Assembly: GCF_900104965.1 (NCBI RefSeq)
Contig: NZ_LT629757.1
Location: 1,302,001-1,366,000 of the forward strand
Direction of reading: 5' to 3'
Origin: Nocardioides scoriae
GTDB taxonomy: Bacteria; Actinomycetota; Actinomycetes; Propionibacteriales; Nocardioidaceae
DNA length: 64,000 bases
The notes beneath the pieces were generated by a model. It ran no database searches and was not told the origin of the DNA. It saw only the letters and a list, made by a program, of their open reading frames with translations. A program made the translations under genes and the position numbers. Below are positions 1 through 64,000 of this stretch, piece after piece. Positions within the stretch are counted from its first letter, which is position 1, and each line of letters begins with the position of its first letter.

Positions 1-230
1 ACGGCACCGGCCTGCGCGAGGCGCGCTGCACGGGCGCCCCGGTCAGCGAGCTGGTCCGGCTGGTCCGCACCTCCTACGAGGACCCCGCGGCCCCGGGGCT
101 GCGCCAGGGCCCGGCCGACCTGCAGGCCACGATCAGCCCGCGCTCGATCCCCTCCCGCGGGGGGCCCTACGTCCCGACCGGGCCCGACGTGGCGGTCGAC
201 CGGTCGGTCTTCGTGGTCGCTGCTCGCTGA
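1..230 (+). CDS. C-terminal part of a small secreted-type protein (5' end outside window)
   Basis: The frame beginning at base 3 is open to a TGA at 228-230 and gives about 75 residues. The window edge removes the start. The fragment aligns through its whole length with the C-terminal half of the next gene: both have a CTGA motif, an SY(E/A)DP motif, a GLR(Q/N)G motif and an APRS/SPRS motif followed by GG-Y-V. The two are therefore tandem paralogues on the same strand, separated by about 117 bases. By analogy with its neighbour it is probably an exported protein, but its signal peptide cannot be seen. I do not recognise a named domain and give no function. Confidence 0.7.
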   Translation, partial: GTGLREARCTGAPVSELVRLVRTSYEDPAAPGLRQGPADLQATISPRSIPSRGGPYVPTGPDVAVDRSVFVVAAR

Positions 231-347
231 TCCGCTCGCCGCGCATGAGTGATTCGTGAGGTTTGTCGGATTCATCGGCTGGGCAGGCTCGGGAGGACCA
301 CGACGTGCCGCTCCGCTCGGGAGACGGCCCAACTCCTGGGGGACCTC

Positions 348-845
348 ATGCTCCGTCGCACCGCCGCCCTGCTCGCCACGACCTCGCTGATCGCCCTCGG
401 AGCACCGCTCGCGACCCCGGCGGTCGCCCAGGCGGACGACACGGTGGCGCCGCGCTTCGGCCCGCTGCCGGCGGGCGTGGCGTACCTCACCGGCCAGGAC
501 GTCGCCCGGGTGCGGCTGCGCTACGCGTGCGCCGACGGCCCCACCCAGGCCCACTACCTCGTGGTGCAGCTGACCCAGACCGACCGGCCGTCCTACAACC
601 GCGGGCTGCGCGGCGACACCGGCGGCCTGCTCCAGGCCACCTGCACCGGCGCCGCGGTCGAGCAGACCGTGACGCTGCTGCGCTCGTCGTACGCCGACCC
701 GGACGCCGCCGGCCTGCGCAACGGCGCTGCCACCCTCCAGGTCACCCTGGCGCCGCGCTCCACGCCCGAGGACGGCGGCTGGTACGTCGCCACCGGCGAC
801 GACGTGGTGAGGTCGCGCACGGTGCAGGTGACCCGCACCCCCTGA
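348..845 (+). CDS. Small secreted protein, paralogue of the preceding gene
   Basis: 165 residues. The ATG at 348 is preceded by a purine-rich GGGGGA at about 338-343 and opens directly into a typical Sec signal peptide: an N-terminal RR, a hydrophobic stretch LLATTSLIALGAPL, then an AQA-type cleavage site near residue 29. An upstream in-frame start at 249 would put about 33 charged residues before the signal, so it was rejected. The mature protein has a pair of cysteines (YACADG and ATCTGA), compatible with one disulfide. No family is recognised. The partial paralogue immediately upstream suggests a duplicated pair of exported proteins. The gap before cstA is short (51 bases), but cstA has its own ribosome-binding site. 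Confidence 0.75.
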   Translation: MLRRTAALLATTSLIALGAPLATPAVAQADDTVAPRFGPLPAGVAYLTGQDVARVRLRYACADGPTQAHYLVVQLTQTDRPSYNRGLRGDTGGLLQATCTGAAVEQTVTLLRSSYADPDAAGLRNGAATLQVTLAPRSTPEDGGWYVATGDDVVRSRTVQVTRTP

Positions 846-896
846 CCCGGGCCGAGTAGCGTGACCGGCCTCACGACCCCTCGGAGCGGAGGCACG

Positions 897-3101
897 ATGT
901 CCACGCACACCCCCACCCGACCGCCCAGCGCACCCCCACCCGGGGACGGCGGGCGCGAGAAGATGTCCGCGCGGTCGATCGCCACCTGGGTGCTCGTGGC
1001 CCTGGTCGGGGCCACCTGCTGGGTCGTCCTGGCGCTGAGCCGCGGCGAGTCGGTTTCGGCCCTGTGGATCCTGTTCGCGGCGCTGTCGTCGTACCTGATC
1101 GCCTACCGCTTCTACTCCCGCTTCATCGCCCGTCGGGTGCTGCGCCTCGACGACACCCGGGCCACGCCGGCCGAGCGGCTGGAGAACGGCAGCGACTACG
1201 AGGTCACCGACCGCCGCGTGCTGTTCGGCCACCACTTCGCCGCCATCGCCGGCGCCGGCCCCCTGGTGGGCCCGGTCCTGGCCGCGCAGATGGGCTACCT
1301 GCCGGGCACGGTCTGGATCATCGTCGGCGTCATCTTCGCCGGCGCGGTCCAGGACATGGTCGTGCTGTTCCTCTCGATGCGCCGCGACGGCAAGAGCCTG
1401 GGCCAGATGGTCCGCGAGGAGATCGGCGTCGTCGGCGGCACCGCGGCCCTGATCGCCGTCTTCGCGATCATGATCATCATCCTGGCCGTGCTCTCGCTGG
1501 TGGTCGTCAACGCCCTGGCCGAGTCGCCGTGGGGCGTGTTCTCGATCGGCCTGACGATCCCGATCGCGCTGCTCATGGGCTTCTACCTGCGCTACGTGCG
1601 CCCGGGCCGCGTGCTCGAGGTGACGGGCATCGGCGTGGTGCTGCTGCTCCTGGCCATCATCGGCGGCGGGTACGTCGAGGCCTGGGGCCTCGGCGACGCG
1701 CTGACGCTGTCGAAGGAGACGCTGACCATCACGCTGGTGGTCTACGGCTTCGTCGCCTCGATACTGCCGGTGTGGATGCTGCTCACGCCGCGCGACTACC
1801 TCTCGACGTTCATGAAGGTCGGCGTCATCGGGCTGCTCGCCGTGGCGATGGTCCTGGCCCGGCCGGTGCTGCAGAACGACGCCGTCACGTCCTTCGCGAC
1901 CGACGGCGACGGACCGGTCTTCGCCGGCAAGCTGTTCCCGTTCCTGTTCATCACCATCGCGTGCGGCGCGCTGTCGGGCTTCCACGCGCTGATCTCCTCG
2001 GGCACCACCCCGAAGATGGTGGCCAAGGAGAGCCACGTCCGGATGATCGGCTACGGCGGCATGCTGATGGAGTCCTTCGTGGCCATCTCGGCACTCATCG
2101 CCGCCTGCGTCATCGACCAGGGCCTCTACTTCGCCATCAACGCCCCCGCCGGCGCGACCGGCGGCACCGTCGAGGGCGCCGTCCAGTTCGTCAACGGGCT
2201 GGGGCTGACCCTGACCCCCGACCAGCTGCAGGCCGCGGCCGCCTCCGTCGAGGAGGAGCTGGTCTCGCGCACCGGCGGCGCCCCGACCCTGGCCTTCGGC
2301 ATCTCGGTCATCTTCAACGACGCCTTCGGCGGCAACCTCGCGGCGTTCTGGTACCACTTCGCGATCATGTTCGAGGCGCTGTTCATCCTCACCGCCGTCG
2401 ACGCCGGCACCCGCGTGGGCCGCTTCATGCTGCAGGACACGGTCGGCAACATCTGGCCCCGCTTCGGCGACACGTCCTGGAAGCCCGCCTCGTGGCTCGC
2501 CTCCGCCGCGGTCGTCGGCTGCTGGGGCTACATGCTCTACGTCGGCGTCACCGATCCGCTGGGTGGCATCAACCAGCTCTTCCCGCTGTTCGGCATCGCC
2601 AACCAGCTGCTCGCCGCGATCGCGCTGACGCTGTGCGTGACGCTGTTCCTCAAGCAGGGCTGGCTGCGCTACGTCTGGGTGCCGGCCGTCCCGCTGGCGT
2701 GGGACCTGGTCACCACGATGACCGCGAGCTACCAGAAGGTGTTCTCCGACAACCCGGCCATCGGCTACTTCGCCCAGGCCGACAAGTACCGCAGCGCCCG
2801 CGAGGCCGGCGAGGTGCTCGCCCCGGCCACCAACGCCTCGCAGATGGACACGGTGATCACCAACTCGACCGTGAACGGCGTCCTGCAGGCCAGCTTCGCG
2901 GTGCTCGTCATCGTGATCGTGGCCAACGCGGTCCTGATCTGGGTCAAGGCGGTCCGCGCGGGCTCGCTGCCCACCACCGAGGTGCCCGCGGTCCACTCCG
3001 ACCTCGTCGCCCCGGCCGACTTCTTCGCCACCGCCGAGGAGAAGCAGGCCGTCGCCGCGTGGGAGTCCGAGCGCCACGAGGGCGTCGGGAGCCGACGGTG
3101 A
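897..3101 (+). CDS. cstA: CstA-family carbon starvation / peptide or pyruvate transporter
   Basis: 734 residues, a polytopic inner-membrane protein with about 16-18 hydrophobic segments. It shows the CstA signatures: the GHHFAAIAGAGPLVGPVLAAQ stretch near residue 110, the SSGTTPK motif, and a FNDAFGG/LTAVDAGTRVGRF region. CstA and BtsT proteins import peptides or pyruvate under carbon limitation; the substrate here cannot be read from sequence. A GTG at 861 is in frame, but the ATG at 897 has GGAG/GGAGG at 883-892 and was chosen. The stop codon overlaps the GTG of the small YbdD-like gene (GTGA overlap), so the two are translationally coupled, as in the E. coli cstA-ybdD pair. The C-terminal tail after the last membrane span is charged and cytoplasmic. 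Confidence 0.95.
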   Translation: MSTHTPTRPPSAPPPGDGGREKMSARSIATWVLVALVGATCWVVLALSRGESVSALWILFAALSSYLIAYRFYSRFIARRVLRLDDTRATPAERLENGSDYEVTDRRVLFGHHFAAIAGAGPLVGPVLAAQMGYLPGTVWIIVGVIFAGAVQDMVVLFLSMRRDGKSLGQMVREEIGVVGGTAALIAVFAIMIIILAVLSLVVVNALAESPWGVFSIGLTIPIALLMGFYLRYVRPGRVLEVTGIGVVLLLLAIIGGGYVEAWGLGDALTLSKETLTITLVVYGFVASILPVWMLLTPRDYLSTFMKVGVIGLLAVAMVLARPVLQNDAVTSFATDGDGPVFAGKLFPFLFITIACGALSGFHALISSGTTPKMVAKESHVRMIGYGGMLMESFVAISALIAACVIDQGLYFAINAPAGATGGTVEGAVQFVNGLGLTLTPDQLQAAAASVEEELVSRTGGAPTLAFGISVIFNDAFGGNLAAFWYHFAIMFEALFILTAVDAGTRVGRFMLQDTVGNIWPRFGDTSWKPASWLASAAVVGCWGYMLYVGVTDPLGGINQLFPLFGIANQLLAAIALTLCVTLFLKQGWLRYVWVPAVPLAWDLVTTMTASYQKVFSDNPAIGYFAQADKYRSAREAGEVLAPATNASQMDTVITNSTVNGVLQASFAVLVIVIVANAVLIWVKAVRAGSLPTTEVPAVHSDLVAPADFFATAEEKQAVAAWESERHEGVGSRR

Positions 3102-3316
3102 CGTCGTCACCCCACTCCGCCACCCCGGTCGGGGGCCCGCTGCGCCGGGCCCTCGCCGGGGTGCGGTGGTACGCCAAGCAGCTCAGCGGCGAGTCCAAGT
3201 GGGACGAGCACCTCGCCCGCTGCGAGCGCGACGGCGTCCCCCCGATGACGCGGCGCGAGTTCGAGCGCCACCGCGACCACCAGCGCGAGCACGGCACCCA
3301 GGCGCGCTGCTGCTGA
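3098..3316 (+). CDS. YbdD/YjiX-family small protein, partner of CstA
   Basis: 72 residues from a GTG that overlaps the cstA stop by 4 nt. The core matches the YbdD/YjiX (DUF466) family: a Y-x-K-x-L-x-GES-x-WD-x-Y/H pattern, here WYAKQLSGESKWDEHL, followed by PMTRREFERHR and a cysteine pair at the C terminus. In E. coli such proteins are encoded directly after cstA or btsT, and the family has been linked to transporter function. The conserved pairing and translational coupling support the same role here. Most annotation pipelines would miss the gene because it is short and starts with GTG inside the preceding gene. Confidence 0.85.
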   Translation: MTSSPHSATPVGGPLRRALAGVRWYAKQLSGESKWDEHLARCERDGVPPMTRREFERHRDHQREHGTQARCC

Positions 3317-3335
3317 GGCCTCCGTCCCTGTGAGC

Positions 3336-3512
3336 CCGGTCCACGAGGAGGTCGCACCGGTCCCTGAGGAAGTCGCTCCGGTCCCTGAGGAGGTCGCGGT
3401 CGCCTCGGTCCCTGAGGAGGTCGCGCAGCGACCGTCTCGAAGGGGCCGGCCCGGTCGCCTCGGTCCCTGAGGAGGTCGCGCAGCGACCGTCTCGAAGGGC
3501 CGTCTCGAAGGG
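3336..3512 (+). repeat. Cluster of degenerate intergenic repeat units with hairpin potential
   Basis: Five units of the core CGGTCCCTGAGGAGGTCGC lie head to tail at about 3338-3355 (diverged), 3358-3376, 3379-3397, 3407-3425 and 3461-3479. The last two are extended, almost identical 47-nt units (3398-3444 and 3453-3499). In each, GGTCGC-GCA-GCGACC forms a perfect hairpin, enclosed by an outer CCCTGAG/CTCGAAGGG stem. A partial copy of the right end (CCGTCTCGAAGGG) follows at 3500-3512. The block fills the gap between the YbdD-like gene and the Dabb gene and contains no coding frame. It resembles a dispersed palindromic (REP-like) element that has been duplicated in place. Confidence 0.8.
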
Positions 3513-3529
3513 CCAGGCAGAATCTCCCC

Positions 3530-3826
3530 ATGATCCGCAACGTCGTCGTCGGGGTGGTCCGGGAGGGCGTCAGCCCCGAGCAGGTCGAGGAGGCGCTCGA
3601 CGCCTTGCGCCAGTTCCGGATGGACGGCGAGCTCGTCGGCATCGTCGCCGGCCAGGACCTCGGGCTGCGCGAGGGCAACGCGTCGTACTGCCTGACGGTC
3701 GACTTCCCGGACGCCGCGGCGTACCGCACCTACGACCTCGACGAGGAGCACAACCGGATCCGGCGCGAGCTGTTCGCCCCGATCTCCACCTCGATCCAGC
3801 GGATCCAGTTCGAGCTGCCCGACTGA
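3530..3826 (+). CDS. Dabb-family (stress-responsive A/B barrel) protein
   Basis: 98 residues. The sequence has the dimeric alpha/beta-barrel pattern of the Dabb family: MIRNVVVGVVREGVSPEQ at the start, a G-x-D-L/GL central strand, a VDFPDAAAYRTYD segment and a C-terminal H-x3-R...I-x-R-I-x-F/D. Members are small homodimeric proteins, some stress-induced and some with cyclase or other enzymatic roles; the specific role here is unknown. The ATG at 3530 is preceded by CAGAAT at 3518-3523 and exactly six bases, the arrangement of a leaderless transcript, with no convincing ribosome-binding site. It lies directly downstream of the repeat cluster. Confidence 0.8.
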   Translation: MIRNVVVGVVREGVSPEQVEEALDALRQFRMDGELVGIVAGQDLGLREGNASYCLTVDFPDAAAYRTYDLDEEHNRIRRELFAPISTSIQRIQFELPD

Positions 3827-3912
3827 CATCGCGTGACCGGTCCAGCCCGCTCGGTGACCGGGTGTCCACCACGATGCAGCCTTCTCGCCCGAACGGGCGC
3901 ATACTGGAGCCG

Positions 3913-4131
3913 ATGTCGAGCTCACCTGCACGTCGCCGCCACCTGCCCAGCAGCCCCTTCGCCGCTCCCGTCGAGCCGGTGATCGAGGTCTTCGAGCTCG
4001 GTGACCGGGTGAGCCACGACCTGTACGGCCTCGGCCGCATCGTCGGTGTCGAGTCCGCGGCCGTCTCGGTCGACTTCAACGGTCGCACCGTGCGGATCAC
4101 GAGCCCCTACCCCAAGCTCACCGGGCTCTGA
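3913..4131 (+). CDS. Small basic protein with a CarD/Tudor-like GDRVSH-x-xYG-x-G motif
   Basis: 72 residues. The C-terminal half reads VFELGDRVSHDLYGLGRIVGVES followed by VSVDFNGRTVRI, the small beta-barrel motif seen at the start of CarD-like and other SH3/Tudor-like domains. The N-terminal 25 residues are basic and proline-rich and probably disordered. No enzyme motif is present; nucleic-acid or polymerase binding is only a suggestion from the fold. The start at 3913 is chosen because CATACT (3900-3905) sits seven bases upstream, as in leaderless genes; GTG 3862 and ATG 3871 are in-frame alternatives without support. A pair of palindromes follows the stop. Confidence 0.65.
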   Translation: MSSSPARRRHLPSSPFAAPVEPVIEVFELGDRVSHDLYGLGRIVGVESAAVSVDFNGRTVRITSPYPKLTGL

Positions 4132-4139
4132 GGGGTCCG

Positions 4140-4167
4140 CTGATTACCCGGACGTCCGGGTAATCAG
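4140..4167. promoter_or_regulatory. 28-nt perfect palindrome
   Basis: Fourteen bases, CTGATTACCCGGAC, are followed directly by their reverse complement, centred on ACGT. It lies 8 nt after the stop of the small GDRVSH gene and about 180 nt before the DUF222/HNH gene. There is no loop and no U-tract, so it suits a dimeric operator or a protected DNA site better than a classical terminator. A second palindrome begins two bases downstream. Confidence 0.7.
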
Positions 4168-4168
4168 T

Positions 4169-4200
4169 CACTTGGCGCGTGTTGCAACAGGCGTCAAGTG
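4169..4200. promoter_or_regulatory. 32-nt near-perfect palindrome centred on TTGCAA
   Basis: Arms of 16 nt (CACTTGGCGCGTGTTG and its near reverse complement) meet at TTGCAA, with only two non-matching pairs. It follows the previous palindrome after one base. The centre TGTTGCAACA looks like a LacI- or TetR-class operator. Either the downstream DUF222/HNH gene is controlled from here, or both palindromes form alternative hairpins at the end of the upstream transcript. Confidence 0.65.
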
Positions 4201-4350
4201 GTCGAGAAGGACGTCAGGTGTGACGGGTGGGGTAGTTGTTCGTCCGCCCACCGCCTCGACCCGCCGGCTGGTCGTCTCGGACGACAAAGCCCAGGTCAGA
4301 GCGATTTGACCCTTGCCGTGACTGTCGGTGCTCGGTGCTTCGATGGACCC

Positions 4351-5622
4351 ATGAGCAGCTCCCCCCACGACACCTCGGCGGCCCACCCGGTCGTCGATCT
4401 CGTGGTCCGGCTGCGCGCCCGGCTCGACGACCTCGCCTCCCCTGCGAGCCGGCCGGTCTGGGCGCTCGACACCTCCGAGCAGCGCCACGTCCTGACCGAG
4501 CTCGCGACCGCCCAGGCCCAGCTCGAGGCGCTGCGCCTCCGGGTGCTCGCCGAGGCTGACCGCTCCGGTGCCACCACCGCGCACGCCGACCGCTCGGCCG
4601 CCGATTGGGTCGCCGTCGAGACCCGGCAGCGGCGCGCAGCCGCTCGCTCCGACCTGCGCCTCGCCAGCGCCCTGGAGCGGCACCACGTCCTCGCCACCGC
4701 TCTTGCCCGGGGCGACGCCAACGCCGACCAGGCGCGGGCCGTCGTCGCGGCGCTCGACCACCTGCCGGCCGGCGGCGACCTCGCGGTCTCGCCCGAGCAG
4801 CGCTGCCGCGCCGAGCGGTGGCTCGTCGAGCAGGCCGCCCACCACGACGCCCAGGCGCTGCGGATGCTGGGGCGGCGGCTGTTCGAGGTGATCTGCCCCG
4901 AGCGTGCCGACGAGATCGAGGGCCGGTTGCTGGAGGCCGAGGAGCAGGAGGCGGCGCGGCGCACGTCGTTGACGATGCGCGAGGACGACCTGGGCGTCTG
5001 CCACGGCCGTTTCCGGATCCCGGCCCGCCACGGGCAGATGCTGACGAAGATGATCCTGGCGCTCACCCCGCCCCCGTCGAGCGCGCCCGACGCCGAGGCC
5101 CAGCCGCTCCCCGTCCGCCACGGCGTCGCCCTGACCGAGCTGATCGAGCGGATCCCCGCCGAGAGCCTGCCCACCGCCGGCGGCTGCGGCGCCACCGTCG
5201 TGGTCACCATGACGATGGAGCAGTTGCTGGCCGACCTCGACGCCGCCGGCGTCGCCACGCTCGACACCGGAGGCCGGGTCAGCGCCGCCGAGGCCCGCCG
5301 TCTCGCCTCCCGGGCCGGCATCGTCCCGGTCGTGCTCGGTGGCGCCTCGGTCCCCCTCGACGCGGGGCGCCAGCGCCGGTTCTTCTCGGCCCAGCAGCGG
5401 ATCGCCCTCCAGCTCCGGGACCGCCACTGCACCGCCCACGGCTGCGACGCTCCCCCGGCTCTGTGCCACGCCCACCACGACCGACCCTGGAGCCAGGTCG
5501 GCACCACCGACCTCGCCCACGGCCGCCTGCTCTGCGGCCACCACCACCGCCGCGTCCACGACCCGTCCTACCGCCACGAGCGGTTGCCGGACGGGTCCCT
5601 CCGGTTCCACCGGCGGGAGTGA
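4351..5622 (+). CDS. DUF222 / HNH endonuclease-domain protein (13E12 repeat family)
   Basis: 423 residues. The N-terminal two thirds is the all-alpha DUF222 region (AQLEALRLRVLAEADRSG and ADWVAVETRQRR are typical). The C-terminal 60 residues carry the HNH nuclease motif: a CTAHGCDAP zinc-type pair, CHAHHD (first His), and LLCGHHHRRVH. This family is repeated many times in actinobacterial genomes; some mycobacterial copies are DNA-damage-inducible, but no LexA box is visible here. The ATG at 4351 is favoured over the GTG at 4198, which lies in the palindrome. TTCGAT six bases before 4351 may be a leaderless -10. The stretch 4201-4350 otherwise holds no gene. Confidence 0.88.
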   Translation: MSSSPHDTSAAHPVVDLVVRLRARLDDLASPASRPVWALDTSEQRHVLTELATAQAQLEALRLRVLAEADRSGATTAHADRSAADWVAVETRQRRAAARSDLRLASALERHHVLATALARGDANADQARAVVAALDHLPAGGDLAVSPEQRCRAERWLVEQAAHHDAQALRMLGRRLFEVICPERADEIEGRLLEAEEQEAARRTSLTMREDDLGVCHGRFRIPARHGQMLTKMILALTPPPSSAPDAEAQPLPVRHGVALTELIERIPAESLPTAGGCGATVVVTMTMEQLLADLDAAGVATLDTGGRVSAAEARRLASRAGIVPVVLGGASVPLDAGRQRRFFSAQQRIALQLRDRHCTAHGCDAPPALCHAHHDRPWSQVGTTDLAHGRLLCGHHHRRVHDPSYRHERLPDGSLRFHRRE

Positions 5623-5692
5623 GGGTCAGAGCGGACTGAGGTTGGCGGCACTGCTGTGCCCGGCAGGGTCCTGCGCTACGCGCAGGTCCTGC

Positions 5693-7117
5693 TCAGCTGT
5701 CGAACCCCAGCCCCAGCGCACCGGTCGCCCGGAGCCAGAGGTTCTCCTTGCCGCCGTTGGCGTCGGCGCGGGCGAGCGAGCGTCGGGTGGCCTCGATGCC
5801 GGCCCAGCGGAGCGGCTCGGGCGGGAACGGCAGGGGCTTGGTCCGGACCATCTCCAGGCGGGTGCGGGGGGTGTCGAGGCCGCCGAGCAGGTCGAGGAGG
5901 ACGTCGCCGGCGAAGCGGGTGGCGCCCACGCCGAGGCCGGTGAAGCCGGCGGCGTAGCCGACGCGGCCCTTCAGGGCGGTGCCGTAGAAGGCGGCGAAGC
6001 GGGTGCAGGTGTCGATGACGCCGCCCCAGGTGTGGCTGAAGCGGACGCCGCCGTCGACCTCGGCGAGCTGGGGGAAGGCGGTGAAGAAGCGCTCGGAGAG
6101 CGTCTCGTACGTCGCCCACCGCTGCTCGTACGCCGGACCCATGGCGCTGCCGTAGTGGTAGATCGCGTCGTAGCCGCCCCACAGGATGCGGCCGTCGCGG
6201 GTGGTGCGGGCGTAGATGAACTGGTTGCCCGCGTCGGAGTAGCCCTCCCGGCCGGCCCACCCGATGGCGTCGCGCTGGGCGGGGGTGAGCGGCTCGGTCA
6301 TCAGCACGTAGTCGTAGACCGGCACGGTCATCAACCGCAGCCGGCGCAGCAGCGAGGGCCAGGCGTTGGTGGCCAGCACCACCTGGCGGGCGGCGACGGG
6401 GCCGGCGTCGGTGGCCAGGGCGACACCGGCGCCGGAGGTGGCCAGGCCGGTGACGCGGGTCCCCTCGTGGATGCGTACGCCGCGCGACAGGCAGGCCTCG
6501 CGCAGGCCCCACGCCAGGCGGGCGGGCTCGAGCATCGCGGAGTCCGGGTCGTGGAAGGCGGCCAGCGCCGTCGGGGAGTCGATCCGGGCACGGAGCGCGT
6601 CGCCCTCGAGCCAGGTGACGTCCATCCCCATTGACTGCATCGCGGCGTGCTCGCCGGCGGCCCACTCCACCTGGTGGGGCTGCGTGGCGACCGCCAGCGA
6701 GCCGGTGCGGCGGAAGTCGCAGTCGATGCCGTGCTCGCTGATGGTCTTCTCGATGCCGTCGAGGTTCTCGCGGCCCAGCTCGAGCAGCGTCGACATCTCC
6801 TCGGGCCAGCGGGCCGTGCCGTTGCCGAAGCCGTGCGTCAGGCTCGCCTCGCAAAAGCCGCCGTTGCGACCGCTGGCCGCGTGGCCGCAGTTCTCGGCCT
6901 CCAGCACCAGCACCGAGCGCTGCGGCTCCCGCTCGACGGCGAGCAGCGCCGTCCACAGCCCGAGGTAGCCGCCGCCCACGACCACGAGGTCGGCGGCGTC
7001 GGGACCGGCCAGGGGCGGCAGCGGGGCGGGGCGGGCCGCGTCCTGGAGCCAGTACGGCGCGCCCACCGCGCCGCGCAGGGCGGCGAGGTGGTGCGGGGTC
7101 GAGCCGGACGCGCTCAT
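5693..7117 (-). CDS. FAD-dependent amine oxidoreductase (PuuB-like gamma-glutamylputrescine oxidase type)
   Basis: 474 residues of the DAO superfamily. It has an N-terminal dinucleotide-binding motif (VVVGGGYLGLW near residues 44-54), a conserved ASGRNGG motif and a C-terminal FAD-binding stretch (YAAGFTGLGVGATRFAG). Such proteins oxidise gamma-glutamylputrescine or related amines in the cytosol. It is the last gene of the potDABC operon and overlaps potC by the ATGA tetranucleotide, which supports a polyamine-derived substrate. No PuuA or PuuD homologue is in the window, so the exact reaction is inferred. A second FAD oxidase of the same type lies on the plus strand at 11854. The tract 5623-5692 after the HNH gene contains nothing recognisable. 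Confidence 0.85.
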   Translation of the reverse strand: MSASGSTPHHLAALRGAVGAPYWLQDAARPAPLPPLAGPDAADLVVVGGGYLGLWTALLAVEREPQRSVLVLEAENCGHAASGRNGGFCEASLTHGFGNGTARWPEEMSTLLELGRENLDGIEKTISEHGIDCDFRRTGSLAVATQPHQVEWAAGEHAAMQSMGMDVTWLEGDALRARIDSPTALAAFHDPDSAMLEPARLAWGLREACLSRGVRIHEGTRVTGLATSGAGVALATDAGPVAARQVVLATNAWPSLLRRLRLMTVPVYDYVLMTEPLTPAQRDAIGWAGREGYSDAGNQFIYARTTRDGRILWGGYDAIYHYGSAMGPAYEQRWATYETLSERFFTAFPQLAEVDGGVRFSHTWGGVIDTCTRFAAFYGTALKGRVGYAAGFTGLGVGATRFAGDVLLDLLGGLDTPRTRLEMVRTKPLPFPPEPLRWAGIEATRRSLARADANGGKENLWLRATGALGLGFDS

Positions 7118-7938
7118 CGCGCCAGCGCCTTCTCCTGCCGGCGCCGGTTGACCTCGACGCCGACGACGATCGCCACCGAAATCAGGAACATCACGGTGCC
7201 GACCACGTTGACCTGCATCGGCACGCCGCGCTGGGCGACGCCCCAGACGTACATCGGGAACGTCGTGGTGTTGCCGGCGTTGAGGTTGGTGATGATGAAG
7301 TCGTCGAAGGACAGCGAGAACGACAGCAGCGCCGCGCCCAGGATGCCGGGGAACACCAGCGGCAGCGTCACCCGCCGGAAGGTCTGCGCCTCGGTCGCGT
7401 AGAGGTCCATGGCCGCCTGCTCGAGGTTGTCGTCGAGCCCCGCGAGCCGGGCCCGCACGGTGACGACCACGAAGGACAGGCAGAACATGATGTGGGCGAT
7501 GAGGATCGTCCAGAAGCCGAGCTTGCCGCCGAAGCCGCCGGCGACGAAGAGCGCCAGCAGCGAGGAGCCCATCACGATCTCGGGCGAGGCCATCGGCAGG
7601 AAGATGCCGAGGTTGGCGGCGCTGCGGCCGTGGAAGCGGTGGCGCACCAGCGCGAAGGCCATCAGGGTGCCGAGCGCCGTGGCGACCACGGTGGCGAGCA
7701 GGCCGATCTGGATGCTGCGGCTCAGCGCCCCGCACAGGCCGTCGGCGGCGCAGGGGTTGGCCCAGTTGTCCAGGGTGAAGGCGTCGAAGCGGTAGATCAG
7801 CCGGCTGTCGGGCTTGTTGAAGCTCATCAGGACCACGACGAAGATCGGCACGAACATGTAGAGCAGCACGAGCAGGCCGCCGGCCATCACGAGGTGAGAG
7901 CCGACCCACCGGCCGAGCCGTTGCAGGGGGCCGTTCAC
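7114..7938 (-). CDS. potC: Spermidine/putrescine-type ABC transporter permease PotC
   Basis: 274 residues with six predicted membrane helices and the binding-protein-dependent permease EAA-type loop (EQAAMDLYATEAQTFRRVTLPLVFPGI) typical of the second polyamine permease. The FDDFIITN segment is characteristic of PotC. The GTG start overlaps the potB stop (GTGA), and its own stop overlaps the following oxidase. It forms the membrane channel with PotB and is energised by PotA. Uptake of putrescine or spermidine is the likely function by family and by the adjacent amine oxidases. Confidence 0.9.
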   Translation of the reverse strand: MNGPLQRLGRWVGSHLVMAGGLLVLLYMFVPIFVVVLMSFNKPDSRLIYRFDAFTLDNWANPCAADGLCGALSRSIQIGLLATVVATALGTLMAFALVRHRFHGRSAANLGIFLPMASPEIVMGSSLLALFVAGGFGGKLGFWTILIAHIMFCLSFVVVTVRARLAGLDDNLEQAAMDLYATEAQTFRRVTLPLVFPGILGAALLSFSLSFDDFIITNLNAGNTTTFPMYVWGVAQRGVPMQVNVVGTVMFLISVAIVVGVEVNRRRQEKALAR

Positions 7939-8849
7939 AGCAGCTCCTCCGTCCCCGCGCGACGGACGTAGAGCAGCACCATCGCGAGGATCAGCAGCAT
8001 CAGGATCACCGAGAGCGCCCCGGCGACCGGGTAGTCGCCCGCGTCGGTGAACAGGTTCTGGATGACGTTGCCGATCATCCGCTGGCCGGGGCTGCCGAGC
8101 AGCTGGGCGTTGATGTAGTCGCCGACCGCCGGGATGAAGGTGAGCAGCGTGCCGGACACCACCCCGGGCAGCGACAGCGGCCAGGTCACCTTGAGGAAGC
8201 CCACGACGGGGCGCGAGTAGAGGTCGCCCGCGGCCTCGATCAGGCGGTGGTCGATCTTGTCGATGCTGGCGTAGAGCGGCAGCACCATGAACGGCAGGAA
8301 GTTGTAGACCAGGCCCGCGACCACGGCCACCGGGGTGGCCAGCAGGCGGCCGTCGGAGCCGAGCACGTGCAGGAACTGCAGCGTGTTGACCACGACGCCG
8401 TCGTCGCGCAGCAGCAGCTTCCACGACAGCGTGCGCACCAGGAAGCTGGTGAAGAACGGCGCGATCACCAGGATCAGCATCAGGTTCTTCCAGCGGCCCG
8501 CCTTGAAGGCGATGGCGTAGGCCAGGACGTAGCCGAGCACGAGGCAGATGGCCGTGGCGACGGCGCCGTACAGCAGCGAGCGCACCAGCGGGCGCCAGTA
8601 CTCCTGCAGCGCGGTCGCGTAGTTGCCGAACGCCCACGTCATGTCGAAGCCCTCGAGCACCGACCCGTTCGGGTCGTAGAGGCTGGTCGCGACCAGGGAG
8701 TAGAACGGGACGACGAAGAAGACCAGCAGCCACAGCGCGCCCGGCAGCAGCAGCCAGTAGCCGGTCAGGTCGCGCCGCTCCCGGTGGCGCGTGGCGGGCG
8801 GGTCCGCGGGTGCGCTCGCCGGGGCCTCGCGCGTCGCCGTCGCCGTCAC
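7935..8849 (-). CDS. potB: Spermidine/putrescine-type ABC transporter permease PotB
   Basis: 304 residues. A short Ala/Pro-rich N terminus is followed by YWLLLPGALWLLVFFVVPFYSLV, the typical first helix of PotB, and a permease EAA loop (IEAAGDLYSRPVVGFLKVTWPLSLPGV). About six membrane helices are visible. The start is a GTG that overlaps the stop of potA (GTGA), and the stop overlaps potC in the same way, so potA-potB-potC are translationally coupled. A much longer open frame through 9008 was rejected because it would run inside potA. Confidence 0.9.
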   Translation of the reverse strand: MTATATREAPASAPADPPATRHRERRDLTGYWLLLPGALWLLVFFVVPFYSLVATSLYDPNGSVLEGFDMTWAFGNYATALQEYWRPLVRSLLYGAVATAICLVLGYVLAYAIAFKAGRWKNLMLILVIAPFFTSFLVRTLSWKLLLRDDGVVVNTLQFLHVLGSDGRLLATPVAVVAGLVYNFLPFMVLPLYASIDKIDHRLIEAAGDLYSRPVVGFLKVTWPLSLPGVVSGTLLTFIPAVGDYINAQLLGSPGQRMIGNVIQNLFTDAGDYPVAGALSVILMLLILAMVLLYVRRAGTEELL

Positions 8850-10030
8850 AGCACCAGGTCCGAGCGGTCGACGCCGGCCGAGGCGTCCTGGGAGTGGTCG
8901 AGCAGGAAGGCGTACTCCGGTCGCCACGACACGTCGACCTGCTCGCCGGTGCGGAACAGCCGGCGGCGGCCGGTGTTCTGCTCGAAGACCTGGAGCTCCT
9001 GGCCCCACGGCATCCGCACGAGGTACTGGGTCGAGACGCCGACGAAGCTGACGTCGGTGATCGTGCCGCCCGGGATGCTGTTGCCCGGCGCGTCGATGAC
9101 CTCGCCGACCTCGCCGATCAGCACCTTCTCGGGGCGCACGCCGACCCAGCCCTTCTCCCCCGGCGTGCCCGTGACGTGCGCCCGGGCGGACGGGATCGAG
9201 ACGATCGTGCCCTGCATGTCGACCTTGACGAAGTCGCCGTCGCGGCCCTTGATCTCGCCCTCGATGAGGTTGGACTGACCGAGGAAGTTGGCCACGAAGG
9301 TGGTGCGGGGGTTCTCGTAGAGCTCGGCCGGGGCGCCCATCTGCTCGATGCGCCCGGCGTTCATCACCGCGATGGTGTCGGCCATGGTCATGGCCTCCTC
9401 CTGGTCGTGGGTGACGTGGACGAAGGTGAGTCCGACCTCGGTCTGGATCCGCTTGATCTCGATCTGCATGGCGCGGCGCAGCTTGAGGTCGAGCGCGCCC
9501 AGCGGCTCGTCGAGCAGCAGCACCTCGGGGCTGTTGATGAGCGCCCGGGCCAGCGCGACGCGCTGCTGCTGGCCACCGGAGAGCTGGGCGGGCCGCTTGC
9601 GGGCCTGGGTCTGCAGCTCCACCAGCTCGAGCATGTCGTTGACCGCCTGGTCGACCTCCTTGCGCCGGCGACGGCGCAGGCCGAAGGCGACGTTCTCGAA
9701 GATGTCGAGGTGGGGGAACAGCGCGTAGTTCTGGAACACGGTGTTGACCGGGCGCCGGTAGGGCTTGTCCCAGGTGATCTCCTTGTCCCCCAGCACGATG
9801 CTGCCCGAGGTCGGGGTCTCCAGGCCGGCCACCATCCGCAGCGTCGTGGTCTTGCCGCAGCCCGAGGGGCCGAGCAGCGCGAAGAACGACCCGCTGGGGA
9901 TGTCGAGGTCCAGGGACTGCACCGCGGTGAAGCTGGCGAACTCCTTGGTCAGCGACCGCAGGTGGAGCCCGCTGCCGGAGGCGTGGCCACCGGTGTCGGG
10001 GTGCGTCGGGGCTTCAGCCACCTGTGACAT
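8846..10030 (-). CDS. potA: Polyamine ABC transporter ATPase PotA
   Basis: 394 residues. Domains in order: an ATPase with Walker A GPSGCGKTT, Q-loop, signature LSGGQQQRVALARA, Walker B LLLDEPLGALD and the switch histidine in HVTHDQEEA; then a C-terminal TOBE-like regulatory region from about residue 290. It couples ATP hydrolysis to import through PotBC. The ATG at 10030 lies 16 nt inside the end of the potD gene but has a strong AAGGAGAG site about eight bases upstream, so this overlapping start is preferred. Its stop overlaps potB. Confidence 0.93.
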   Translation of the reverse strand: MSQVAEAPTHPDTGGHASGSGLHLRSLTKEFASFTAVQSLDLDIPSGSFFALLGPSGCGKTTTLRMVAGLETPTSGSIVLGDKEITWDKPYRRPVNTVFQNYALFPHLDIFENVAFGLRRRRRKEVDQAVNDMLELVELQTQARKRPAQLSGGQQQRVALARALINSPEVLLLDEPLGALDLKLRRAMQIEIKRIQTEVGLTFVHVTHDQEEAMTMADTIAVMNAGRIEQMGAPAELYENPRTTFVANFLGQSNLIEGEIKGRDGDFVKVDMQGTIVSIPSARAHVTGTPGEKGWVGVRPEKVLIGEVGEVIDAPGNSIPGGTITDVSFVGVSTQYLVRMPWGQELQVFEQNTGRRRLFRTGEQVDVSWRPEYAFLLDHSQDASAGVDRSDLVL

Positions 10031-11201
10031 CGGACCACTCTCCTTCGTACTTCTTGTTCTGGTTCTCGTCGAGCGCCATGAAGTCGAACGTGTCCTTCAG
10101 GTCTTCCTCGGTGGGGAAGATCAGCCGGTTGTCGACCAGCGAGCTGTCGATCTTCTCCATGGCCTCGCGGGCACCCTCGACGGGGCAGATGTAGTTGACC
10201 CAGGCCGCGAGCTTCGCGGCCACCTCGGGCTCGTAGTAGTAGTTGATCCACTGCTCGGCGTTGTCGAGGTGCTGGGCCTTGTTCGGCACCAGCATGTTGT
10301 CGCTCCAGAGGTTGAGGCCCTCCTCCGGCACGACGAACTTGATGTCGGGGTTCTCGAACTGCGCCTGGATGACGTCGCCGGACCACGCCTCGCAGGCCAC
10401 GATGTTGCCGGCGGTGAGGTCCTGGATGTACTCGTTGCCGGTGAAGGCGCGGACCTGGCCGCCGCGCACCACCGTGCCGAGGTAGTCGATCCCGCGCTCC
10501 CACTCGGTGTCGCCGAACTTCTCCGGGTCGGCGCCGGTCACCTTCAGCACGAAGGCCATGGTGTCGCGCATCTCGGAGAGCAGCGTGATCTTGCCCTTGA
10601 GGTCGGGGCGGGTCAGCAGCGCCTCGAAGCTGCCGACCTCCTTGGTCAGCTTGGCGTTGTAGGCGATGCCGGTCAGGCCGCTCTGCCAGGGAGCGGAGTA
10701 CGTCCGGTCGGGGTCCCAGGCGCGGTCCCGCAGGGCCGGGATCAGGTTCTGGTGGAGGTTGGGGACCTTGTCCTTGTCGAGCGGCTGGCACCAGCCCAGG
10801 TTGATCATCCGGGCGGCCATCCAGTCGGTGAGCACCATGAGGTCGCGGTCGACGGACTGGCAGGCGCTCAGCTGGTTGCGGACCTTGGCGAAGAACTCCG
10901 CGTTGTCGCTGACGTCGTCGGTGTAGTCGACGCTGATGCCGGTCAGCTGCTCGAAGTCCTTCAGGGTCGTGACGTACTTCTTCGCCGGCGGGTCGATGTA
11001 GGCCGGCCAGTTGGACACGACCAGCTTCTTGGCGCTGGCCGAGACGTCCTTGGCCTTGCACGTCATCGGGTCCTGGACGGCGCCGTTGGTGCCGAAGAGC
11101 GGCAGCACGGCGGCGGACCCGATGGCGAAGGCGCCGAAGCCTCCGGCCTTGAGGAACGTACGCCGGGACGGGCCGGTCGGTCCTGGTGGGGCAGGTGTCA
11201 C
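10014..11201 (-). CDS. potD: Polyamine-binding protein PotD, Tat-exported
   Basis: 395 residues, a periplasmic-type spermidine/putrescine-binding protein. The N terminus has a twin-arginine motif (SRRTFLKAGG) and a hydrophobic segment, so export is probably by Tat rather than Sec. Binding-protein features include LVVSNWPAYIDP, DYTDDVSDNAEFFAK and WINYYYEPEVAAKLAAWVNYICPVEGA. The GTG at 11201 has a GAGGAGG site about seven bases before it; the longer frame to 11276 lacks support. First gene of the potDABC-oxidase operon; its 3' end overlaps potA by 17 nt. Confidence 0.92.
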   Translation of the reverse strand: MTPAPPGPTGPSRRTFLKAGGFGAFAIGSAAVLPLFGTNGAVQDPMTCKAKDVSASAKKLVVSNWPAYIDPPAKKYVTTLKDFEQLTGISVDYTDDVSDNAEFFAKVRNQLSACQSVDRDLMVLTDWMAARMINLGWCQPLDKDKVPNLHQNLIPALRDRAWDPDRTYSAPWQSGLTGIAYNAKLTKEVGSFEALLTRPDLKGKITLLSEMRDTMAFVLKVTGADPEKFGDTEWERGIDYLGTVVRGGQVRAFTGNEYIQDLTAGNIVACEAWSGDVIQAQFENPDIKFVVPEEGLNLWSDNMLVPNKAQHLDNAEQWINYYYEPEVAAKLAAWVNYICPVEGAREAMEKIDSSLVDNRLIFPTEEDLKDTFDFMALDENQNKKYEGEWSDVTGG

Positions 11202-11365
11202 GGGGCCTCCTCGATCTCGCGGCACACGATCACACGACACCGGCCGCTGTGACAAGGGATTCCGTTGCCACGACACATGATTGCCACGGAAACGTCATAT
11301 TCGGAGGCTCCCGGACACGAAATGAGGGGTGCCGCGCTTGCCAGGCGCCGTCCCGGGCGGACACC
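11202..11365. promoter_or_regulatory. Divergent control region between potD operon and Lrp gene
   Basis: The gap holds the promoters of both divergent units. A direct repeat TTGCCACG occurs at 11265-11272 and 11281-11288, a 16-nt period, inside a looser inverted arrangement TTCCG...CGGAA (11260-11290). These are good candidates for binding by the neighbouring Lrp-type regulators, which often recognise repeated, phased sites. I cannot assign a -35/-10 pair with confidence. Confidence 0.45.
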
Positions 11366-11851
11366 ATGGCGCCCATGACGGACAGGTCCCAGGCGCGCGG
11401 CAACGGCCTCCTCGACGACGTCTCGAAGTCGATCATCGAGCAGCTGCAGCAGGACGGCCGCCGCTCGTACGCCGCCATCGGCAAGGCCGTGGGCCTCTCG
11501 GAGGCGGCCGTGCGGCAGCGGGTGCAGCGCCTCACCGAGGCCGGCGTGATGCAGATCGTGGCCGTGACCGATCCGCTGCAGCTCGGCTTCGGCCGCCAGG
11601 CGATGGTCGGGATCCACGTGGACGGCGCGGTGCAGCCGGTCGCGGACGCGCTGGCGCAGATGGAGGAGGTCATCTACGTCGTCATGACCGCCGGCGGCTA
11701 CGACGTGCTGTGCGAGGTGGTCAGCGCCAGCGACGAGGAGCTGCTCGACCTGGTCGCCCGCCGGATGCGCGCGGTCGAGGGCGTGCGCTCGACGGAGACC
11801 TTCATGTACCTCAAGCTCGCGAAGCAGACCTACTCGTGGGGCGTGCGCTGA
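11366..11851 (+). CDS. Lrp/AsnC-family transcriptional regulator
   Basis: 161 residues. An N-terminal winged helix-turn-helix (IIEQLQQDGRRSYAAIGKAVGLSEAAVRQRVQRLTEAGVMQI) is followed by the alpha/beta RAM ligand-binding domain ending LVARRMRAVEGVRSTETFMYLKLAKQTYSWGVR. It faces the potDABC operon and precedes an amine oxidase by two bases, so it probably controls polyamine import and breakdown. ATG 11366 has GGGCGG five bases upstream; ATG 11375 is an alternative. A close paralogue lies at 13294. Lrp proteins of this class usually respond to an amino acid or amine, but the ligand is not evident. Confidence 0.88.
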   Translation: MAPMTDRSQARGNGLLDDVSKSIIEQLQQDGRRSYAAIGKAVGLSEAAVRQRVQRLTEAGVMQIVAVTDPLQLGFGRQAMVGIHVDGAVQPVADALAQMEEVIYVVMTAGGYDVLCEVVSASDEELLDLVARRMRAVEGVRSTETFMYLKLAKQTYSWGVR

Positions 11852-11853
11852 GC

Positions 11854-13248
11854 ATGAGCGGCTACGCCTCCCTCTCGCTGTGGCACGCCACCGCCGGCGA
11901 CGACGACCTGACCCCGCGTGCCCCGCTCGCCGGTGACGCCGACCACGACGTCGCGATCGTCGGGGCCGGCCTGACCGGGCTGTGGACCGCCTACTACCTG
12001 CGTCGCGCCGACCCCACCCTGCGCGTGGTGGTGCTCGAGCAGGAGATCGCCGGCTTCGGCGCCTCGGGGCGCAACGGCGGCTGGTGCAGCGCGCTCTTCC
12101 CGACCTCGTGGAGCCGCCTGGTCCAGGCGGGCGGCGAGGACGGCGCGCTGCGCCAGCACCGCGCCATGCAGGAGACCGTCCGCGAGGTCGGCCGCGTCGT
12201 GGCCCGCGAGGGCATCGAGGCCGGCTTCCACCAGGGCGGCACGGTCACCCTGGCCCGCACCTCGGTGCAGCTCGAGCGCCTCGCCGCGGACGTCGCCACC
12301 GCGCACGCCCGCGGGCTCGGCGAGGACGACGAGCGGCTGCTGGACGCCGCCGAGGCGAGCGCCGTGCTCGCGGCCGACGGCGTCGTGGGCGGCACCTTCA
12401 CGCCGCACTGCGCCGCGGTCCACCCCGCCCGACTGGTGCGCGGGCTCGCCCGCGTCGTCGAGGCCGCCGGCGTCCACCTCGTGGAGCAGACCCGGGTGCT
12501 GCGGATCGCGCCCGGCCGCGTCGAGACCGAGCACGGCACCGTGCGCGCCGCCCACGTCATCCGGGCGACGGAGGGGTTCACGCCCTCCCTGGAGGGCCAC
12601 GCCCGCGATGTCGTGCCCGTCTACTCCCTCATGGTCGCGACCGAGCCCCTCGACGAGGCCACCTGGGACCGCATCGGGCTCTCCGACCGGCCGACCTTCA
12701 CCGACGGCCGCCACCTGATCATCTACGGCCAGCGCACCGCCGACGGGCGGCTGGCCTTCGGCGGCCGGGGCGCGCCGTACCACTTCGGCAGCCGCGTCCA
12801 CCCGTCGTACGACGCGGAGCCGCGCGTGTTCGCCGACCTCGAGCGCACCCTGCGCCAGCTGCTCCCCCAGCTGGGCGACGAGAGCTCCGGGGTCCGGTTC
12901 AGCCACCGCTGGGGCGGCCCGCTGGCGATCGCCCGCGACTGGGCCGCCTCGGTGGGCCTGGACCGCTCGACCGGGCTCGGGTGGGCCGGGGGCTACGTCG
13001 GCGACGGCGTCTCGACCACCAACCTGGCCGGACGCACGCTGGCCGACCTCGTCACCGGGGCCGACAGCGACCTGGTCCACCTGCCCTGGGTGCAGCACCG
13101 CAGCCCGCGCTGGGAGCCCGAGCCGCTGCGCTGGCTCGGCATCAACGCCGGCCTCCGGGCGATGACCCTCGCCGACGCCGAGGAGGCCCGCACCGGGCGC
13201 AGCAGCCGGCTGGCACGCCTCATGGCGCCCCTGACCGGCGGCCACTGA
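11854..13248 (+). CDS. FAD-dependent amine oxidoreductase, second PuuB-type paralogue
   Basis: 464 residues. N-terminal FAD motif VAIVGAGLTGLWTAYYL, then FGASGRNGGWCSALFP, a substrate-domain region, and GWAGGYVGDGVSTTNLAGRTLADLV near the C terminus, the same architecture as the oxidase at 5693. It follows the Lrp gene after only two bases and is very likely co-transcribed with it. The shared ASGRNGG motif and context suggest oxidation of gamma-glutamyl-polyamines or a related secondary amine. Sequence differences from the first copy, especially in the middle domain, suggest a different substrate. Confidence 0.85.
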   Translation: MSGYASLSLWHATAGDDDLTPRAPLAGDADHDVAIVGAGLTGLWTAYYLRRADPTLRVVVLEQEIAGFGASGRNGGWCSALFPTSWSRLVQAGGEDGALRQHRAMQETVREVGRVVAREGIEAGFHQGGTVTLARTSVQLERLAADVATAHARGLGEDDERLLDAAEASAVLAADGVVGGTFTPHCAAVHPARLVRGLARVVEAAGVHLVEQTRVLRIAPGRVETEHGTVRAAHVIRATEGFTPSLEGHARDVVPVYSLMVATEPLDEATWDRIGLSDRPTFTDGRHLIIYGQRTADGRLAFGGRGAPYHFGSRVHPSYDAEPRVFADLERTLRQLLPQLGDESSGVRFSHRWGGPLAIARDWAASVGLDRSTGLGWAGGYVGDGVSTTNLAGRTLADLVTGADSDLVHLPWVQHRSPRWEPEPLRWLGINAGLRAMTLADAEEARTGRSSRLARLMAPLTGGH

Positions 13249-13293
13249 GCCAATCTCCGGGCGGTCCTGCCACGCGGGTGGGAGACTCCTCCC

Positions 13294-13812
13294 GTGATCA
13301 AGGGTGAGCTGCCGAGCGCCGGGGGTCCTCCCCCCGGCCCGGCCGCGACGCGCCCGGCGCCGGCGCGCATGGACCCGGCCAGCAAGGCGATCGTGGGGCT
13401 GCTGCAGCAGGACGGCCGTCGCCCGTACGCCGAGATCGGTGAGGAGCTCGGGCTCACCAGGGCCGAGGTCGAGCACCGGGTGCGCCGCCTCGTCGACGCC
13501 GGCGTCATGCAGATCACCGCGGTCACCGACCCCCTCCAGCTGGGGTTCGCCCGCCAGGCCATGCTCGGCCTCACCGTCGAGGGCGTGCCGGCCAAGCTGG
13601 TCGCCGAGCAGGTCTCGGAGATCCCCGAGGTGTCCTACGTCGTGCTCACCGCGGGCGGCTTCGACCTGCTCGTCGAGGTGGTCGGCAACAGCGACGCCCA
13701 CCTGCTCGAGCTGGTCTCGGCCTCGATCAAGCCGATCGCCGGGGTGAAGGCGATCCACACCTTCCTCTACCTCGAGCTGCAGAAGCAGACCTACACGTGG
13801 GGCGTGCGCTGA
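13294..13812 (+). CDS. Lrp/AsnC-family regulator, paralogue of the 11366 gene
   Basis: 172 residues. Helix-turn-helix IVGLLQQDGRRPYAEIGEELGLTRAEVEHRVRRLVDAGVMQI, then a RAM domain ending LELQKQTYTWGVR. It is strikingly similar to the other Lrp (AGVMQI-AVTDPLQLGF-RQAM and the KQTY-WGVR tail are shared), so it arose by duplication. The GTG at 13294 has GAGACT six bases upstream and may be leaderless; the Pro/Ala-rich first 25 residues are poorly constrained, and ATG 13369 is a possible alternative. It converges with the acyl-CoA ligase, six bases between stops. Confidence 0.87.
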   Translation: MIKGELPSAGGPPPGPAATRPAPARMDPASKAIVGLLQQDGRRPYAEIGEELGLTRAEVEHRVRRLVDAGVMQITAVTDPLQLGFARQAMLGLTVEGVPAKLVAEQVSEIPEVSYVVLTAGGFDLLVEVVGNSDAHLLELVSASIKPIAGVKAIHTFLYLELQKQTYTWGVR

Positions 13813-13818
13813 GGCGCC

Positions 13819-15471
13819 TCAGGCCTGCTCCACGTCGACCTGGCCGTCGGCGTACCACTTGCGGATGACCTTCTTGTCGAACTTGCCCACGCTGGTGCGC
13901 GGGACCTCGTCGATGAAGGCCCAGGCGTCGGGCAGCTGCCACTTGGCGAAGTCCTTGGCCAGGAAGTCGCGCAGCTCGGCCGGCGTCACGCTCGCGCCCT
14001 CGCGCACCACCACCGAGGCCAGCGGGCGCTCGTCCCACTTCTCGTCGGGTATCGCGACCACCGCCGCCTCCACGACCGCCTCGTGGGCCATCAGGGCGTT
14101 CTCGAGGTCGACCGAGGAGATCCACTCCCCGCCCGACTTGATGACGTCCTTGGAGCGGTCGGTGAGCGTGATGAAGCCGAGCTCGTCGAGCTTGCCGACG
14201 TCGCCGGTGCGCAGCCAGCCGTCGTGGAACTTCGCGGCCGCCTCGGGGTCGTCCGACTTGTAGTAGGCCCCCGTCACCCAGGGTCCACGCACCTCCAGCT
14301 CCCCCACCGCCGCGCCGTCGGTCGCCATCACCTCGCCCGCGTCGTCGACGATGCGGCCCTCGACGCCGCACAGCAGCCGGCCCTGGGTGCCGCGGTAGTG
14401 CCAGGCCTCGTCGGTCCCCTCCTCGACGCCGAGCGGGGGCCGCCCGGCCGAGGCGACCGGGGAGGTCTCGGTCATCCCCCACGCCTGGCGCACCTCGATG
14501 CCGTGCTTGTCCCACAGGCCCTTCTGCAGCGAGAGCGGCACCGCCGAGCCGCCGCACAGGATCAGCCGCAGCGACTCCGGCTTGGCCTCCGGGTGGCGGT
14601 CGAGGTGGCCGAGGACGTCGTTCCACACCGTCGGCACCGCCCCCGAGACCGTCGGGCGCGACGCCGCCATGAACCGGCACAGCGGCTCGGCCTGCAGCCA
14701 GCGGTCGGGCATGCACAGCGACGCCCCGCTCATGAGGGCGGCGTACACGAGACCCCAGGCGTTGGCGTGGAACTGCGGCACGATCGGCAGCACCCGCGCG
14801 TGGGCGTCGAGCCCGGCCACCGTGCCGGTCCAGATCGCCATCGAGTGCAGGTACGCCGACCGGTGGCTGTAGACGACGCCCTTGGGGTTGCCCGTGGTGC
14901 CGCTGGTGTAGCACATCGCCGCGGCGTCGCGCTCGTCCAGCTCGGGCCAGGGGAACGTCTCCGGCTGGGCGGCCAGGAGCTCGTCGTACAGGTGGACCTG
15001 CTTGCCGGAGGCCCGCAGCGCGTCGAGGTCGGCGTCGGCCGCCTCGGGGCCGGCGACCAGCACGTGCTCGACGGTCGTCATCTCCCGCAGGTGCGGCGCC
15101 AGCAGCGGCACCAGCGAGCCGTCGACCACCACGACCCGGTCCTCGGCGTGGTTGGCGATGTAGACGAGCTGGTCGGCGGGGAGCCGGATGTTGAGGGTGT
15201 GCAGGACCGCACCCATCGAGGGCACCGCGAGGTAGGCCTGCAGGTGCTCGGCGTTGTTCCACATGAAGGTGCCCACGCGCTGGTCGCCGTCGATGCCGAG
15301 CCCGCGCAGCGCCCCGGCCAGCTGGGCCACGCGCACGCCGAGCTCGGCGTAGGACATCGAGCGGGTGCCGTCGGCCGTCGCCGTGACCACCTCGGAGTCG
15401 CGGTGCACCGTGGTGCCGTGGCGGGTGATGGCGCCGATGGTCAGCGGGACGTCTTGCATGGTGCTGCGCAT
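13819..15471 (-). CDS. Acyl-CoA ligase (AMP-binding, medium/long-chain fatty acid type)
   Basis: 550 residues of the ANL superfamily. Core motifs appear in order: CYTSGTTGNPKGVVYSH (A3, P-loop-like), GMTETSP (A5), GWLRTGDVG (A7), DRSKDVIKSGGEW (A8) and RTSVGKFDKKVIR (A10, with the adenylating lysine). It activates a carboxylate as the acyl-adenylate and transfers it to CoA in the cytosol. The ATG at 15471 has GGAAGGA about five bases before it. Chain-length preference cannot be read, but the MGAVLHTLNIRL segment is common in fatty-acid CoA ligases. It stands alone between the polyamine cluster and the GGT-like gene. Confidence 0.88.
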   Translation of the reverse strand: MRSTMQDVPLTIGAITRHGTTVHRDSEVVTATADGTRSMSYAELGVRVAQLAGALRGLGIDGDQRVGTFMWNNAEHLQAYLAVPSMGAVLHTLNIRLPADQLVYIANHAEDRVVVVDGSLVPLLAPHLREMTTVEHVLVAGPEAADADLDALRASGKQVHLYDELLAAQPETFPWPELDERDAAAMCYTSGTTGNPKGVVYSHRSAYLHSMAIWTGTVAGLDAHARVLPIVPQFHANAWGLVYAALMSGASLCMPDRWLQAEPLCRFMAASRPTVSGAVPTVWNDVLGHLDRHPEAKPESLRLILCGGSAVPLSLQKGLWDKHGIEVRQAWGMTETSPVASAGRPPLGVEEGTDEAWHYRGTQGRLLCGVEGRIVDDAGEVMATDGAAVGELEVRGPWVTGAYYKSDDPEAAAKFHDGWLRTGDVGKLDELGFITLTDRSKDVIKSGGEWISSVDLENALMAHEAVVEAAVVAIPDEKWDERPLASVVVREGASVTPAELRDFLAKDFAKWQLPDAWAFIDEVPRTSVGKFDKKVIRKWYADGQVDVEQA

Positions 15472-15622
15472 GGGGGTCCTTCCGGGCCGGTGTGACGGGT
15501 GGCACAGAGCCTCCCGCACCGGGTGGGCGAAGACCAGCCCCAGGCCCACCTCGTGCCCGGCCCACGCCCGCCCTGGACCCGAGCCGGGCGCCGCCGCCGG
15601 GCCGTCTCCTAGGGTCGGGGGC

Positions 15623-17437
15623 GTGACTGCTGCCACCTCGGACCCCGACTTCACCACCCGCCCGACCCTCACCGGCACCTTCGGCATGGTGTCCTCCACC
15701 CACTGGCTGGCCTCCCAGGCCGCGATGCGGATGCTCGAGCTGGGCGGCAACGCCTTCGACGCCGCGGTGGCGGGCGGCTTCGTCCTCCACGTCGTCGAGC
15801 CGCACCTCAACGGCCCCGGTGGCGACCTGCCGGCCGTCGTGGCCACGGCCGCCGACCCGCGCCCGCGGGTGCTGTGCGGCCAGGGCCCGGCCCCGGCGGC
15901 GGCCACGCCCGAGGCGTTCGCGGCGATGGGCCTCGACCACGTGCCGGGGTCCGGACCGGTGGCGGCCTGCGTGCCGGGCGCCGTCGACGCCTGGCTGCTG
16001 CTGCTGCGCGACCACGGGACGCTGCCGCTGGCGGCGGTGCTGGAGCCGGCCATCGGCTACGCCCGCGACGGCCACCCGCTGCTGCCCCGGGTGGCGGCCA
16101 CGATCGAGCGGGTGCGCGGGCTCTTCGAGCAGGACTGGCCGACCTCGGCCGAGCTGTGGCTGCCCGGCGGCCGGGTCCCCGCGGCCGGCGAGCTGTTCGC
16201 CAACCCGGCGTACGCCGCGGTGCTGGAGCGGCTGGTCGCGACCGGCACGGCCGCCGGCACCGAGGTGGCCACCCAGGCCGAGGCCGCCCGCCGCGAGTGG
16301 GCCCACGGGTTCGTCGCCGAGGCGGTCGAGGCCGCCGCCGAGCAGCCCCGCCACTCCGGCCACCCCGGGCTGGTGCGCGGCAGCGACCTGGCGGCGTACG
16401 CCGCGGGCTGGGAGGACGCGACCACCGCGACCTGGCACGGCGTCGAGGTGGCCAAGATCGGGCTGTGGGGCCAGGGTCCCGCCCTGCTCCAGGTGCTGGC
16501 GATGCTCGACGTGCTGGCCGCCGAGCACGGCCCCGACGTGCTCGACCCCGACACCGAGCTCGGCATCCACTGCGTGACCGAGACCTGGAAGCTGGCCATG
16601 GCCGACCGCGAGGCGTGGTTCGGCGAGGCCTCCCCCGTCACGCCCGAGCAGCTCCTCGACCCGGCGTACGTCGCCGCGCGGGCCGCGCTGGTCGGCGAGA
16701 CGGCCGACCTCGGGCTGCGCCCCGGGTCCCCCGGCGGCCACGAGCCGCGGCTGGCCGCGCACGTGCACCGGCTGCTGGCCGGCGAGGACACCGGGCGTGC
16801 GGCCGACGTCACCACCGGCGAGCCCACCGTCGAGCGCGACGGCACCACCCGCGGCGACACCTGCCACCTCGACGTCGTCGACCGCTGGGGCAACCTCGTC
16901 TCCGCGACCCCCAGCGGCGGCTGGCTGCAGAGCTCGCCCACGATCCCCGGGCTGGGCTTCTGCCTGGGCAGCCGGGCCCAGATGTTCTGGCTCGACGAGG
17001 GCCTGCCCGCCTCGCTGGCGCCGGGCGCGCGGCCCCGCACCACCCTCACCCCCACCCTGGTGCTGCGCGACGGCGAGCCGGTGCTGGCGTGCGGCTCGCC
17101 CGGCGGCGACCAGCAGGACCAGTGGCAGACGCTGTTCCTGCTGCGCCACGTCGTCGGCGGGAAGAGCCTGCAGCAGGCGATCGACGCCCCGATGTTCCAC
17201 ACCGACTCCTTCCCGGGCTCCTTCCACCCCCGCGAGATGCAGCCGGGGTCGCTGACCGTCGAGGCGCGCGTCGGCGCCGACGTGGTCGAGGGCCTGCGCC
17301 GCCGGGGCCACGTCGTCACCACCGCGGGCCCGTGGTCGCTGGGCCGGATGTGCGCGGTCACGCGCGACCCCGCCACCGGCCTGCTGGCGGCCGGGGCGAA
17401 CCCGCGCGGGATGCAGGGCTACGCGGTGGGCCGGTGA
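15623..17437 (+). CDS. Gamma-glutamyltransferase-family protein (Ntn hydrolase)
   Basis: 604 residues. The GGT fold is clear: N-terminal GMVSSTHWLASQAAMRMLELGGNAFDAAVA, a FVLHVVEPHLNGPGGD segment, and the autocleavage site with catalytic threonine at about residue 413 in GDTCHLDVVDRWGN, followed by the oxyanion/substrate loop. GGTs hydrolyse or transfer gamma-glutamyl groups; this cytoplasm-type copy has no signal peptide, so glutathione-conjugate, gamma-glutamyl-amide or cephalosporin-acylase-like roles are all possible. TAGGGT at 15610-15615 followed by seven bases and GTG indicates a leaderless start at 15623. Its stop overlaps the start of the LacI gene. Confidence 0.85.
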   Translation: MTAATSDPDFTTRPTLTGTFGMVSSTHWLASQAAMRMLELGGNAFDAAVAGGFVLHVVEPHLNGPGGDLPAVVATAADPRPRVLCGQGPAPAAATPEAFAAMGLDHVPGSGPVAACVPGAVDAWLLLLRDHGTLPLAAVLEPAIGYARDGHPLLPRVAATIERVRGLFEQDWPTSAELWLPGGRVPAAGELFANPAYAAVLERLVATGTAAGTEVATQAEAARREWAHGFVAEAVEAAAEQPRHSGHPGLVRGSDLAAYAAGWEDATTATWHGVEVAKIGLWGQGPALLQVLAMLDVLAAEHGPDVLDPDTELGIHCVTETWKLAMADREAWFGEASPVTPEQLLDPAYVAARAALVGETADLGLRPGSPGGHEPRLAAHVHRLLAGEDTGRAADVTTGEPTVERDGTTRGDTCHLDVVDRWGNLVSATPSGGWLQSSPTIPGLGFCLGSRAQMFWLDEGLPASLAPGARPRTTLTPTLVLRDGEPVLACGSPGGDQQDQWQTLFLLRHVVGGKSLQQAIDAPMFHTDSFPGSFHPREMQPGSLTVEARVGADVVEGLRRRGHVVTTAGPWSLGRMCAVTRDPATGLLAAGANPRGMQGYAVGR

Positions 17438-18456
17438 CCCCCGTCCCCGAGGGCTCCCGGGTCACCCTCGAGGACGTCGCCCGGCACGCCGGGGTCTCGC
17501 GCGCCCTGGTCTCGATCGTGATGCGGGGCGCCAAGGGGGCGGGCGAGCAGACCCGCGCCCGGGTGCTGGCCGCGGCCGACGAGCTGGGCTACCGACCCGA
17601 CGTGCGCGCCCGGGCGCTCGCGGGCCAGCGCTCCCGGCTGATCGGCGTCACCTTCGGCGTCGCGGGCAGCTTCCACTTCGACCTCCTCGAGGGGCTGTAC
17701 GCCGCCGCCCGCGACCACGGCCACGAGCTCGTGCTGAGCGCCCTGACCCGCGGGCGCGACGAGCAGGCGGCCGTGCTCTCGCTGCAGGACTTCCGCTTCG
17801 ACGCGCTCGTGATGCTCGCCCCGCAGACCCCCGCCCCGCTGCTGGCCGGCACCGTGCCGGTCGTGGTCGTGGGCTGGCAGGTCGACGACCCCCGCGTCGA
17901 CGTCGTCCGCACCTCCGACACCTCGGCCCTCGACCAGGCGGTCGACCACCTCGTGGGGCTCGGCCACCGCGACGTCGTCCACCTCGACGGCGGGTCCGGC
18001 CTGGTCGCGGCCTCGCGACGGTCGGCGTACGCCGCGGCGATGGCGCGCCACGGCCTGGAGCGGCACGCGCGCGTCGTGAGCGGCGGCGAGACCCAGCTCG
18101 ACGGCATGCGGGCCGCCCGCGAGCTGATCGCGGGTCCGCTGCCCACGGCCGTGGTCGCCTACAACGACGACGTGGCCGTCGCCGCGCAGGGCGTGCTCGC
18201 CCAGCACGGCGTCGACGTGCCGGGCCGGGTCTCGGTCGTGGGCCTCGACGGCCAGGAGGTCTCCGGCCTGTCGCCCCGGGTGCTCACCACGCTGGTGCAG
18301 GACCCGGTCGCCCTGGCCCGGGCCGCGATCGAGCGGGCCGTGGCCCGCGCGGAGGCGGCGCCCGGCCCCGGCGGGCCGGACGGAGGCCGCGAGCTGGTGC
18401 TCGAGCCCGTCCTGCGGGTCGGCGGCACCACCGCCGCTCCCCCGCCGCACCCGTAG
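17434..18456 (+). CDS. LacI-family transcriptional regulator
   Basis: 340 residues. N-terminal LacI helix-turn-helix and hinge: VTLEDVARHAGVSRALVSIVMRG through ADELGYRPDVRARALAGQRS, then a periplasmic-binding-protein-like effector domain (RLIGVTFGVAGSFHFDLLEGLY; SVVGLDGQE). The GTG start overlaps the GGT stop (GTGA), so the two are co-translated. A perfect 14-nt LacI-type operator lies 45 bases downstream of its stop in the promoter of the P450 fusion gene, making that gene the most probable target. Effector unknown; LacI members usually bind sugars, but nothing else here is a sugar gene. Confidence 0.9.
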   Translation: MTPVPEGSRVTLEDVARHAGVSRALVSIVMRGAKGAGEQTRARVLAAADELGYRPDVRARALAGQRSRLIGVTFGVAGSFHFDLLEGLYAAARDHGHELVLSALTRGRDEQAAVLSLQDFRFDALVMLAPQTPAPLLAGTVPVVVVGWQVDDPRVDVVRTSDTSALDQAVDHLVGLGHRDVVHLDGGSGLVAASRRSAYAAAMARHGLERHARVVSGGETQLDGMRAARELIAGPLPTAVVAYNDDVAVAAQGVLAQHGVDVPGRVSVVGLDGQEVSGLSPRVLTTLVQDPVALARAAIERAVARAEAAPGPGGPDGGRELVLEPVLRVGGTTAAPPPHP

Positions 18457-18465
18457 CCCCGGTCG

Positions 18466-18495
18466 TTGACACCGCCTCGGGGCGGCTCCTACGCT
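18466..18495 (+). promoter_or_regulatory. Sigma-70-type promoter for the P450 fusion gene
   Basis: A consensus -35 TTGACA (18466-18471) and a -10 TACGCT (18490-18495) are separated by 18 bases. The predicted start is at about 18502, inside the operator palindrome. This is one of the few strong, canonical promoters in the window. Confidence 0.7.
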
Positions 18496-18500
18496 CCCTG

Positions 18501-18514
18501 CTAGAGCGCTCTAG
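18501..18514. promoter_or_regulatory. LacI-type operator, 14-nt perfect palindrome
   Basis: CTAGAGCGCTCTAG is a perfect palindrome with the central CG typical of LacI-family operators (GAGCGCTC core). It begins five bases after the -10 and covers the predicted transcription start, an arrangement expected for repression. The LacI gene ends 44 bases upstream. Confidence 0.75.
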
Positions 18515-18527
18515 TCAGGAGACCCGC

Positions 18528-20768
18528 ATGGCCCTCGCCCCCGCCCGGACCTGGGAGTACGACCCCTTCGCCCCGGGGTTCTACGACCACGCCTTCGACA
18601 CCTACCGGCTGATGCGCGACCAGGCGCCGGTCTACCGCAGCGAGAAGTGGGGCTGGTACGCCCTGACCCGCTTCGAGGACGTCCGGGCGGTGCTGACCGA
18701 CCCCGACACCTACCGCTCCTTCGAGGGCATGGACATCGACGACACCGAGCAGGACCAGGCCGGCCCGGGCTCGCTGCCCAACATGGACAACCCGCGCCAC
18801 GACGAGATCCGCCGGATCGTGCAGCCGTGGTTCCTGCCCCGGCGGGTCGGTGCCCACGAGGACGCCGTCCGGGCGGTCGTGCGCCGGCTGCTGGCCGGCG
18901 TCGAGGCGAACGGTCGCGCCACCGGGCGCGCCGACCTGGCCCGCGACCTCGCCTGGCCGCTGCCCTTCGACGTGTTCTTCAGCCTGATGGGGTTCCCCGA
19001 CGCCGCGGACCAGGGCCGCGCCCAGCTGGAGCGGTGGATGCACGAGCAGAAGGGCCGGGTCGCGGGCACGCCGCACCTGACGCCCGCGGCCACCTGTGCG
19101 ACCGCCCGGATCAACGAGTTCTTCGTCGAGGTCCTCGAGCAGCGCCGCCGCCAGCCGCAGCAGGACCTGGTCTCCCACCTGGTGCGGGCCGACATCGACG
19201 GCGTGCCCTTCGCCGACGAGCACATCACCCCCACCTCCGAGGTGCTCGGGCTGATGATGGTGCTCTTCCTGGGCGGCGTGGAGTCGACGGCCGGCCTCAC
19301 CGCGACGATGTTCAAGCTGCTCGCCGAGCACCCCGACCAGCGCGCGCTGCTGGTCGCCGACCCCTCGCTGGTGCCGGTCGCCGTCGAGGAGACCCTGCGG
19401 ATGGCCACGCCGCTGCAGCTGACGGCCCGCACCACCTCGCGCGAGGTGGTGCTCCACGGCACCACCATCCCCCGGGGCGCCCGGGTCGTCGCCGTCACCG
19501 GTGCCGCCAACCGCGACGAGCGCGCCTTCGAGCGGCCCGACGCGTTCGACCTCACCCGCGGCCGCGTGCGCCACCTCGGCTTCGGCGAGGGCGTCCACGG
19601 CTGCCTCGGCGCCCACCTGGCCCGCCTCGAGGCCACGGTCGCGCTCCAGGAGGCGCTGCCGGTGCTCGGCGACTACGCCCTCGACGGCGCTCCGGGGTTC
19701 TACCCGAGCTCGCCCAACATGTACTGCTGGGCCTCGCTGCCCGTGCGGCTCGGCCCTCGGGCCGCCGACCTGTCGACCCCCCGGCCGACCACCGAGCCGG
19801 TCACCGCACCGGCCGCACCGCACGCCGAGCGGCTGACCGCGGTCCGCGTGGTGGCCAAGGAGCCGGCCGCCGACGCCGTGGTCGCGCTCACGCTGGAGCC
19901 CGTCGGCGACGACCTCCCCGGCTGGGGTCCCGGCGCCCACGTCGACCTGGTCCTCGGCGACGACGTGGCCACGCGGCAGTACTCCCTGTGCGGCGACCCG
20001 GCCGACCCGTCGTCGTACCGCCTCGGCGTGCTGCGCGACGACGCCGGCCGCGGCAGCTCGCGCCACGTCCACGACCGGCTCGAGGTCGGCGACGTCGTCG
20101 CGGTCCGCGGCCCGCGCCAGCACTTCGCGCTGCAGCCGGCGGCGTCGTACCTCTTCGTCGCGGGGGGCATCGGCATCACTCCGCTGCTGCCGATGGTCGC
20201 CGCCGCGGAGGCCGCGGGCGCCGACTGGCGGCTGGTGTACGGCGGCCGCACGCGCTCGTCGATGGCCTTCCTCGACGAGCTGGCGGCGTACGGCGACCGC
20301 GTGGCCGTGCGCCCGCAGGACGAGCACGGCCTGCTCGACCTGCCCGCCCTGCTGCACGAGCCGGCGCCCGGCACGCTGGTCTACTGCTGCGGTCCCGAGG
20401 CGCTGCTCGACGCGGTGGAGCAGCACTCGCGGCACTGGCCCCCGAGCACCCTGCACGTCGAGCGGTTCGCGCCCCGCACCCCGACCGCCCCGGTCCGCGA
20501 CACCGCCTTCGAGGTGGTGCTGCGCCGCAGCGGGCTGGTGCTGGAGGTGCCGCCGGAGCGGTCGGTGCTCGAGGTCGTCGAGGCGGCCGGCGTGCCCACG
20601 CAGTCGTCGTGCGCCGAGGGCACCTGCGGGTCGTGCGAGACGCGGGTGCTGACCGGACGGCCCGACCACCGCGACTCCGTGCTCGACGCCGCCGAGCGCG
20701 AGCGGGGCGACTGCCTGATGATCTGCGTCTCGCGCTCGTGCGACCCGCAGCTCGTGCTCGACCTCTGA
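18528..20768 (+). CDS. Self-sufficient cytochrome P450 fused to FMN/[2Fe-2S] reductase (CYP116B-like)
   Basis: 746 residues in three modules. Residues 1-405: P450 with an I-helix GGVEST, an ExxR motif (E288/R291) and heme ligand Cys359 in FGEGVHGCLG. About 425-640: phthalate-dioxygenase-reductase-like unit with the flavin motif RQYSLCG and the nicotinamide motif GGIGITPLLPM. C terminus: plant-type ferredoxin with Cys695, Cys700, Cys703 and Cys733. The order matches class VII (CYP116B/P450-RhF) enzymes, which hydroxylate or dealkylate small substrates using NAD(P)H without partner proteins. All key residues are present. ATG 18528 has AGGAGA about seven bases before it. Likely repressed by the adjacent LacI protein. 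Substrate unknown. Confidence 0.92.
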   Translation: MALAPARTWEYDPFAPGFYDHAFDTYRLMRDQAPVYRSEKWGWYALTRFEDVRAVLTDPDTYRSFEGMDIDDTEQDQAGPGSLPNMDNPRHDEIRRIVQPWFLPRRVGAHEDAVRAVVRRLLAGVEANGRATGRADLARDLAWPLPFDVFFSLMGFPDAADQGRAQLERWMHEQKGRVAGTPHLTPAATCATARINEFFVEVLEQRRRQPQQDLVSHLVRADIDGVPFADEHITPTSEVLGLMMVLFLGGVESTAGLTATMFKLLAEHPDQRALLVADPSLVPVAVEETLRMATPLQLTARTTSREVVLHGTTIPRGARVVAVTGAANRDERAFERPDAFDLTRGRVRHLGFGEGVHGCLGAHLARLEATVALQEALPVLGDYALDGAPGFYPSSPNMYCWASLPVRLGPRAADLSTPRPTTEPVTAPAAPHAERLTAVRVVAKEPAADAVVALTLEPVGDDLPGWGPGAHVDLVLGDDVATRQYSLCGDPADPSSYRLGVLRDDAGRGSSRHVHDRLEVGDVVAVRGPRQHFALQPAASYLFVAGGIGITPLLPMVAAAEAAGADWRLVYGGRTRSSMAFLDELAAYGDRVAVRPQDEHGLLDLPALLHEPAPGTLVYCCGPEALLDAVEQHSRHWPPSTLHVERFAPRTPTAPVRDTAFEVVLRRSGLVLEVPPERSVLEVVEAAGVPTQSSCAEGTCGSCETRVLTGRPDHRDSVLDAAERERGDCLMICVSRSCDPQLVLDL

Positions 20769-20778
20769 ACGCGGACGA

Positions 20779-20817
20779 CCCCCGCCCGGTCTCAGCAGCG
20801 GTGAGACCGGACGGGGG
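20779..20817. terminator. Bidirectional terminator hairpin
   Basis: CCCCCGCCCGGTCTCA and its near reverse complement enclose a short loop. The stem of about 15 bp, with one mismatch, lies between the convergent P450 and sugar-ABC ATPase genes. It lacks a long U-tract, as is usual in high-GC actinobacteria. Confidence 0.7.
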
Positions 20818-20878
20818 CCGGTGTCCGGGCAGGGCGGCCCGGGAGGTGTGACGGATCCGGGGAGCCACCCCGCACCCG

Positions 20879-21705
20879 TCAGGCGGGAGCCCTGCCCGGG
20901 GTCTCCTCGAGGGTCGTGGCGCCGGTCATGATCGCCACCGCCTCGTTGGGGGTGTGGCTCTTCGGGGTGATGACGCCGGCGCAGCGCCCGAGCCGCTGGA
21001 TGTGGATCCGGTCGGCCACCTCGAACACGTTGGGCATGTTGTGGCTGATGAGGATGACCGGCAGGCCGCTCTCGCGCACCCGGTTGATCATGTTGAGCAC
21101 CTGGTTGGTCTCCTTGACGCCCAGCGCCGCCGTCGGCTCGTCGAGCACGATCAGCTTCTTGGCGAAGGCCGCGGCACGGGCCACGGCGACCGCCTGGCGC
21201 TGGCCACCGGAGAGCGTCTCCACGGGCTGCGACATGTTCTGCAGGGTGCCGATGCCGAGGTCCGACATCGACTGGCCGGCACTGTCGCGCATGCCCTTGT
21301 GGTCGAGCATGCGGAAGATCGAGCCGAGCGGGCCCGAGCGCCGCATCTCGCGGCCCAGGAACATGTTGGCCGCGATGTCGAGGGCCGGCGCCACCGCGAG
21401 GGTCTGGTAGACCGTCTCGATGCCGGCCTCGCGGGCCTCCTGGGGACGCTTGAAGTTGACGACCTCGCCGTCGAGGCGGACCTCGCCGGCGTCCGGCACG
21501 ATGGCCCCGGTCGCCGCCTTGATGAGGGTCGACTTGCCGGCGCCGTTGTCGCCGATGATCGCGAGGACCTCGCCCGGGTAGAGGTCGAAGTCGACGCCGT
21601 CCAGGCCGACGACGCGGCCGAAGGTCTTGACCAGGCCCCTCGCGGAGAGGACCGGCGTGCGTCCGTCGTTGCTGGTGGTGTGGCCGGTCTCGGCCGTCGT
21701 GGCGG

Positions 21706-21709
<4 letters not shown>
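20879..21709 (-). CDS. Sugar ABC transporter ATPase (FrcA-like, CUT2 family)
   Basis: 276 residues with one ATPase domain: Walker A GDNGAGKST, signature LSGGQRQAVAVARA, Walker B LIVLDEPTAALG and switch His in ILISHNM. Most CUT2 transporters (RbsA type) use a tandem double ATPase of about 500 residues; the single-domain form with the order binding protein-permease-ATPase resembles the FrcBCA fructose/mannose/ribose system. The ATG overlaps the permease stop (ATGA). It ends the operon, followed by a bidirectional hairpin. Confidence 0.88.
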
Positions 21710-22761
<1,052 letters not shown>

Positions 22762-22788
22762 GGCTCTTCCTCCTTGGCCGTTGGTGAA

Positions 22789-22840
22789 CGCAGCAGTGGC
22801 CCGGGCCTCCGGAGACCGTGGGCTCCGGGCCACTGCTGCG
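22789..22840 (-). terminator. Intercistronic hairpin between binding-protein and permease genes
   Basis: A perfect 16-bp stem (CGCAGCAGTGGCCCGG at 22789-22804 with its complement at 22825-22840) and a 20-nt loop. It lies 26 bases after the binding-protein gene and ends before the permease ribosome-binding site. Such hairpins after ABC binding-protein genes act as partial terminators or 3' stabilisers that raise binding-protein yield over the membrane subunits. Confidence 0.7.
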
Positions 22841-22866
22841 CTGGTGCGGGTCAGACGTGCGGGGTC

Positions 22867-23943
22867 TCAGCCCCAGCAGATCTTGGCGGCCTCGGTGGTG
22901 TCGATGGAGTCGACGCCGTCGGCCGGGGTGTCGGTGACGAGCGCGACACCGGTGTCGAAGAAGTCCAGGCCCTCGCTGGGCTTGGGGGCCTCGCCGCCGT
23001 CGGCGATCTTCTTGATCGCCTCCACACCGAGCTCGGCCATCTTCACGGGGTACTGCTGCGAGGTGGCACCGATGACGCCGTTCTTGACCTGGTCGACGCC
23101 GTCGCAGCCGCCGTCGATCGAGGAGATGAGCGCGCCCTGGACGCCGGCCTGCTTCAGCGCGCCGTTGGCGCCGACAGCCGCGGGCTCGTTGATCGTGTAG
23201 ACGACGTTGATGTCCTTGTTCTTGGACAGGCAGTTCTCCATGGCCGTGCGGCCACCGTCCTCGGAGCCCTGGGTGGGCTCGTTGCAGACGATCTCGTAGT
23301 CGCCGCCGTCGTAGCTGCCGGTGGCGTCCTCGTCACCGTTCTTCTTCTTGTCCTTGGTGTCGATCCCCATGCCGGTCAGGAAGCCCTGGTCGCGGTTGTA
23401 GTCGACCGAGACGATCTTGTCGTTGAACAGGTCGAGCATGGCGATGGTCGCCTTCTCGCCCTTCAGCTGGGTCTTGGTCCACTCGCCGATCAGCTCGCCG
23501 GCCTTGAAGTTGTCGGTGGCGAAGGTGATGTCGACCGTGTCGGCCGGGTCGGGCGGGGTGTCGAGGGCGATGACGTAGAGGCCCGCGTCGCGCGCCTTCT
23601 TGATCGCCGGGTTGACGCCCGGGCCGTTGGGGGTGATGAGGATGCCCTGGTCGCCGTTGGCGATGGCGTTCTCGATGGCCTGGATCTGGCCCTGCTCGTC
23701 GCCGTCCTCCTTGCCGGCCGCGATGGACAGCTTGACGCCGTCCTTCTTGGCGGCCGTCTTGGCGCCCTCCTGCATGGCGACGAAGAACGGGTTGACCGAG
23801 TCCTTGGTGATGAGCGTGACCGCGGTGTCGCCGGAGTCGCCGCTGCCGCTGCCTCCGCCGCTGCCGCAGGCCGTGAGCGCCATGGTGGCCACACCGAAGG
23901 CGGCGACGACCGCTGCGCGCCGGCCTCTCGTGATGTTGAGCAT
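22867..23943 (-). CDS. Sugar-binding lipoprotein of CUT2 ABC transporter (FrcB-like)
   Basis: 358 residues. Signal peptide with a lipobox LTAC at about residues 23-26, then a Gly/Ser linker and a type I periplasmic-binding fold: VTLITKDSVNPFFVAMQEGAK, ENAIANGDQGILITPNGPGVNP, GYVIALDTPP-like strand and DPAD segment. It captures a pentose or hexose outside the membrane and delivers it to the permease. First gene of the operon, divergent from a LacI gene. ATG 23943 has AAAGG about nine bases upstream. Two cysteines (EIVCNEP, MENCLS) may form a disulfide. Confidence 0.92.
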   Translation of the reverse strand: MLNITRGRRAAVVAAFGVATMALTACGSGGGSGSGDSGDTAVTLITKDSVNPFFVAMQEGAKTAAKKDGVKLSIAAGKEDGDEQGQIQAIENAIANGDQGILITPNGPGVNPAIKKARDAGLYVIALDTPPDPADTVDITFATDNFKAGELIGEWTKTQLKGEKATIAMLDLFNDKIVSVDYNRDQGFLTGMGIDTKDKKKNGDEDATGSYDGGDYEIVCNEPTQGSEDGGRTAMENCLSKNKDINVVYTINEPAAVGANGALKQAGVQGALISSIDGGCDGVDQVKNGVIGATSQQYPVKMAELGVEAIKKIADGGEAPKPSEGLDFFDTGVALVTDTPADGVDSIDTTEAAKICWG

Positions 23944-23996
23944 CTGGTTCTACCTTTCGACTGCAACGTCCCCGCAGGTGGCTCCTGACCGGTGGT

Positions 23997-24008
23997 GACA
24001 ACGTTGTC
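23997..24008. promoter_or_regulatory. LacI-type operator at the sugar-ABC promoter
   Basis: GACAACGTTGTC is a perfect 12-nt palindrome with a central CG step. On the minus strand it follows a TTGACA (24046-24041)-17 nt-CAGAGT (24023-24018) promoter and overlaps the expected start site of the binding-protein transcript, a repressing position for the divergent LacI regulator. Confidence 0.75.
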
Positions 24009-24017
24009 TGCTGCGGT

Positions 24018-24046
24018 ACTCTGCTCTCCGTCCTCGGGTGTGTCAA
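24018..24046 (-). promoter_or_regulatory. Promoter of the sugar ABC operon
   Basis: On the minus strand, TTGACA at 24046-24041 and CAGAGT at 24023-24018 are spaced by 17 bases. The -35 is perfect and the -10 weak. Transcription would start near 24011, at the edge of the operator. Confidence 0.55.
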
Positions 24047-24064
24047 GGGTCACAGCCCACTCTT

Positions 24065-24076
24065 GACAACGATGTC
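24065..24076. promoter_or_regulatory. Second LacI-type half-matched operator near the regulator's own promoter
   Basis: GACAACGATGTC differs at one position from a perfect palindrome and shares GACAACG-TGTC with the site at 23997. It overlaps a TTGACA (24063-24068) facing the LacI gene, so it probably mediates autoregulation. The two sites are 68 bases apart centre to centre, a distance that would allow looping. Confidence 0.6.
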
Positions 24077-24126
24077 AGGGATCTGGTCCAGTCCAGGTCG
24101 TGTCGGTCGCCGAGGGGAGGTTCCAT

Positions 24127-25188
24127 ATGTCAGGACATTCAGACATGATGCCGGCCCGTCGTGCGCCGGAGCGCGCCACGATGCACGACGTGGCCCGACG
24201 CGCCGAGGTCTCGATCAAGACGGTCTCGCGCGTGGTCAACGGCGAGCCGGGGGTCTCCGAGGCCCTCGCGACCCGGGTCCGGACCGCCGTCCAGGAGCTG
24301 GGCTACCGCCACAACCTCGCGGCGAGCAACCTGCGGCGCGGCCAGCGGACCGCCTCCATCGGCGTGCTGGTCGACGACCTGGGCAACGCCTTCTGCAGCG
24401 AGGTGCTGCGCGCGATCGAGGACCGCGCCCGCGGCCGCGGCATCGTGCTGCTCGCCTCCAGCACCGACGAGGACGTCGACCGCGAGCGCGAGCTCATCGA
24501 CGGCCTGCTCTCGCGCCGCATCGACGGCATGATCGTGATGCCGACCGGGCGCGACCAGCGCCACCTCACCGTCGAGCACGCCGACGGGGTGCCCGTGGTG
24601 ACCGTGGACCGCCGGCCGGCCGACCCCGGCATCGACGGCGTCGTGGTCGACAACGCCGGTGGGGCCCGCACGGCCGTCGCCCACCTCCTCGCCCACGGCC
24701 ACCGCCGCATCGGGATCCTCGGCGACGCCAGCGACATCGTCACCGCCCTGGAGCGGCGCGACGGCTACCGCCGGGCGCTCGCCGACGCGGGCCTGCCCCA
24801 CGACCCCGCCCTGGAGCGCCTCGGCGCCCGCACCCGGGAGGAGGCGTCCGCCCACGCCACCGAGCTGCTCGCGCTCGCCGATCCCCCGACGGCGTTCTTC
24901 GCCGCCCGCAACGTGCTGTGCACCGGGGTCGTCGACGCGCTGCGGCGGCAGGGGCGCTCCCACGAGGTCGGCCTGGTCGGCTTCGACGACGTGCCGCTCG
25001 CCGAGCTCCTCGACCCCCCGGTCACCGTCATCCGCCAGGACACCCGCGCCATCGGCGAGCAGGCGATGGACCTGCTGCTCGCGCGGCTCGACGGCGACCA
25101 GGGACCCGGTCGCGTCGTGGACCTGCCCACCGAGCTGGTCGTGCGCGGGTCCGGCGAGATCCCGGCGCCCGCGGTCGACCGCGGCTGA
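24127..25188 (+). CDS. LacI-family regulator of the divergent sugar ABC operon
   Basis: 353 residues. DNA-binding part TMHDVARRAEVSIKTVSRVVNGEPGVSE...ELGYRHNLAASNLRRG, then the effector domain (IGVLVDDLGNAFCSEVLRAIED; VGLVGFDDVPLAELLDPPVTVIRQD). The ATG at 24127 follows GGGGAGG with six bases of spacing, favouring it over GTG 24100. Two matching palindromes in the intergenic region and the divergent sugar transporter indicate that it represses sugar uptake until the sugar binds. It converges with the AlkA-like gene. Confidence 0.9.
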   Translation: MSGHSDMMPARRAPERATMHDVARRAEVSIKTVSRVVNGEPGVSEALATRVRTAVQELGYRHNLAASNLRRGQRTASIGVLVDDLGNAFCSEVLRAIEDRARGRGIVLLASSTDEDVDRERELIDGLLSRRIDGMIVMPTGRDQRHLTVEHADGVPVVTVDRRPADPGIDGVVVDNAGGARTAVAHLLAHGHRRIGILGDASDIVTALERRDGYRRALADAGLPHDPALERLGARTREEASAHATELLALADPPTAFFAARNVLCTGVVDALRRQGRSHEVGLVGFDDVPLAELLDPPVTVIRQDTRAIGEQAMDLLLARLDGDQGPGRVVDLPTELVVRGSGEIPAPAVDRG

Positions 25189-25218
25189 GCCCACCGCAGC
25201 GCGTGCCGCGACCCGGCC

Positions 25219-26163
25219 TCAGCGCGAGGGCAGGTGGGTCCGCGGGGCCATCCGGGCACCGTGGCGCGGGCGCCGCAGGCCCGCGAGCTCGACCAGGCGC
25301 TGCACGCGGTGGCGGTGCCCGGCGTACGGCGCCAGCAGCTCGGCCAGCCCGTCGTCGTCGACCGGCTCCCCCGTCAGCACCCACCCGACGTTCTTCGCCA
25401 CGTGGTAGTCGCCGAAGCTGACCGAGTCGGCGTCGCCCAGGGCGCGCGAGCGCACCTCGGCGCTGGTCCAGACCCCGATCCCCGGCAGCGTGCGCAGCCG
25501 CCGGTCGAACTCCACCGGGGTCTCGCGTCCGGCGCGCTCCAGCGCCGTCGCCACCCGGGCCGCCGCCAGCACCGGGCGCGACCGGCCGCCGTCGACGTGC
25601 AGCGCCAGCCACTCCCACGAGGGCACCTGCCGCAGCTGCTCCGGCGTCGGCTGCAACCACAGCCGCACCTCGGGGTCGGGCTGGGCGGGCGGGCCCGGGG
25701 CGCGCTCGCCGAAGCGGTGCACCAGGGTGCGGAACCCCGCGAAGGCCTCCTGGCCGGTCACCTTCTGCTCCAGGATCGCGGGCAGCAGCGCCTCCATCAC
25801 CAGGCCGGTGGCCCCCAGGCGCCAGTCGCCGAAGCGGCGCCACGCCTGTGCGAGCGGCGGGGGCGGCACGAACCCGCTGGGGTCGTCCTCGGCCCCCAGC
25901 ATCCGCGGCACCGAGTCGAGCACCCACGCCGCGCCGTCGCCCCAGGCGGTGGCGTCCACCTCTGCGTCGGCCGGGCGGCTGAGCAGGCGCAGGCTCGCCG
26001 GGCCCTCGGGGGTGCGCACGCCGCGCCAGATCGCGCCATCGGCGGTGCGGCGGAACGTCGGGTCGCCCCCGCCGCGCCGGTGGGTCGAGAGCACCACCGG
26101 GACAGGGCACGGCCAGCCGGGCCGCCACACCCGCGTCAGCGCGGGAGCGGTGCCGGGGGCCAT
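25219..26163 (-). CDS. DNA-3-methyladenine glycosylase II-type (AlkA-like, HhH-GPD) repair enzyme
   Basis: 314 residues. The middle has AILEQKVTGQEAFAGFRTLV, the glycosylase helix region, and the C-terminal half carries the helix-hairpin-helix LRTLPGIGVWTSAEVRSRAL followed by the region with the expected catalytic Asp (GDADSVSFGDYHV). It excises damaged or alkylated bases. The N-terminal 100 residues are less conserved and match the beta-sheet domain position of AlkA. ATG 26163 is preceded on its strand by TACGCT and six bases, indicating a leaderless transcript; the longer frames to 26520 run inside the ligase gene and are rejected. Divergent from a DNA ligase. Confidence 0.85.
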   Translation of the reverse strand: MAPGTAPALTRVWRPGWPCPVPVVLSTHRRGGGDPTFRRTADGAIWRGVRTPEGPASLRLLSRPADAEVDATAWGDGAAWVLDSVPRMLGAEDDPSGFVPPPPLAQAWRRFGDWRLGATGLVMEALLPAILEQKVTGQEAFAGFRTLVHRFGERAPGPPAQPDPEVRLWLQPTPEQLRQVPSWEWLALHVDGGRSRPVLAAARVATALERAGRETPVEFDRRLRTLPGIGVWTSAEVRSRALGDADSVSFGDYHVAKNVGWVLTGEPVDDDGLAELLAPYAGHRHRVQRLVELAGLRRPRHGARMAPRTHLPSR

Positions 26164-26213
26164 GCCCGCAGCGTATGCCGGGCGCTGTCGGTGCCCCCGG
26201 ACACAATGGCCCC
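26164..26213. promoter_or_regulatory. Back-to-back leaderless promoters of glycosylase and ligase genes
   Basis: Only 50 bases separate the two starts. For the glycosylase, TACGCT (26175-26170, minus strand) lies six bases before ATG. For the ligase, CACAAT (26202-26207) lies six bases before ATG. No ribosome-binding site is visible for either. The two repair genes therefore share one short promoter region. Confidence 0.6.
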
Positions 26214-27755
26214 ATGCTGCTCGCCCGCCTCGTCGAGGTGTCCACGCAGGTCGCCTCCACCCGCTCGCGGCTGGCCAAGCGCGACCTGATCGCCGGCCTG
26301 CTCCGGGAGGTGACCGGCGACGAGCTCGACCTCGTCGCCACCTACCTCTCCGGCACCCTGCGCCAGCGCCGCACCGGCCTGGGGTGGCGCGGCGTGGCCG
26401 CGCTGCCGCCGCCGGCTGCCACGGCCACCGTCGAGCTCCTCGAGGTCGACGCCGGCCTCGAGCGGATCGCCGCGCTCGCCGGTCCCGGATCCGCCGGCGC
26501 CCGCCGGGAGGCGGCCACATCGCTGTTCGCCCGCCTCACCGCCCCGGAGCAGGAGCACCTGCGCAACCTGGTCACCGGCAACGTGCGCCAGGGCGCGCTC
26601 GACTCCGTGGTGCTCGACGCGATCGCCACGGCCGCCGACGTGCCGCTGGCCGAGGTGCGCCGGGCCGCGATGTTCAGCGCACCCACCGGGCCCATCGCCG
26701 TGGCCGCGCTGGGCGGCGGCGCCGAGGCGCTGGCCGGCTTCTCGATGCTGGTGGGCCGGCCGGTGCGCCCGATGCTCGCGGGCACCGCCCCCGACGTGGC
26801 GGCGGGCGTCGCCAAGGCCTCCCCCGACGCCGCCCTGGCCGTCGACACCAAGCTCGACGGCATCCGGATCCAGGTGCACAAGCACGGCGACGAGGTGCTG
26901 GTCTTCACCCGCAGCCTCGAGGAGATCGGCGAGCGGCTGCCCCAGGTGGTCGCGGTCGCCCGGTCGCTGCCCGCCGACGACCTGGTGCTCGACGGCGAGG
27001 CGCTGGCCCTCGACGAGACCGGGCGGCCGCGACCGTTCCAGGAGACCGCCTCCGGCACCGCCACCCACGGCCCCTCGGCGGCCGCCGACGCCGGCGTCCG
27101 GCCGTTCTTCTTCGACCTGCTCCTCGACGGTCCCGACTCCCTCGTCGAGGTGCCCACCCGCGAGCGCCTGGCCCGGCTCGACGCCGTCGTGCCCGAGGAG
27201 CACCGGGTCGCCCGCCTGGTCACCGACTCCCCCGAGGCCGCCCAGGACTTCTTCACCGACGTCGTCGCCCAGGGCCACGAGGGCGTCGTCCTCAAGCGCC
27301 TCGACGCGCCCTACGACGCCGGCCGCCGCGGGTCCGCGTGGGTCAAGGTCAAGCCGCGCCACACCCTCGACCTGGTGGTGCTCGGCGTCGAGTGGGGCAG
27401 CGGCCGGCGCCAGGGCTGGTTGTCCAACCTCCACCTCGGCGCCCGCGACGACCGCCCCGGCCACGAGGGCTTCGTGATGCTCGGCAAGACGTTCAAGGGC
27501 CTCACCGACGAGCTGCTGGCCTGGCAGACCGAGCGCTTCCTCGCCCTGGAGTCCCGCCGCACCACCGGCACCGTCTTCGTGCGCCCCGAGCAGGTCGTCG
27601 AGATCGCCTTCGACGGCGTCCAGCGCTCCACCCGCTACCCCGGCGGCGTGGCCCTGCGGTTCGCCCGGGTGCTGCGCTACCGCGACGACAAGCCGGCCGA
27701 CGAGGTCGACGGGGTCAGCGCGCTGCGTGCACTCGTGCCCGGCGGCGCCCCGTGA
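26214..27755 (+). CDS. ligB: ATP-dependent DNA ligase (LigB type)
   Basis: 513 residues. An N-terminal alpha-helical DNA-binding region (residues 1-175) precedes the nucleotidyltransferase core with the adenylated Lys213 in TKLDGIR, then LDGEALALD (motif III), FFFDLLLDG, EGVVLKR (motif IV), WVKVKP (motif V) and a C-terminal OB fold. This arrangement matches LigB of mycobacteria, an accessory ATP-dependent ligase distinct from the essential NAD-dependent LigA. Divergent from an AlkA-like glycosylase, suggesting shared repair duty. Its 3' end overlaps the convergent phosphatidylcholine synthase gene by 41 bases. Confidence 0.92.
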   Translation: MLLARLVEVSTQVASTRSRLAKRDLIAGLLREVTGDELDLVATYLSGTLRQRRTGLGWRGVAALPPPAATATVELLEVDAGLERIAALAGPGSAGARREAATSLFARLTAPEQEHLRNLVTGNVRQGALDSVVLDAIATAADVPLAEVRRAAMFSAPTGPIAVAALGGGAEALAGFSMLVGRPVRPMLAGTAPDVAAGVAKASPDAALAVDTKLDGIRIQVHKHGDEVLVFTRSLEEIGERLPQVVAVARSLPADDLVLDGEALALDETGRPRPFQETASGTATHGPSAAADAGVRPFFFDLLLDGPDSLVEVPTRERLARLDAVVPEEHRVARLVTDSPEAAQDFFTDVVAQGHEGVVLKRLDAPYDAGRRGSAWVKVKPRHTLDLVVLGVEWGSGRRQGWLSNLHLGARDDRPGHEGFVMLGKTFKGLTDELLAWQTERFLALESRRTTGTVFVRPEQVVEIAFDGVQRSTRYPGGVALRFARVLRYRDDKPADEVDGVSALRALVPGGAP

Positions 27756-28494
27756 GCCAGAAGCTGAGCACCACGTAGTAGGCGACGTAGGCCAGCGAGA
27801 CCGCGAGCCAGACCGGTGAGGGGTCGGGCAGCTGCGCCAGCAGCACGGCGTACGCCGCGAGCCAGGTGGTGGTGAGCACCAGCGTCAGCGCCTGCAGCGA
27901 CTCGGTGCGCGAGGGGTAGACGTAGCCCACCGGCACGAAGACCAGCACGGTGCACACCAGCAGCAGCACGGTGACCACCGGGGTGCCGAGGTCCATCACC
28001 ACGACGTAGAACGCCAGGATGTTCCAGTAGCTGGGGAACCCCAGGAACAGGTGGTCGTCGGTCTTCGCGTCCACCCGGCAGAACTGGTACGCCGAGGCCA
28101 GCAGCGGGACCACCGCGAGCACGGTCGCGCTGGTGCCCTCGCCGAGGTAGCCGAAGCTCCACAGCAGCACCATCGGCGTGAAGGCGTAGGTCAGGTAGTC
28201 GACGATGTTGTCGAGCAGGGCGCCGTCGAACCACGGGACGTGCCGCTTGACCTCCAGCGCCCGGGCCAGCATCCCGTCGGTGCCGTCAACCAGCATCGCC
28301 ACCAGGGCCAGCCACAGCGCCCGCTCGAGGTCGCGGTCGAGGACCGCGATCAGCGTCAGCATCGCCAGGGCGGTGCCGGAGGCGGTGTAGAGGTGGACCA
28401 GCCAGGCGGCCAGCTGGCGGCCGGGCCCGCCGGGTCGCTCCTGGGGTCCGGGTGACGGGGGTGCAGCGTCACGGCTGACGTGCGTCGAGTCCAC
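27715..28494 (-). CDS. pcs: Phosphatidylcholine synthase-like CDP-alcohol phosphatidyltransferase
   Basis: 259 residues with about eight membrane helices. The CDP-alcohol phosphotransferase signature DGTDGMLAR...FDGALLDNIVDY is intact (four conserved Asp). The N-terminal VHLYTASGTALAML, the LTYAFTPM segment, DAKTDDHLFLGFPSYWN and the FVPVGYVYPSRT region match phosphatidylcholine synthase, which condenses CDP-diacylglycerol directly with choline at the membrane. That enzyme is best known from proteobacteria. GTG 28494 has an AAGGAC site about five bases upstream. The first 27 residues are hydrophilic. Its 3' end overlaps ligB. Confidence 0.82.
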   Translation of the reverse strand: MDSTHVSRDAAPPSPGPQERPGGPGRQLAAWLVHLYTASGTALAMLTLIAVLDRDLERALWLALVAMLVDGTDGMLARALEVKRHVPWFDGALLDNIVDYLTYAFTPMVLLWSFGYLGEGTSATVLAVVPLLASAYQFCRVDAKTDDHLFLGFPSYWNILAFYVVVMDLGTPVVTVLLLVCTVLVFVPVGYVYPSRTESLQALTLVLTTTWLAAYAVLLAQLPDPSPVWLAVSLAYVAYYVVLSFWLTGRRRARVHAAR

Positions 28495-28580
28495 TGGCGT
28501 CCTTCGTCGGGGGGCCCCATGGTCTCCGATGCCGCCGTCGGATGCGAACCGGCGGTGACCGTGTCGGTACGATTTCGCCC

Positions 28581-29021
28581 GTGAAGAGTGGCCGGACGTC
28601 GTCTCCCCTCGTCCAGCTCGTCGTCTTCGCAGGGGTGGGCGCGGCGTTCAACGTCGTCTACGCCCTGCTCTACCTGCTGCTGCGCGTGTGGTGGGACGCA
28701 CAGCTGGCCAACGCCGTCGCCCTGGTGCTCTCGACCATCGCGGGCACCTGGGGCCACCGCCGGGTCACCTTCGGGGTCCGGGGCACGGCGCGCACCGTGC
28801 GCCACCAGGTGCTCGGGCTCGCGCTGCTGGCGTTCAGCCTCGCGGTCACCTCCGGCTCCCTGTGGCTGCTCGACCAGGCCAGCGCGGGCGACCCGTCGCG
28901 GCGCGCCGAGGTGGCCGTCCTGGTCGCCGCCAACCTGGGCTGCGGGCTGGTGCGGTTCGTGCTCTTCCGGCTGGCGATGGTGCCGGCCGACGTGCGCCGC
29001 CGCGAGGTCGCGCCCGCCTGA
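28581..29021 (+). CDS. GtrA-family membrane protein
   Basis: 146 residues with four predicted helices in the GtrA pattern: LVQLVVFAGVGAAFNVVYALLYLLL, ANAVALVLSTIAGTWGHRRVTFG (a conserved N/T...R-x-TF motif), a third helix and VAANLGCGLVRFVLFRLAMV. GtrA proteins are thought to move polyprenyl-linked sugars across the membrane for wall or glycolipid modification. TACGAT (28568-28573) is followed by seven bases and the GTG at 28581, so the transcript is probably leaderless; the frame from 28542 includes the promoter and is rejected. Divergent from pcs. Confidence 0.8.
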   Translation: MKSGRTSSPLVQLVVFAGVGAAFNVVYALLYLLLRVWWDAQLANAVALVLSTIAGTWGHRRVTFGVRGTARTVRHQVLGLALLAFSLAVTSGSLWLLDQASAGDPSRRAEVAVLVAANLGCGLVRFVLFRLAMVPADVRRREVAPA

Positions 29022-29054
29022 GGTCGGCCGGTCGGGGCCGGGCCCGCACTTCGG

Positions 29055-29066
29055 TACACATGTGTA
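29055..29066. promoter_or_regulatory. TetR-type operator, 12-nt perfect palindrome
   Basis: TACACATGTGTA lies where the -35 of the TetR gene would be: its -10 TACCAT is at 29081-29086 with the ATG six bases further. Binding here would block the gene's own promoter, as is common for TetR autoregulators. Confidence 0.65.
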
Positions 29067-29092
29067 AACCGCAGTTGCACTACCATCGCACG

Positions 29093-29770
29093 ATGAGCAC
29101 GACGCGGACGACCCCTCGCCAGCCGGCTGCCGCACGGCGCCGGGCGCGCGAGCTCGAGATCCTCACCGCCACCCGGGAGCTCTTCGACGAGACCGGCGTC
29201 CGCGACGCCCAGATCGAGGACATCGCCCGGGCCGTGGGGGTGAACCGGGCGATCATCTACCGCCACTTCAGCGGCAAGGAGGAGCTGTTCGCGCTCACCC
29301 TGGTCAGCTACCTCGAGGACCTCGAGACCGAGCTCGCGGGAGCCGCGGCCGCCCGCACCACGCCGCCCGAGCAGCTGGTGGCCGTGGTCGAGGCGTTCGT
29401 CGACTTCGGCGTCGCCCACCCGGCCTTCGTGGACTGCGCGCAGACGCTGATGCGCCGTCCGGGTCCCGAGCTGCTGGAGGAGATCAGCGAGAGCGCGCTG
29501 TTCCGGCTCGGCCGGGGCATCGCCGCCTGCCTCGCCCGGCTCCGCGACGTGCTGGTGGCCGGCAACGAGGCCGGTGACTTCCGGGTCGAGGACCCACGCC
29601 TGCTGGCCAACCACATGTACGCCAGCGGCCTCGGCGCCCTGCAGCTCGCCCGCGTCGGGATGCTCGTGGGCGAGTCGTCCCCCGGGGTGCCCGAGATCGC
29701 GCCGGTCTCGGCCGACGAGGTCCGGCGCAACGTCGTCGCGACCGCCCGCGCCCTGGCCGCCGGCGCCTGA
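29093..29770 (+). CDS. TetR-family transcriptional regulator
   Basis: 225 residues. TetR helix-turn-helix at about residues 18-60: EILTATRELFDETGVRDAQIEDIARAVGVNRAIIYRHFSGKEELF, followed by an all-helical ligand domain. The likely autoregulatory operator lies just upstream. A leaderless start (TACCAT, six bases, ATG) rejects the long frame beginning at 28688 inside gtrA. The next gene is a thiolase of the fatty-acid group, so it might control lipid genes, but no copy of the operator is seen at the thiolase promoter. Confidence 0.88.
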   Translation: MSTTRTTPRQPAAARRRARELEILTATRELFDETGVRDAQIEDIARAVGVNRAIIYRHFSGKEELFALTLVSYLEDLETELAGAAAARTTPPEQLVAVVEAFVDFGVAHPAFVDCAQTLMRRPGPELLEEISESALFRLGRGIAACLARLRDVLVAGNEAGDFRVEDPRLLANHMYASGLGALQLARVGMLVGESSPGVPEIAPVSADEVRRNVVATARALAAGA

Positions 29771-29816
29771 GGCGCTCGGGCGGCACCACACCCGCCGCGT
29801 CGCGACGGGTGGGGGC

Positions 29817-29857
29817 GGGACGGCGCTGGCACGCGGGGGGACCTCCAGCGCCGTCCC
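29817..29857. terminator. Bidirectional terminator hairpin between tetR and thiolase
   Basis: A perfect 13-bp stem, GGGACGGCGCTGG (29817-29829) with its complement (29845-29857), and a 15-nt loop, between two convergent genes. Confidence 0.75.
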
Positions 29858-29872
29858 GGATCGGGGTGGGGC

Positions 29873-31168
29873 TCAGCGCTCCAGGATCGCGGTGACGCCC
29901 TGGCCGCCGGCGGCGCAGATCGAGATCAGGCCGCGGCCGCCCTCACCGGTGGCCGCCATCTTCTGGTCGAGCAGCTTGGCCAGGTTGGCCACGATCCGGC
30001 CACCGGTCGCCGCGAAGGGGTGACCGGCCGCCAGCGAGGACCCGTTGACGTTGAGCTTGGCGCGGTCCACCGAGCCGAGCACGGTGTCCAGGCCCAGGCG
30101 CTCCTTGCAGAACACCGGGTCCTCCCAGGCCTTGAGGGTCGAGAGCACCTGCGAGGCGAACGCCTCGTGGATCTCGTAGAAGTCGAAGTCCTGCAGGGAC
30201 AGGTCGTGGCGCGCGAGCATCCGCGGCACGGCGTACGCCGGGGCCATGAGCAGGCCCTCGCCGCCGTGGACGAAGTCGACGGCCGCGGTCTCGGCGTCGA
30301 CGAACCAGGCCAGCACCTTGATGCCGTGCTCGGCCGCCCACTCCTCGGTGCCGAGCAGCACGGCCGAGGCGCCGTCGGTCAGGGGCGTGGAGTTGGCCGC
30401 CGTCATGGTGGCCGCCTCGCCCTTGCCGAAGACCGGCTTGAGGGTGGCGAGCTTCTCCAGCGAGGAGTCGGCGCGCAGGTTCTGGTCGCGCTCGAGCCCG
30501 TTGAAGGGCGTGATGAGGTCGTCCTGGAACCCGGCGTCGTACGACGCGGCGAGACGGTGGTGGGAGGTGACCGCCAGCTCGTCCTGGGCCTCGCGGGTGA
30601 CCTGCCACTCCAGCGCCGTCAGCGCGGCGTGCTCGCCCATGGAGAGCCGGGTGCGGGGCTCGCCGTTCTGGGGGACCTCGATGCCGAGGTCGGTGGGCCG
30701 GATCGCGCCGAGCGCCTTGAGGCGGCTGACGTTGTCCTTCTGCTGGTTGACCTTGATCAGCTTCTTGCGCAGCTTCTCCGAGATCGCGATGGGCGCGTCG
30801 GAGGTGGTGTCGGCACCACCGGCGATGCCGGCGTCGATCTGGCCGAGCGCGATCTTGTTGGCGACGTAGACCGCCGCCTGGAGGCCGGTGCCGCACGCCT
30901 GCTGCAGGTCGACGGCCGGGGTCTCGGGCGCCAGCTTCGAGCCGAGCACCGACTCCCGGGTGAGGTTGAAGTCGCGGCTGTGCTTGAGCACGGCGCCGGC
31001 CACGACCTCGCCGAGCCGCTGGCCCTGCAGGCCGTAGCGGGTCACGAGCCCGTCGATGGCCGCCGTCAGCATCTCCTGGTTGGAGGCGTTGGCGTAGACG
31101 GAGTTCGAGCGGGCGAACGGGATCCGGTTGCCGCCGAGCACGGCGACGCGGCGCGTCTGGGACTGCAT
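29873..31168 (-). CDS. Thiolase / acetyl-CoA C-acyltransferase (FadA2/FadI-like)
   Basis: 431 residues. All thiolase residues are present: nucleophilic Cys in QQACGTGLQ (about residue 94), His in YEIHEAFA, His in LAAGHPFAATGG and the second Cys in ISICAAGGQG. It cleaves 3-ketoacyl-CoA to acetyl-CoA and a shorter acyl-CoA, or catalyses the reverse condensation. It is divergent from a FabG4-like reductase and a MaoC dehydratase; the trio corresponds to fadA2, fabG4 and htdX in Mycobacterium tuberculosis. ATG 31168 has AAGGAG about ten bases upstream. Confidence 0.92.
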   Translation of the reverse strand: MQSQTRRVAVLGGNRIPFARSNSVYANASNQEMLTAAIDGLVTRYGLQGQRLGEVVAGAVLKHSRDFNLTRESVLGSKLAPETPAVDLQQACGTGLQAAVYVANKIALGQIDAGIAGGADTTSDAPIAISEKLRKKLIKVNQQKDNVSRLKALGAIRPTDLGIEVPQNGEPRTRLSMGEHAALTALEWQVTREAQDELAVTSHHRLAASYDAGFQDDLITPFNGLERDQNLRADSSLEKLATLKPVFGKGEAATMTAANSTPLTDGASAVLLGTEEWAAEHGIKVLAWFVDAETAAVDFVHGGEGLLMAPAYAVPRMLARHDLSLQDFDFYEIHEAFASQVLSTLKAWEDPVFCKERLGLDTVLGSVDRAKLNVNGSSLAAGHPFAATGGRIVANLAKLLDQKMAATGEGGRGLISICAAGGQGVTAILER

Positions 31169-31336
31169 CAGGTGTCTGCTCCTTGGTTGGTCCGGCACGA
31201 CCCATCCTGACCCAGCGGTGGGGCAGGATGAACGCACTGAGTGCCACGTCACGAAAAATGGACGCCGAGTTACACCCGTCGTTACATTGACGACGTACTG
31301 ACGAGTAGCAACCCCGCCCCAGACTAGAGGACCGTG
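31169..31336. promoter_or_regulatory. Divergent promoter region of the thiolase and FabG4-like genes
   Basis: Two direct GTTACA repeats start 12 bases apart (31269-31274 and 31281-31286). TTACAT (31282-31287) and TAGCAA (31306-31311), 18 bases apart, could form the promoter of the reductase gene. An imperfect palindrome, CATCCTG...CAGGATG (31203-31230), lies nearer the thiolase. These are candidate sites for a fatty-acid regulator, but none matches a motif I can name. Confidence 0.4.
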
Positions 31337-32674
31337 ATGTCTGACCGATACCAGTTCTTCACCTCGACCCCCATCGGCAAGCTGGTCGTCAAGAACCTCG
31401 GGCTCCCCGCGCCGACCCCGCTCGTGCGCTGGACCGAGGGCGCCCCGCTCGTCGACGGCACCGTCGTGACCGGGGGCCGGGGCCGCCTCGGCAAGAGCCT
31501 GGTCGTCGCCCTCGACGACCTCGGCATCGCCAACGTCGCCGTCCCCACGACCGGCGAGCGCTACCGCGGCCTGGTCTTCGACGCCACCGGCCTGACCTCG
31601 GCCGAGGAGCTCGTCGAGCTGCAGCGCTTCTTCACCCCGCTGATGCGCAGCCTCACCTCCTGCGCACGCGTCGTCGTGCTCGGCACCGTGCCCGAGCAGA
31701 CCGACAGCGCCGGCGAGCGGGTCGCCCAGCGCGCCCTGGAGGGCTTCACCCGCTCCCTGGGCAAGGAGATCGGGCACGGCAGCACGGTCAACCTCGTCCA
31801 CGTCGCCCCCGGCGCCGAGGAGACGCTGGCCTCCACCCTGGCCTTCTTCCTCTCCCCCAAGAGCGCCTACGTCTCGGGCCAGGTCGTCCGCCTGGGCGCC
31901 ACCGGCACCACCGAGGCCGGCACGGTCGCCGACCCGGCCCGTCCCCTCGCCGGCACGGTCGCCGTGGTCACCGGCGCCTCGCGCGGGATCGGCGAGCAGA
32001 TCGCCCGGGTGCTGCACCGCGACGGGGCCAAGGTCCTCGGCGTCGACGTGCCCCAGGCCGCCAGCGAGCTGCAGGCCGTGATGCGCGAGATCGAGGGCGA
32101 CCACCTCGTCCTCGACATCACCGCCAAGGACGCACCGCAGCGGATCGCGCAGCACGTGAAGAACACCTACGGCCAGGTGGCTGCCGTCGTCCACAACGCC
32201 GGCATCACCCGCGACAAGAAGCTGGCCAACATGGCCGAGGACCGCTGGTCCTCGGTCATCGGGGTCAACCTCATGGCCCCGGAGCGGATCTCGCGCGAGC
32301 TGCTCGAGCAGGGCCTGGTCGCCCAGAACGGCCGCATCGTGGGCGTCTCCTCGATCGCCGGCATCGCGGGCAACGTCGGCCAGACCAACTACGCCGCGTC
32401 CAAGGCCGGCGTCATCGGCCTCGTGGACGCCCTGGCCGACGTGGTCGACAACGGCGTGACCGTCAACGCGGTGGCGCCCGGCTTCATCATCACGCAGATG
32501 ACCGCCGCGGTGCCCTTCGCGACCCGGGAGGTCGGCCAGCGCATGAACGCCATGTCGCAGGGCGGGCTGCCGGTCGACGTCGCCGAGGCGATCGCGTGGT
32601 ACCTCTCCCCCGGCTCGACCGCCGTCAACGGCAACGTCGTGCGGGTCTGCGGCCAGATGATGCTGGGCGCATGA
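31337..32674 (+). CDS. fabG: High-molecular-weight FabG (FabG4-like) 3-oxoacyl reductase
   Basis: 445 residues. An N-terminal degenerate Rossmann domain (residues 1-200, beginning MSDRYQFFTSTPIGKLVVKNLGLP) precedes a complete SDR reductase with TGASRGIGEQ, NAG, the catalytic Ser in GVSSIAGIAGN and YAASKAG. This two-domain form is the FabG4/HMwFabG type of actinobacteria, which reduces long-chain 3-oxoacyl thioesters using NAD(P)H. AGAGGA five bases before ATG 31337 fits better than GTG 31334. The stop overlaps the MaoC gene (ATGA), as in mycobacteria. Confidence 0.92.
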   Translation: MSDRYQFFTSTPIGKLVVKNLGLPAPTPLVRWTEGAPLVDGTVVTGGRGRLGKSLVVALDDLGIANVAVPTTGERYRGLVFDATGLTSAEELVELQRFFTPLMRSLTSCARVVVLGTVPEQTDSAGERVAQRALEGFTRSLGKEIGHGSTVNLVHVAPGAEETLASTLAFFLSPKSAYVSGQVVRLGATGTTEAGTVADPARPLAGTVAVVTGASRGIGEQIARVLHRDGAKVLGVDVPQAASELQAVMREIEGDHLVLDITAKDAPQRIAQHVKNTYGQVAAVVHNAGITRDKKLANMAEDRWSSVIGVNLMAPERISRELLEQGLVAQNGRIVGVSSIAGIAGNVGQTNYAASKAGVIGLVDALADVVDNGVTVNAVAPGFIITQMTAAVPFATREVGQRMNAMSQGGLPVDVAEAIAWYLSPGSTAVNGNVVRVCGQMMLGA

Positions 32675-33546
32675 CCGACCGCACGGTGCAGGGGCAGCCC
32701 GGCGGGCTGCCGATGATGCTCAAGGCCGCGCTGCCCGTCCTGCCCGGGGTCAACCTGCTCCCCGGCGTCGCCCGGCACGGCACCGAGCTGCCCGACCTGG
32801 TGCTGCGCCGCGAGGGGGTGGCGGTGGACCCGGCGCACGTCGCGGCGTACGCCCGGGTCTGCGGCTTCGAGCCCAGCCAGGTGCTGCCGGTGACCTACCC
32901 GCACATGCTGGCCTTCGGCCTGCACATGGGGATCATGACCGACCGGTCGTTCCCGTTCCCGGCGATCGGCACCGTCCACCTGGGCAACGCGATCACCTCC
33001 CACCGGCCGCTCGCACCCACCGAGCGGCTCGACGTCTCGGCCACGGCCCGCGACCTGCGGCCCCACCCCAAGGGACGGGTCTTCGACCTGGTCACCGAGG
33101 TCTCGGCCGACGGCGAGCGCGTCTGGGAGTCGACCTCGACCTACCTCCGGGTCGGCCGGGGCGAGGAGGGCGCGCGCGTCGAGGGCGAGCCCTTCGACGT
33201 CGTGCGCGGCACCGGGCTGACCTGGCGGCTGCCGGGCGACCTGGGCCGGCGGTACGCCGCCGTGTCCGGCGACCACAACCCGATCCACCTCTACCCGCTG
33301 ACCGCCCGGGCGTTCGGCTTCAAGCGCCAGATCGCCCACGGCATGTGGTCCAAGGCGCGCTGCGTGGCCGCCTTCGCCAACCGGCTCGGGGACGCCTCGC
33401 GCGTCGAGGTCGAGTTCAAGAAGCCGGTCTTCCTGCCGGGGTCGGTCGCCTTCGGGTCCCGCACCGCCGAGGACGGCCTGGACTTCTCCCTCACCGACCC
33501 GCGCAGCGGCAAGCCGCACCTGGTGGGCCGGGCCCGCCGCCTCTGA
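32671..33546 (+). CDS. MaoC-like (R)-3-hydroxyacyl dehydratase (HtdX-like)
   Basis: 291 residues of double hot-dog type. The hydratase-2 motif occurs near residues 205-230: YAAVSGDHNPIHLYPLTARAFGFKRQIAHGMW, with the catalytic Asp and His. It dehydrates (R)-3-hydroxyacyl thioesters. Directly coupled to the FabG4-like reductase, so the two would run consecutive steps of acyl-chain processing, with the divergent thiolase. In M. tuberculosis the same pair is fabG4-htdX. Confidence 0.88.
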   Translation: MTDRTVQGQPGGLPMMLKAALPVLPGVNLLPGVARHGTELPDLVLRREGVAVDPAHVAAYARVCGFEPSQVLPVTYPHMLAFGLHMGIMTDRSFPFPAIGTVHLGNAITSHRPLAPTERLDVSATARDLRPHPKGRVFDLVTEVSADGERVWESTSTYLRVGRGEEGARVEGEPFDVVRGTGLTWRLPGDLGRRYAAVSGDHNPIHLYPLTARAFGFKRQIAHGMWSKARCVAAFANRLGDASRVEVEFKKPVFLPGSVAFGSRTAEDGLDFSLTDPRSGKPHLVGRARRL

Positions 33547-33558
33547 GCGGCGGGCCGG

Positions 33559-33592
33559 GCGCCGGGGCCCCGCGGGGACTCAGCCCCGGCGC
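33559..33592. terminator. Hairpin between convergent dehydratase and M23 peptidase genes
   Basis: GCGCCGGGGC (33559-33568) pairs with GCCCCGGCGC (33583-33592) across a 14-nt loop. The right arm lies over the last codons and stop of the M23 gene, so it could end both transcripts. Confidence 0.5.
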
Positions 33593-34908
33593 AGCCCGAA
33601 CCCGACGAGCGTGGAGCGCGAGCCCGACGAGGTCTCCAGCCGCTGGGAGAACTTGGCGGTCGTGGACCTCCAGGTGCCGAGGTCGTCGGTGCCGTCGCCG
33701 TCCCAGTCGCCCACGACCGGGAGCTCGCCGGGACCGCCGTAGGTCACGGTGCGCGAGCTCGTGCCCGAGGTGCCGATCGTCAGCAGCCGCCACGTCCCCG
33801 TGGTCGGGCGGTAGACGCCGAGGTCGTCGGCGCCGTTGCCGTCCCAGTCGCCGACGACCGGCTGCTCGCCGGTCTGGCCCCACACGTAGCTCTTGAGGGT
33901 GCCGTCGGTCCGGCGGAGCACGAAGGTGTGCGACGACCAGCGGTACCAGCCCAGCTCCGCCCGTCCGTCGCCGTTCCAGTCGCCGCTCAGCGGGGCGTCC
34001 GAGCCCGTGCCCAGGCCCGCGACCGTCGCGGTGGCGCCGGTGCGACCGCGCAGCTGCCAGCTCGAGGAGCCGAGCCCCCGGGTGCCGACCTGCGAGGTGC
34101 CGTCGCCGTCGAAGTCGCCGACGACCGGGGTGTCGCCCGCCCGGCCCCAGGCGATGGTCTGCTTGCCCGCCGGGGCCCGCAGCAGGAAGCGTCCGCCGGT
34201 GGCCGTGGGGCGCCACACGCCCGGCTCGTCCTTGCCGTCGCCGTCCCAGTCGCCGGCCAGCGGCCGGTCGCCGCAGCTGCCGGAGGCGGCGGTGGCGCCG
34301 AAGATCCAGCGGGTCCGGGTGAACCACGGCGCGAAGTAGGCGCCGCCGAGCCGCTCCTCGAAGTGCAGGTGCGGACCGGTCGAGCCGCCGCTGCTGCCGA
34401 CGTAGCCGATCAGGTCGCCCTGGTCGACGACCTGGCCGACGGTGGCCACGATCGCGTTCAGGTGGGCGTAGAGCGTGGTCCAGCCGTTGCCGTGGTCCAC
34501 CACGACGTAGCGGCCGTAGCTGGTGGTGAGGGAGCGCGTCAGGGTGACCACGCCCGGCGCGCTGGCCAGGGCCGGCTTGCCGAGGTCGTCGGGGGTGTTC
34601 CAGTCGACGGTCCAGGCGCTGGGCGAGTGCGACGCCCGGCTGCTGCCGGTCCACGACTGGCCACAGGTGAAGGGCATCTCGAAGTCGGGGCCGGTGGCGG
34701 GGTCCACGGTCACCGTGCGGGCGGACTCGGGTCCCATGCGGCCCGACCCGTGACCGGCGTCGCTGGCGGCCGCGGCCGGACCGGCAGCCAGGGCGGTGGA
34801 GACGCCCAGGGCCGCGCCCAGCGCGAGGGTGATGCCGGTCAGGAGCGGCGTGCGCCGGGTCCCCCGGTCGTCACGTCGAAGCCTGATCACATGAACCACA
34901 TCCGTCAC
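33580..34908 (-). CDS. Secreted M23-family peptidase with FG-GAP/VCBS-like repeats
   Basis: 442 residues. A signal peptide (RRTPLLTGITLALGAALGVSTALAAG, cleavage near residue 48) precedes an M23 peptidase domain: H/D pair in SHSPSAWTVDW, then HLNAIVATVGQVVDQGD and HLHFEE with the metal-binding His. The C-terminal 230 residues hold five repeats with a DWDGDG-x-x-DLG core (GDWDGDGKDE, GDFDGDGTSQ, GDWNGDGRAE, GDWDGNGADD, GDWDGDGTDD), Ca-binding beta-propeller-type modules. M23 enzymes cut peptidoglycan cross-links; the repeats may bind wall polymers or other cells. The GTG at 34908 is uncertain; GTG 34890 is another option. Confidence 0.85.
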   Translation of the reverse strand: MTDVVHVIRLRRDDRGTRRTPLLTGITLALGAALGVSTALAAGPAAAASDAGHGSGRMGPESARTVTVDPATGPDFEMPFTCGQSWTGSSRASHSPSAWTVDWNTPDDLGKPALASAPGVVTLTRSLTTSYGRYVVVDHGNGWTTLYAHLNAIVATVGQVVDQGDLIGYVGSSGGSTGPHLHFEERLGGAYFAPWFTRTRWIFGATAASGSCGDRPLAGDWDGDGKDEPGVWRPTATGGRFLLRAPAGKQTIAWGRAGDTPVVGDFDGDGTSQVGTRGLGSSSWQLRGRTGATATVAGLGTGSDAPLSGDWNGDGRAELGWYRWSSHTFVLRRTDGTLKSYVWGQTGEQPVVGDWDGNGADDLGVYRPTTGTWRLLTIGTSGTSSRTVTYGGPGELPVVGDWDGDGTDDLGTWRSTTAKFSQRLETSSGSRSTLVGFGLRRG

Positions 34909-34933
34909 TCGAGCCGCTTGGGTGCTCAGAAAG

Positions 34934-34991
34934 TAACGGAGCTAACGGCGTGTCGTCACCATTGTGCGAATATTTGCGCTATTAGGTGACG
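34934..34991. promoter_or_regulatory. AT-rich regulatory region of the M23 peptidase gene
   Basis: On the minus strand a direct repeat CCGTTA recurs with a 9-nt period (forward TAACGG at 34934 and 34943). Upstream, CGTCACC (34954-34960) and GGTGACG (34985-34991) form the arms of a 38-nt inverted repeat around an AT-rich centre with CACAAT and TATTCG. The tract is the most AT-rich stretch nearby and clearly a control region; repeated GTTA boxes recall response-regulator sites. Confidence 0.5.
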
Positions 34992-35003
34992 ACTTCGCCC
35001 GAT

Positions 35004-35867
35004 TCAGTCCGCGTCGCGGACGCGGATCAGCCCCTCCTGGGCGACGGTCGCGACCAGCACGCCGTCGCGGGTGAACACGCGCGCCAGGCCCAGGCCGCGA
35101 CCACCGGAGGCCGAGGGCGACACCTGGTCGTAGAGCCACCAGTCGTCGGCCCGGAACGGCCGGTGGAACCACACGGCGTGGTCCAGCGACGCCGCCTGCA
35201 GGCCCGGCGAGCTGATCTCCAGGCCGTGGGGCACGAGCGCGGCGGCCAGCAGCGTCATGTCGCTGGCGTAGGTGAACGCCGCGACCTGGGTGAGCCGGTC
35301 GTCGGGCAGCGCGCCGCTGATCCGGATCCACAGCCGCGACCGGGCCGCCCGGCCGTCGTGAGGGAGGCTGCCGCCGGGCCGGGTGTCGCCGGCGTGGCGG
35401 ATCTCCAGGACGTCCCACTCCCGCTTCCAGCGCTCGGCCACCTCGGGCGGGCCCTGGGTGACGTCGACCAGGCTCGGGCAGTCCTCGGGAGCCGGGACCT
35501 CGGGCATCGGGTCCTGGTGCTCGAGCCCGTCCTCGGGGACCTGGTGGTTGGAGGTGAGCGCGAAGATCGGGCGGCCGTGCTGGCGCGCGATCACGCGGCG
35601 GGTGGCGAAGCTGCGGCCCTCGCGGAGAGTGTCGACGTCGTACACGATCGGGACGGAGGTGTCGCCCGGGCGCAGGAAGTAGGAGTGCAGGCTGTGCACG
35701 ACGTAGCGCTCCGGGACCGTGCGCGAGGCCGCCACCAGGGCGTGGGCGGCGACCTGGCCGCCGAAGACGCGCTGCAGCTGGGTGTCGGGCTGCTGGCCAC
35801 GGAACAGGTTGTCCTCGATGGCCTCGAGGTCGAGCAGCGCGAGCAGCTCGTCGACGGACTGGGGCAC
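35004..35867 (-). CDS. tesB: Acyl-CoA thioesterase II (TesB)
   Basis: 287 residues with two hot-dog domains. N-terminal LEAIEDNLFRGQQPDTQLQRVFGGQVAAHALVAA, the central HSYFLRPGD, and a C-terminal SLDHAVWFHRPFRADDWWLYDQVSPSASGGRGLGLARVF with the Asp and Gln/Ser region used for thioester hydrolysis. It releases free fatty acids from acyl-CoA. The GTG at 35867 has GAGGAG six bases upstream and lies four bases after the stop of the PAC2 gene, so both are co-transcribed. Confidence 0.92.
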   Translation of the reverse strand: MPQSVDELLALLDLEAIEDNLFRGQQPDTQLQRVFGGQVAAHALVAASRTVPERYVVHSLHSYFLRPGDTSVPIVYDVDTLREGRSFATRRVIARQHGRPIFALTSNHQVPEDGLEHQDPMPEVPAPEDCPSLVDVTQGPPEVAERWKREWDVLEIRHAGDTRPGGSLPHDGRAARSRLWIRISGALPDDRLTQVAAFTYASDMTLLAAALVPHGLEISSPGLQAASLDHAVWFHRPFRADDWWLYDQVSPSASGGRGLGLARVFTRDGVLVATVAQEGLIRVRDAD

Positions 35868-35871
35868 GGGG

Positions 35872-36780
35872 CTACTCCTCGGGGTCTTCGAGGCGGGCGA
35901 GGAACTGCTCGAACTGCTCGCCGAGCTCCTCGCCGCTGGGCAGCGGCTGGTCCTCGGCGAGGAGGGACGCGGACGCGGTGTGGAAGGCGTCGTACTGCTG
36001 CTCGAGGCCGTGCACCACCTCGCGCACCTCGTCGGAGTCGGCGATCTGGGTGGCCAGCTCGACCTGGCGGGCCTCGCCGGCCTCGCGCAGCGGCTCGGTG
36101 TCCCACTGCAGGCCGGTGACGTCCTCGAGGCCCTCGACCAGGGCGGCCGAGGCGCCGGGGTAGTCGAACTGCGCCACGTAGTGCGGGATGTGGGCCACGA
36201 AGCCCATCGCGTCGTGCCCCCACTCCCCCAGGCGCACCTCGAGCAGCGCCTGGGCGCTGGCCGGGACGCGGATCTCGCCCTTCCAGACGTTGTCCTGCAC
36301 CAGCAGCCGCTGGGCGTTGGCGTGGTTGGTCAGCTGCACCGGGCGGGTGTGGGGCACCGCCATCGGCACCGAGCCCAGCGAGACCACGAGCCGCACGCCG
36401 AAGTGCTCGACGACCGCACGCACGGCGCGGGCGAAGCCCTCCCAGCGGAAGTCGGGCTCGGGCCCGCTCAGCAGCAGGTACGGCGCGCCGAGCTGGTCCT
36501 CGAGCAGCCGCACGACCAGCCGCGGGGCGACGTAGTCGGCGTAGCGGTCCTCCAGGAAGGTCAGCGGTGGGCGCCGCGCCCGGTAGTCGTAGAACTCGTC
36601 GATCTCCAGGCTCGCCACCACCCGGCCCGACGGGTCGCCCTGCAGGTGGGCCACCGCGATCCTCGAGGCGTTGCCGGCGTCGAGGAAGCCCTCGAGCGCC
36701 ACCACGAGCACGGGACCGTCGCTGCGACCCTCGAGCTCGGGGACCTCGTCCACGATGTGCACGAACCGTGCCTGGCTCAC
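35872..36780 (-). CDS. PAC2-family protein
   Basis: 302 residues. The PAC2 fold is seen in VLVVALEGFLDAGNASRIAVAHL, FYDYRARRPPLTF, and the alpha/beta domain with LLLSGPEPDFRWEGFARAV and SLGSVPMAVPHTRPV. The last 60 residues are acidic and helical. PAC2 proteins are related to archaeal and eukaryotic proteasome-assembly chaperones; their actinobacterial role is not settled. The GTG start is supported by GGAGGAGG about four bases upstream; the 756-residue frame running into the permease gene was rejected. Confidence 0.85.
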   Translation of the reverse strand: MSQARFVHIVDEVPELEGRSDGPVLVVALEGFLDAGNASRIAVAHLQGDPSGRVVASLEIDEFYDYRARRPPLTFLEDRYADYVAPRLVVRLLEDQLGAPYLLLSGPEPDFRWEGFARAVRAVVEHFGVRLVVSLGSVPMAVPHTRPVQLTNHANAQRLLVQDNVWKGEIRVPASAQALLEVRLGEWGHDAMGFVAHIPHYVAQFDYPGASAALVEGLEDVTGLQWDTEPLREAGEARQVELATQIADSDEVREVVHGLEQQYDAFHTASASLLAEDQPLPSGEELGEQFEQFLARLEDPEE

Positions 36781-36818
36781 CTGACCTCCTCCGGTGCCCG
36801 CTCGGGCACCGTCCCACC

Positions 36819-38351
36819 CTAGTCGGGGGTGCGGTCGTGACCCTGGCCGGACCGGGCAGCAGCGTGGTCGACCGGGGGCGCGCCGTCGGCCAGACCGACC
36901 CGGCTGTGCTTGTAGCCGTAGGCGAAGTAGATCGCGAAGCCGAGCGCCATCCAGATGAGGAACCGCAGCCAGGTCTCGATGGACAGGTTGAGGGCCAGGT
37001 AGACGCACACCACGGCGGCCAGGATCGGCAGCACGGGGCTGAACGGCACCTTGAACGAGCGCTCCAGGTCGGGGCGGGTGCGGCGCAGGATCGGCACGGC
37101 CAGCGAGACCAGTGCGAACGCCGTCAGGGTGCCGATGTTGACCATCTCCTCCAGGTCGCCGATCGGGGTCAGCGAGGCGACCAGCGCCACGGCGGTGCCG
37201 ATCGTCAGGGTGATGGTGACCGGGGTGCCGGTGCGCTTGGAGGTCTTGGCGAACGCGCGCGGCAGCAGGCCGTCGCGGCTCATCGAGAACAGCACGCGGA
37301 CGGCGCCGATCATCAGCGTCATCACCACGGTCGTGAGGCCGGCGACCGCGCCGGCCGAGATGAGGGTGGCGAAGCCGTCCTTGCCGACGTCCTGGAAGGC
37401 GGTCGCCAGCGCGGCGTTGGGGTCGATCCGGTCGTAGCGGACCATTCCGGTGATCACCAGCGCGACGGCGACGTAGAGGAAGGTGCAGATGACCAGCGAG
37501 CCGATGATGCCGCGCGGCAGGTCCTTCTGGGGGTTCTTGGCCTCCTCCGCGGTGGTGGCCACCACGTCGAAGCCGATGTAGGCGAAGAACACGATCGAGG
37601 CGCCCGAGACGATGCCGAGGATGCCGTAGGTCTGCGCCTCGAAGCCGAAGATCCACTGGAACAGCGGCTGGGTGATGCCGCTGGCGTCCTGGGAGCCGGC
37701 CGACGGCGGGACGAACGGCGTGTAGTTGCCGCCCTTGACGAAGAACAGGCCGGCGACGATGACGAACAGCACGATGAACAGCTTCACGCCGACCAGCACG
37801 AGGTTGACCCGCAGCGACTCCTTGATGCCGACGGCGATCAGGGCGGTGAGCACGGCCACGAGCAGGAACGCCGCGAGGTTGACGTGGCCCCAGCCGGACT
37901 CCGCGGCCGGGCCGATGGCGTCGGGCCAGCCCAGGCCGATGGCGTCGAGGAAGTTGACGAAGTACTGGCTCCAGCCCTGGGCCACCACCGAGGCGCCCAG
38001 CATCAGCTCGAGGATCAGGTCCCAGCCGATGATCCAGGCCACGAGCTCGCCGAGCGTCGCGTAGGAGAAGGTGTACGCCGACCCGCTGACAGGCACCGTC
38101 GAGGCGAACTCGGCGTAGCACAGCGCCGCCAGGCCACAGCACACGGCGGCGATGACGAAGGAGAAGACGACCGCCGGTCCGGCGTACTGCTGGGCCGCCT
38201 TGCCGGTGAGGGTGAAGATGCCGGCGCCGATGATGACGCCGATGCCGAACACCGTCAGGTCGAGGGCGGTGAGGTTCCGCTTGAGCTTGAAGTCAGGGTC
38301 CTCGGTGTCGCTGAGCGACTGCTCGACCGACTTGGTTCGCAACAGGTCCAT
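36819..38351 (-). CDS. APC-superfamily amino acid permease (cationic amino acid transporter type)
   Basis: 510 residues, about 12-14 membrane helices. Signatures: DLTVFGIGVIIGAGIFTLTG after a short cytoplasmic head, then FVIAAVCCGLAALCYAEFASTVPVSGSAYTFSYATLGE, and FFAYIGFDVVATTAEEAKNPQKDLPRGI, as in the CAT/YfnA group. The head MDLLRTKSVEQSLSDTEDPDFKLKRNL is also typical of this group. ATG 38351 is chosen; on its strand TAGCGT lies seven bases upstream, compatible with a leaderless transcript. Substrate may be arginine, lysine or another amino acid. Confidence 0.9.
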   Translation of the reverse strand: MDLLRTKSVEQSLSDTEDPDFKLKRNLTALDLTVFGIGVIIGAGIFTLTGKAAQQYAGPAVVFSFVIAAVCCGLAALCYAEFASTVPVSGSAYTFSYATLGELVAWIIGWDLILELMLGASVVAQGWSQYFVNFLDAIGLGWPDAIGPAAESGWGHVNLAAFLLVAVLTALIAVGIKESLRVNLVLVGVKLFIVLFVIVAGLFFVKGGNYTPFVPPSAGSQDASGITQPLFQWIFGFEAQTYGILGIVSGASIVFFAYIGFDVVATTAEEAKNPQKDLPRGIIGSLVICTFLYVAVALVITGMVRYDRIDPNAALATAFQDVGKDGFATLISAGAVAGLTTVVMTLMIGAVRVLFSMSRDGLLPRAFAKTSKRTGTPVTITLTIGTAVALVASLTPIGDLEEMVNIGTLTAFALVSLAVPILRRTRPDLERSFKVPFSPVLPILAAVVCVYLALNLSIETWLRFLIWMALGFAIYFAYGYKHSRVGLADGAPPVDHAAARSGQGHDRTPD

Positions 38352-38411
38352 GGGCGGCACGCTACAACCGGGCAGGCCCCGTGACGAGACGCCCCGCGCC
38401 GGGCCGCCGGG

Positions 38412-39698
38412 TCAGCCGTAGAGGCTGCGGATCCGCGCCGCGGCGCGTGCCGCGAGCTGCCGGGAGTCCATCCCGACGACCCGTCGCAGCACGGCGTCCT
38501 GGGCCTCGTCGGGGGTGCCGCGGCCGTCGTCGTGCAGGGCGGCGACCAGGTCCCACACCCGGTCCTCGCCCTGGGCCGTGGCCAGGTGGTCGACCGCCAT
38601 CCAGCTGAGGGCGTAGTTCCACTCCTGGTCGCTGCCGTTGAACTCCCCCGACACCGGCAGCCGGGCGTCGCCCTCCCGGGCCCGCTCGACGGCGGCCGTG
38701 GGGATGATGCGCTGGTCCAGCGGCACGCTGCGGGCGCCGAGGTACTCCGCCAGGCCCTCGGAGAGCCAGGTCGGCGCGCCGTCGTCGCGGGTGCCGAGCG
38801 CGACGTGGCTCAGCTCGTGGCGCACGATCCGGCCCAGGAACGGCTGGCCGGCGGCGACCGAGCCCGCCATCACCAGCATCCGGGTGGAGGCGACCGGCGA
38901 GCTCTCCGGCGCGGCGTACGTCGGGAAGGTCATCGCCCCGAGCAGGTCGATCGAGCCGCCGGGGACGTCGGTGAAGGAGTCGAGCACGGCCGAGTCCTCG
39001 ACGCTGTAGACCACGACCTGGCCGGGCCAGGTGAACGGCAGCGCCTCGTCGACCTGCGCGATCCCCTGCTCGACCGACGACATCACCAGGTCGGCCGAGG
39101 GGGCGGTGCGGCGGTCGAAGACCCCGAGCACGCCCGGTCGCCGGCGCACGGTGACGGCGGCGAGGTCCCAGGGCGCGGGGGCGCCGGCGTACATCGGCTC
39201 GTCGGCGGCACCGCGGTCCGAGACCAGCCGCGGCCGACCCCCGACCCAGGTGAAGGCGAAGCCGACGGTGCGGCGCACCGGCCGGGTGTCGAAGTCGCGC
39301 AGCTGGGTCACCAGGTCCACCTGCGGGACCTGGGCGTCGGGGCCCCAGCCGGGCCGGCGGGTGACGTCCCACTGCTGGGGCAGCACCCGGTAGTCGAAGC
39401 GCTCCAGCGGGAGCTGCACGACGTTGGCGAAGTAGCGGCGCTGCCGGGCCACGAACGCGCGGTCGCGGCGGTCCAGGCTGCGCAGGAACAGCGGCAGGTC
39501 GCCCTCGCGGACCGCGCGGGCGCGCTGGTCGAGCACGCGCTGCTCGCGGGCCCGGCGCTGCTCGGGGGTCAGCCGGGCGGCGGGCGATCCCTGGGAGCCG
39601 GCGGCGCTGCCGTCGGCGGGGCCCAGGGCGCTGCCGGGGTCAGCGTCGTCGCTGCGACAGCCCGTCGGCAGCAGCAGGAGCAGCGCCGTCAGCAGCAC
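38412..39698 (-). CDS. Lipoprotein with zinc-metallopeptidase (HExxH) domain
   Basis: 428 residues. A short hydrophobic segment [13 protein letters not shown] gives a lipobox-like Cys at residue 14. A Pro/Ala linker and an arginine-rich helical region follow. Near residues 260-300 is [14 protein letters not shown]...[15 protein letters not shown], the HExxH plus downstream E of gluzincin peptidases. The protein would act outside the membrane. The GTG at 39698 lies 59 bases inside the 3' end of dxs; the start is uncertain because the signal lacks upstream positive residues, and an unlisted start further inside dxs is possible. Confidence 0.7.
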
Positions 39699-41583
39699 CG
39701 CGGTCGAGCGCGGTGACCTCCTCGACGATCCCCCGCGCCAGCGACTGCGCCGTGAGGCCGATCCGCTCGAGGATCGTGTCGCGCTTGGCATGGTCGAGGA
39801 ACTCCTGGGGGATCCCGTGCTGGCGGAACGGCGTCGCCACCCGCTCGTCGTTGAGCAGCTGCAGCAGCGTCGAGCCGCATCCCCCGACCCTGCCGTTGTC
39901 CTCAACGCACACCACCAGGCGATGGTCACGGGCGAGGTCGACGATCGCAGGATCCCACGGCTTGACCCAGCGCGGATCGACAACGGTGACACCGATCCCC
40001 TGGTCGGCCAGCCGGGCCGCGACCTCGACCGAGACCGCTGCCATCGAGCCGATGCCGACGATGAGCACGTCGCGGGCCCCGTCGCGCACGAGCACGTCCA
40101 TCGTGCCGACGCGGTCGACCGCCTCGATCTCCGCGGCGGGCGGGGCCCCCTTGGGCAGCCGGACCACGGTGGGCGCGTCCTCGACGGCCACGCTCTCGCG
40201 CAGCAGCTCGGCGACGCGGACGCCGTCGCGCGGCGCGCTGATCCGCAGGGTGGGCACCACCTGGAGGATCGACATGTCCCACATGCCGTTGTGGCTGGCC
40301 CCGTCGTCGCCGGTGACGCCGGCCCGGTCGAGCACGAAGGTGACGCCGCAGTGGTGCAGCGCGACGTCCATCAGCACCTGGTCGAAGGCCCGGTTGAGGA
40401 AGGTGGCGTAGATGGCGACCACCGGGTGGAACCCGCCCATCGCCAGGCCCGCGGCGCTGGTGACGGCGTGCTGCTCGGCGATGCCGACGTCGAAGGTGCG
40501 CTCGGGGTACGCCGCGGCGAAGCGATCGAGCCCCACGGGGTAGAGCATCGCGGCCGTGATGGCCACGACGTCGGCGCGCTCGGCGCCGATCGCCACCATC
40601 TCCTCGGCGAACCAGTCGGTCCAGATCCGGCCCTTGGGGCTGCCGACGCCGGTGAGGACGTCGAAGGGGCCGATCTGGTGGAACTGGTCGGCCTCGTTGC
40701 GCTCCGCGGCGTCGTAGCCGAAGCCCTTGCGGGTGACGGCGTGGACGATCACGGGCCCGCCGAACTTCTTGGCCTGGGTCAGCGCGTGCTCCATGGCCTG
40801 GCGGTCGTGGCCGTCGACGGGGCCGACGTACTTCAGGCCCAGGTCCTCGAAGAGGCCCTGCGGGGCGAGGGCGTCCTTCATGCCCTTCTTCATGGCGTGC
40901 AGCGCGTCGTACACGGCCGGGCCGACGCCGCGGACGCCGTTGAGCCGGCGCTTGACCACGTCGAGCAGCTGCTCGTAGCGCGGGCTGGTGCGCAGCGCGG
41001 TGAGGTGGTCGGCCAGGCCGCCGACGGTCGGCATGTAGGAGCGGCCGTTGTCGTTGACGATGATCACCAGCCGCTTGTCGGGCCCGTGCCGCGGCGTCTC
41101 GGCGATGTTGTTCAGCGCCTCCCAGGCCATGCCGCCCGTGAGCGCGCCGTCGCCGATGACGGCGACCACGTGGCGGTCCTCGCCGCGCAGGGCGTAGGCC
41201 TTGGCCAGGCCGTCGGCGTAGGACAGCGAGGTGGAGGCGTGGGAGTTCTCGACGATGTCGTGCTCGGACTCCGCCTGGCTGGGGTAGCCCGAGAGACCGC
41301 CCTCCTCGCGGAGCCGGTCGAACCGGTCGGCGCGCCCGGTGAGCATCTTGTGGACGTAGGCCTGGTGGCCGGTGTCGAAGACCACGCGGTCGCGCGGGGA
41401 GTCGAAGACGCGGTGCAGCGCGATGGTCAGCTCGACCACGCCGAGGTTGGGGCCGAGGTGCCCGCCGCGCGGGGCGCAGGTGCGGATCAGCTCGTCGCGG
41501 ACCTCGGCGGCCAGCTCGTCCAGCTCGTGGTCGTCGAGGCGGGCGAGGTCGGCGGGGCCGGTGAGCTGTTGCAGGTGACCCAT
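39640..41583 (-). CDS. dxs: 1-deoxy-D-xylulose-5-phosphate synthase
   Basis: 647 residues, a full-length DXS. TPP motif [16 protein letters not shown], the His in [35 protein letters not shown] and the C-terminal transketolase domain are all present. It condenses pyruvate and glyceraldehyde-3-phosphate, the first step of the methylerythritol phosphate isoprenoid pathway in the cytosol. ATG 41583 has AGGAGG about 11 bases upstream. Its C-terminal tail ([12 protein letters not shown]) overlaps the start of the lipoprotein peptidase gene. No riboswitch is recognised in the 100 bases upstream. Confidence 0.96.
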
Positions 41584-41646
41584 GTGAGTCGCTGCCTCCT
41601 GACGTGCCGTGCGGGGTGGGTGAGGGCCGTCGGCACGCGGACGGCG

Positions 41647-41671
41647 GGCCTCGGGGTCGGGTCCCGGGGCC
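41647..41671 (-). terminator. Possible terminator of the SMP-30-like gene, upstream of dxs
   Basis: GGCCTCGGG (41647-41655) pairs with CCCGGGGCC (41663-41671) over a 7-nt loop, with one G-T wobble. It sits between the SMP-30-like stop and dxs, both on the minus strand, and would separate the two units. Confidence 0.4.
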
Positions 41672-41684
41672 GGGTCTCCCGAGT

Positions 41685-42641
41685 CTAGACGGGGCCCACG
41701 ACCGCTCCGGGCGGGGCGTCGAGGGCCCCCTCGACCAGGAGCAGCGCCGACTCCTCGAGGCTGGAGAGCCACAGCCAGCCGTCGTGCTCGCGCACCCCGG
41801 TGACCATGTGGAAGTCGTGGGGCGGGAGCACGACGTCGTGGACCAGCCGGCCGGTCGCGTCGTAGGCCTGGGCGTGGACCTGGCGGATCGGGGCCGGGAG
41901 CAGCGCCGGCGGCACCCGCCGCAGCGCCCGGCGCAGGCCGGCGGGCGCATGGGCGCGCAGCAGCTCGAGGGCCGCGACGGGCGGCGAGGCGAGCGCCACC
42001 CAGACGAGCCCGTCGCTGCCGAGCGAGACGTTGTCGGGGTAGCCCGGCAGGTCGGCGACCAGCAGGTCGTCGGTGCCGGCGCGGTCACCGGTCAGCCAGA
42101 GCCGGCGCACGGTGCGGGCCCCGGTCTCGGCGACCACGACGAACGAGCCGTCGGCCGCCAGCGCCACGCCGTTGGCGAAGTCGAGGCCGCTCAGGTGCTC
42201 CTCGACGTCGCCGTCGGCGCGCCGGCACAGCAGCCGTCCCGAGGCGGTGCGCTCGACGAGGTCGGCCCGCCAGCGCGCGAGCGGGTGGACGGCGCTGGAG
42301 TCGCTGAACCAGATCTCGCCGGCGGCCCCCACGGCCGCGTTGTTGCACACGCCGATCGGGCGGCCGGCGGCCTCGGTCGCCAGGACCTCGACGCGACCGT
42401 CGCGGCGGTCCAGCGCGAGCAGCCCGCGCTCGGCGTCGGCCACCACGAGGCGGTCCTCGTCGAGGAGCTCCAGGCCCAGCGGCCGCCCACCCGTGCGGCC
42501 CACCTCGGTGAGGGAGCCGTCGCGCGAGACCCGCACGACGGCACCGTCCTCGGTGCCGGTCAGCGCGTCCCCGGAGGGCTCGACGACGACGTCCTCGGCG
42601 CCGTGGCCGGGCACCTCGAGGCGGGTGGCGGTGGCGCTCAC
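41685..42641 (-). CDS. SMP-30/strictosidine-synthase-like six-bladed beta-propeller hydrolase
   Basis: 318 residues. Repeated blades with [43 protein letters not shown] and [20 protein letters not shown] match the strictosidine-synthase/gluconolactonase superfamily: the ANGV and PDN motifs supply the usual Asn/Asp metal ligands. Bacterial members are often lactonases or uncharacterised hydrolases. GTG 42641 overlaps the stop of the NUDIX gene (GTGA), so they are coupled. No signal peptide. Confidence 0.8.
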
Positions 42642-43066
42642 CGGGCCGCTCCCCCGACCAGCTCGCGGTAGAGGTCGCCGGCCAGGAACTGCGGCAGGAA
42701 CCACGCGCACGACTCGGCCAGGTCGAGCGCGGTCACCTGCGACGGGTCGACGAACACGATGGCGCGCCCCTCGCCGAGCACGATGTCGTCGTCGGTGAGG
42801 TCCACGCGGCCGGCGTACACCTGGTAGGAGGAGGTGTGCCCGTCGGTGTAGCGGAACTCCTGGGCCCGCCACAGCTGCAGGTCGGCGCGGACCCCGGTCT
42901 CCTCGAGCAGCTCCCGGTGCACCGCCGCGTCGAAGTCCTCGCCGTCCTCGACGTGGCCCCCGACGATGCCCCACTGGTCGGCGGCCCGGGGCGCGTGCTC
43001 GTCGCGGTGCTGGAGCAGGACCCAGCCGCGGGGATCGACCAGGAAGACGACGGCGATGCGGGGCAC
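42638..43066 (-). CDS. NUDIX hydrolase
   Basis: 142 residues. The NUDIX box is complete: GGHVEDGEDFDAAVHRELLEETGV (G-x5-E-x7-RE-x2-EE-x-G). It hydrolyses a nucleoside-diphosphate-linked substrate; the identity is not evident. On its strand TAGGGT (43079-43074) is followed by seven bases and the GTG at 43066, the leaderless pattern, so this start is preferred to GTG 43075, which lies within the -10. Stop overlaps the SMP-30-like gene. Confidence 0.85.
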   Translation of the reverse strand: MPRIAVVFLVDPRGWVLLQHRDEHAPRAADQWGIVGGHVEDGEDFDAAVHRELLEETGVRADLQLWRAQEFRYTDGHTSSYQVYAGRVDLTDDDIVLGEGRAIVFVDPSQVTALDLAESCAWFLPQFLAGDLYRELVGGAAR

Positions 43067-43084
43067 GCTGAGCACCCTAGGGGC

Positions 43085-43498
43085 TCAGAGCCGGGCCACG
43101 AAGCGCCGCCCGCGCAGCGCCTCCTCCACCAGCCCGACCTCGCGGCGCAACCCGATCAGCCGGGCCGACTCCTGCTGCCAGGTCTGCACGGCCGCCTCCA
43201 CGACGTCGGGGTCGGCCACCTCGCGCAGCTCACCACGGGCCTGGCTCAGGCCCCGGTTGACGGCGTCCTGGCACGCCTCGACGTGGAGCACAGCGAACCG
43301 GGCGAGCACCACGACGTGGCGCCGGACGGCCGGGTAGGAGCGGTACTCCGGGGGGCACAGGTCGAGCAGCCACGAGGTGGCGGTCGCCTCCCAGTCGGGG
43401 ACCCCGGGCGGTCGGACCTCGTGGGGCCAGCCCGGCGGGGCGACGCCGGCGCTCCCCTGCGGCCGGTGGCGGGGCTGGCGGGCGGGCGGCGAGAACAT
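43085..43498 (-). CDS. Small helical protein of unknown function behind a LexA-type box
   Basis: 137 residues. The first 35 are proline/arginine-rich and probably disordered; the rest is helical (YPAVRRHVVVLARFAVLHVEACQDAVNRGLSQARGELREVADPDVVEAAVQTWQQESARLIGLRREVGLVEEALRGRRF). No domain is recognised. The ATG at 43498 is preceded by TAGGAT and six bases (leaderless), and a perfect SOS box covers the -35 position (43519-43534). It is therefore a candidate DNA-damage-inducible gene. The stop lies ten bases before the NUDIX -10 region. Confidence 0.65.
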   Translation of the reverse strand: MFSPPARQPRHRPQGSAGVAPPGWPHEVRPPGVPDWEATATSWLLDLCPPEYRSYPAVRRHVVVLARFAVLHVEACQDAVNRGLSQARGELREVADPDVVEAAVQTWQQESARLIGLRREVGLVEEALRGRRFVARL

Positions 43499-43518
43499 GC
43501 GCTGATCCTAGCCGACCT

Positions 43519-43534
43519 TCGAACACGTGTTCGA
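43519..43534. promoter_or_regulatory. LexA/SOS box, 16-nt perfect palindrome
   Basis: TCGAACACGTGTTCGA fits the actinobacterial and Bacillus-type LexA consensus CGAAC-N4-GTTCG exactly and is fully palindromic. It lies 20 bases upstream of the minus-strand ATG at 43498, over that gene's -35, and about 100 bases upstream of the YCII-domain gene on the plus strand. Confidence 0.8.
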
Positions 43535-43631
43535 TCCTCGACGAGATCCGGTCCACCTGTCGATCTCGGGGCGCCTCGTTCGTCAAGGTGGTGTGGCGGA
43601 CCTCGCCACCCACCTCGAGAGGATCGATCCC

Positions 43632-44015
43632 ATGACCGACACCTACGTCTTCCTCATCCGCGAGCACGACTGGGACTCCGACCGGTTCCTGCCCGGGGCC
43701 GAGGAGGCACCCGACCTCGACGCGACCTTCGGGGAGCACCGCGAGTTCCAGGAGGCGGTCGCGGCGCTCGGCGCCCGCATCGTCGGCGGCCAGGCCCTGC
43801 AGCACGCCCGGCACGGCGGGGTGGTCACGCCCGGACCGGAGGGGCGCCAGGTCGAGGACGCCGTGTGGACCGACAGCCCGTACGCCGACTCCAGCGAGCT
43901 GATCACCGGCTTCTACGCCGTGGAGTGCGCCGACGACGCGCAGGCCCGCACGGTCGCAGCGCTGGTCCCGACCAACGGCACCGTGGAGTGGCGCAAGGTC
44001 TTCCCCACCGGGTGA
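43632..44015 (+). CDS. YCII-related (DGPF) domain protein
   Basis: 127 residues. The YCII/DGPF pattern is visible: MTDTYVFLIREHDWD, FGEHREFQEAVAALGARIVGGQAL, VWTDSPYADSSELITGFYAVECADDAQA. The start ATG 43632 follows GAGAGGA; the longer frame to 43527 contains the SOS box and is rejected. Such proteins are small dimeric barrels that may be enzymes; in many actinobacteria one or more lie beside a sigma factor of the ECF42 group, as here (44 bases apart). Possible SOS control from the upstream box is uncertain. Confidence 0.82.
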   Translation: MTDTYVFLIREHDWDSDRFLPGAEEAPDLDATFGEHREFQEAVAALGARIVGGQALQHARHGGVVTPGPEGRQVEDAVWTDSPYADSSELITGFYAVECADDAQARTVAALVPTNGTVEWRKVFPTG

Positions 44016-44059
44016 CCCGACGCTGTCGGGACGCACGGCCGCTGGGCCACGATGGGGTC

Positions 44060-45340
44060 GTGCGTCCCACCAGCGAGCAGTTCCGGGCGGCCTGGCCGCG
44101 GGCCGTCCGGGTGGTGGCCGCGTGGAGCGGCAGCCTGGACGCGGCCGAGGACCACGTCGCGGAGGCCATGGCGCGCGCGGTCGAGCACGACGACGTCGAG
44201 GACCTCACCGCCTGGTGCGTGCGGGTCGCGAAGCGGTCCCTGATCGACGAGCGCCGGCGCGCCGAGGTGCTCACCCGGATCACGCCCGACCTCGCCCGGG
44301 CGGAGGTGGCAGCGACCGTGACCGACGACCGCGACGGCCCCGACGCCGGCACCCTGCCGGACGGTCTCGACGACCGCACCGCCCTGCTGTTCGTCGCCTG
44401 CGACCCGGCCCTGTCCCCCGGCGCCCAGCTGGTCCTGGCCCTGCGGGTGGTGTGCGGCCTGCCGCTGCGCGAGGTCGCCCGCCACCTCGGCCTGACCGAG
44501 ACCACGGCCGCGGCCCGGCTCACGCGCGCCAAGCGCTCCCTCGCCCGGGCCCGTGGCAGCTTCCAGGTGCCCGACGCGGCCGAGCGGCTGGAGCGGCTGC
44601 CGGTCGTGGCGGACTGCGTGGCGGGGCTGTTCACGGTCGCGCACCGCGCCGGCTTCGACCCGCCGGACGCCCTGGCCGACACCGGCAGCCAGGCGCTCTC
44701 CCTCGCCGACGCGCTGGTCGCCCTGCACCCGGGCTCGACCGAGCTGCGAGGACTGCGGGCCGTGGTGCGGCTGGGGCTGGCCCGTCGCCCCGGACGGGTC
44801 GACGCGGACGGCGTCGCGCTCACGCTCGCCGAGGTCGACCGCTCCCGCTGGGACACCCGGCTGGTGCGGCTCGGGCTCGCCGACGCCACGAGCGCAGCGG
44901 CCGGCGACGGACGCTTCGCCCTCGAGGCCGCCATCTCCGGCCTGCACACGGTGGCCCCGAGCTCCGAGCTGACGGACTGGCCGCGCATCGTGCAGCTCTA
45001 CGGCGCGCTCGAGCAGGTGTGGCCCTCCCCCGCCGTCACGGTGGCCCGTCTGGCGGCCCGTCTGGCGGCCCAGCTGGCGGATCGCCCGCTGCCCGCCGAC
45101 GCCGCCGTCGTGGCCGAGGTCGAGGCCGCCCTGGTGTCGCTGGCGGCCGACGGCCCCGGTTACGCGCGCCGGGACGCGGCGTACGCCCTGGCGGACCTGT
45201 GCTGGCGCACCGGACGCGGCCCGGAGGCGGCGGCGCGCTACCGCGCCCTGGCGCAGCAGGCCGACGGGGAGCCGGTGAGGAGGTTCTGCGAACGTCGCGC
45301 GGCTCAGGCCGAGCGCATCGGGCCGCCGCCGCGGCCGTAG
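44060..45340 (+). CDS. ECF sigma factor with long C-terminal extension (ECF42-type)
   Basis: 426 residues. Region 2 (about 10-75: AAEDHVAEAMARAVEHDDVEDLTAWCVRVAKRSLIDERRR) and region 4 (LSPGAQLVLALRVVCGLPLREVARHLGLTETTAAARLTRAKRSLARAR) are followed by about 240 residues of helical, TPR-like sequence ending with repeated Ala-Arg-Tyr helices. This extension plus the adjacent DGPF protein matches ECF42, which lacks a classical anti-sigma factor. GTG 44060 has CACGAT six bases upstream. The stop is inside the convergent XdhC-like gene (37-base overlap). Confidence 0.85.
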   Translation: MRPTSEQFRAAWPRAVRVVAAWSGSLDAAEDHVAEAMARAVEHDDVEDLTAWCVRVAKRSLIDERRRAEVLTRITPDLARAEVAATVTDDRDGPDAGTLPDGLDDRTALLFVACDPALSPGAQLVLALRVVCGLPLREVARHLGLTETTAAARLTRAKRSLARARGSFQVPDAAERLERLPVVADCVAGLFTVAHRAGFDPPDALADTGSQALSLADALVALHPGSTELRGLRAVVRLGLARRPGRVDADGVALTLAEVDRSRWDTRLVRLGLADATSAAAGDGRFALEAAISGLHTVAPSSELTDWPRIVQLYGALEQVWPSPAVTVARLAARLAAQLADRPLPADAAVVAEVEAALVSLAADGPGYARRDAAYALADLCWRTGRGPEAAARYRALAQQADGEPVRRFCERRAAQAERIGPPPRP

Positions 45341-45783
45341 GACTCGGCGACGACCTCGGCGACCACCGACAGCGCGATCTCGCCCGGCGCCTTGCCGCCG
45401 GTGTCGAGGCCGGCGGGCACGTGCAGCTTGGACAGCCCCGGGGCACCCTCCTCGGTCAGCTCCGCGACCAGGCCCTCGGAGCGGCGCCGGCTCGCCATCA
45501 TCGCGACGTACGACGCGTCGGAGGCCAGCGCGTGCCGCATCACGGCCGGCGCGTCCGGGGCGTCGTGGTCGCACAGCACCACGGCGTCGCCGGCCCGCAG
45601 CGAGAGCCCCTCGACCTCGGCCAGCCCGCGGCCGCCCTCGTCGGGCTCGACCAGGACCGTCTCGCGCCCGACCACGCCCGCGATCGCCGCGACCGCCTCG
45701 GAGATCGGGTTGCGCGTCAGCAGCACCACCCGGCCAGGGGCGCCGCCGTCGTCGGACCAGGGCTGCTCGCGGGGCGTCGTCAT
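45304..45783 (-). CDS. XdhC-like Rossmann-domain protein, short form
   Basis: 159 residues. It contains only the C-terminal NAD-binding-like domain of XdhC/CoxF proteins: AVVLCDHDAPDAPAVMRHALASDASYVAMMASRRR, followed by LHVPAGLDTGGKAPGEIALSVVAEVVAES. The N-terminal CoxI-like half with its Cys motif is absent. Full XdhC proteins insert or protect molybdenum cofactor for xanthine dehydrogenase; this half form might do part of that job, and no molybdoenzyme is nearby. ATG 45783 lies 14 bases after the permease stop, at the end of a five-gene run. Confidence 0.75.
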   Translation of the reverse strand: MTTPREQPWSDDGGAPGRVVLLTRNPISEAVAAIAGVVGRETVLVEPDEGGRGLAEVEGLSLRAGDAVVLCDHDAPDAPAVMRHALASDASYVAMMASRRRSEGLVAELTEEGAPGLSKLHVPAGLDTGGKAPGEIALSVVAEVVAESYGRGGGPMRSA

Positions 45784-45797
45784 GGGGCCAGCCTGCC

Positions 45798-46526
45798 TCA
45801 GGCCAGGCTCCGCACCAACAGGGTCAGCGCCGAGGCCGCGCACAGCGCCAGCACGGCGTACCTCGTCAGGCCGGGGGCCAGGTGGCCCTGCAGCCGCACC
45901 CCCAGGACCTGCCCGAGCAGCAGCACCGGCAGCAGCACCACCGACAGGAGCAGGCTGCCGGGGTGCAGCCGGCCCGCGAGCCCGAGACCGGCCAGGGACA
46001 GGGCCGCCCCGGCCGCGAAGAAGACCGCGAGCGTCGAGCGCAGCTGCTCCGGGGGTCGGCGCTGGTAGACCAGGGCCACGGGCGGGCCGCCGATGGAGGT
46101 CGTGGTGCCGGCCACCCCGGACAGGAACCCGGCGGTGGCCAGCGTCGGGCGCGAGGCGCGCAGCTCCCAGGTGCCGAGGCTCGCCGCGACGGCCAGCAGC
46201 ACCATCACGCCGACCGCGACGCCCAGCGACCGGTCGGAGAACGCCGCCAGCAGCAGCACGCCGACCGCCACGCCCGGGACCCGCGCCCCCAGCACCCAGC
46301 CGAGCCCCGGCCAGTCGATGCCGCGCCTGGAGTGCAGCAGCGTCAGCAGGGGCAGCAGGATCGCCAGCGCGAGCACCAGCTCGGGCATCAGCCGCGGCGC
46401 CACCAGCGTCACCACCGGGGCCGAGACCAGCGCGAGGCCGAGGCCGACGAGGCTCTGGGCCAGGGCCCCCACCAGCACCGCGAGGGCCACGAGGAGCAGG
46501 ACCGGCAGCGAGACCCCGAGGATCAC
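45798..46526 (-). CDS. TauE/SafE-family anion exporter
   Basis: 242 residues, about eight membrane helices in two halves. N-terminal VGALAQSLVGLGLALVSAPVV and second-half LATAGFLSGVAGTTTSIGGPPVALVYQ carry the family's paired G-rich motifs. Members export sulfite, sulfoacetate or similar anions. GTG 46526 starts seven bases after the YjbQ stop. It is the fourth gene of the operon 47872-45304; no sulfur-metabolism gene is adjacent, so the substrate is open. Confidence 0.83.
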   Translation of the reverse strand: MILGVSLPVLLLVALAVLVGALAQSLVGLGLALVSAPVVTLVAPRLMPELVLALAILLPLLTLLHSRRGIDWPGLGWVLGARVPGVAVGVLLLAAFSDRSLGVAVGVMVLLAVAASLGTWELRASRPTLATAGFLSGVAGTTTSIGGPPVALVYQRRPPEQLRSTLAVFFAAGAALSLAGLGLAGRLHPGSLLLSVVLLPVLLLGQVLGVRLQGHLAPGLTRYAVLALCAASALTLLVRSLA

Positions 46527-46533
46527 GCGCCGC

Positions 46534-46938
46534 TCACCCGGGCAGGAAGGACAGCCGGACCTGCCGCTCGGCGTTGTCGACGTTGAGGTCGACCAGGCAG
46601 ATGCTCTGCCAGGTGCCGAGCGCCAGCCGCCCGTCCAGCACCGGCACCGTGGCGTACGGCGGCACCACGGCCGGCATCACGTGCGAGCGGCCGTGCCCGG
46701 GCGAGCCGTGGCGGTGGCGCCAGCGGTCGTCGGCGGGGAGCAGGTCGCCCAGGGCGGCGAGCAGGTCGTCGTCGGACCCGGCGCCGGTCTCGATGACGGC
46801 GATGCCGGCGGTGGCGTGCGGGACGAACAGCTGGAGCAGCCCGTCGCCCTCCCCCGCGACGAAGTCGGCGCAGTCCGAGGTCAGGTCGAGCACGACCTCC
46901 TCGTCACCGGTGCGGTAGCGACGCAGCTCGGACCTCAT
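46534..46938 (-). CDS. YjbQ-family secondary thiamine-phosphate synthase
   Basis: 134 residues of the UPF0047/YjbQ family: LQLFVPHATAGIAVIETG, DDDLLAALGDLLP, HVMPAVVPPYATVPVLDGRLALGTWQSICLVDLN. Conserved His residues (PHATAG, GRSHVMPA) match the family. The E. coli member has weak thiamine-phosphate synthase activity; the natural role is unproven. ATG overlaps the acetyltransferase stop (ATGA). A thiamine-binding protein is encoded two genes upstream in the same operon. Confidence 0.88.
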   Translation of the reverse strand: MRSELRRYRTGDEEVVLDLTSDCADFVAGEGDGLLQLFVPHATAGIAVIETGAGSDDDLLAALGDLLPADDRWRHRHGSPGHGRSHVMPAVVPPYATVPVLDGRLALGTWQSICLVDLNVDNAERQVRLSFLPG

Positions 46939-47561
46939 GGGGTGCTCTCCTCCTGCTGGTGGGTGGTGCTGGTGGTGGGCGCCAGGCCGAGGGCCTGCTC
47001 GACCTGGGCGAGCTGCGGGTCGCGCAGCCCGGCGGCGTCGTGGCGCCACCACACGTCGGGGTAGACCACGCGTCCGCTCATCCAGTCCTCGGCCGCCTCG
47101 AGGCGCACCACCTGGCACGCGGGGGCCGGGGTGCGGTCGGTGGCCGGGGCGATGCCGTGGGCGGCGGCCGGCTCGAACCCGTGGCGGCCGTAGTAGCCGG
47201 GGTCGCCCTCGAGGACCAGCCAGGGGGTCCGGGCGCGACGGGCGGTGGCGACCGCGGCCTCCAGCAGGGCGGCGCCGACGCCGCGGCCCTGGTGCGCGGG
47301 ACGCACCGCGAGCGGGGAGAGCAGCCACACGTCCACCAGGCGGCGACGGGCGTCGAGCCAGGCGCGCGACAGGCCGACGTGGCCGACCAGCTCGCCGTCG
47401 CGCTCGGCGACCAGCGAGGCGCGGAGCAGGTCGGAGGTGCCGACCTGGCGCCACAGGGCCGCCACCTGGTCGCCCTCGGCCCCGAAGGCCTCGCGCACCA
47501 GGGCGAGCACCTGGTCGTCCCACGTCGCCGGGCGCACCACGAGCCCCGGCGGCGGGGTCAC
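46935..47561 (-). CDS. GNAT-family N-acetyltransferase
   Basis: 208 residues. GNAT core: LVVRPATWDDQVLALVREAF, VGHVGLSR, PLAVRPAHQGRGVGAALLEAAVATARRARTPWLVLEGDPGYYGRHGFEPA, with the acetyl-CoA P-loop Q-G-R-G-V-G-A. A C-terminal extension (residues 155-208) ends in an acidic Gln-rich tail. The GTG start overlaps the stop of the MTH1187-family gene and its stop overlaps yjbQ, so it is translationally coupled to both. Substrate unknown. Confidence 0.87.
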   Translation of the reverse strand: MTPPPGLVVRPATWDDQVLALVREAFGAEGDQVAALWRQVGTSDLLRASLVAERDGELVGHVGLSRAWLDARRRLVDVWLLSPLAVRPAHQGRGVGAALLEAAVATARRARTPWLVLEGDPGYYGRHGFEPAAAHGIAPATDRTPAPACQVVRLEAAEDWMSGRVVYPDVWWRHDAAGLRDPQLAQVEQALGLAPTTSTTHQQEESTP

Positions 47562-47872
47562 GACAGCCGCTCCTGCACCCGCTCCACCTTGGCGGCCAGC
47601 TGCCCGTCGTACCCCGGGCGGACGTCGGCCTTGAGCACCAGCCCGACCCGCGGGTAGCGCGCGGCCACCACGTCGACGCACTGCTTGACGACCGCCATCA
47701 CCTCGTCCCACTCCCCCTCGATGTTGGTGAACATCGCGTTGAGCTCGTGGGGCAGGCCGGAGTCGCGGACGACCTGCACGGCGGCGGCGACCGCGTCGCT
47801 GACCCCGCCGTCGGCGGCGGCGGCTCCCTCGAAGGGCGCTCCGGACGGGCTGATGCTGATGGCGACGAGCAT
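47558..47872 (-). CDS. MTH1187/YkoF-type thiamine-binding family protein
   Basis: 104 residues. MLVAISISPSG, then SDAVAAAVQVVRDSGLPHELNAMFTNIEGEWDEVMAVVKQCVDVV, RVGLVLKADVRPG: the family's ferredoxin-like fold. Members bind thiamine or related compounds. First gene of a coupled operon with GNAT, YjbQ, TauE and XdhC-like genes. CAGGGT six bases before the ATG suggests a leaderless transcript. No TPP riboswitch is visible upstream. Confidence 0.85.
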   Translation of the reverse strand: MLVAISISPSGAPFEGAAAADGGVSDAVAAAVQVVRDSGLPHELNAMFTNIEGEWDEVMAVVKQCVDVVAARYPRVGLVLKADVRPGYDGQLAAKVERVQERLS

Positions 47873-47980
47873 GTCCCCACCCTGTCATGCCGCTCCCGGC
47901 GCGCCGTCGTGTTTTCCGGCACCGCCCGCGTGGGCGACAATCAGGCGTCGCGCGGGGGCGCGACGCGGAGGGGGGATCGC

Positions 47981-49996
47981 GTGGACCTCAGGGTCTGGGC
48001 CTCGCGGCTGGCGCTGCTGCTGGTCGCGGTGGTGCTGCTGGCCAACCCCGCGCGCCTGCCCATGGCGTACGCCGCGTGGCCGGCGCTGGGTCTGGTCGTC
48101 GCGCTGCTGCTGCACCTGCCCGCGCGGCTGCGGCTGCGGGCCGCCCTGCTGGTGGTGCTCGTCAGCGCCCCGGCGATCGCGATCGGGTACGACGCCCCCG
48201 TCGTCCTGGGCCTGGCCGGCGCCCTCGCGCTGGTGGCGCCGGCCGTGCTCGTGGCCCGCTGGCTGCTCCCGGACCCCGCGGACCAGGACCCGGGTCCGCC
48301 GCCGGTCGACAGCGCCCGCTTCCTCGCCGTCACCTTCGCCGGTGCCCTGGTCAACCTGCCGCTGCCCGTCGGGGCCGCGCTGGCGCAGGACGGCGCGGCC
48401 GCGGCGGCGTCGATGGCGCTGGTCTCCCTGCTCGGCGCCCAGTCGGCGCTGCTCGTGGTGCTCCCCCTGTTCGTCCGCACCTCCGACCGGCCGGCCTCGG
48501 GCAGCCGCACGGAGCTGGCGCTGCAGCGGCTGCTCGTGGTGGCGGTGGTCGTGGGGGTCTTCGTGCCGCGCTCGACCCTCGGGCTGGCGTTCCTCGTGCC
48601 GCCGGTCCTGGTCTGGGCCGCGGTGCGGGCCCGGCAGCGCGAGGCGCACGTCCAGCTGTTCCTCGTCAGCACCGCCTCCTACGCCTGGTCGGTCGCGGGG
48701 CGAGGTCCCTACGCGCCCGGCTCGGTCGGCGACCTGTCGCCGAGCCTCGAGGCGGCGCTGCTCTACCTCTACGTCCTGGCCCTGTGCTTCTGCTCGGTGC
48801 CGCTCGCCCACGTCGTCGACCGGCTGTCCACGGTCACGCGGCAGGCGGTGGGCGCCTCCTCGGCCGTGGAGCAGATGCTCGACTCCGCCACCGGCACCAT
48901 GTTCGTCGCCGTCGACGGGGCCGGGCTCATCACCCACTTCAACACCGGCGCGCAGCAGACGCTGGGCCTGGCCGCCGAGGAGGCGGTGGGGCGCTCCCCC
49001 GTGGTGTTCATGCCACCGGACGAGATCGAGCGCCAGGCGGCCCACTTCGGGACCGAGCCCGACCCCACACGGGTGATGCTCGCGCAGCTCGAGACCGGCG
49101 AGCGGCGCCCCTGGCACCTGCAGCGCGCCGACGGCAGCCGGCGCACCGTCTCCCTCGGCGTCAGCCGGATCACCGAGCCGTCGGGCCGCGTCGGCGGCCA
49201 CATCTTCACCGGCGAGGACATCACCGAGCGGCTGCGCGCGGAGCAGGCGATGCGCACCGCGCTGGAGCGCGAGCACGAGTCGGTCAAGCGGCTGGAGGAG
49301 GTCGACCGCGTCAAGCAGGAGCTGGTCTCCAACGTCAGCCACGAGCTGCGCACCCCCATCACCAGCATCGCCGGGTACGCCGAGCTGCTCGCCGACCGCA
49401 GCCTGGGCGACCTGGCCCACCCGCAGCTGGACGCCGTGCAGCGCATCGAGCGCAACACGCTGCGCCTGCAGGGCCTGGTCGAGGACCTGCTCACGCTCTC
49501 GCGCGCCGAGGCCGGCCGGCTGCAGCTCGACCGCAGCCCGGTCGACCTGCGCCGCGTGGTCGGCGGCGCCTGGGAGATCTTCGAGGAGCAGCTGCGCCAG
49601 CGCGACCTGCGTGCGGCGCTGCGCCTGCCCTCGGGTCCGGTCACCGTGCTGGGCGACGCCGACGCGCTGGAGCGGGTGGTGACCAACCTGGTCTCCAACG
49701 CGGTGAAGTTCACCCCCGACGGCGGCGAGGTCGAGGTGACCGTCTCGCAGCGGGAGAACGGCGCCGCGCTGCTCGTGGTGCGCGACACCGGCATGGGCAT
49801 CGCGCTGCCCGACCAGGAGCAGCTGTTCACCCGCTTCTTCCGCTCCGCCGCGGCCACCGACGCCGCCATCCAGGGCACCGGCCTGGGCCTGAGCATCGTG
49901 CACGCGATCGTCTCCCACCACGGGGGCCAGGTGTCGATCCGGTCCCGTCCGGGCCAGGGCACGCGCGTCCACGTCGAGCTGCCCGCCACCACCTGA
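47981..49996 (+). CDS. Membrane sensor histidine kinase with PAS domain, copy 1
   Basis: 671 residues. About eight membrane helices (1-290, MASE1-like) are followed by a PAS domain (SSAVEQMLDSATGTMFVAVDG ... HIFTGEDITERLRAEQAM), a short coiled linker, HisKA (VSNVSHELRTPITSIAGYAELL with the phosphorylated His), and HATPase_c with NLVSNAVKFTPDGG, DTGMGI and GTGLGLSIVHAIV. GTG 47981 has a GGAGGGGGGA site about six bases upstream. No response-regulator gene is adjacent. A close paralogue follows after 86 bases. Confidence 0.9.
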   Translation: MDLRVWASRLALLLVAVVLLANPARLPMAYAAWPALGLVVALLLHLPARLRLRAALLVVLVSAPAIAIGYDAPVVLGLAGALALVAPAVLVARWLLPDPADQDPGPPPVDSARFLAVTFAGALVNLPLPVGAALAQDGAAAAASMALVSLLGAQSALLVVLPLFVRTSDRPASGSRTELALQRLLVVAVVVGVFVPRSTLGLAFLVPPVLVWAAVRARQREAHVQLFLVSTASYAWSVAGRGPYAPGSVGDLSPSLEAALLYLYVLALCFCSVPLAHVVDRLSTVTRQAVGASSAVEQMLDSATGTMFVAVDGAGLITHFNTGAQQTLGLAAEEAVGRSPVVFMPPDEIERQAAHFGTEPDPTRVMLAQLETGERRPWHLQRADGSRRTVSLGVSRITEPSGRVGGHIFTGEDITERLRAEQAMRTALEREHESVKRLEEVDRVKQELVSNVSHELRTPITSIAGYAELLADRSLGDLAHPQLDAVQRIERNTLRLQGLVEDLLTLSRAEAGRLQLDRSPVDLRRVVGGAWEIFEEQLRQRDLRAALRLPSGPVTVLGDADALERVVTNLVSNAVKFTPDGGEVEVTVSQRENGAALLVVRDTGMGIALPDQEQLFTRFFRSAAATDAAIQGTGLGLSIVHAIVSHHGGQVSIRSRPGQGTRVHVELPATT

Positions 49997-50082
49997 GCGA
50001 CACCGCACCCCGGCGCTCGCGACGCCGCACGCGACGCGGCACGATGGAGCCGACCGGTCGGGACGCACCGAGAGGAGGCGCC

Positions 50083-52206
50083 GTGACGACGACCCCCGGC
50101 GCTGCCCCCGAGCAGCGGGCCGACGCCGGACCCCTCGGGCGGACGGCCCTCGTGACCGCGGTGCTGCTCGCGCTGGTGGCACTGTCCGTGCTGCCTCCGC
50201 AGTGGGAGCTCGGCCGCGACATGTGGTGGCCGACGCTCGGGCTGAGCGCGGCGCTGCTCGTCTACCTCGGACGCCGCCGGTTCCCGGCCTGCCTCGTCGC
50301 GCTGACCGTGCTGCTGGCCCCCCTGCTGGCGCTGGCCTACGACCTGTCCCCCGCCACCGCCGTCGGCGCGACCACCACCGTCACCGCACCCGCCCTGCTG
50401 GCGGCCTGGCTGCTGGACCCCGGCGGCCGGGTCGGGGCGCTGCCGGCCGCCACCTTCGGCTCCCGCCGCTTCCACCTCGTGGTCCTCGGCGTCGGCCTGC
50501 TGTGCGCCCTGGTCGCCTACCCGTTCGTGGTCGGCACCCGGGGCAGCGGCGCCGCGCTGCCGGTCTGCGCGCTGGCCTTCGTCACCGCCGTCACCGCGCT
50601 GCTGGTCGTGCTCCCGCTGCTCTCGGCCCCGGGCCGGCGGGCGGCCGCGGCCGGGCGGGTCGAGCTGCTGGCCCAGCGGGCGGCGCTGGTGCTGGTGGTC
50701 GCGGCGATCTTCTGGCCCACCACCGGGGTGGGCCTGATCTTCCTGCTCTTCCCGGTGCTGGGGTGGGGCGGCCTGCGCGCCGGCCAGCGCGAGACCCACC
50801 TGCAGGTGTTCGGCACCAGCGTCGCGGCGTACGTCCTCACGCTGGCGGGCCACGGCCCGCTGGCCGCCGACCTCCCGGGCAACCTGCCGCCCGCCTTCTC
50901 CGACGTGACGCTGTTCCTGTTCATCGCCTCGCTGTCCTACCTCGTGGTGCCGCTGGCCCGGACCGTCGACCGGCTCTCGGCCGTGACCCGCCAGCAGGAG
51001 CGCTCGGAGACCACCGTCGAGCGGATGCTCGACTCCGCCACCCGCACGGTCTTCGTGGCCACCGACGAGCTCGGCCGGATGACGCACTACAACGACGGGG
51101 CGCACCAGACCCTGGGGTACGCCGCCGCGGACGTGCTCGGTCGCAGCCCCGTGATGTTCCACACCGCCGCCGAGGTCGCCCGCCAGGCCGCGCACTTCGC
51201 GACCCCGCCCGACCACACCGCCGTCGTGATGGCCCAGGTCGCCTCCCGGGAGCGACGCGACTGGGAGTTCGTGCGCCAGGACGGCGAGGTCCGGATGATC
51301 TCGCTGGAGCTCAACCAGATCACCGCCCCCGGCGGGCGGGTGCTGGGCTACATCGCCTCGGGCGAGGACATCACCGAGCGGCTGCGTGCGCAGGAGGCGC
51401 TGGTGACCGCCCTGGACCGCGAGCACCAGTCGGTGGTCCGCCTCCAGGAGGTCGACCACGTCAAGCAGGAGCTGGTCTCCAACGTCAGCCACGAGCTCCG
51501 CACGCCGATCACCAGCATCTCCGGGTACGTCGAGCTGCTCGCCGACGGCAGCCTGGGCGAGCTCAGCCCCTCGCAGCGCGACGCGGTCGACCGGATCGAG
51601 CGCAACACCGCGCGCCTGGGACTGCTCGTCGAGGACCTGCTGCTGCTGTCGCGGGCCGAGGCGCGCCAGCTCGACCTGGTGCAGGACGAGGTCGACCTGG
51701 TCGGGGTGGCCGGCGAGGCGGTGGAGCTGCTCGACGAGCTGGTCCGCAGCCGTGACCTGGCCGTCGCCACCACGCTGCCCGACGCGCCCGTCACCGTCGT
51801 CGGCGACCCGGTCGCCCTCGAGCGGGTGGTGACCAACCTGGTCAGCAACGCCGTCAAGTTCACCCCCGATGGGGGCCGGGTGGCGGTGTGCGTGTCCGCG
51901 GACGGCGGTGCCGGCGCCGGCGGTCCCCGGGCCGCGGTGCTCGAGGTCAGCGACACCGGGATGGGCATCAGCGAGGAGGACCAGGCGCAGCTGTTCACGC
52001 GGTTCTTCCGCGCGGCCGAGGCGACCGACAGCGCCATCCAGGGCACCGGCCTGGGCCTGAGCATCGTGCACGCCATCGTGGAGCAGCACGGCGGCGAGGT
52101 CGCGATCGCCTCGCAGCCGGGTGCCGGGACCACCGTCACGGTCCGGCTGCCGCTGGCGGCGCCGGAGGCACCCGGACGTGCCACGGGGCCCGTCACCTCG
52201 CGGTGA
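50083..52206 (+). CDS. Membrane sensor histidine kinase with PAS domain, copy 2
   Basis: 707 residues, the same architecture as the previous gene: about eight N-terminal helices (1-300), PAS (TVERMLDSATRTVFVATDELGRMTHYNDGAHQTLGY), HisKA (VSNVSHELRTPITSISGYVELL) and HATPase_c (NLVSNAVKFTPDGGR, DTGMGI, GTGLGLSIVHAIVEQHGG). The kinase modules are nearly identical to copy 1, while the membrane regions have diverged, suggesting different signals feeding similar partners. GTG 50083 has AGAGGAGG before it. Its stop codon lies inside the terminator hairpin. Confidence 0.9.
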   Translation: MTTTPGAAPEQRADAGPLGRTALVTAVLLALVALSVLPPQWELGRDMWWPTLGLSAALLVYLGRRRFPACLVALTVLLAPLLALAYDLSPATAVGATTTVTAPALLAAWLLDPGGRVGALPAATFGSRRFHLVVLGVGLLCALVAYPFVVGTRGSGAALPVCALAFVTAVTALLVVLPLLSAPGRRAAAAGRVELLAQRAALVLVVAAIFWPTTGVGLIFLLFPVLGWGGLRAGQRETHLQVFGTSVAAYVLTLAGHGPLAADLPGNLPPAFSDVTLFLFIASLSYLVVPLARTVDRLSAVTRQQERSETTVERMLDSATRTVFVATDELGRMTHYNDGAHQTLGYAAADVLGRSPVMFHTAAEVARQAAHFATPPDHTAVVMAQVASRERRDWEFVRQDGEVRMISLELNQITAPGGRVLGYIASGEDITERLRAQEALVTALDREHQSVVRLQEVDHVKQELVSNVSHELRTPITSISGYVELLADGSLGELSPSQRDAVDRIERNTARLGLLVEDLLLLSRAEARQLDLVQDEVDLVGVAGEAVELLDELVRSRDLAVATTLPDAPVTVVGDPVALERVVTNLVSNAVKFTPDGGRVAVCVSADGGAGAGGPRAAVLEVSDTGMGISEEDQAQLFTRFFRAAEATDSAIQGTGLGLSIVHAIVEQHGGEVAIASQPGAGTTVTVRLPLAAPEAPGRATGPVTSR

Positions 52207-52215
52207 CGGGCCCCG
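52184..52215. terminator. Terminator hairpin overlapping the kinase stop codon
   Basis: CGGGGCCCGTCAC (52184-52196) pairs perfectly with 52203-52215 over a 6-nt loop. The stop TGA (52204-52206) is in the right arm. The hairpin also lies 11 bases after the convergent aconitase gene and can serve both. Confidence 0.75.
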
Positions 52216-52225
52216 GGACGAGCGG

Positions 52226-55060
<2,835 letters not shown>

Positions 55061-55159
55061 GGTTCTCCTCGCGTTGCGTGTGGTGTCCGGTCCATCTTGC
55101 CCACGCGCCGTGGCGGTGGGAAGCGAAGGTGACCCTCACCCGGGGGTGTGCGGGACATT

Positions 55160-55177
55160 TATCTTGACGTCAAGATA
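55160..55177. promoter_or_regulatory. 18-nt perfect palindrome between acnA and aldo-keto reductase
   Basis: TATCTTGACGTCAAGATA, a flawless inverted repeat centred on ACGT, 100 bases before acnA and 50 before the reductase. It contains TTGACG on both strands, so it can cover the -35 of one or both divergent promoters. It is a strong operator candidate for a TetR- or GntR-class regulator that is not in this window. Confidence 0.75.
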
Positions 55178-55226
55178 CCACGGCGGGGGTGGCAGCGCCC
55201 CTGATGCGGGCGGCTAGCGTGGCCGG

Positions 55227-56255
55227 ATGCGCTACCGGACCCTGGGAAACAGCGGCTGCTCGGTCTCCGAGCTCTGCCTCGGCACGATGACCTTCGGGGC
55301 GGAGACGGACGAGGCGGGCTCCCACGCCCAGCTCGACCGCTTCGTCGAGTCGGGCGGCACGCTCGTCGACACCGCCGACGTCTACAGCGCGGGGGTCTCG
55401 GAGGAGATCATCGGCCGCTGGTACGCCGACCGCCCGGCCGAGGTGACCGACCGGGTCGTGCTCGCCACCAAGGGCCGCTTCGCGACGGCCTCCGAGCCCA
55501 ACGGCGTCGGCACCTCGACGCGCCACCTGCGCCGCGCCCTCGACGCCTCCCTGACCCGCCTCGGCGTCGACCACGTCGACCTCTACCAGGCCCACGCGTG
55601 GGACCCCCACACCCCGCTCGAGGAGACCCTGCGCACCCTCGACGGCTTCGTGCGCAGCGGCAAGATCGGCTACTACGGCTTCTCCAACTTCAGCGGCTGG
55701 CAGCTGACCAAGGCCGTCCACCTCGCCCGCGCCCTCGGCCTCGCCGCCCCCGTCACCCTGCAGCCGCAGTACAGCCTGATCGTCCGCGAGATCGAGTGGG
55801 AGGTCGTCCCGGCCGCCCTCGACGCCTCGATGGGCCTGCTCCCCTGGAGCCCCCTCGGCGGCGGCTGGCTGACCGGCAAGTACCAGCGCGACCAGCGCCC
55901 CACCGGCACCACCCGCCTCGGCGAGGACCCGGGCCGCGGCATGGAGGCCTGGGAGCGGCGCGGCACCGAGCGCACCTGGGCCGTCGTCGAGGCCGTCCAG
56001 GCCGTCGCCGAGGCCCGCGGCGTCTCGATGGCCCAGGTGGCCCTGTCCTGGGTCACCGACCGCCCCGGCGTCACCTCCACCATCCTCGGCGCCCGCACCG
56101 TGGAGCAGCTCGAGGACAACCTCGGCGCCGCCGACGTGCGCCTCACCCCCGAGGAGACCGCCCGCCTCGACGACGCCAGCGACCTCCACGCCACCGACTA
56201 CCCCTACGGCTCCCTCGGCATCGACCAGCGGTCGCGGGAGCTGGCGGGCGGGTAG
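55227..56255 (+). CDS. Aldo-keto reductase
   Basis: 342 residues. Catalytic tetrad and NADPH motifs: GTLVDTADVYSAG (Asp/Tyr), VVLATKGRF (Lys), VDLYQAHAWDP (His), WSPLGGGWLTGKY, and TSTILGARTVEQLEDNLGA. It resembles the YajO/perakine reductase-like AKR group that reduces small aldehydes and ketones. TAGCGT (55215-55220) plus six bases before the ATG indicates a leaderless transcript. Divergent from acnA with a shared palindrome. Physiological substrate unknown. Confidence 0.92.
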   Translation: MRYRTLGNSGCSVSELCLGTMTFGAETDEAGSHAQLDRFVESGGTLVDTADVYSAGVSEEIIGRWYADRPAEVTDRVVLATKGRFATASEPNGVGTSTRHLRRALDASLTRLGVDHVDLYQAHAWDPHTPLEETLRTLDGFVRSGKIGYYGFSNFSGWQLTKAVHLARALGLAAPVTLQPQYSLIVREIEWEVVPAALDASMGLLPWSPLGGGWLTGKYQRDQRPTGTTRLGEDPGRGMEAWERRGTERTWAVVEAVQAVAEARGVSMAQVALSWVTDRPGVTSTILGARTVEQLEDNLGAADVRLTPEETARLDDASDLHATDYPYGSLGIDQRSRELAGG

Positions 56256-56270
56256 GCGCGCGAGGCCGGC

Positions 56271-56358
56271 CCGCGGTTTCCCAAGGTCCCCTGGGGTTCC
56301 GCGTCGTCCGGACGTGCCGCACGTGACGCGCCGTACGCCGGGTGCCGTGTGGTCGGAC
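56271..56358. repeat. Left 88-nt inverted repeat flanking the nuclease-like gene
   Basis: It begins CCGCGGTTTCCCAAGG and ends GGTGCCGTGTGGTCGGAC. Its reverse complement matches the sequence at 57399-57486 with 73 of 88 identities and no gaps. The outer 33 nt are themselves a degenerate palindrome. It starts 15 bases after the aldo-keto reductase stop. Confidence 0.85.
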
Positions 56359-56427
56359 GACCGGGCACGGGGCCGGCCCTGTGGACGGCCGTTGGCCGCA
56401 CCGGCCCTCCGGCGTCAGGGTCGGGGG

Positions 56428-57390
56428 GTGCCGCATCGCTGGGAACCCACCGCCCCCTGGCCCACCGACCTCGTGCGACCGGTCGCGGTCGACCCGCTCG
56501 GGGTGGCCGGACCGACCAGGCGCGAGGCCGCCGGACCGTACTGGGTGCGTACCTCGACCGCCCGCTACGTCCCCGCCGACACCGACCGGACACGCGCCGA
56601 GCAGCGGGTCCTCGAGCAGGCCGAGCGGCTGCCACCTGCGGGAGCCGTCACGGGCTGGGCGGCGTGCCGGGTGCACGGTGCGGCCTTCTTCGACGGTCTC
56701 GCCGACGACGGGCGGACCCGCCTCCCGGTCCCGCTCGCCGTGGGGCCGTCGGGACGGCTGCGCGGTGACCCCGGGGCCACGGCCGTGCACCACGTCCTCC
56801 TCCCGTCCGACCGTGCTCACCTCCACGGCATCGCGACGGTCGTGCCGGTGCGGGCGGCGTACGACGCGGTCCGGCTGGCCGCGGGGCCGCGGGGCGCGGT
56901 GGTCGCCCTCGACATGGCCCTGGCCGCGGGGCTGACCACGCTCGAGCAGCTCGCGGCGTACGCCGACCAGCAGCCGCGCGACCGCCGGACGGTGCTCCGC
57001 GCCGCCGGGTTCGCGACGCCGCACAGCCGGTCGCCCCGCGAGAGCCGGCTGCGGCTGGCGTGGCTCCTCGATGCCCGCCTGCCCGCGCCCCTGGTCAACC
57101 CCACCATCCGCGACCGGGCGGGTCGGTTCCTCGGGATCGCCGATCTCCTCGACCCCGTGGCCGGGCTGGTCGCGGAGTACGACGGGGCCGACCACCGGAC
57201 CTCGCGCCGTCAGGCCGCCGACCTGGGACGGGAGGACCGGCTGCGCCGGGTCGGGCTCGAGGTGGCGCGCTTCTCGGGGCCCGACCTCGCCGACCGGGCG
57301 CTGGTGGTGCGACGGCTGCTGGAGGCCCGCGCCCGGTGCCGCTTCGACGGCGACCTCGACCGGGCCTGGGTGGCGATCGCGGCCAGCTGA
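56428..57390 (+). CDS. AbiEi/DUF559-like protein with PD-(D/E)XK-type C terminus
   Basis: 320 residues. N-terminal 170 residues are arginine-rich with a winged-helix-like region (AEQRVLEQAERLPPAGAVTGWAACRVHGAAFFDGL), as in AbiEi-antitoxin-domain proteins of actinobacteria. The C terminus, GIADLLDPVAGLVAEYDGADHRTSRRQAADLGREDRLRRVGLEVARFSG, follows the DUF559/Vsr-type nuclease pattern with D, E-x-D and downstream R/E residues. No toxin partner is adjacent. CAGGGT (56416-56421) six bases before GTG 56428 indicates a leaderless start; a GTG at 56314 lies in the left repeat. The gene is enclosed by 88-nt inverted repeats. Confidence 0.7.
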   Translation: MPHRWEPTAPWPTDLVRPVAVDPLGVAGPTRREAAGPYWVRTSTARYVPADTDRTRAEQRVLEQAERLPPAGAVTGWAACRVHGAAFFDGLADDGRTRLPVPLAVGPSGRLRGDPGATAVHHVLLPSDRAHLHGIATVVPVRAAYDAVRLAAGPRGAVVALDMALAAGLTTLEQLAAYADQQPRDRRTVLRAAGFATPHSRSPRESRLRLAWLLDARLPAPLVNPTIRDRAGRFLGIADLLDPVAGLVAEYDGADHRTSRRQAADLGREDRLRRVGLEVARFSGPDLADRALVVRRLLEARARCRFDGDLDRAWVAIAAS

Positions 57391-57398
57391 GGGCCACT

Positions 57399-57486
57399 GT
57401 CCGACCGCACGGCACCTGGGGTACGGCGTGTCGCGTGCGGGGCGTACGGACAGCGCGGTTTCCCAGGGGCCCCTGGGAAACCGCGG
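57399..57486. repeat. Right 88-nt inverted repeat with a 32-nt perfect palindrome
   Basis: Reverse-complement copy of 56271-56358 (83 percent identity by eye). Its outer part contains a perfect 32-nt palindrome at 57454-57485, whose half is CGCGGTTTCCCAGGGG. This is also a strong bidirectional hairpin between the convergent nuclease-like and YjbR genes. It starts nine bases after the stop codon of the enclosed gene. Confidence 0.85.
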
Positions 57487-57493
57487 GTCCCCC

Positions 57494-57841
57494 TCACACC
57501 GGCAGCCGGTCCCCCCGGGCGAGGGCGAGCTCGGGAGGGGCGGTGAGGCGCCAGGCCTCGAAGACCAGCTCGGCGAGCTCGGAGCGCTCGACGCCCTCGA
57601 GGTGGACCACCACCCAGCCGAAGCCGCCGGCGGTGAACTGCACCTCGAACACCTCGGGGCGCTCCCCCACCAGTGCGGCCTGCTCCACCAGGGTCTGCTT
57701 GAGGCCGACGGTGCGGGTGGGCTCCCACAGGTAGCCGAAGGTGCGGCCCGCCACCTGGATCACCCGGTAGCGGGCGTTCTGGTGGACGACCACGTCGTCG
57801 AGCTGCGCGACGAGGGCGAGGGCGTCGTCCGTGGTGGGCAT
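57494..57841 (-). CDS. MmcQ/YjbR-family protein
   Basis: 115 residues. The YjbR/CyaY-like fold pattern is visible: RTFGYLWEPTRTVGLKQTLVEQAALVGERPEVFEVQFTAGGFGWVVVHLEGVERSELAELVFEAWRLTAP. Conserved residues W-V-V-V-x-L and the C-terminal helix with the YK/RLTAP motif support the family. Members are described as DNA-binding, but the role is unknown. It ends eight bases from the right inverted repeat. ATG 57841; GAGACT lies five bases upstream on its strand. Confidence 0.82.
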   Translation of the reverse strand: MPTTDDALALVAQLDDVVVHQNARYRVIQVAGRTFGYLWEPTRTVGLKQTLVEQAALVGERPEVFEVQFTAGGFGWVVVHLEGVERSELAELVFEAWRLTAPPELALARGDRLPV

Positions 57842-57894
57842 GCCTCAGTCTCCACCGCAGCGCCCGAGTGGTGACGGCCCATCGGCAGCTCTGG

Positions 57895-58074
57895 GCCGTC
57901 TCGCGCAGCGACGAGGTGGTCGGCGTTCCTTGGGGCGAGGTCGAGGTCGAGGTCGGGGTCGTGCAGGACCGTGACGATGGCAGTGCCACGCGCCCGGTCG
58001 AGGTCGTTCACCAGGTCCCGCACGTCGGCGCCCTGCGCCAGACCTATCGCTCGCAGACACGTCCAGCCCGACAA
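57895..58074 (-). pseudogene. Decayed fragment of an ABC-transporter ATPase (FecE/HmuV-type)
   Basis: The minus strand reads LSG...CLRAIGLAQGADV, then VRDLVNDL-x-RARGTAIVTVLHDPDL, then APRNADHLVAARDG. This follows the order of an iron-siderophore ABC ATPase around its signature (LSGG...RA-LAQGADV), the helix before the H-loop (VRDLV), the switch His in VLHDLNLA and the ADHLVALRDG end. The Walker B and D-loop between ADV and VRDLV are missing, the signature is broken, and a GAGGTC triplication inserts extra DL residues. No start or Walker A is seen. It is a relic of a lost or moved transporter operon; the rest of 57842-58167 holds no gene. Confidence 0.6.
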
Positions 58075-58167
58075 CCCACTCCGGTGACGACGACCACGTC
58101 GCGTCCCGGCGGCCCGACCCTCCACCCGCCCCTCAATCGACGGCCTCGACTCGGCGCGACCCCGCGA

Positions 58168-59673
58168 CTAGAAGCCGAGCAGCTTCCCGATGGCCGAGAA
58201 GAAGGTGTTGAACGTCCTGGCGACGGGGTTGGAGGGTCGCTCAGCACTCGACTTCTGCCAGAAGAACGGGTGCGGCCCCGTGAACTCGTCGACGACCAGG
58301 TCGGTCTTGCCCCACAGGTAGCCCCAGCGGCTCTCGGTACGGCGCACCCGGATGCTCGTGCGGGAGTCAAAACCCATGACCAGGTGCTGGTCCATCCGCG
58401 TCGGACCGCCGTCGGGCACCACCGAGACCACGTCGCCGCTGCCCTGGACGATCAGGCTGCCGGTGCCGGCGAACATGACGTACCGCACCTGCCCCGTCGC
58501 GAGAGCCTGGATGCCCCACCGCCACCTCTTCGTCAACCGCGGCGACCCGATGACGCCCACGACGTGCTTGGGGTACATCACCAGTCCCGGGTGCCTCTCG
58601 AAGTCGATGCGCATCAGGTAGGAGTCAGAATCGTTGGGCGCTGCCAACGTCACCGGCGTCCCGTCCCGCTCGCCGATGACGTGGCTGAGCCCGTAGAGCC
58701 CGGCCGCGAAGCTGATGAACGGAGACCTCGGTGAGTAGAGGAGCCGACTGCCCACCCGCCCCGGGACGGAGCGCACGTGCTCCGACCGCACCGACAGGGC
58801 TTCGCCGGCTCCCAACCGAGCCGAGAGGGTCCGCACGGCGGGAGACGTGCTGATGCGAGCCGAACCGTGGTCCGATTCGTCCTCCAGCTCGATGGGTGCG
58901 CCCGCGCGGGCGACCAGCGGCATCAGCACGAAGTAGCTGAGGAGACGGAGCAGGCCGGGCAGGAGGATCGCGAGCGCAGCAGCCATCGCCAACCACTTCC
59001 ACGACCCTGCCCACAGCGAGACCACTCGCCCCGACCAGGAGTTCTCGTCGGCCCGCAAGCTGCGTTCCTCTGCACGTGTCCGGGCGAGGTCCGACTCCGT
59101 GCTGTCGAGACGTCGCTCGAGGTCAGGCCGGTCGGACTGCTCACCCAGCCGGTCCAGCTTCTCGGTGCTGGTGAGCTTCCCGTCACGCAGCGTCCCCAGC
59201 CGGGCCTGAGCCTCGTCTCGGGTCGCCTCGGCGGTCTTCAGCGCCGCGTCCGCCTCGTCCAGAATTGCCTGCGCGGTCGCGCAAGGGTTGGGGCCGACAG
59301 GCAGCCGCTCGGGCAGCGAAGCAAAGAACCCACAGGCGTCGTCCCGCTGGCCTTGCTTGTCGCTCACCTCCGACTTCCCATCAACGACCTCGCGGCGGGT
59401 CGTCTCGAACGTCTGCTCGGCGCTCGCCCGGACCCGCTGCACCGTGGCGTTCCGCGCCGCTCCGACCTCCGTCCGCTGGATCGTGAGCTCACGCTCCAGG
59501 CTGCGTCGTTCCTCCACCACCTGCACCAGGCGGTCCCGACCTGCCTCGGCCTCCCGGAGTGCGGGCACGAGGGCTGACATCAGCAGGAGCACGAGGAACA
59601 GCGAGAGCAGCAGGGCCACGAACAGGCCCGCCTTGCGCAGTGCGAACCCGAAGATCGACGAGAGCAGGCGCAC
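58168..59673 (-). CDS. Coiled-coil membrane protein with AIM24-like C-terminal domain
   Basis: 501 residues. TM1 (about 13-38) is followed by a charged coiled-coil region (40-210) with two cysteines (114 and 131), TM2 (about 225-252), then a globular C terminus. The latter has SLIVQGSGDVVSV, HLVMGFDSRTSIRVRRT and VVDEFTGPHPFFWQKSS, which resembles AIM24-domain proteins (G-x-G-D-V, a H-LVA-x-D, and FTGPG-x-x-LQ segments). The coiled coil would be outside and the C terminus inside. GTG 59673 has TACCAT seven bases upstream. Codon use is a little more AT-rich than neighbours, compatible with transfer. Function unknown. Confidence 0.7.
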   Translation of the reverse strand: MRLLSSIFGFALRKAGLFVALLLSLFLVLLLMSALVPALREAEAGRDRLVQVVEERRSLERELTIQRTEVGAARNATVQRVRASAEQTFETTRREVVDGKSEVSDKQGQRDDACGFFASLPERLPVGPNPCATAQAILDEADAALKTAEATRDEAQARLGTLRDGKLTSTEKLDRLGEQSDRPDLERRLDSTESDLARTRAEERSLRADENSWSGRVVSLWAGSWKWLAMAAALAILLPGLLRLLSYFVLMPLVARAGAPIELEDESDHGSARISTSPAVRTLSARLGAGEALSVRSEHVRSVPGRVGSRLLYSPRSPFISFAAGLYGLSHVIGERDGTPVTLAAPNDSDSYLMRIDFERHPGLVMYPKHVVGVIGSPRLTKRWRWGIQALATGQVRYVMFAGTGSLIVQGSGDVVSVVPDGGPTRMDQHLVMGFDSRTSIRVRRTESRWGYLWGKTDLVVDEFTGPHPFFWQKSSAERPSNPVARTFNTFFSAIGKLLGF

Positions 59674-59704
59674 GGGCGTGATGGTAGAGGTGGGGAGGCC
59701 GCAG

Positions 59705-60907
59705 TCAGGCGGGGACGAGCAGCGCCACGCACTCCACGTGCTGGGTCATCGGGAACAGGTCGAAGGCGCGGAGCGCGTCGAGGCGGTAGCCCTGCTCGGC
59801 GAAGTAGGCGACGTCGCGGGCCAGGGCGGCCGGGTCGCAGGCGACGTAGACGACCGCGCGGGGGGCCAGCGCGGTGAGGTGGCGCACGACCTGCCGCTTG
59901 GCGCCGACCCGCGGCGGGTCGAGCACGACGACGTCGGCGGCGCCGACCCCGTGGTGCAGCGCCCGGTCGACGCGGCCGGTGACGACCTCCGCGGCCGGCA
60001 CGTCGGCCAGGTTGCGGCGCGAGAGCCGGGACGCCGCGCCGTCGCCCTCGATGGCGACGACGGAGCCCTCGGGCCCCACCTCCTGCCCGAGGTACGCCGC
60101 GAACAGGCCGACCCCGGCGTAGAGGTCGAGCACCCGCTCGCCCGGCTGCAGCGCCGCCAGCTCGAGCACGGTCTCGACCAGGAGCCGGGGCGCCTCGACG
60201 TGGGGTTGCCAGAAGCCGTCGGCGGCGACCTCGAAGGTCCGGGTGCCGGCGTACGTCGTGACGGTCTCGGTCACCGTCGGGGCCGCGGCCCCCGAGCCGC
60301 CGGAGCCGGCCCGGCGGTCCAGGCCGGTGGACACGGTCACGACCGCCTCGGGCGACTGGATCAGGCAGTCCTCCACGGCCACCACGTCGTGGGAGCGGTG
60401 CGAGCGCAGGCCGACCTGGTCGTCGGGCAGCGCGACGTACTGCATCCGCGAGCGCCACCGCTGGCCGTCGTCGACCCCGCCGGCCCCACCGACGGGGACG
60501 GGCTCGACGACCACCTCGCGGTCGATGCCGGCGAGCCGGGCGAGCTGCTCGGAGACGACCGCGCCCTTGAGGCGGCGCTGGGCGTCGAGCGAGGCGTGCT
60601 GCGAGTCGCAGCCGCCGCACGCGCCGGGGCCGGCGTACGGGCAGGGCGGGACGACGCGGTCGGGCGAGGCGTCGAGCACCTCGACGGCGTCGCCGCGCAG
60701 GAACCGGCCGTCGTCCTCGGTAACCTCCACGACCACCCGCTCCCCGGGCAGGGCGTGGCGCACGAAGACGACCAGGCCGCCCTCGGAGACGCGGGCGACG
60801 ACGTGGCCGCCGTGGGCGACCGGGCCGGCCACCAGCTCGAGCCGGTCGCCGACGGCGGGACGACCGGCCTCGGGCACGGCCGGGGCGGTGCCCTCGGGGG
60901 CGCTCAC
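59705..60907 (-). CDS. TRAM-domain 23S rRNA/tRNA (uracil-5-)-methyltransferase, RumA/TrmA type
   Basis: 400 residues. N-terminal TRAM barrel (residues 15-75), then an iron-sulfur Cys cluster (CPYAGPGACGGCDSQH with a later Cys in EDCLIQ), SAM motif VLDLYAGVGLFAAYL, and catalytic VACDPAALARD with the Cys nucleophile. It forms 5-methyluridine in RNA. GTG 60907 overlaps the stop of the KimA-like transporter gene. The order methyltransferase-APC-TrkA-TrkA also occurs in Mycobacterium (Rv2689c-Rv2692). Confidence 0.88.
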   Translation of the reverse strand: MSAPEGTAPAVPEAGRPAVGDRLELVAGPVAHGGHVVARVSEGGLVVFVRHALPGERVVVEVTEDDGRFLRGDAVEVLDASPDRVVPPCPYAGPGACGGCDSQHASLDAQRRLKGAVVSEQLARLAGIDREVVVEPVPVGGAGGVDDGQRWRSRMQYVALPDDQVGLRSHRSHDVVAVEDCLIQSPEAVVTVSTGLDRRAGSGGSGAAAPTVTETVTTYAGTRTFEVAADGFWQPHVEAPRLLVETVLELAALQPGERVLDLYAGVGLFAAYLGQEVGPEGSVVAIEGDGAASRLSRRNLADVPAAEVVTGRVDRALHHGVGAADVVVLDPPRVGAKRQVVRHLTALAPRAVVYVACDPAALARDVAYFAEQGYRLDALRAFDLFPMTQHVECVALLVPA

Positions 60908-62931
60908 CGCTGCGTCCGGGTGCGGCCGCGGCGCTCGTCGCCGGGGTGGACCCGGGCGAACTCGCGCTCGGTGCGGGCCTTGGCCTGCTCGGCACCGCGC
61001 AGCTGGTAGGGCACCGAGGTGACCATGACGCCGGGGCTGAACAGCAGCCGCCCCTTGAGCCGCAGCGCGGTCTGGTTGTGGAGCAGCTGCTCCCACCACC
61101 GGCCCACGACGTACTCCGGGATGTAGACCGCGACCACGCCGCGGGGGTTGGAGCGGCGGATCTCGGAGGTGTACTGCACGATCGGGCGGATCACCTCGCG
61201 GTAGGGCGAGTAGAGCATCTTCAGCGGCACGTCGATGCGCATCGCGTCCCACTCGTCGACGAGCCGGTTGGTGCGGTCGCTGTCGGCGTCGACGAAGACC
61301 GCCTCCAGGACGTTGGGCCGGGTCGCCTTGGCGTAGGCCAGGGCACGCATCGTCGGCTTGTGGAGCTTGGAGACCAGCACGATGGCGTGCACCCGCGTGG
61401 GCAGGACCGGGTCGCTGTCGCCGACGACCAGCTCCTCCTCGACGCGGTCGTAGTGGCGCCGGATCGCCGACATGATCAGGTAGAAGGTGCCCATCGCCAG
61501 GATCGTGATCCAGGCGCCCGCGAGGAACTTGGTGATGAGCACGATCACCAGCACCACCGCGGTCAGCCCCAGGCCGAAGGTGTTGATCGCCCGCGAGCGC
61601 ATCATCTTGCGGCGCACGCCCGGGTCGCGCTCGGTCTGCAGGTGGCGGGTCCAGTGGCGGATCATGCCGAGCTGGCTGAGGTTGAAGGAGACGAAGACGC
61701 CCACGATGTAGAGCTGGATCAGCTTGGTCGTCTGGGCGTCGAAGGCGACGATCAGCACGATCGCCATGAAGGCCAGGAAGACGATGCCGTTGCTGTAGGC
61801 CAGGCGGTCGCCGCGGGAGCCGAAGGCGCGCGGCATCAGCCCGTCCTTGGCCAGGATCGAGCCCAGCACCGGGAAGCCGTTGAAGGCGGTGTTGGCGGCC
61901 AGCACCAGGATCACGCCGGTCACCACGACCACGAAGTAGAAGCCGGGCGGGAACTGGTCGAAGATCGCGCGCGCCAGCTGGGCGATGACGGCGTCCTGGA
62001 CGAAGCCGTCCGGCACCGGCGCCCCGCCGGGCAGGCGGAGGTTCTCCAGGTCGTTGGGGTCGACGTAGCGCAGCCCCATCTGGCGGGCCAGCGTGATGAC
62101 GCTGACCATCATCGTGATCGCGATCAGGCCGAGCAGCAGCAGCGTGGAGGCGGCGTTGCGGCTCTTGGGCTTGCGGAAGGCCGGGACGCCGTTGGAGATG
62201 GCCTCGACCCCGGTCAGCGCCGCACAGCCGGAGGAGAACGCCCGGGCCAGCAGGAAGACCAGGCCGATGGTGGTCAGCGGCTGCTCCCAGCCCGGCTTCG
62301 GCGTGATCTCGTAGCCGGCGCTCTCGACGTCGGGCAGCGACCCGGTGACCAGCTGGAACAGCCCCAGCACGCACATCCCGATGATGGCGAACATGAACAG
62401 GTAGGTCGGCACCGCGAAGAACGTGCCGGACTCGCGGACGCCGCGCAGGTTGAGCGAGGCCAGGACGACGACCAGCGCGGAGGCGACCACCACCTGGTGG
62501 TCGTGCACGAAGGGCAGCGCGGCCCCGGCGTACTGCGAGGCCGAGGAGATCGAGACCGCCACGGTGAGGATGTAGTCCACGAGCAGCGCACTGGCCACGG
62601 TCTTGCCCGCCGCGACGCCGAGGTTGACCGTGGCCACCTCGTAGTCGCCGCCTCCCGAGGGGTAGGCGTGCACCGTCTGGCGGTACGACGCGACCACCGT
62701 CAGCATCACCAGCGCCACCGCCAGGGCGATCTTCCAGGACCAGACGTACGCCGAGGTGCCGGCGATGGCCAGCATGATGAACACCTCGTCGGGCGCGTAG
62801 GCGACCGAGGACAGCGCATCGCTGGCGAACACGGGGAGCGCGATCCGCTTGGGCAGCAGGGTCTCCCCCAGCTGCGAGCTCCGCAGCTTGCGCCCGAGCA
62901 GGATGCGCTTGCTGACATTTCCGACGCCCAC
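60904..62931 (-). CDS. APC-superfamily transporter, KimA-like potassium/amino acid importer
   Basis: 675 residues. Twelve or so helices from residue 30 to 470 with the motif FASDALSSVAYAPDEVF and YPSGGGDYEVAT, as in KimA/YdaO-type K+ importers, then a cytoplasmic C-terminal domain (VHAIVLVSKLHKPTMRALAYAKATRPN, USP-like). Adjacent to two TrkA genes, supporting K+ transport. GTG 62931 is preceded by TAGCCT and six bases on its strand (leaderless). Coupled to the methyltransferase by a GTGA overlap. Confidence 0.85.
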   Translation of the reverse strand: MGVGNVSKRILLGRKLRSSQLGETLLPKRIALPVFASDALSSVAYAPDEVFIMLAIAGTSAYVWSWKIALAVALVMLTVVASYRQTVHAYPSGGGDYEVATVNLGVAAGKTVASALLVDYILTVAVSISSASQYAGAALPFVHDHQVVVASALVVVLASLNLRGVRESGTFFAVPTYLFMFAIIGMCVLGLFQLVTGSLPDVESAGYEITPKPGWEQPLTTIGLVFLLARAFSSGCAALTGVEAISNGVPAFRKPKSRNAASTLLLLGLIAITMMVSVITLARQMGLRYVDPNDLENLRLPGGAPVPDGFVQDAVIAQLARAIFDQFPPGFYFVVVVTGVILVLAANTAFNGFPVLGSILAKDGLMPRAFGSRGDRLAYSNGIVFLAFMAIVLIVAFDAQTTKLIQLYIVGVFVSFNLSQLGMIRHWTRHLQTERDPGVRRKMMRSRAINTFGLGLTAVVLVIVLITKFLAGAWITILAMGTFYLIMSAIRRHYDRVEEELVVGDSDPVLPTRVHAIVLVSKLHKPTMRALAYAKATRPNVLEAVFVDADSDRTNRLVDEWDAMRIDVPLKMLYSPYREVIRPIVQYTSEIRRSNPRGVVAVYIPEYVVGRWWEQLLHNQTALRLKGRLLFSPGVMVTSVPYQLRGAEQAKARTEREFARVHPGDERRGRTRTQR

Positions 62932-62991
62932 GGACTGAGGCTAGAGCACACCGGCCCACCGCTGCGGGCGACCTCCACTACTGTGCAGCGT

Positions 62992-63654
62992 GTGCACGTC
63001 GTGATCATGGGATGCGGCCGCGTCGGCTCGACGCTGGCGCGGAGTCTCGAGGACCGGAACCACACCGTCAGCGTCATCGACTCCAACCCCGACGCCTTCC
63101 GGCGGCTGGGTCCGTCGTTCAACGGCACCAAGGTCACGGGCTACGGCTTCGACCAGGCCGTGCTCACCCAGGCGGGCATCCAGCGGGCCGACGCCTTCGC
63201 GGCCGTCAGCAGCGGTGACAACTCCAACATCATCGCCGCGCGCGTGGCCCGCGAGTCCTTCGGGATCCAGCAGGTCGTCGCCCGCATCTACGACCCCGGC
63301 CGCGCCGAGGTCTACCAGCGGCTCGGCATCACCACGGTGGCCACGGTCAAGTGGACGGCCGACCAGGTGCTGCGCCGGATCCTCCCGGTCGGCGCCGAGC
63401 CCGACTTCCGCGACCCCTCGGGCACCATCCGGGTCGACCAGATCCCCGTGCCGGAGCCCTGGGTCGCCCAGCGCACGATCCACTTCCAGGAGCAGTCCGG
63501 GAGCCGGATCGCCTGGATCGACCGTCTCGGCGAGGGCATGCTCTCGACCCGCGAGACCGTGCTCCAGGAGGGCGACGTGCTCCACCTGGTGATGCGCGAG
63601 GAGAACGCCACGCGGGTCTACGACGTACTCACGAAGGGGCCGGAGGCCGACTGA
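62992..63654 (+). CDS. TrkA-family K+ regulatory protein (CeoB-like)
   Basis: 220 residues. RCK N domain with NAD motif VIMGCGRVGSTLARSLE and VIDSNPDAFRRL, then the RCK C (TrkA-C) domain RTIHFQEQSGSRIAWIDRLGEGMLSTRETVLQEGDVLHLVM. It gates K+ uptake according to nucleotide state. The GTG at 62992 follows TACTGT and seven bases (leaderless), back to back with the KimA-like gene promoter 60 bases away. The stop overlaps the next gene's ATG. Confidence 0.88.
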   Translation: MHVVIMGCGRVGSTLARSLEDRNHTVSVIDSNPDAFRRLGPSFNGTKVTGYGFDQAVLTQAGIQRADAFAAVSSGDNSNIIAARVARESFGIQQVVARIYDPGRAEVYQRLGITTVATVKWTADQVLRRILPVGAEPDFRDPSGTIRVDQIPVPEPWVAQRTIHFQEQSGSRIAWIDRLGEGMLSTRETVLQEGDVLHLVMREENATRVYDVLTKGPEAD

Positions 63655-64000
63655 TGCGCGTCGCTATCGCAGGGGCGGGGGCCGTCGGCCGCTCGATCGC
63701 CCGGGAGCTGATCGGCAACGGCCACGACGTCCTGCTCATCGACAAGGAGCCCCGCTCCATCAAGCCCGACCGGGTGCCCGACGCCGAGTGGCTGCTGGCC
63801 GACTCGTGCGAGCTGTCCTCCCTGGAGGAGGCGCGGCTGCAGGAGTGCGACGTCGTCATCGCCGCGACCGGGGACGACAAGGTCAACCTGGTCACCTCGC
63901 TGCTGGCCAAGACCGAGTTCGGCGTGCCGCGCACGGTCGGGCGGGTCAACCATCCCAACAACGAGTGGCTGTTCACCGAGGCCTGGGGCGTCGACGTCAA
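63654..64000 (+). CDS. TrkA-family K+ regulatory protein, partial (CeoC-like)
   Basis: The first 115 residues are present; the rest is beyond the window. MRVAIAGAGAVGRSIARELIGNGHDVLLIDKEP is the NAD-binding half of an RCK N domain, followed by the acidic-serine LLADSCELSSLEE and ATGDDKVNLVTSLLAK typical of TrkA. It overlaps the stop of the first trkA gene (TGATG) and forms a pair with it. Confidence 0.88.
   Translation, partial: MRVAIAGAGAVGRSIARELIGNGHDVLLIDKEPRSIKPDRVPDAEWLLADSCELSSLEEARLQECDVVIAATGDDKVNLVTSLLAKTEFGVPRTVGRVNHPNNEWLFTEAWGVDV

Follow-up and report, generated by a model that had tools for sequence, protein, structure and literature searches.

The cytochrome P450 fusion of Nocardioides scoriae encoded in the window (the whole stretch of 64,000 nucleotides that was analysed) is predicted to O-demethylate methylated cyclitols (pinitol, ononitol) and is probably controlled by an adjoining LacI-family regulator. 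The regulator very probably acts at a palindromic site before the P450 gene. Site and LacI gene are kept in most relatives, several of which carry the P450 inside inositol-breakdown clusters; the enzyme therefore likely strips methyl groups from methylated inositols. Features are listed in Table 1.

Table 1. Features of the P450 region in the window and of the orthologous operon at locus L131.
Locus	Feature	Position	Strand	Remarks
Window	Gamma-glutamyltransferase (GGT)-like gene	15623..17437	+	Pfam G_glu_transpept; NCBIfam TIGR00066 below cut-off; 4-base overlap with LacI gene
Window	LacI-family regulator	17434..18456	+	340 aa; recognition segment SRALVSIVMR; Pfam LacI, Peripla_BP_3
Window	-35-like hexamer TTGACA	18466..18471	+	Perfect match
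Window	-10-like hexamer TACGCT	18490..18495	+	3/6 to TATAAT
Window	Predicted LacI operator CTAGAGCGCTCTAG	18501..18514		Perfect 14-mer palindrome, CG-centred
Window	Ribosome-binding-site-like AGGAGA	18517..18522	+	5 bases before ATG 18528
Window	P450 / phthalate-dioxygenase-reductase-type reductase / [2Fe-2S] ferredoxin fusion	18528..20768	+	746 aa; Pfam p450, NAD_binding_1, Fer2
Window	Convergent sugar-type ABC importer	20879..23943	-	ATPase, permease, binding protein, own regulator
Window	Second LacI-family gene, divergent from importer	24100..25188	+	Pfam; true start may be 24181
L131	IolG-like gene	7323-8348		First gene of operon headed by CTAGAGCGCTCTAG
L131	TIM-barrel gene	8345-9124
L131	P450 gene	9154-11367

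Relatives of the P450 and their inositol gene context

Relatives were gathered by a scan of genome contigs and by searches of related genomes, giving 25 distinct loci: the window, L004, L032-L048, L061 and L129-L133. Loci L003 and L005 were dropped as duplicates of the same genomes, and L006-L008, L049 and L057 as more distant (P450s of L006-L008 about 40-44% identical). Closest among metagenome proteins are P0001-P0003, at 78-83% identity. Flanking genes of relatives were called with a simple codon-usage caller.

Neighbours of the P450, taken from flank clustering and representatives, are Gfo/Idh/MocA dehydrogenases with IolG as the best match (302 and 393 bits), IolD, MMSDH/IolA (713 bits, over cut-off), LacI genes, xylose-isomerase-type TIM barrels including IolE-like ones (131 and 145 bits), and MFS or ABC sugar importers. 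Equivalog scores are below the NCBIfam cut-offs except for MMSDH, IolB, IolC and IolD. In 15 of 24 genomes no more than 20 kb separate the P450 from an over-cut-off IolD; in two the pair shares a replicon at a greater distance (297 kb in the window genome, 652 kb in G161), and in seven IolD is on another contig. Of 341 genomes from the family to which the window genome belongs, 8 have the P450 and 80 have IolD (both at E <= 1e-150; 77 of the 80 pass the IolD family cut-off). All eight P450-bearing genomes carry IolD, as do 72 of the other 333 (Fisher 7e-6, before any correction for phylogeny). Three candidates per genome were scored in the P450 survey; a survey of the genus with nearly all candidates scored gives 2 of 24 and agrees with it.

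Gene order differs among loci of Nocardioidaceae, Pseudonocardiaceae and Geodermatophilaceae, and the linkage to iol genes was therefore probably made or kept more than once. L131 belongs to a different genus within the family of the window genome; there the P450 follows an IolG-like and a TIM-barrel gene in one operon; the same order is found at L041 (Pseudonocardia), with TTAGCACGTGCTAA at the head. At L130 LacI comes first, then the binding protein and then the P450, and TTGGAGCGCTCCAG precedes the binding protein. Among solved chains the L131 IolG-like protein matches best an unnamed dehydrogenase and next inositol dehydrogenases. Solved relatives of the TIM-barrel partner are hydroxypyruvate-isomerase-like proteins and ketose 3-epimerases; the TIM barrel TIM332 has a single PDB match. 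Identity of the partner with IolI gains no support, IolI being absent from its 26 solved-structure matches, and the inosose-isomerase step is accordingly left out of the claim.

Binding proteins of importers located up to about 8 kb from the P450 (L048, L061, L131, Pseudonocardia) match best the NCBIfam model of rhizopine (3-O-methyl-scyllo-inosamine) binding, at 144-190 bits versus 32-55 bits for the next model and below the cut-off of 420. The importer binding protein of the Paracoccus locus L043 clusters with these rhizopine-type ones. Rhizobial rhizopine catabolism (moc) involves an oxygenase complex with a ferredoxin and the inositol degradative pathway, as Bahar 1998 (cited in PMC10107442) states in its title. 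It differs in that mocDEF are separate genes, as opposed to one fused P450, and in that its regulator MocR has a GntR-type DNA-binding domain (accessible part of PMC5320631) instead of a LacI-type one. In the moc literature consulted MocD is described neither as a P450 nor as a demethylase. The marine P450 acting on 6-O-methyl-D-galactose, likened here by description and not by sequence, takes a methyl ether off a polar carbohydrate with release of formaldehyde and is encoded in a carbohydrate-use locus; its ferredoxin and reductase are separate and its substrate is another one (accessible part of PMC10033563). The inositol gene context of the present P450 is new, and P450 and methyl-inositol breakdown are not reported together in any title or abstract among the top matches in mostly open-access literature. 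The regulator was expected at the outset to point to the natural substrate; through its neighbours it does so, to inositol catabolism.

A different polyol or sugar of inositol habitats (methylated sugar, methylated sugar acid or amino-cyclitol) is an unlikely substrate, although the LacI control would be equally real. It is suggested by L043 (46% identical), which has IolD only on other contigs and the P450 among LacI-like ORFs and a sugar-acid-dehydratase-like ORF (assigned by eye), as well as by the mainly sugar-sensing habit of LacI regulators (accessible part of PMC4052901) and by the P450 demethylation of 6-O-methyl-D-galactose just described. The closer clade, however, has IolG-like operon partners and many clusters with IolD, IolE and MMSDH.

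The window genome encodes a nearly complete iol pathway: IolB, IolC, IolD and MMSDH score over cut-off, an IolE-like protein scores below it, and IolG-like genes are present. Its iol cluster is remote from the P450 gene, and the substrate of the window enzyme is therefore read from the relatives. A homologue of the TIM-barrel gene at L131 is not found in this genome at E <= 1e-50. In the tree the window P450 is nested in the iol-linked clade as sister to L129, with support of 100/99 for window, L131 and L129 together; the simplest reading is that the linkage existed in an ancestor and was lost later. The GGT-like and LacI genes share four bases (GTGA), and to this extent the coupling noted in the preliminary description stands; as a partner the GGT gene is seen in the window genome only, with no match of at least 60 bits in the 26 loci searched, some of them with short flanks (L129-L133 lie outside this search).

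The importer of the window is not kept as part of the P450 unit. It is non-orthologous to the iol-linked importers: compared with the one near the Pseudonocardia P450, the ATPase is 41% and the permease 27% identical and the binding protein is unmatched. The second LacI-family gene likely regulates this importer; its recognition helix differs from that of the P450-adjacent LacI.

Re-purposing of the window P450 is improbable. The gene would have moved off the iol cluster to a place behind the GGT-like gene and the enzyme would have taken another substrate, with the old regulator and site retained. The 297 kb to iolD, the restriction of the GGT partner to the window, the missing TIM partner and the end branch of 0.47 (median 0.15; not flagged as long) are consistent with this. 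Recognition helix and operator, however, are identical to those of iol-linked L131, the residues in presumed substrate-recognition stretches are the same as in iol-linked enzymes, the iol pathway is kept nearly complete, and the P450 is nested in the iol-linked clade.

The LacI regulator and its predicted operator

The regulator has an N-terminal LacI helix-turn-helix domain (Pfam LacI, 49.7 bits, cut-off 27) and a periplasmic-binding-type sensor (Peripla_BP_3, 89.6 bits, cut-off 26.5), scanned from 17437, and belongs to the LacI family. It starts with GTG. As first described, its gene ends 44 bases before a perfect palindrome that lies between it and the P450 fusion. The palindrome CTAGAGCGCTCTAG has the form of a LacI-type operator, being even, centred on CG and upstream of its target, 27 to 14 bases before the P450 ATG. 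Even LacI motifs have 16-22 nt and are mostly CG-centred, and most LacI sites are located between 140 and 30 bp upstream of the start codon (accessible part of PMC4052901); by this measure CTAGAGCGCTCTAG is short and close to the start. It occurs in a single copy at up to two mismatches in the 4.06-Mb, single-contig genome. An equally good CG-centred 14-mer palindrome is reached in 15 of 1000 dinucleotide shuffles of the 150 bp before the start (P = 0.015), a value that is modest by itself and leaves the decision to the relatives.

The upstream hexamers lie 29 bases (TTGACA) and 5 bases (TACGCT) from the operator. The consensus promoter of the preliminary description is upheld for its -35 part; the -10 part departs from TATAAT at half of its positions, so that the promoter is not full consensus, and a scan for consensus promoters requiring 4/6 finds no promoter. 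TACGCT fits the relaxed actinobacterial -10 element TAnnnT. In 8 of the 19 relatives scanned the start of TTGACA precedes the operator by 28-29 bases (exactly 29 in seven Geodermatophilaceae loci, 28 in one); in the window the distance is 35 bases.

The LacI-P450 pair is conserved across relatives: 21 of 25 loci have a LacI homologue next to the P450 or close by. The other four are L032 (short contig), L132 and L133, in which no LacI is found by BLAST, and L043. Two LacI-like ORFs are seen in L043 by eye only. The five more distant loci (L006-L008, L049, L057) have no LacI match. In 22 of 25 loci the P450 operon head has, no more than 200 bp away, a CG-centred 14-mer palindrome (one mismatched pair or none); among control intergenic regions the figure is 6 of 99. 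Because the loci cluster in the phylogeny, with many from Geodermatophilaceae, P values are optimistic. The raw control count, 9 of 102, included three P450 operon heads, which were removed. No operator is found within the 200 bp at L032 (9-kb contig, also without LacI), L043 and L133. Operon heads were chosen by hand at L041, L045, L061, L130 and L131 (and at L133, which has no site). The site counted at L036 is not the one aligning with its kin, which has two mismatched pairs; the one counted at L004 is the LacI-proximal of two sites. When the search is confined to the 150 bp directly upstream of the P450 gene, a perfect site is present in 9 of 20 rows and one with no more than one mismatched pair in 15 of 20. 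The loss of the palindrome from orthologous promoters, named as a refutation in the preliminary description, is not seen in 22 of the 25 loci. Chance origin is rejected on these counts together with the shuffles.

Recognition segments and sites correspond in several groups. The L131 LacI is 61% identical to that of the window and shares both the segment SRALVSIVMR and the 14-bp site CTAGAGCGCTCTAG. Two LacI genes surround the P450 in 7 of 9 Geodermatophilaceae loci (L033-L040, L044). LacI proteins with P/T-A-T-VSLVLR pair with TTGAAGCGCTTCAA, the sites being TTGAAGCGCTTCAA-like at the P450 promoter and TTAAAGCGCTTTAA-like in their own upstream region; those with TALVSIVMR pair with CTAGAACGTTCTAG, mostly as paired CTAGAACGTTCTAG-type sites before an IolG-like gene. 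Some sites have one mismatch. The L048 LacI has SKSLVSLVLR, and ATGGAGCGCTCCAT occurs there in two copies, one upstream of the P450 and one upstream of the importer's binding-protein gene, which is divergent from LacI. Operator and recognition helix change together, which is comparative evidence for LacI binding, not proof.

It is very unlikely that the palindrome belongs to another regulator, or that the adjacent LacI regulates elsewhere. LacI binding to the palindrome is predicted, the shuffle test concerns a single 14-bp site, and the genome has no second site; against this stand the conservation among the 25 loci, the joint change of site and recognition helix, and the two identical L048 sites. 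LacI control of the P450, proposed from the start, is well supported by the sites kept in relatives and by the identical one before the orthologous L131 operon.

Seven LacI-type groups are assigned to inositol, predicted IolR groups among them (accessible part of PMC4052901). IpsA of Corynebacterium, likened by description and not by sequence, belongs to the LacI family, has myo-inositol as the effector and a tested palindromic site (accessible part of PMC3899939). IpsA activates inositol synthesis, whereas repression of a breakdown gene is proposed here. No P450 is named as a target of LacI-type inositol regulators in the accessible parts of these two papers.

The P450 fusion and class VII enzymes

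The fusion has the class VII self-sufficient architecture: P450, phthalate-oxygenase-reductase-type FMN/NAD domain and C-terminal [2Fe-2S] ferredoxin. Cys359 (in FGEGVHGC), Cys695, Cys700, Cys703 and Cys733 are intact where first placed and invariant in an alignment of 29 sequences including that of the window. Homology to 2pia, 6kbh and 6laa suggests that the reductase binds FMN. The AlphaFold2 model (mean pLDDT 83, pTM 0.57; residues 412-433 a low-confidence linker) is a normal P450 plus reductase. The nearest solved full-length chains are 6kbh and 6laa, and among the best 50 Foldseek matches only these two span the whole fusion. Best-matching folds for the P450 (Foldseek, VIA) are steroid, fatty-acid, terpene and macrolide P450s, general matches without a substrate hint; the lack of a sugar P450 among them proves nothing on the substrate.

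By the nomenclature rule, enzymes placed in one CYP family have P450 domains that are at least about 40% identical. The heme domain of the window enzyme (residues 7-396) is identical to that of 6kbh, a CYP116B, in 114 of 390 residues (29%), counted on the 6kbh alignment (6laa was aligned and left out of the count). Membership in CYP116 is thereby ruled out, and on sequence identity the window P450 is a separate family with class VII layout. CYP116B enzymes (P450 RhF, OhpA, CYP116B46) have the same order of P450, FMN/NAD reductase and [2Fe-2S] ferredoxin, and the reductase part is 44% identical to 6kbh. Their published native role is 2-hydroxyphenylacetate hydroxylation (accessible parts of PMC8449657 and PMC11889516), as opposed to the inositol context of the present family. 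A single substrate class for the window enzyme and the known class VII enzymes finds no support: the heme domains diverge, and a native CYP116B substrate was already published (PMC8449657). A CYP116B-like function in aromatic hydroxylation or on xenobiotics (2-hydroxyphenylacetate or thiocarbamate type), with incidental iol neighbours, is most improbable for the window enzyme. This reading is drawn from the shared domain layout and the full-length matches to 6kbh and 6laa and is opposed by the heme-domain identity, a different presumed SRS1 and the recurrence of iol linkage in differently ordered clusters.

SRS labels are by analogy. D69 and D71 are invariant in the presumed SRS1. PLQ (presumed SRS5) and PN (presumed SRS6, with slight variation) are common to the main clade and missing or varied in the L043/L132/L133 group. 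D69, D71 and the clade motifs are at most compatible with a polar ligand. None of the structural or sequence features of the P450 proves O-demethylation.

Proposed reaction and significance

The mechanism proposed here has about an even chance of being correct, and every molecular event in it, from repressor binding and effector to substrate and reaction, is predicted. LacI would bind the palindrome at the likely transcription start of the P450 gene and repress it, and would let go when a cyclitol or inositol-type effector appears. NAD(P)H would supply the electrons, which would reach the heme by way of FMN and the [2Fe-2S] domain. A methyl-inositol would be hydroxylated at its methyl ether, formaldehyde would leave, and free inositol (D-chiro-inositol from D-pinitol) would be oxidised by IolG-type dehydrogenases and enter the iol pathway. 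Tentatively, and at slightly less than even expectation, the enzymes may form a hitherto undescribed self-sufficient P450 family dedicated to demethylation of methyl-cyclitols, associated with a MocB-like importer, IolG-type dehydrogenases, a LacI repressor and a cyclitol effector, by which soil actinobacteria would gain access to the methyl-inositols of plants (pinitol, ononitol and related compounds).

P450 fusions of class VII type are valued as catalysts, and few of their native substrates are known. Through its regulator the finding points to a definite class of substrates, which makes it more interesting than the preliminary description stated. Regulator, operator, importers and catabolic pathway travelling with the family narrow the search to small polar methyl ethers. 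Production of O-methyl-inositols is widespread in legumes (accessible part of PMC8730688). The family gains a testable class of natural substrates, methylated inositols such as those that plants make; if true, the P450 would provide a first step for bacterial use of O-methyl-inositols, and the LacI proteins would be sensors for them.

P450 gene organization and accompanying oxygenase

P450 and reductase are encoded by two separate genes with a 4-base overlap in three loci of other genomes (L045, L046 and L061; gene calls of this analysis). These loci form one group (94/92) nested in the fused-P450 clade, and the split therefore looks like fission of a former fusion. The sister group L043 (Paracoccus), L132 and L133 comprises P450s 44–46% identical, with STDAP or ATDAP in the I-helix in place of the usual (A/G)GxE(T/S)T motif. 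The L132 locus is still 5 kb from the inositol-pathway gene IolD; the palindrome CTAGCACGTGCTAG is present upstream. An oxygenase family of the PhyH type (Fe/2-oxoglutarate) turns up repeatedly in P450 clusters, in nine loci from flank clustering (L035–L038, L040–L042, L044, L047; assignment by a Pfam scan of the L042 member), L118 and L131. It might represent a second demethylase.

Neighbouring features in the window

Two TGACAACG-type near-palindromes are probably the own operators of the second LacI regulator. The GGT-like gene adjoins what looks like a unit for the catabolism of polyamines or amines, comprising ABC genes of the spermidine/putrescine type, whose equivalog scores fall short of the NCBIfam cut-offs, an FAD-dependent oxidoreductase and a regulator of the Lrp/AsnC type. 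An inverted repeat between TTGACA and TACGCT takes up most of the P450 promoter spacer.

Coordinates of features in the window and in split-gene loci
Feature	Sequence	Coordinates	Remark
Spermidine/putrescine-type ABC genes, FAD-dependent oxidoreductase, Lrp/AsnC regulator	window	8846–13812	
Inverted repeat CCGCC-TCGG-GGCGG	window	18472–18485	
Near-palindrome, TGACAACG-type	window	23996–24009	between importer and second LacI gene
Near-palindrome, TGACAACG-type	window	about 24064–24077	between importer and second LacI gene
Split P450/reductase pair	L045	7998–10234	own gene calls
Split P450/reductase pair	L046	4194–6448	own gene calls
Split P450/reductase pair	L061	7998–10243	own gene calls

Paired LacI genes in Geodermatophilaceae

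Two LacI genes, with the P450 between them, occur within one cluster in seven of nine loci (L033–L040, L044); a second LacI gene was not found in L035 and L036. Recognition helices differ between the paired genes, as do the palindromes of these clusters (TTGAAGCGCTTCAA-type and CTAGAACGTTCTAG-type). The two-LacI clusters constitute a natural data set on LacI–operator specificity.
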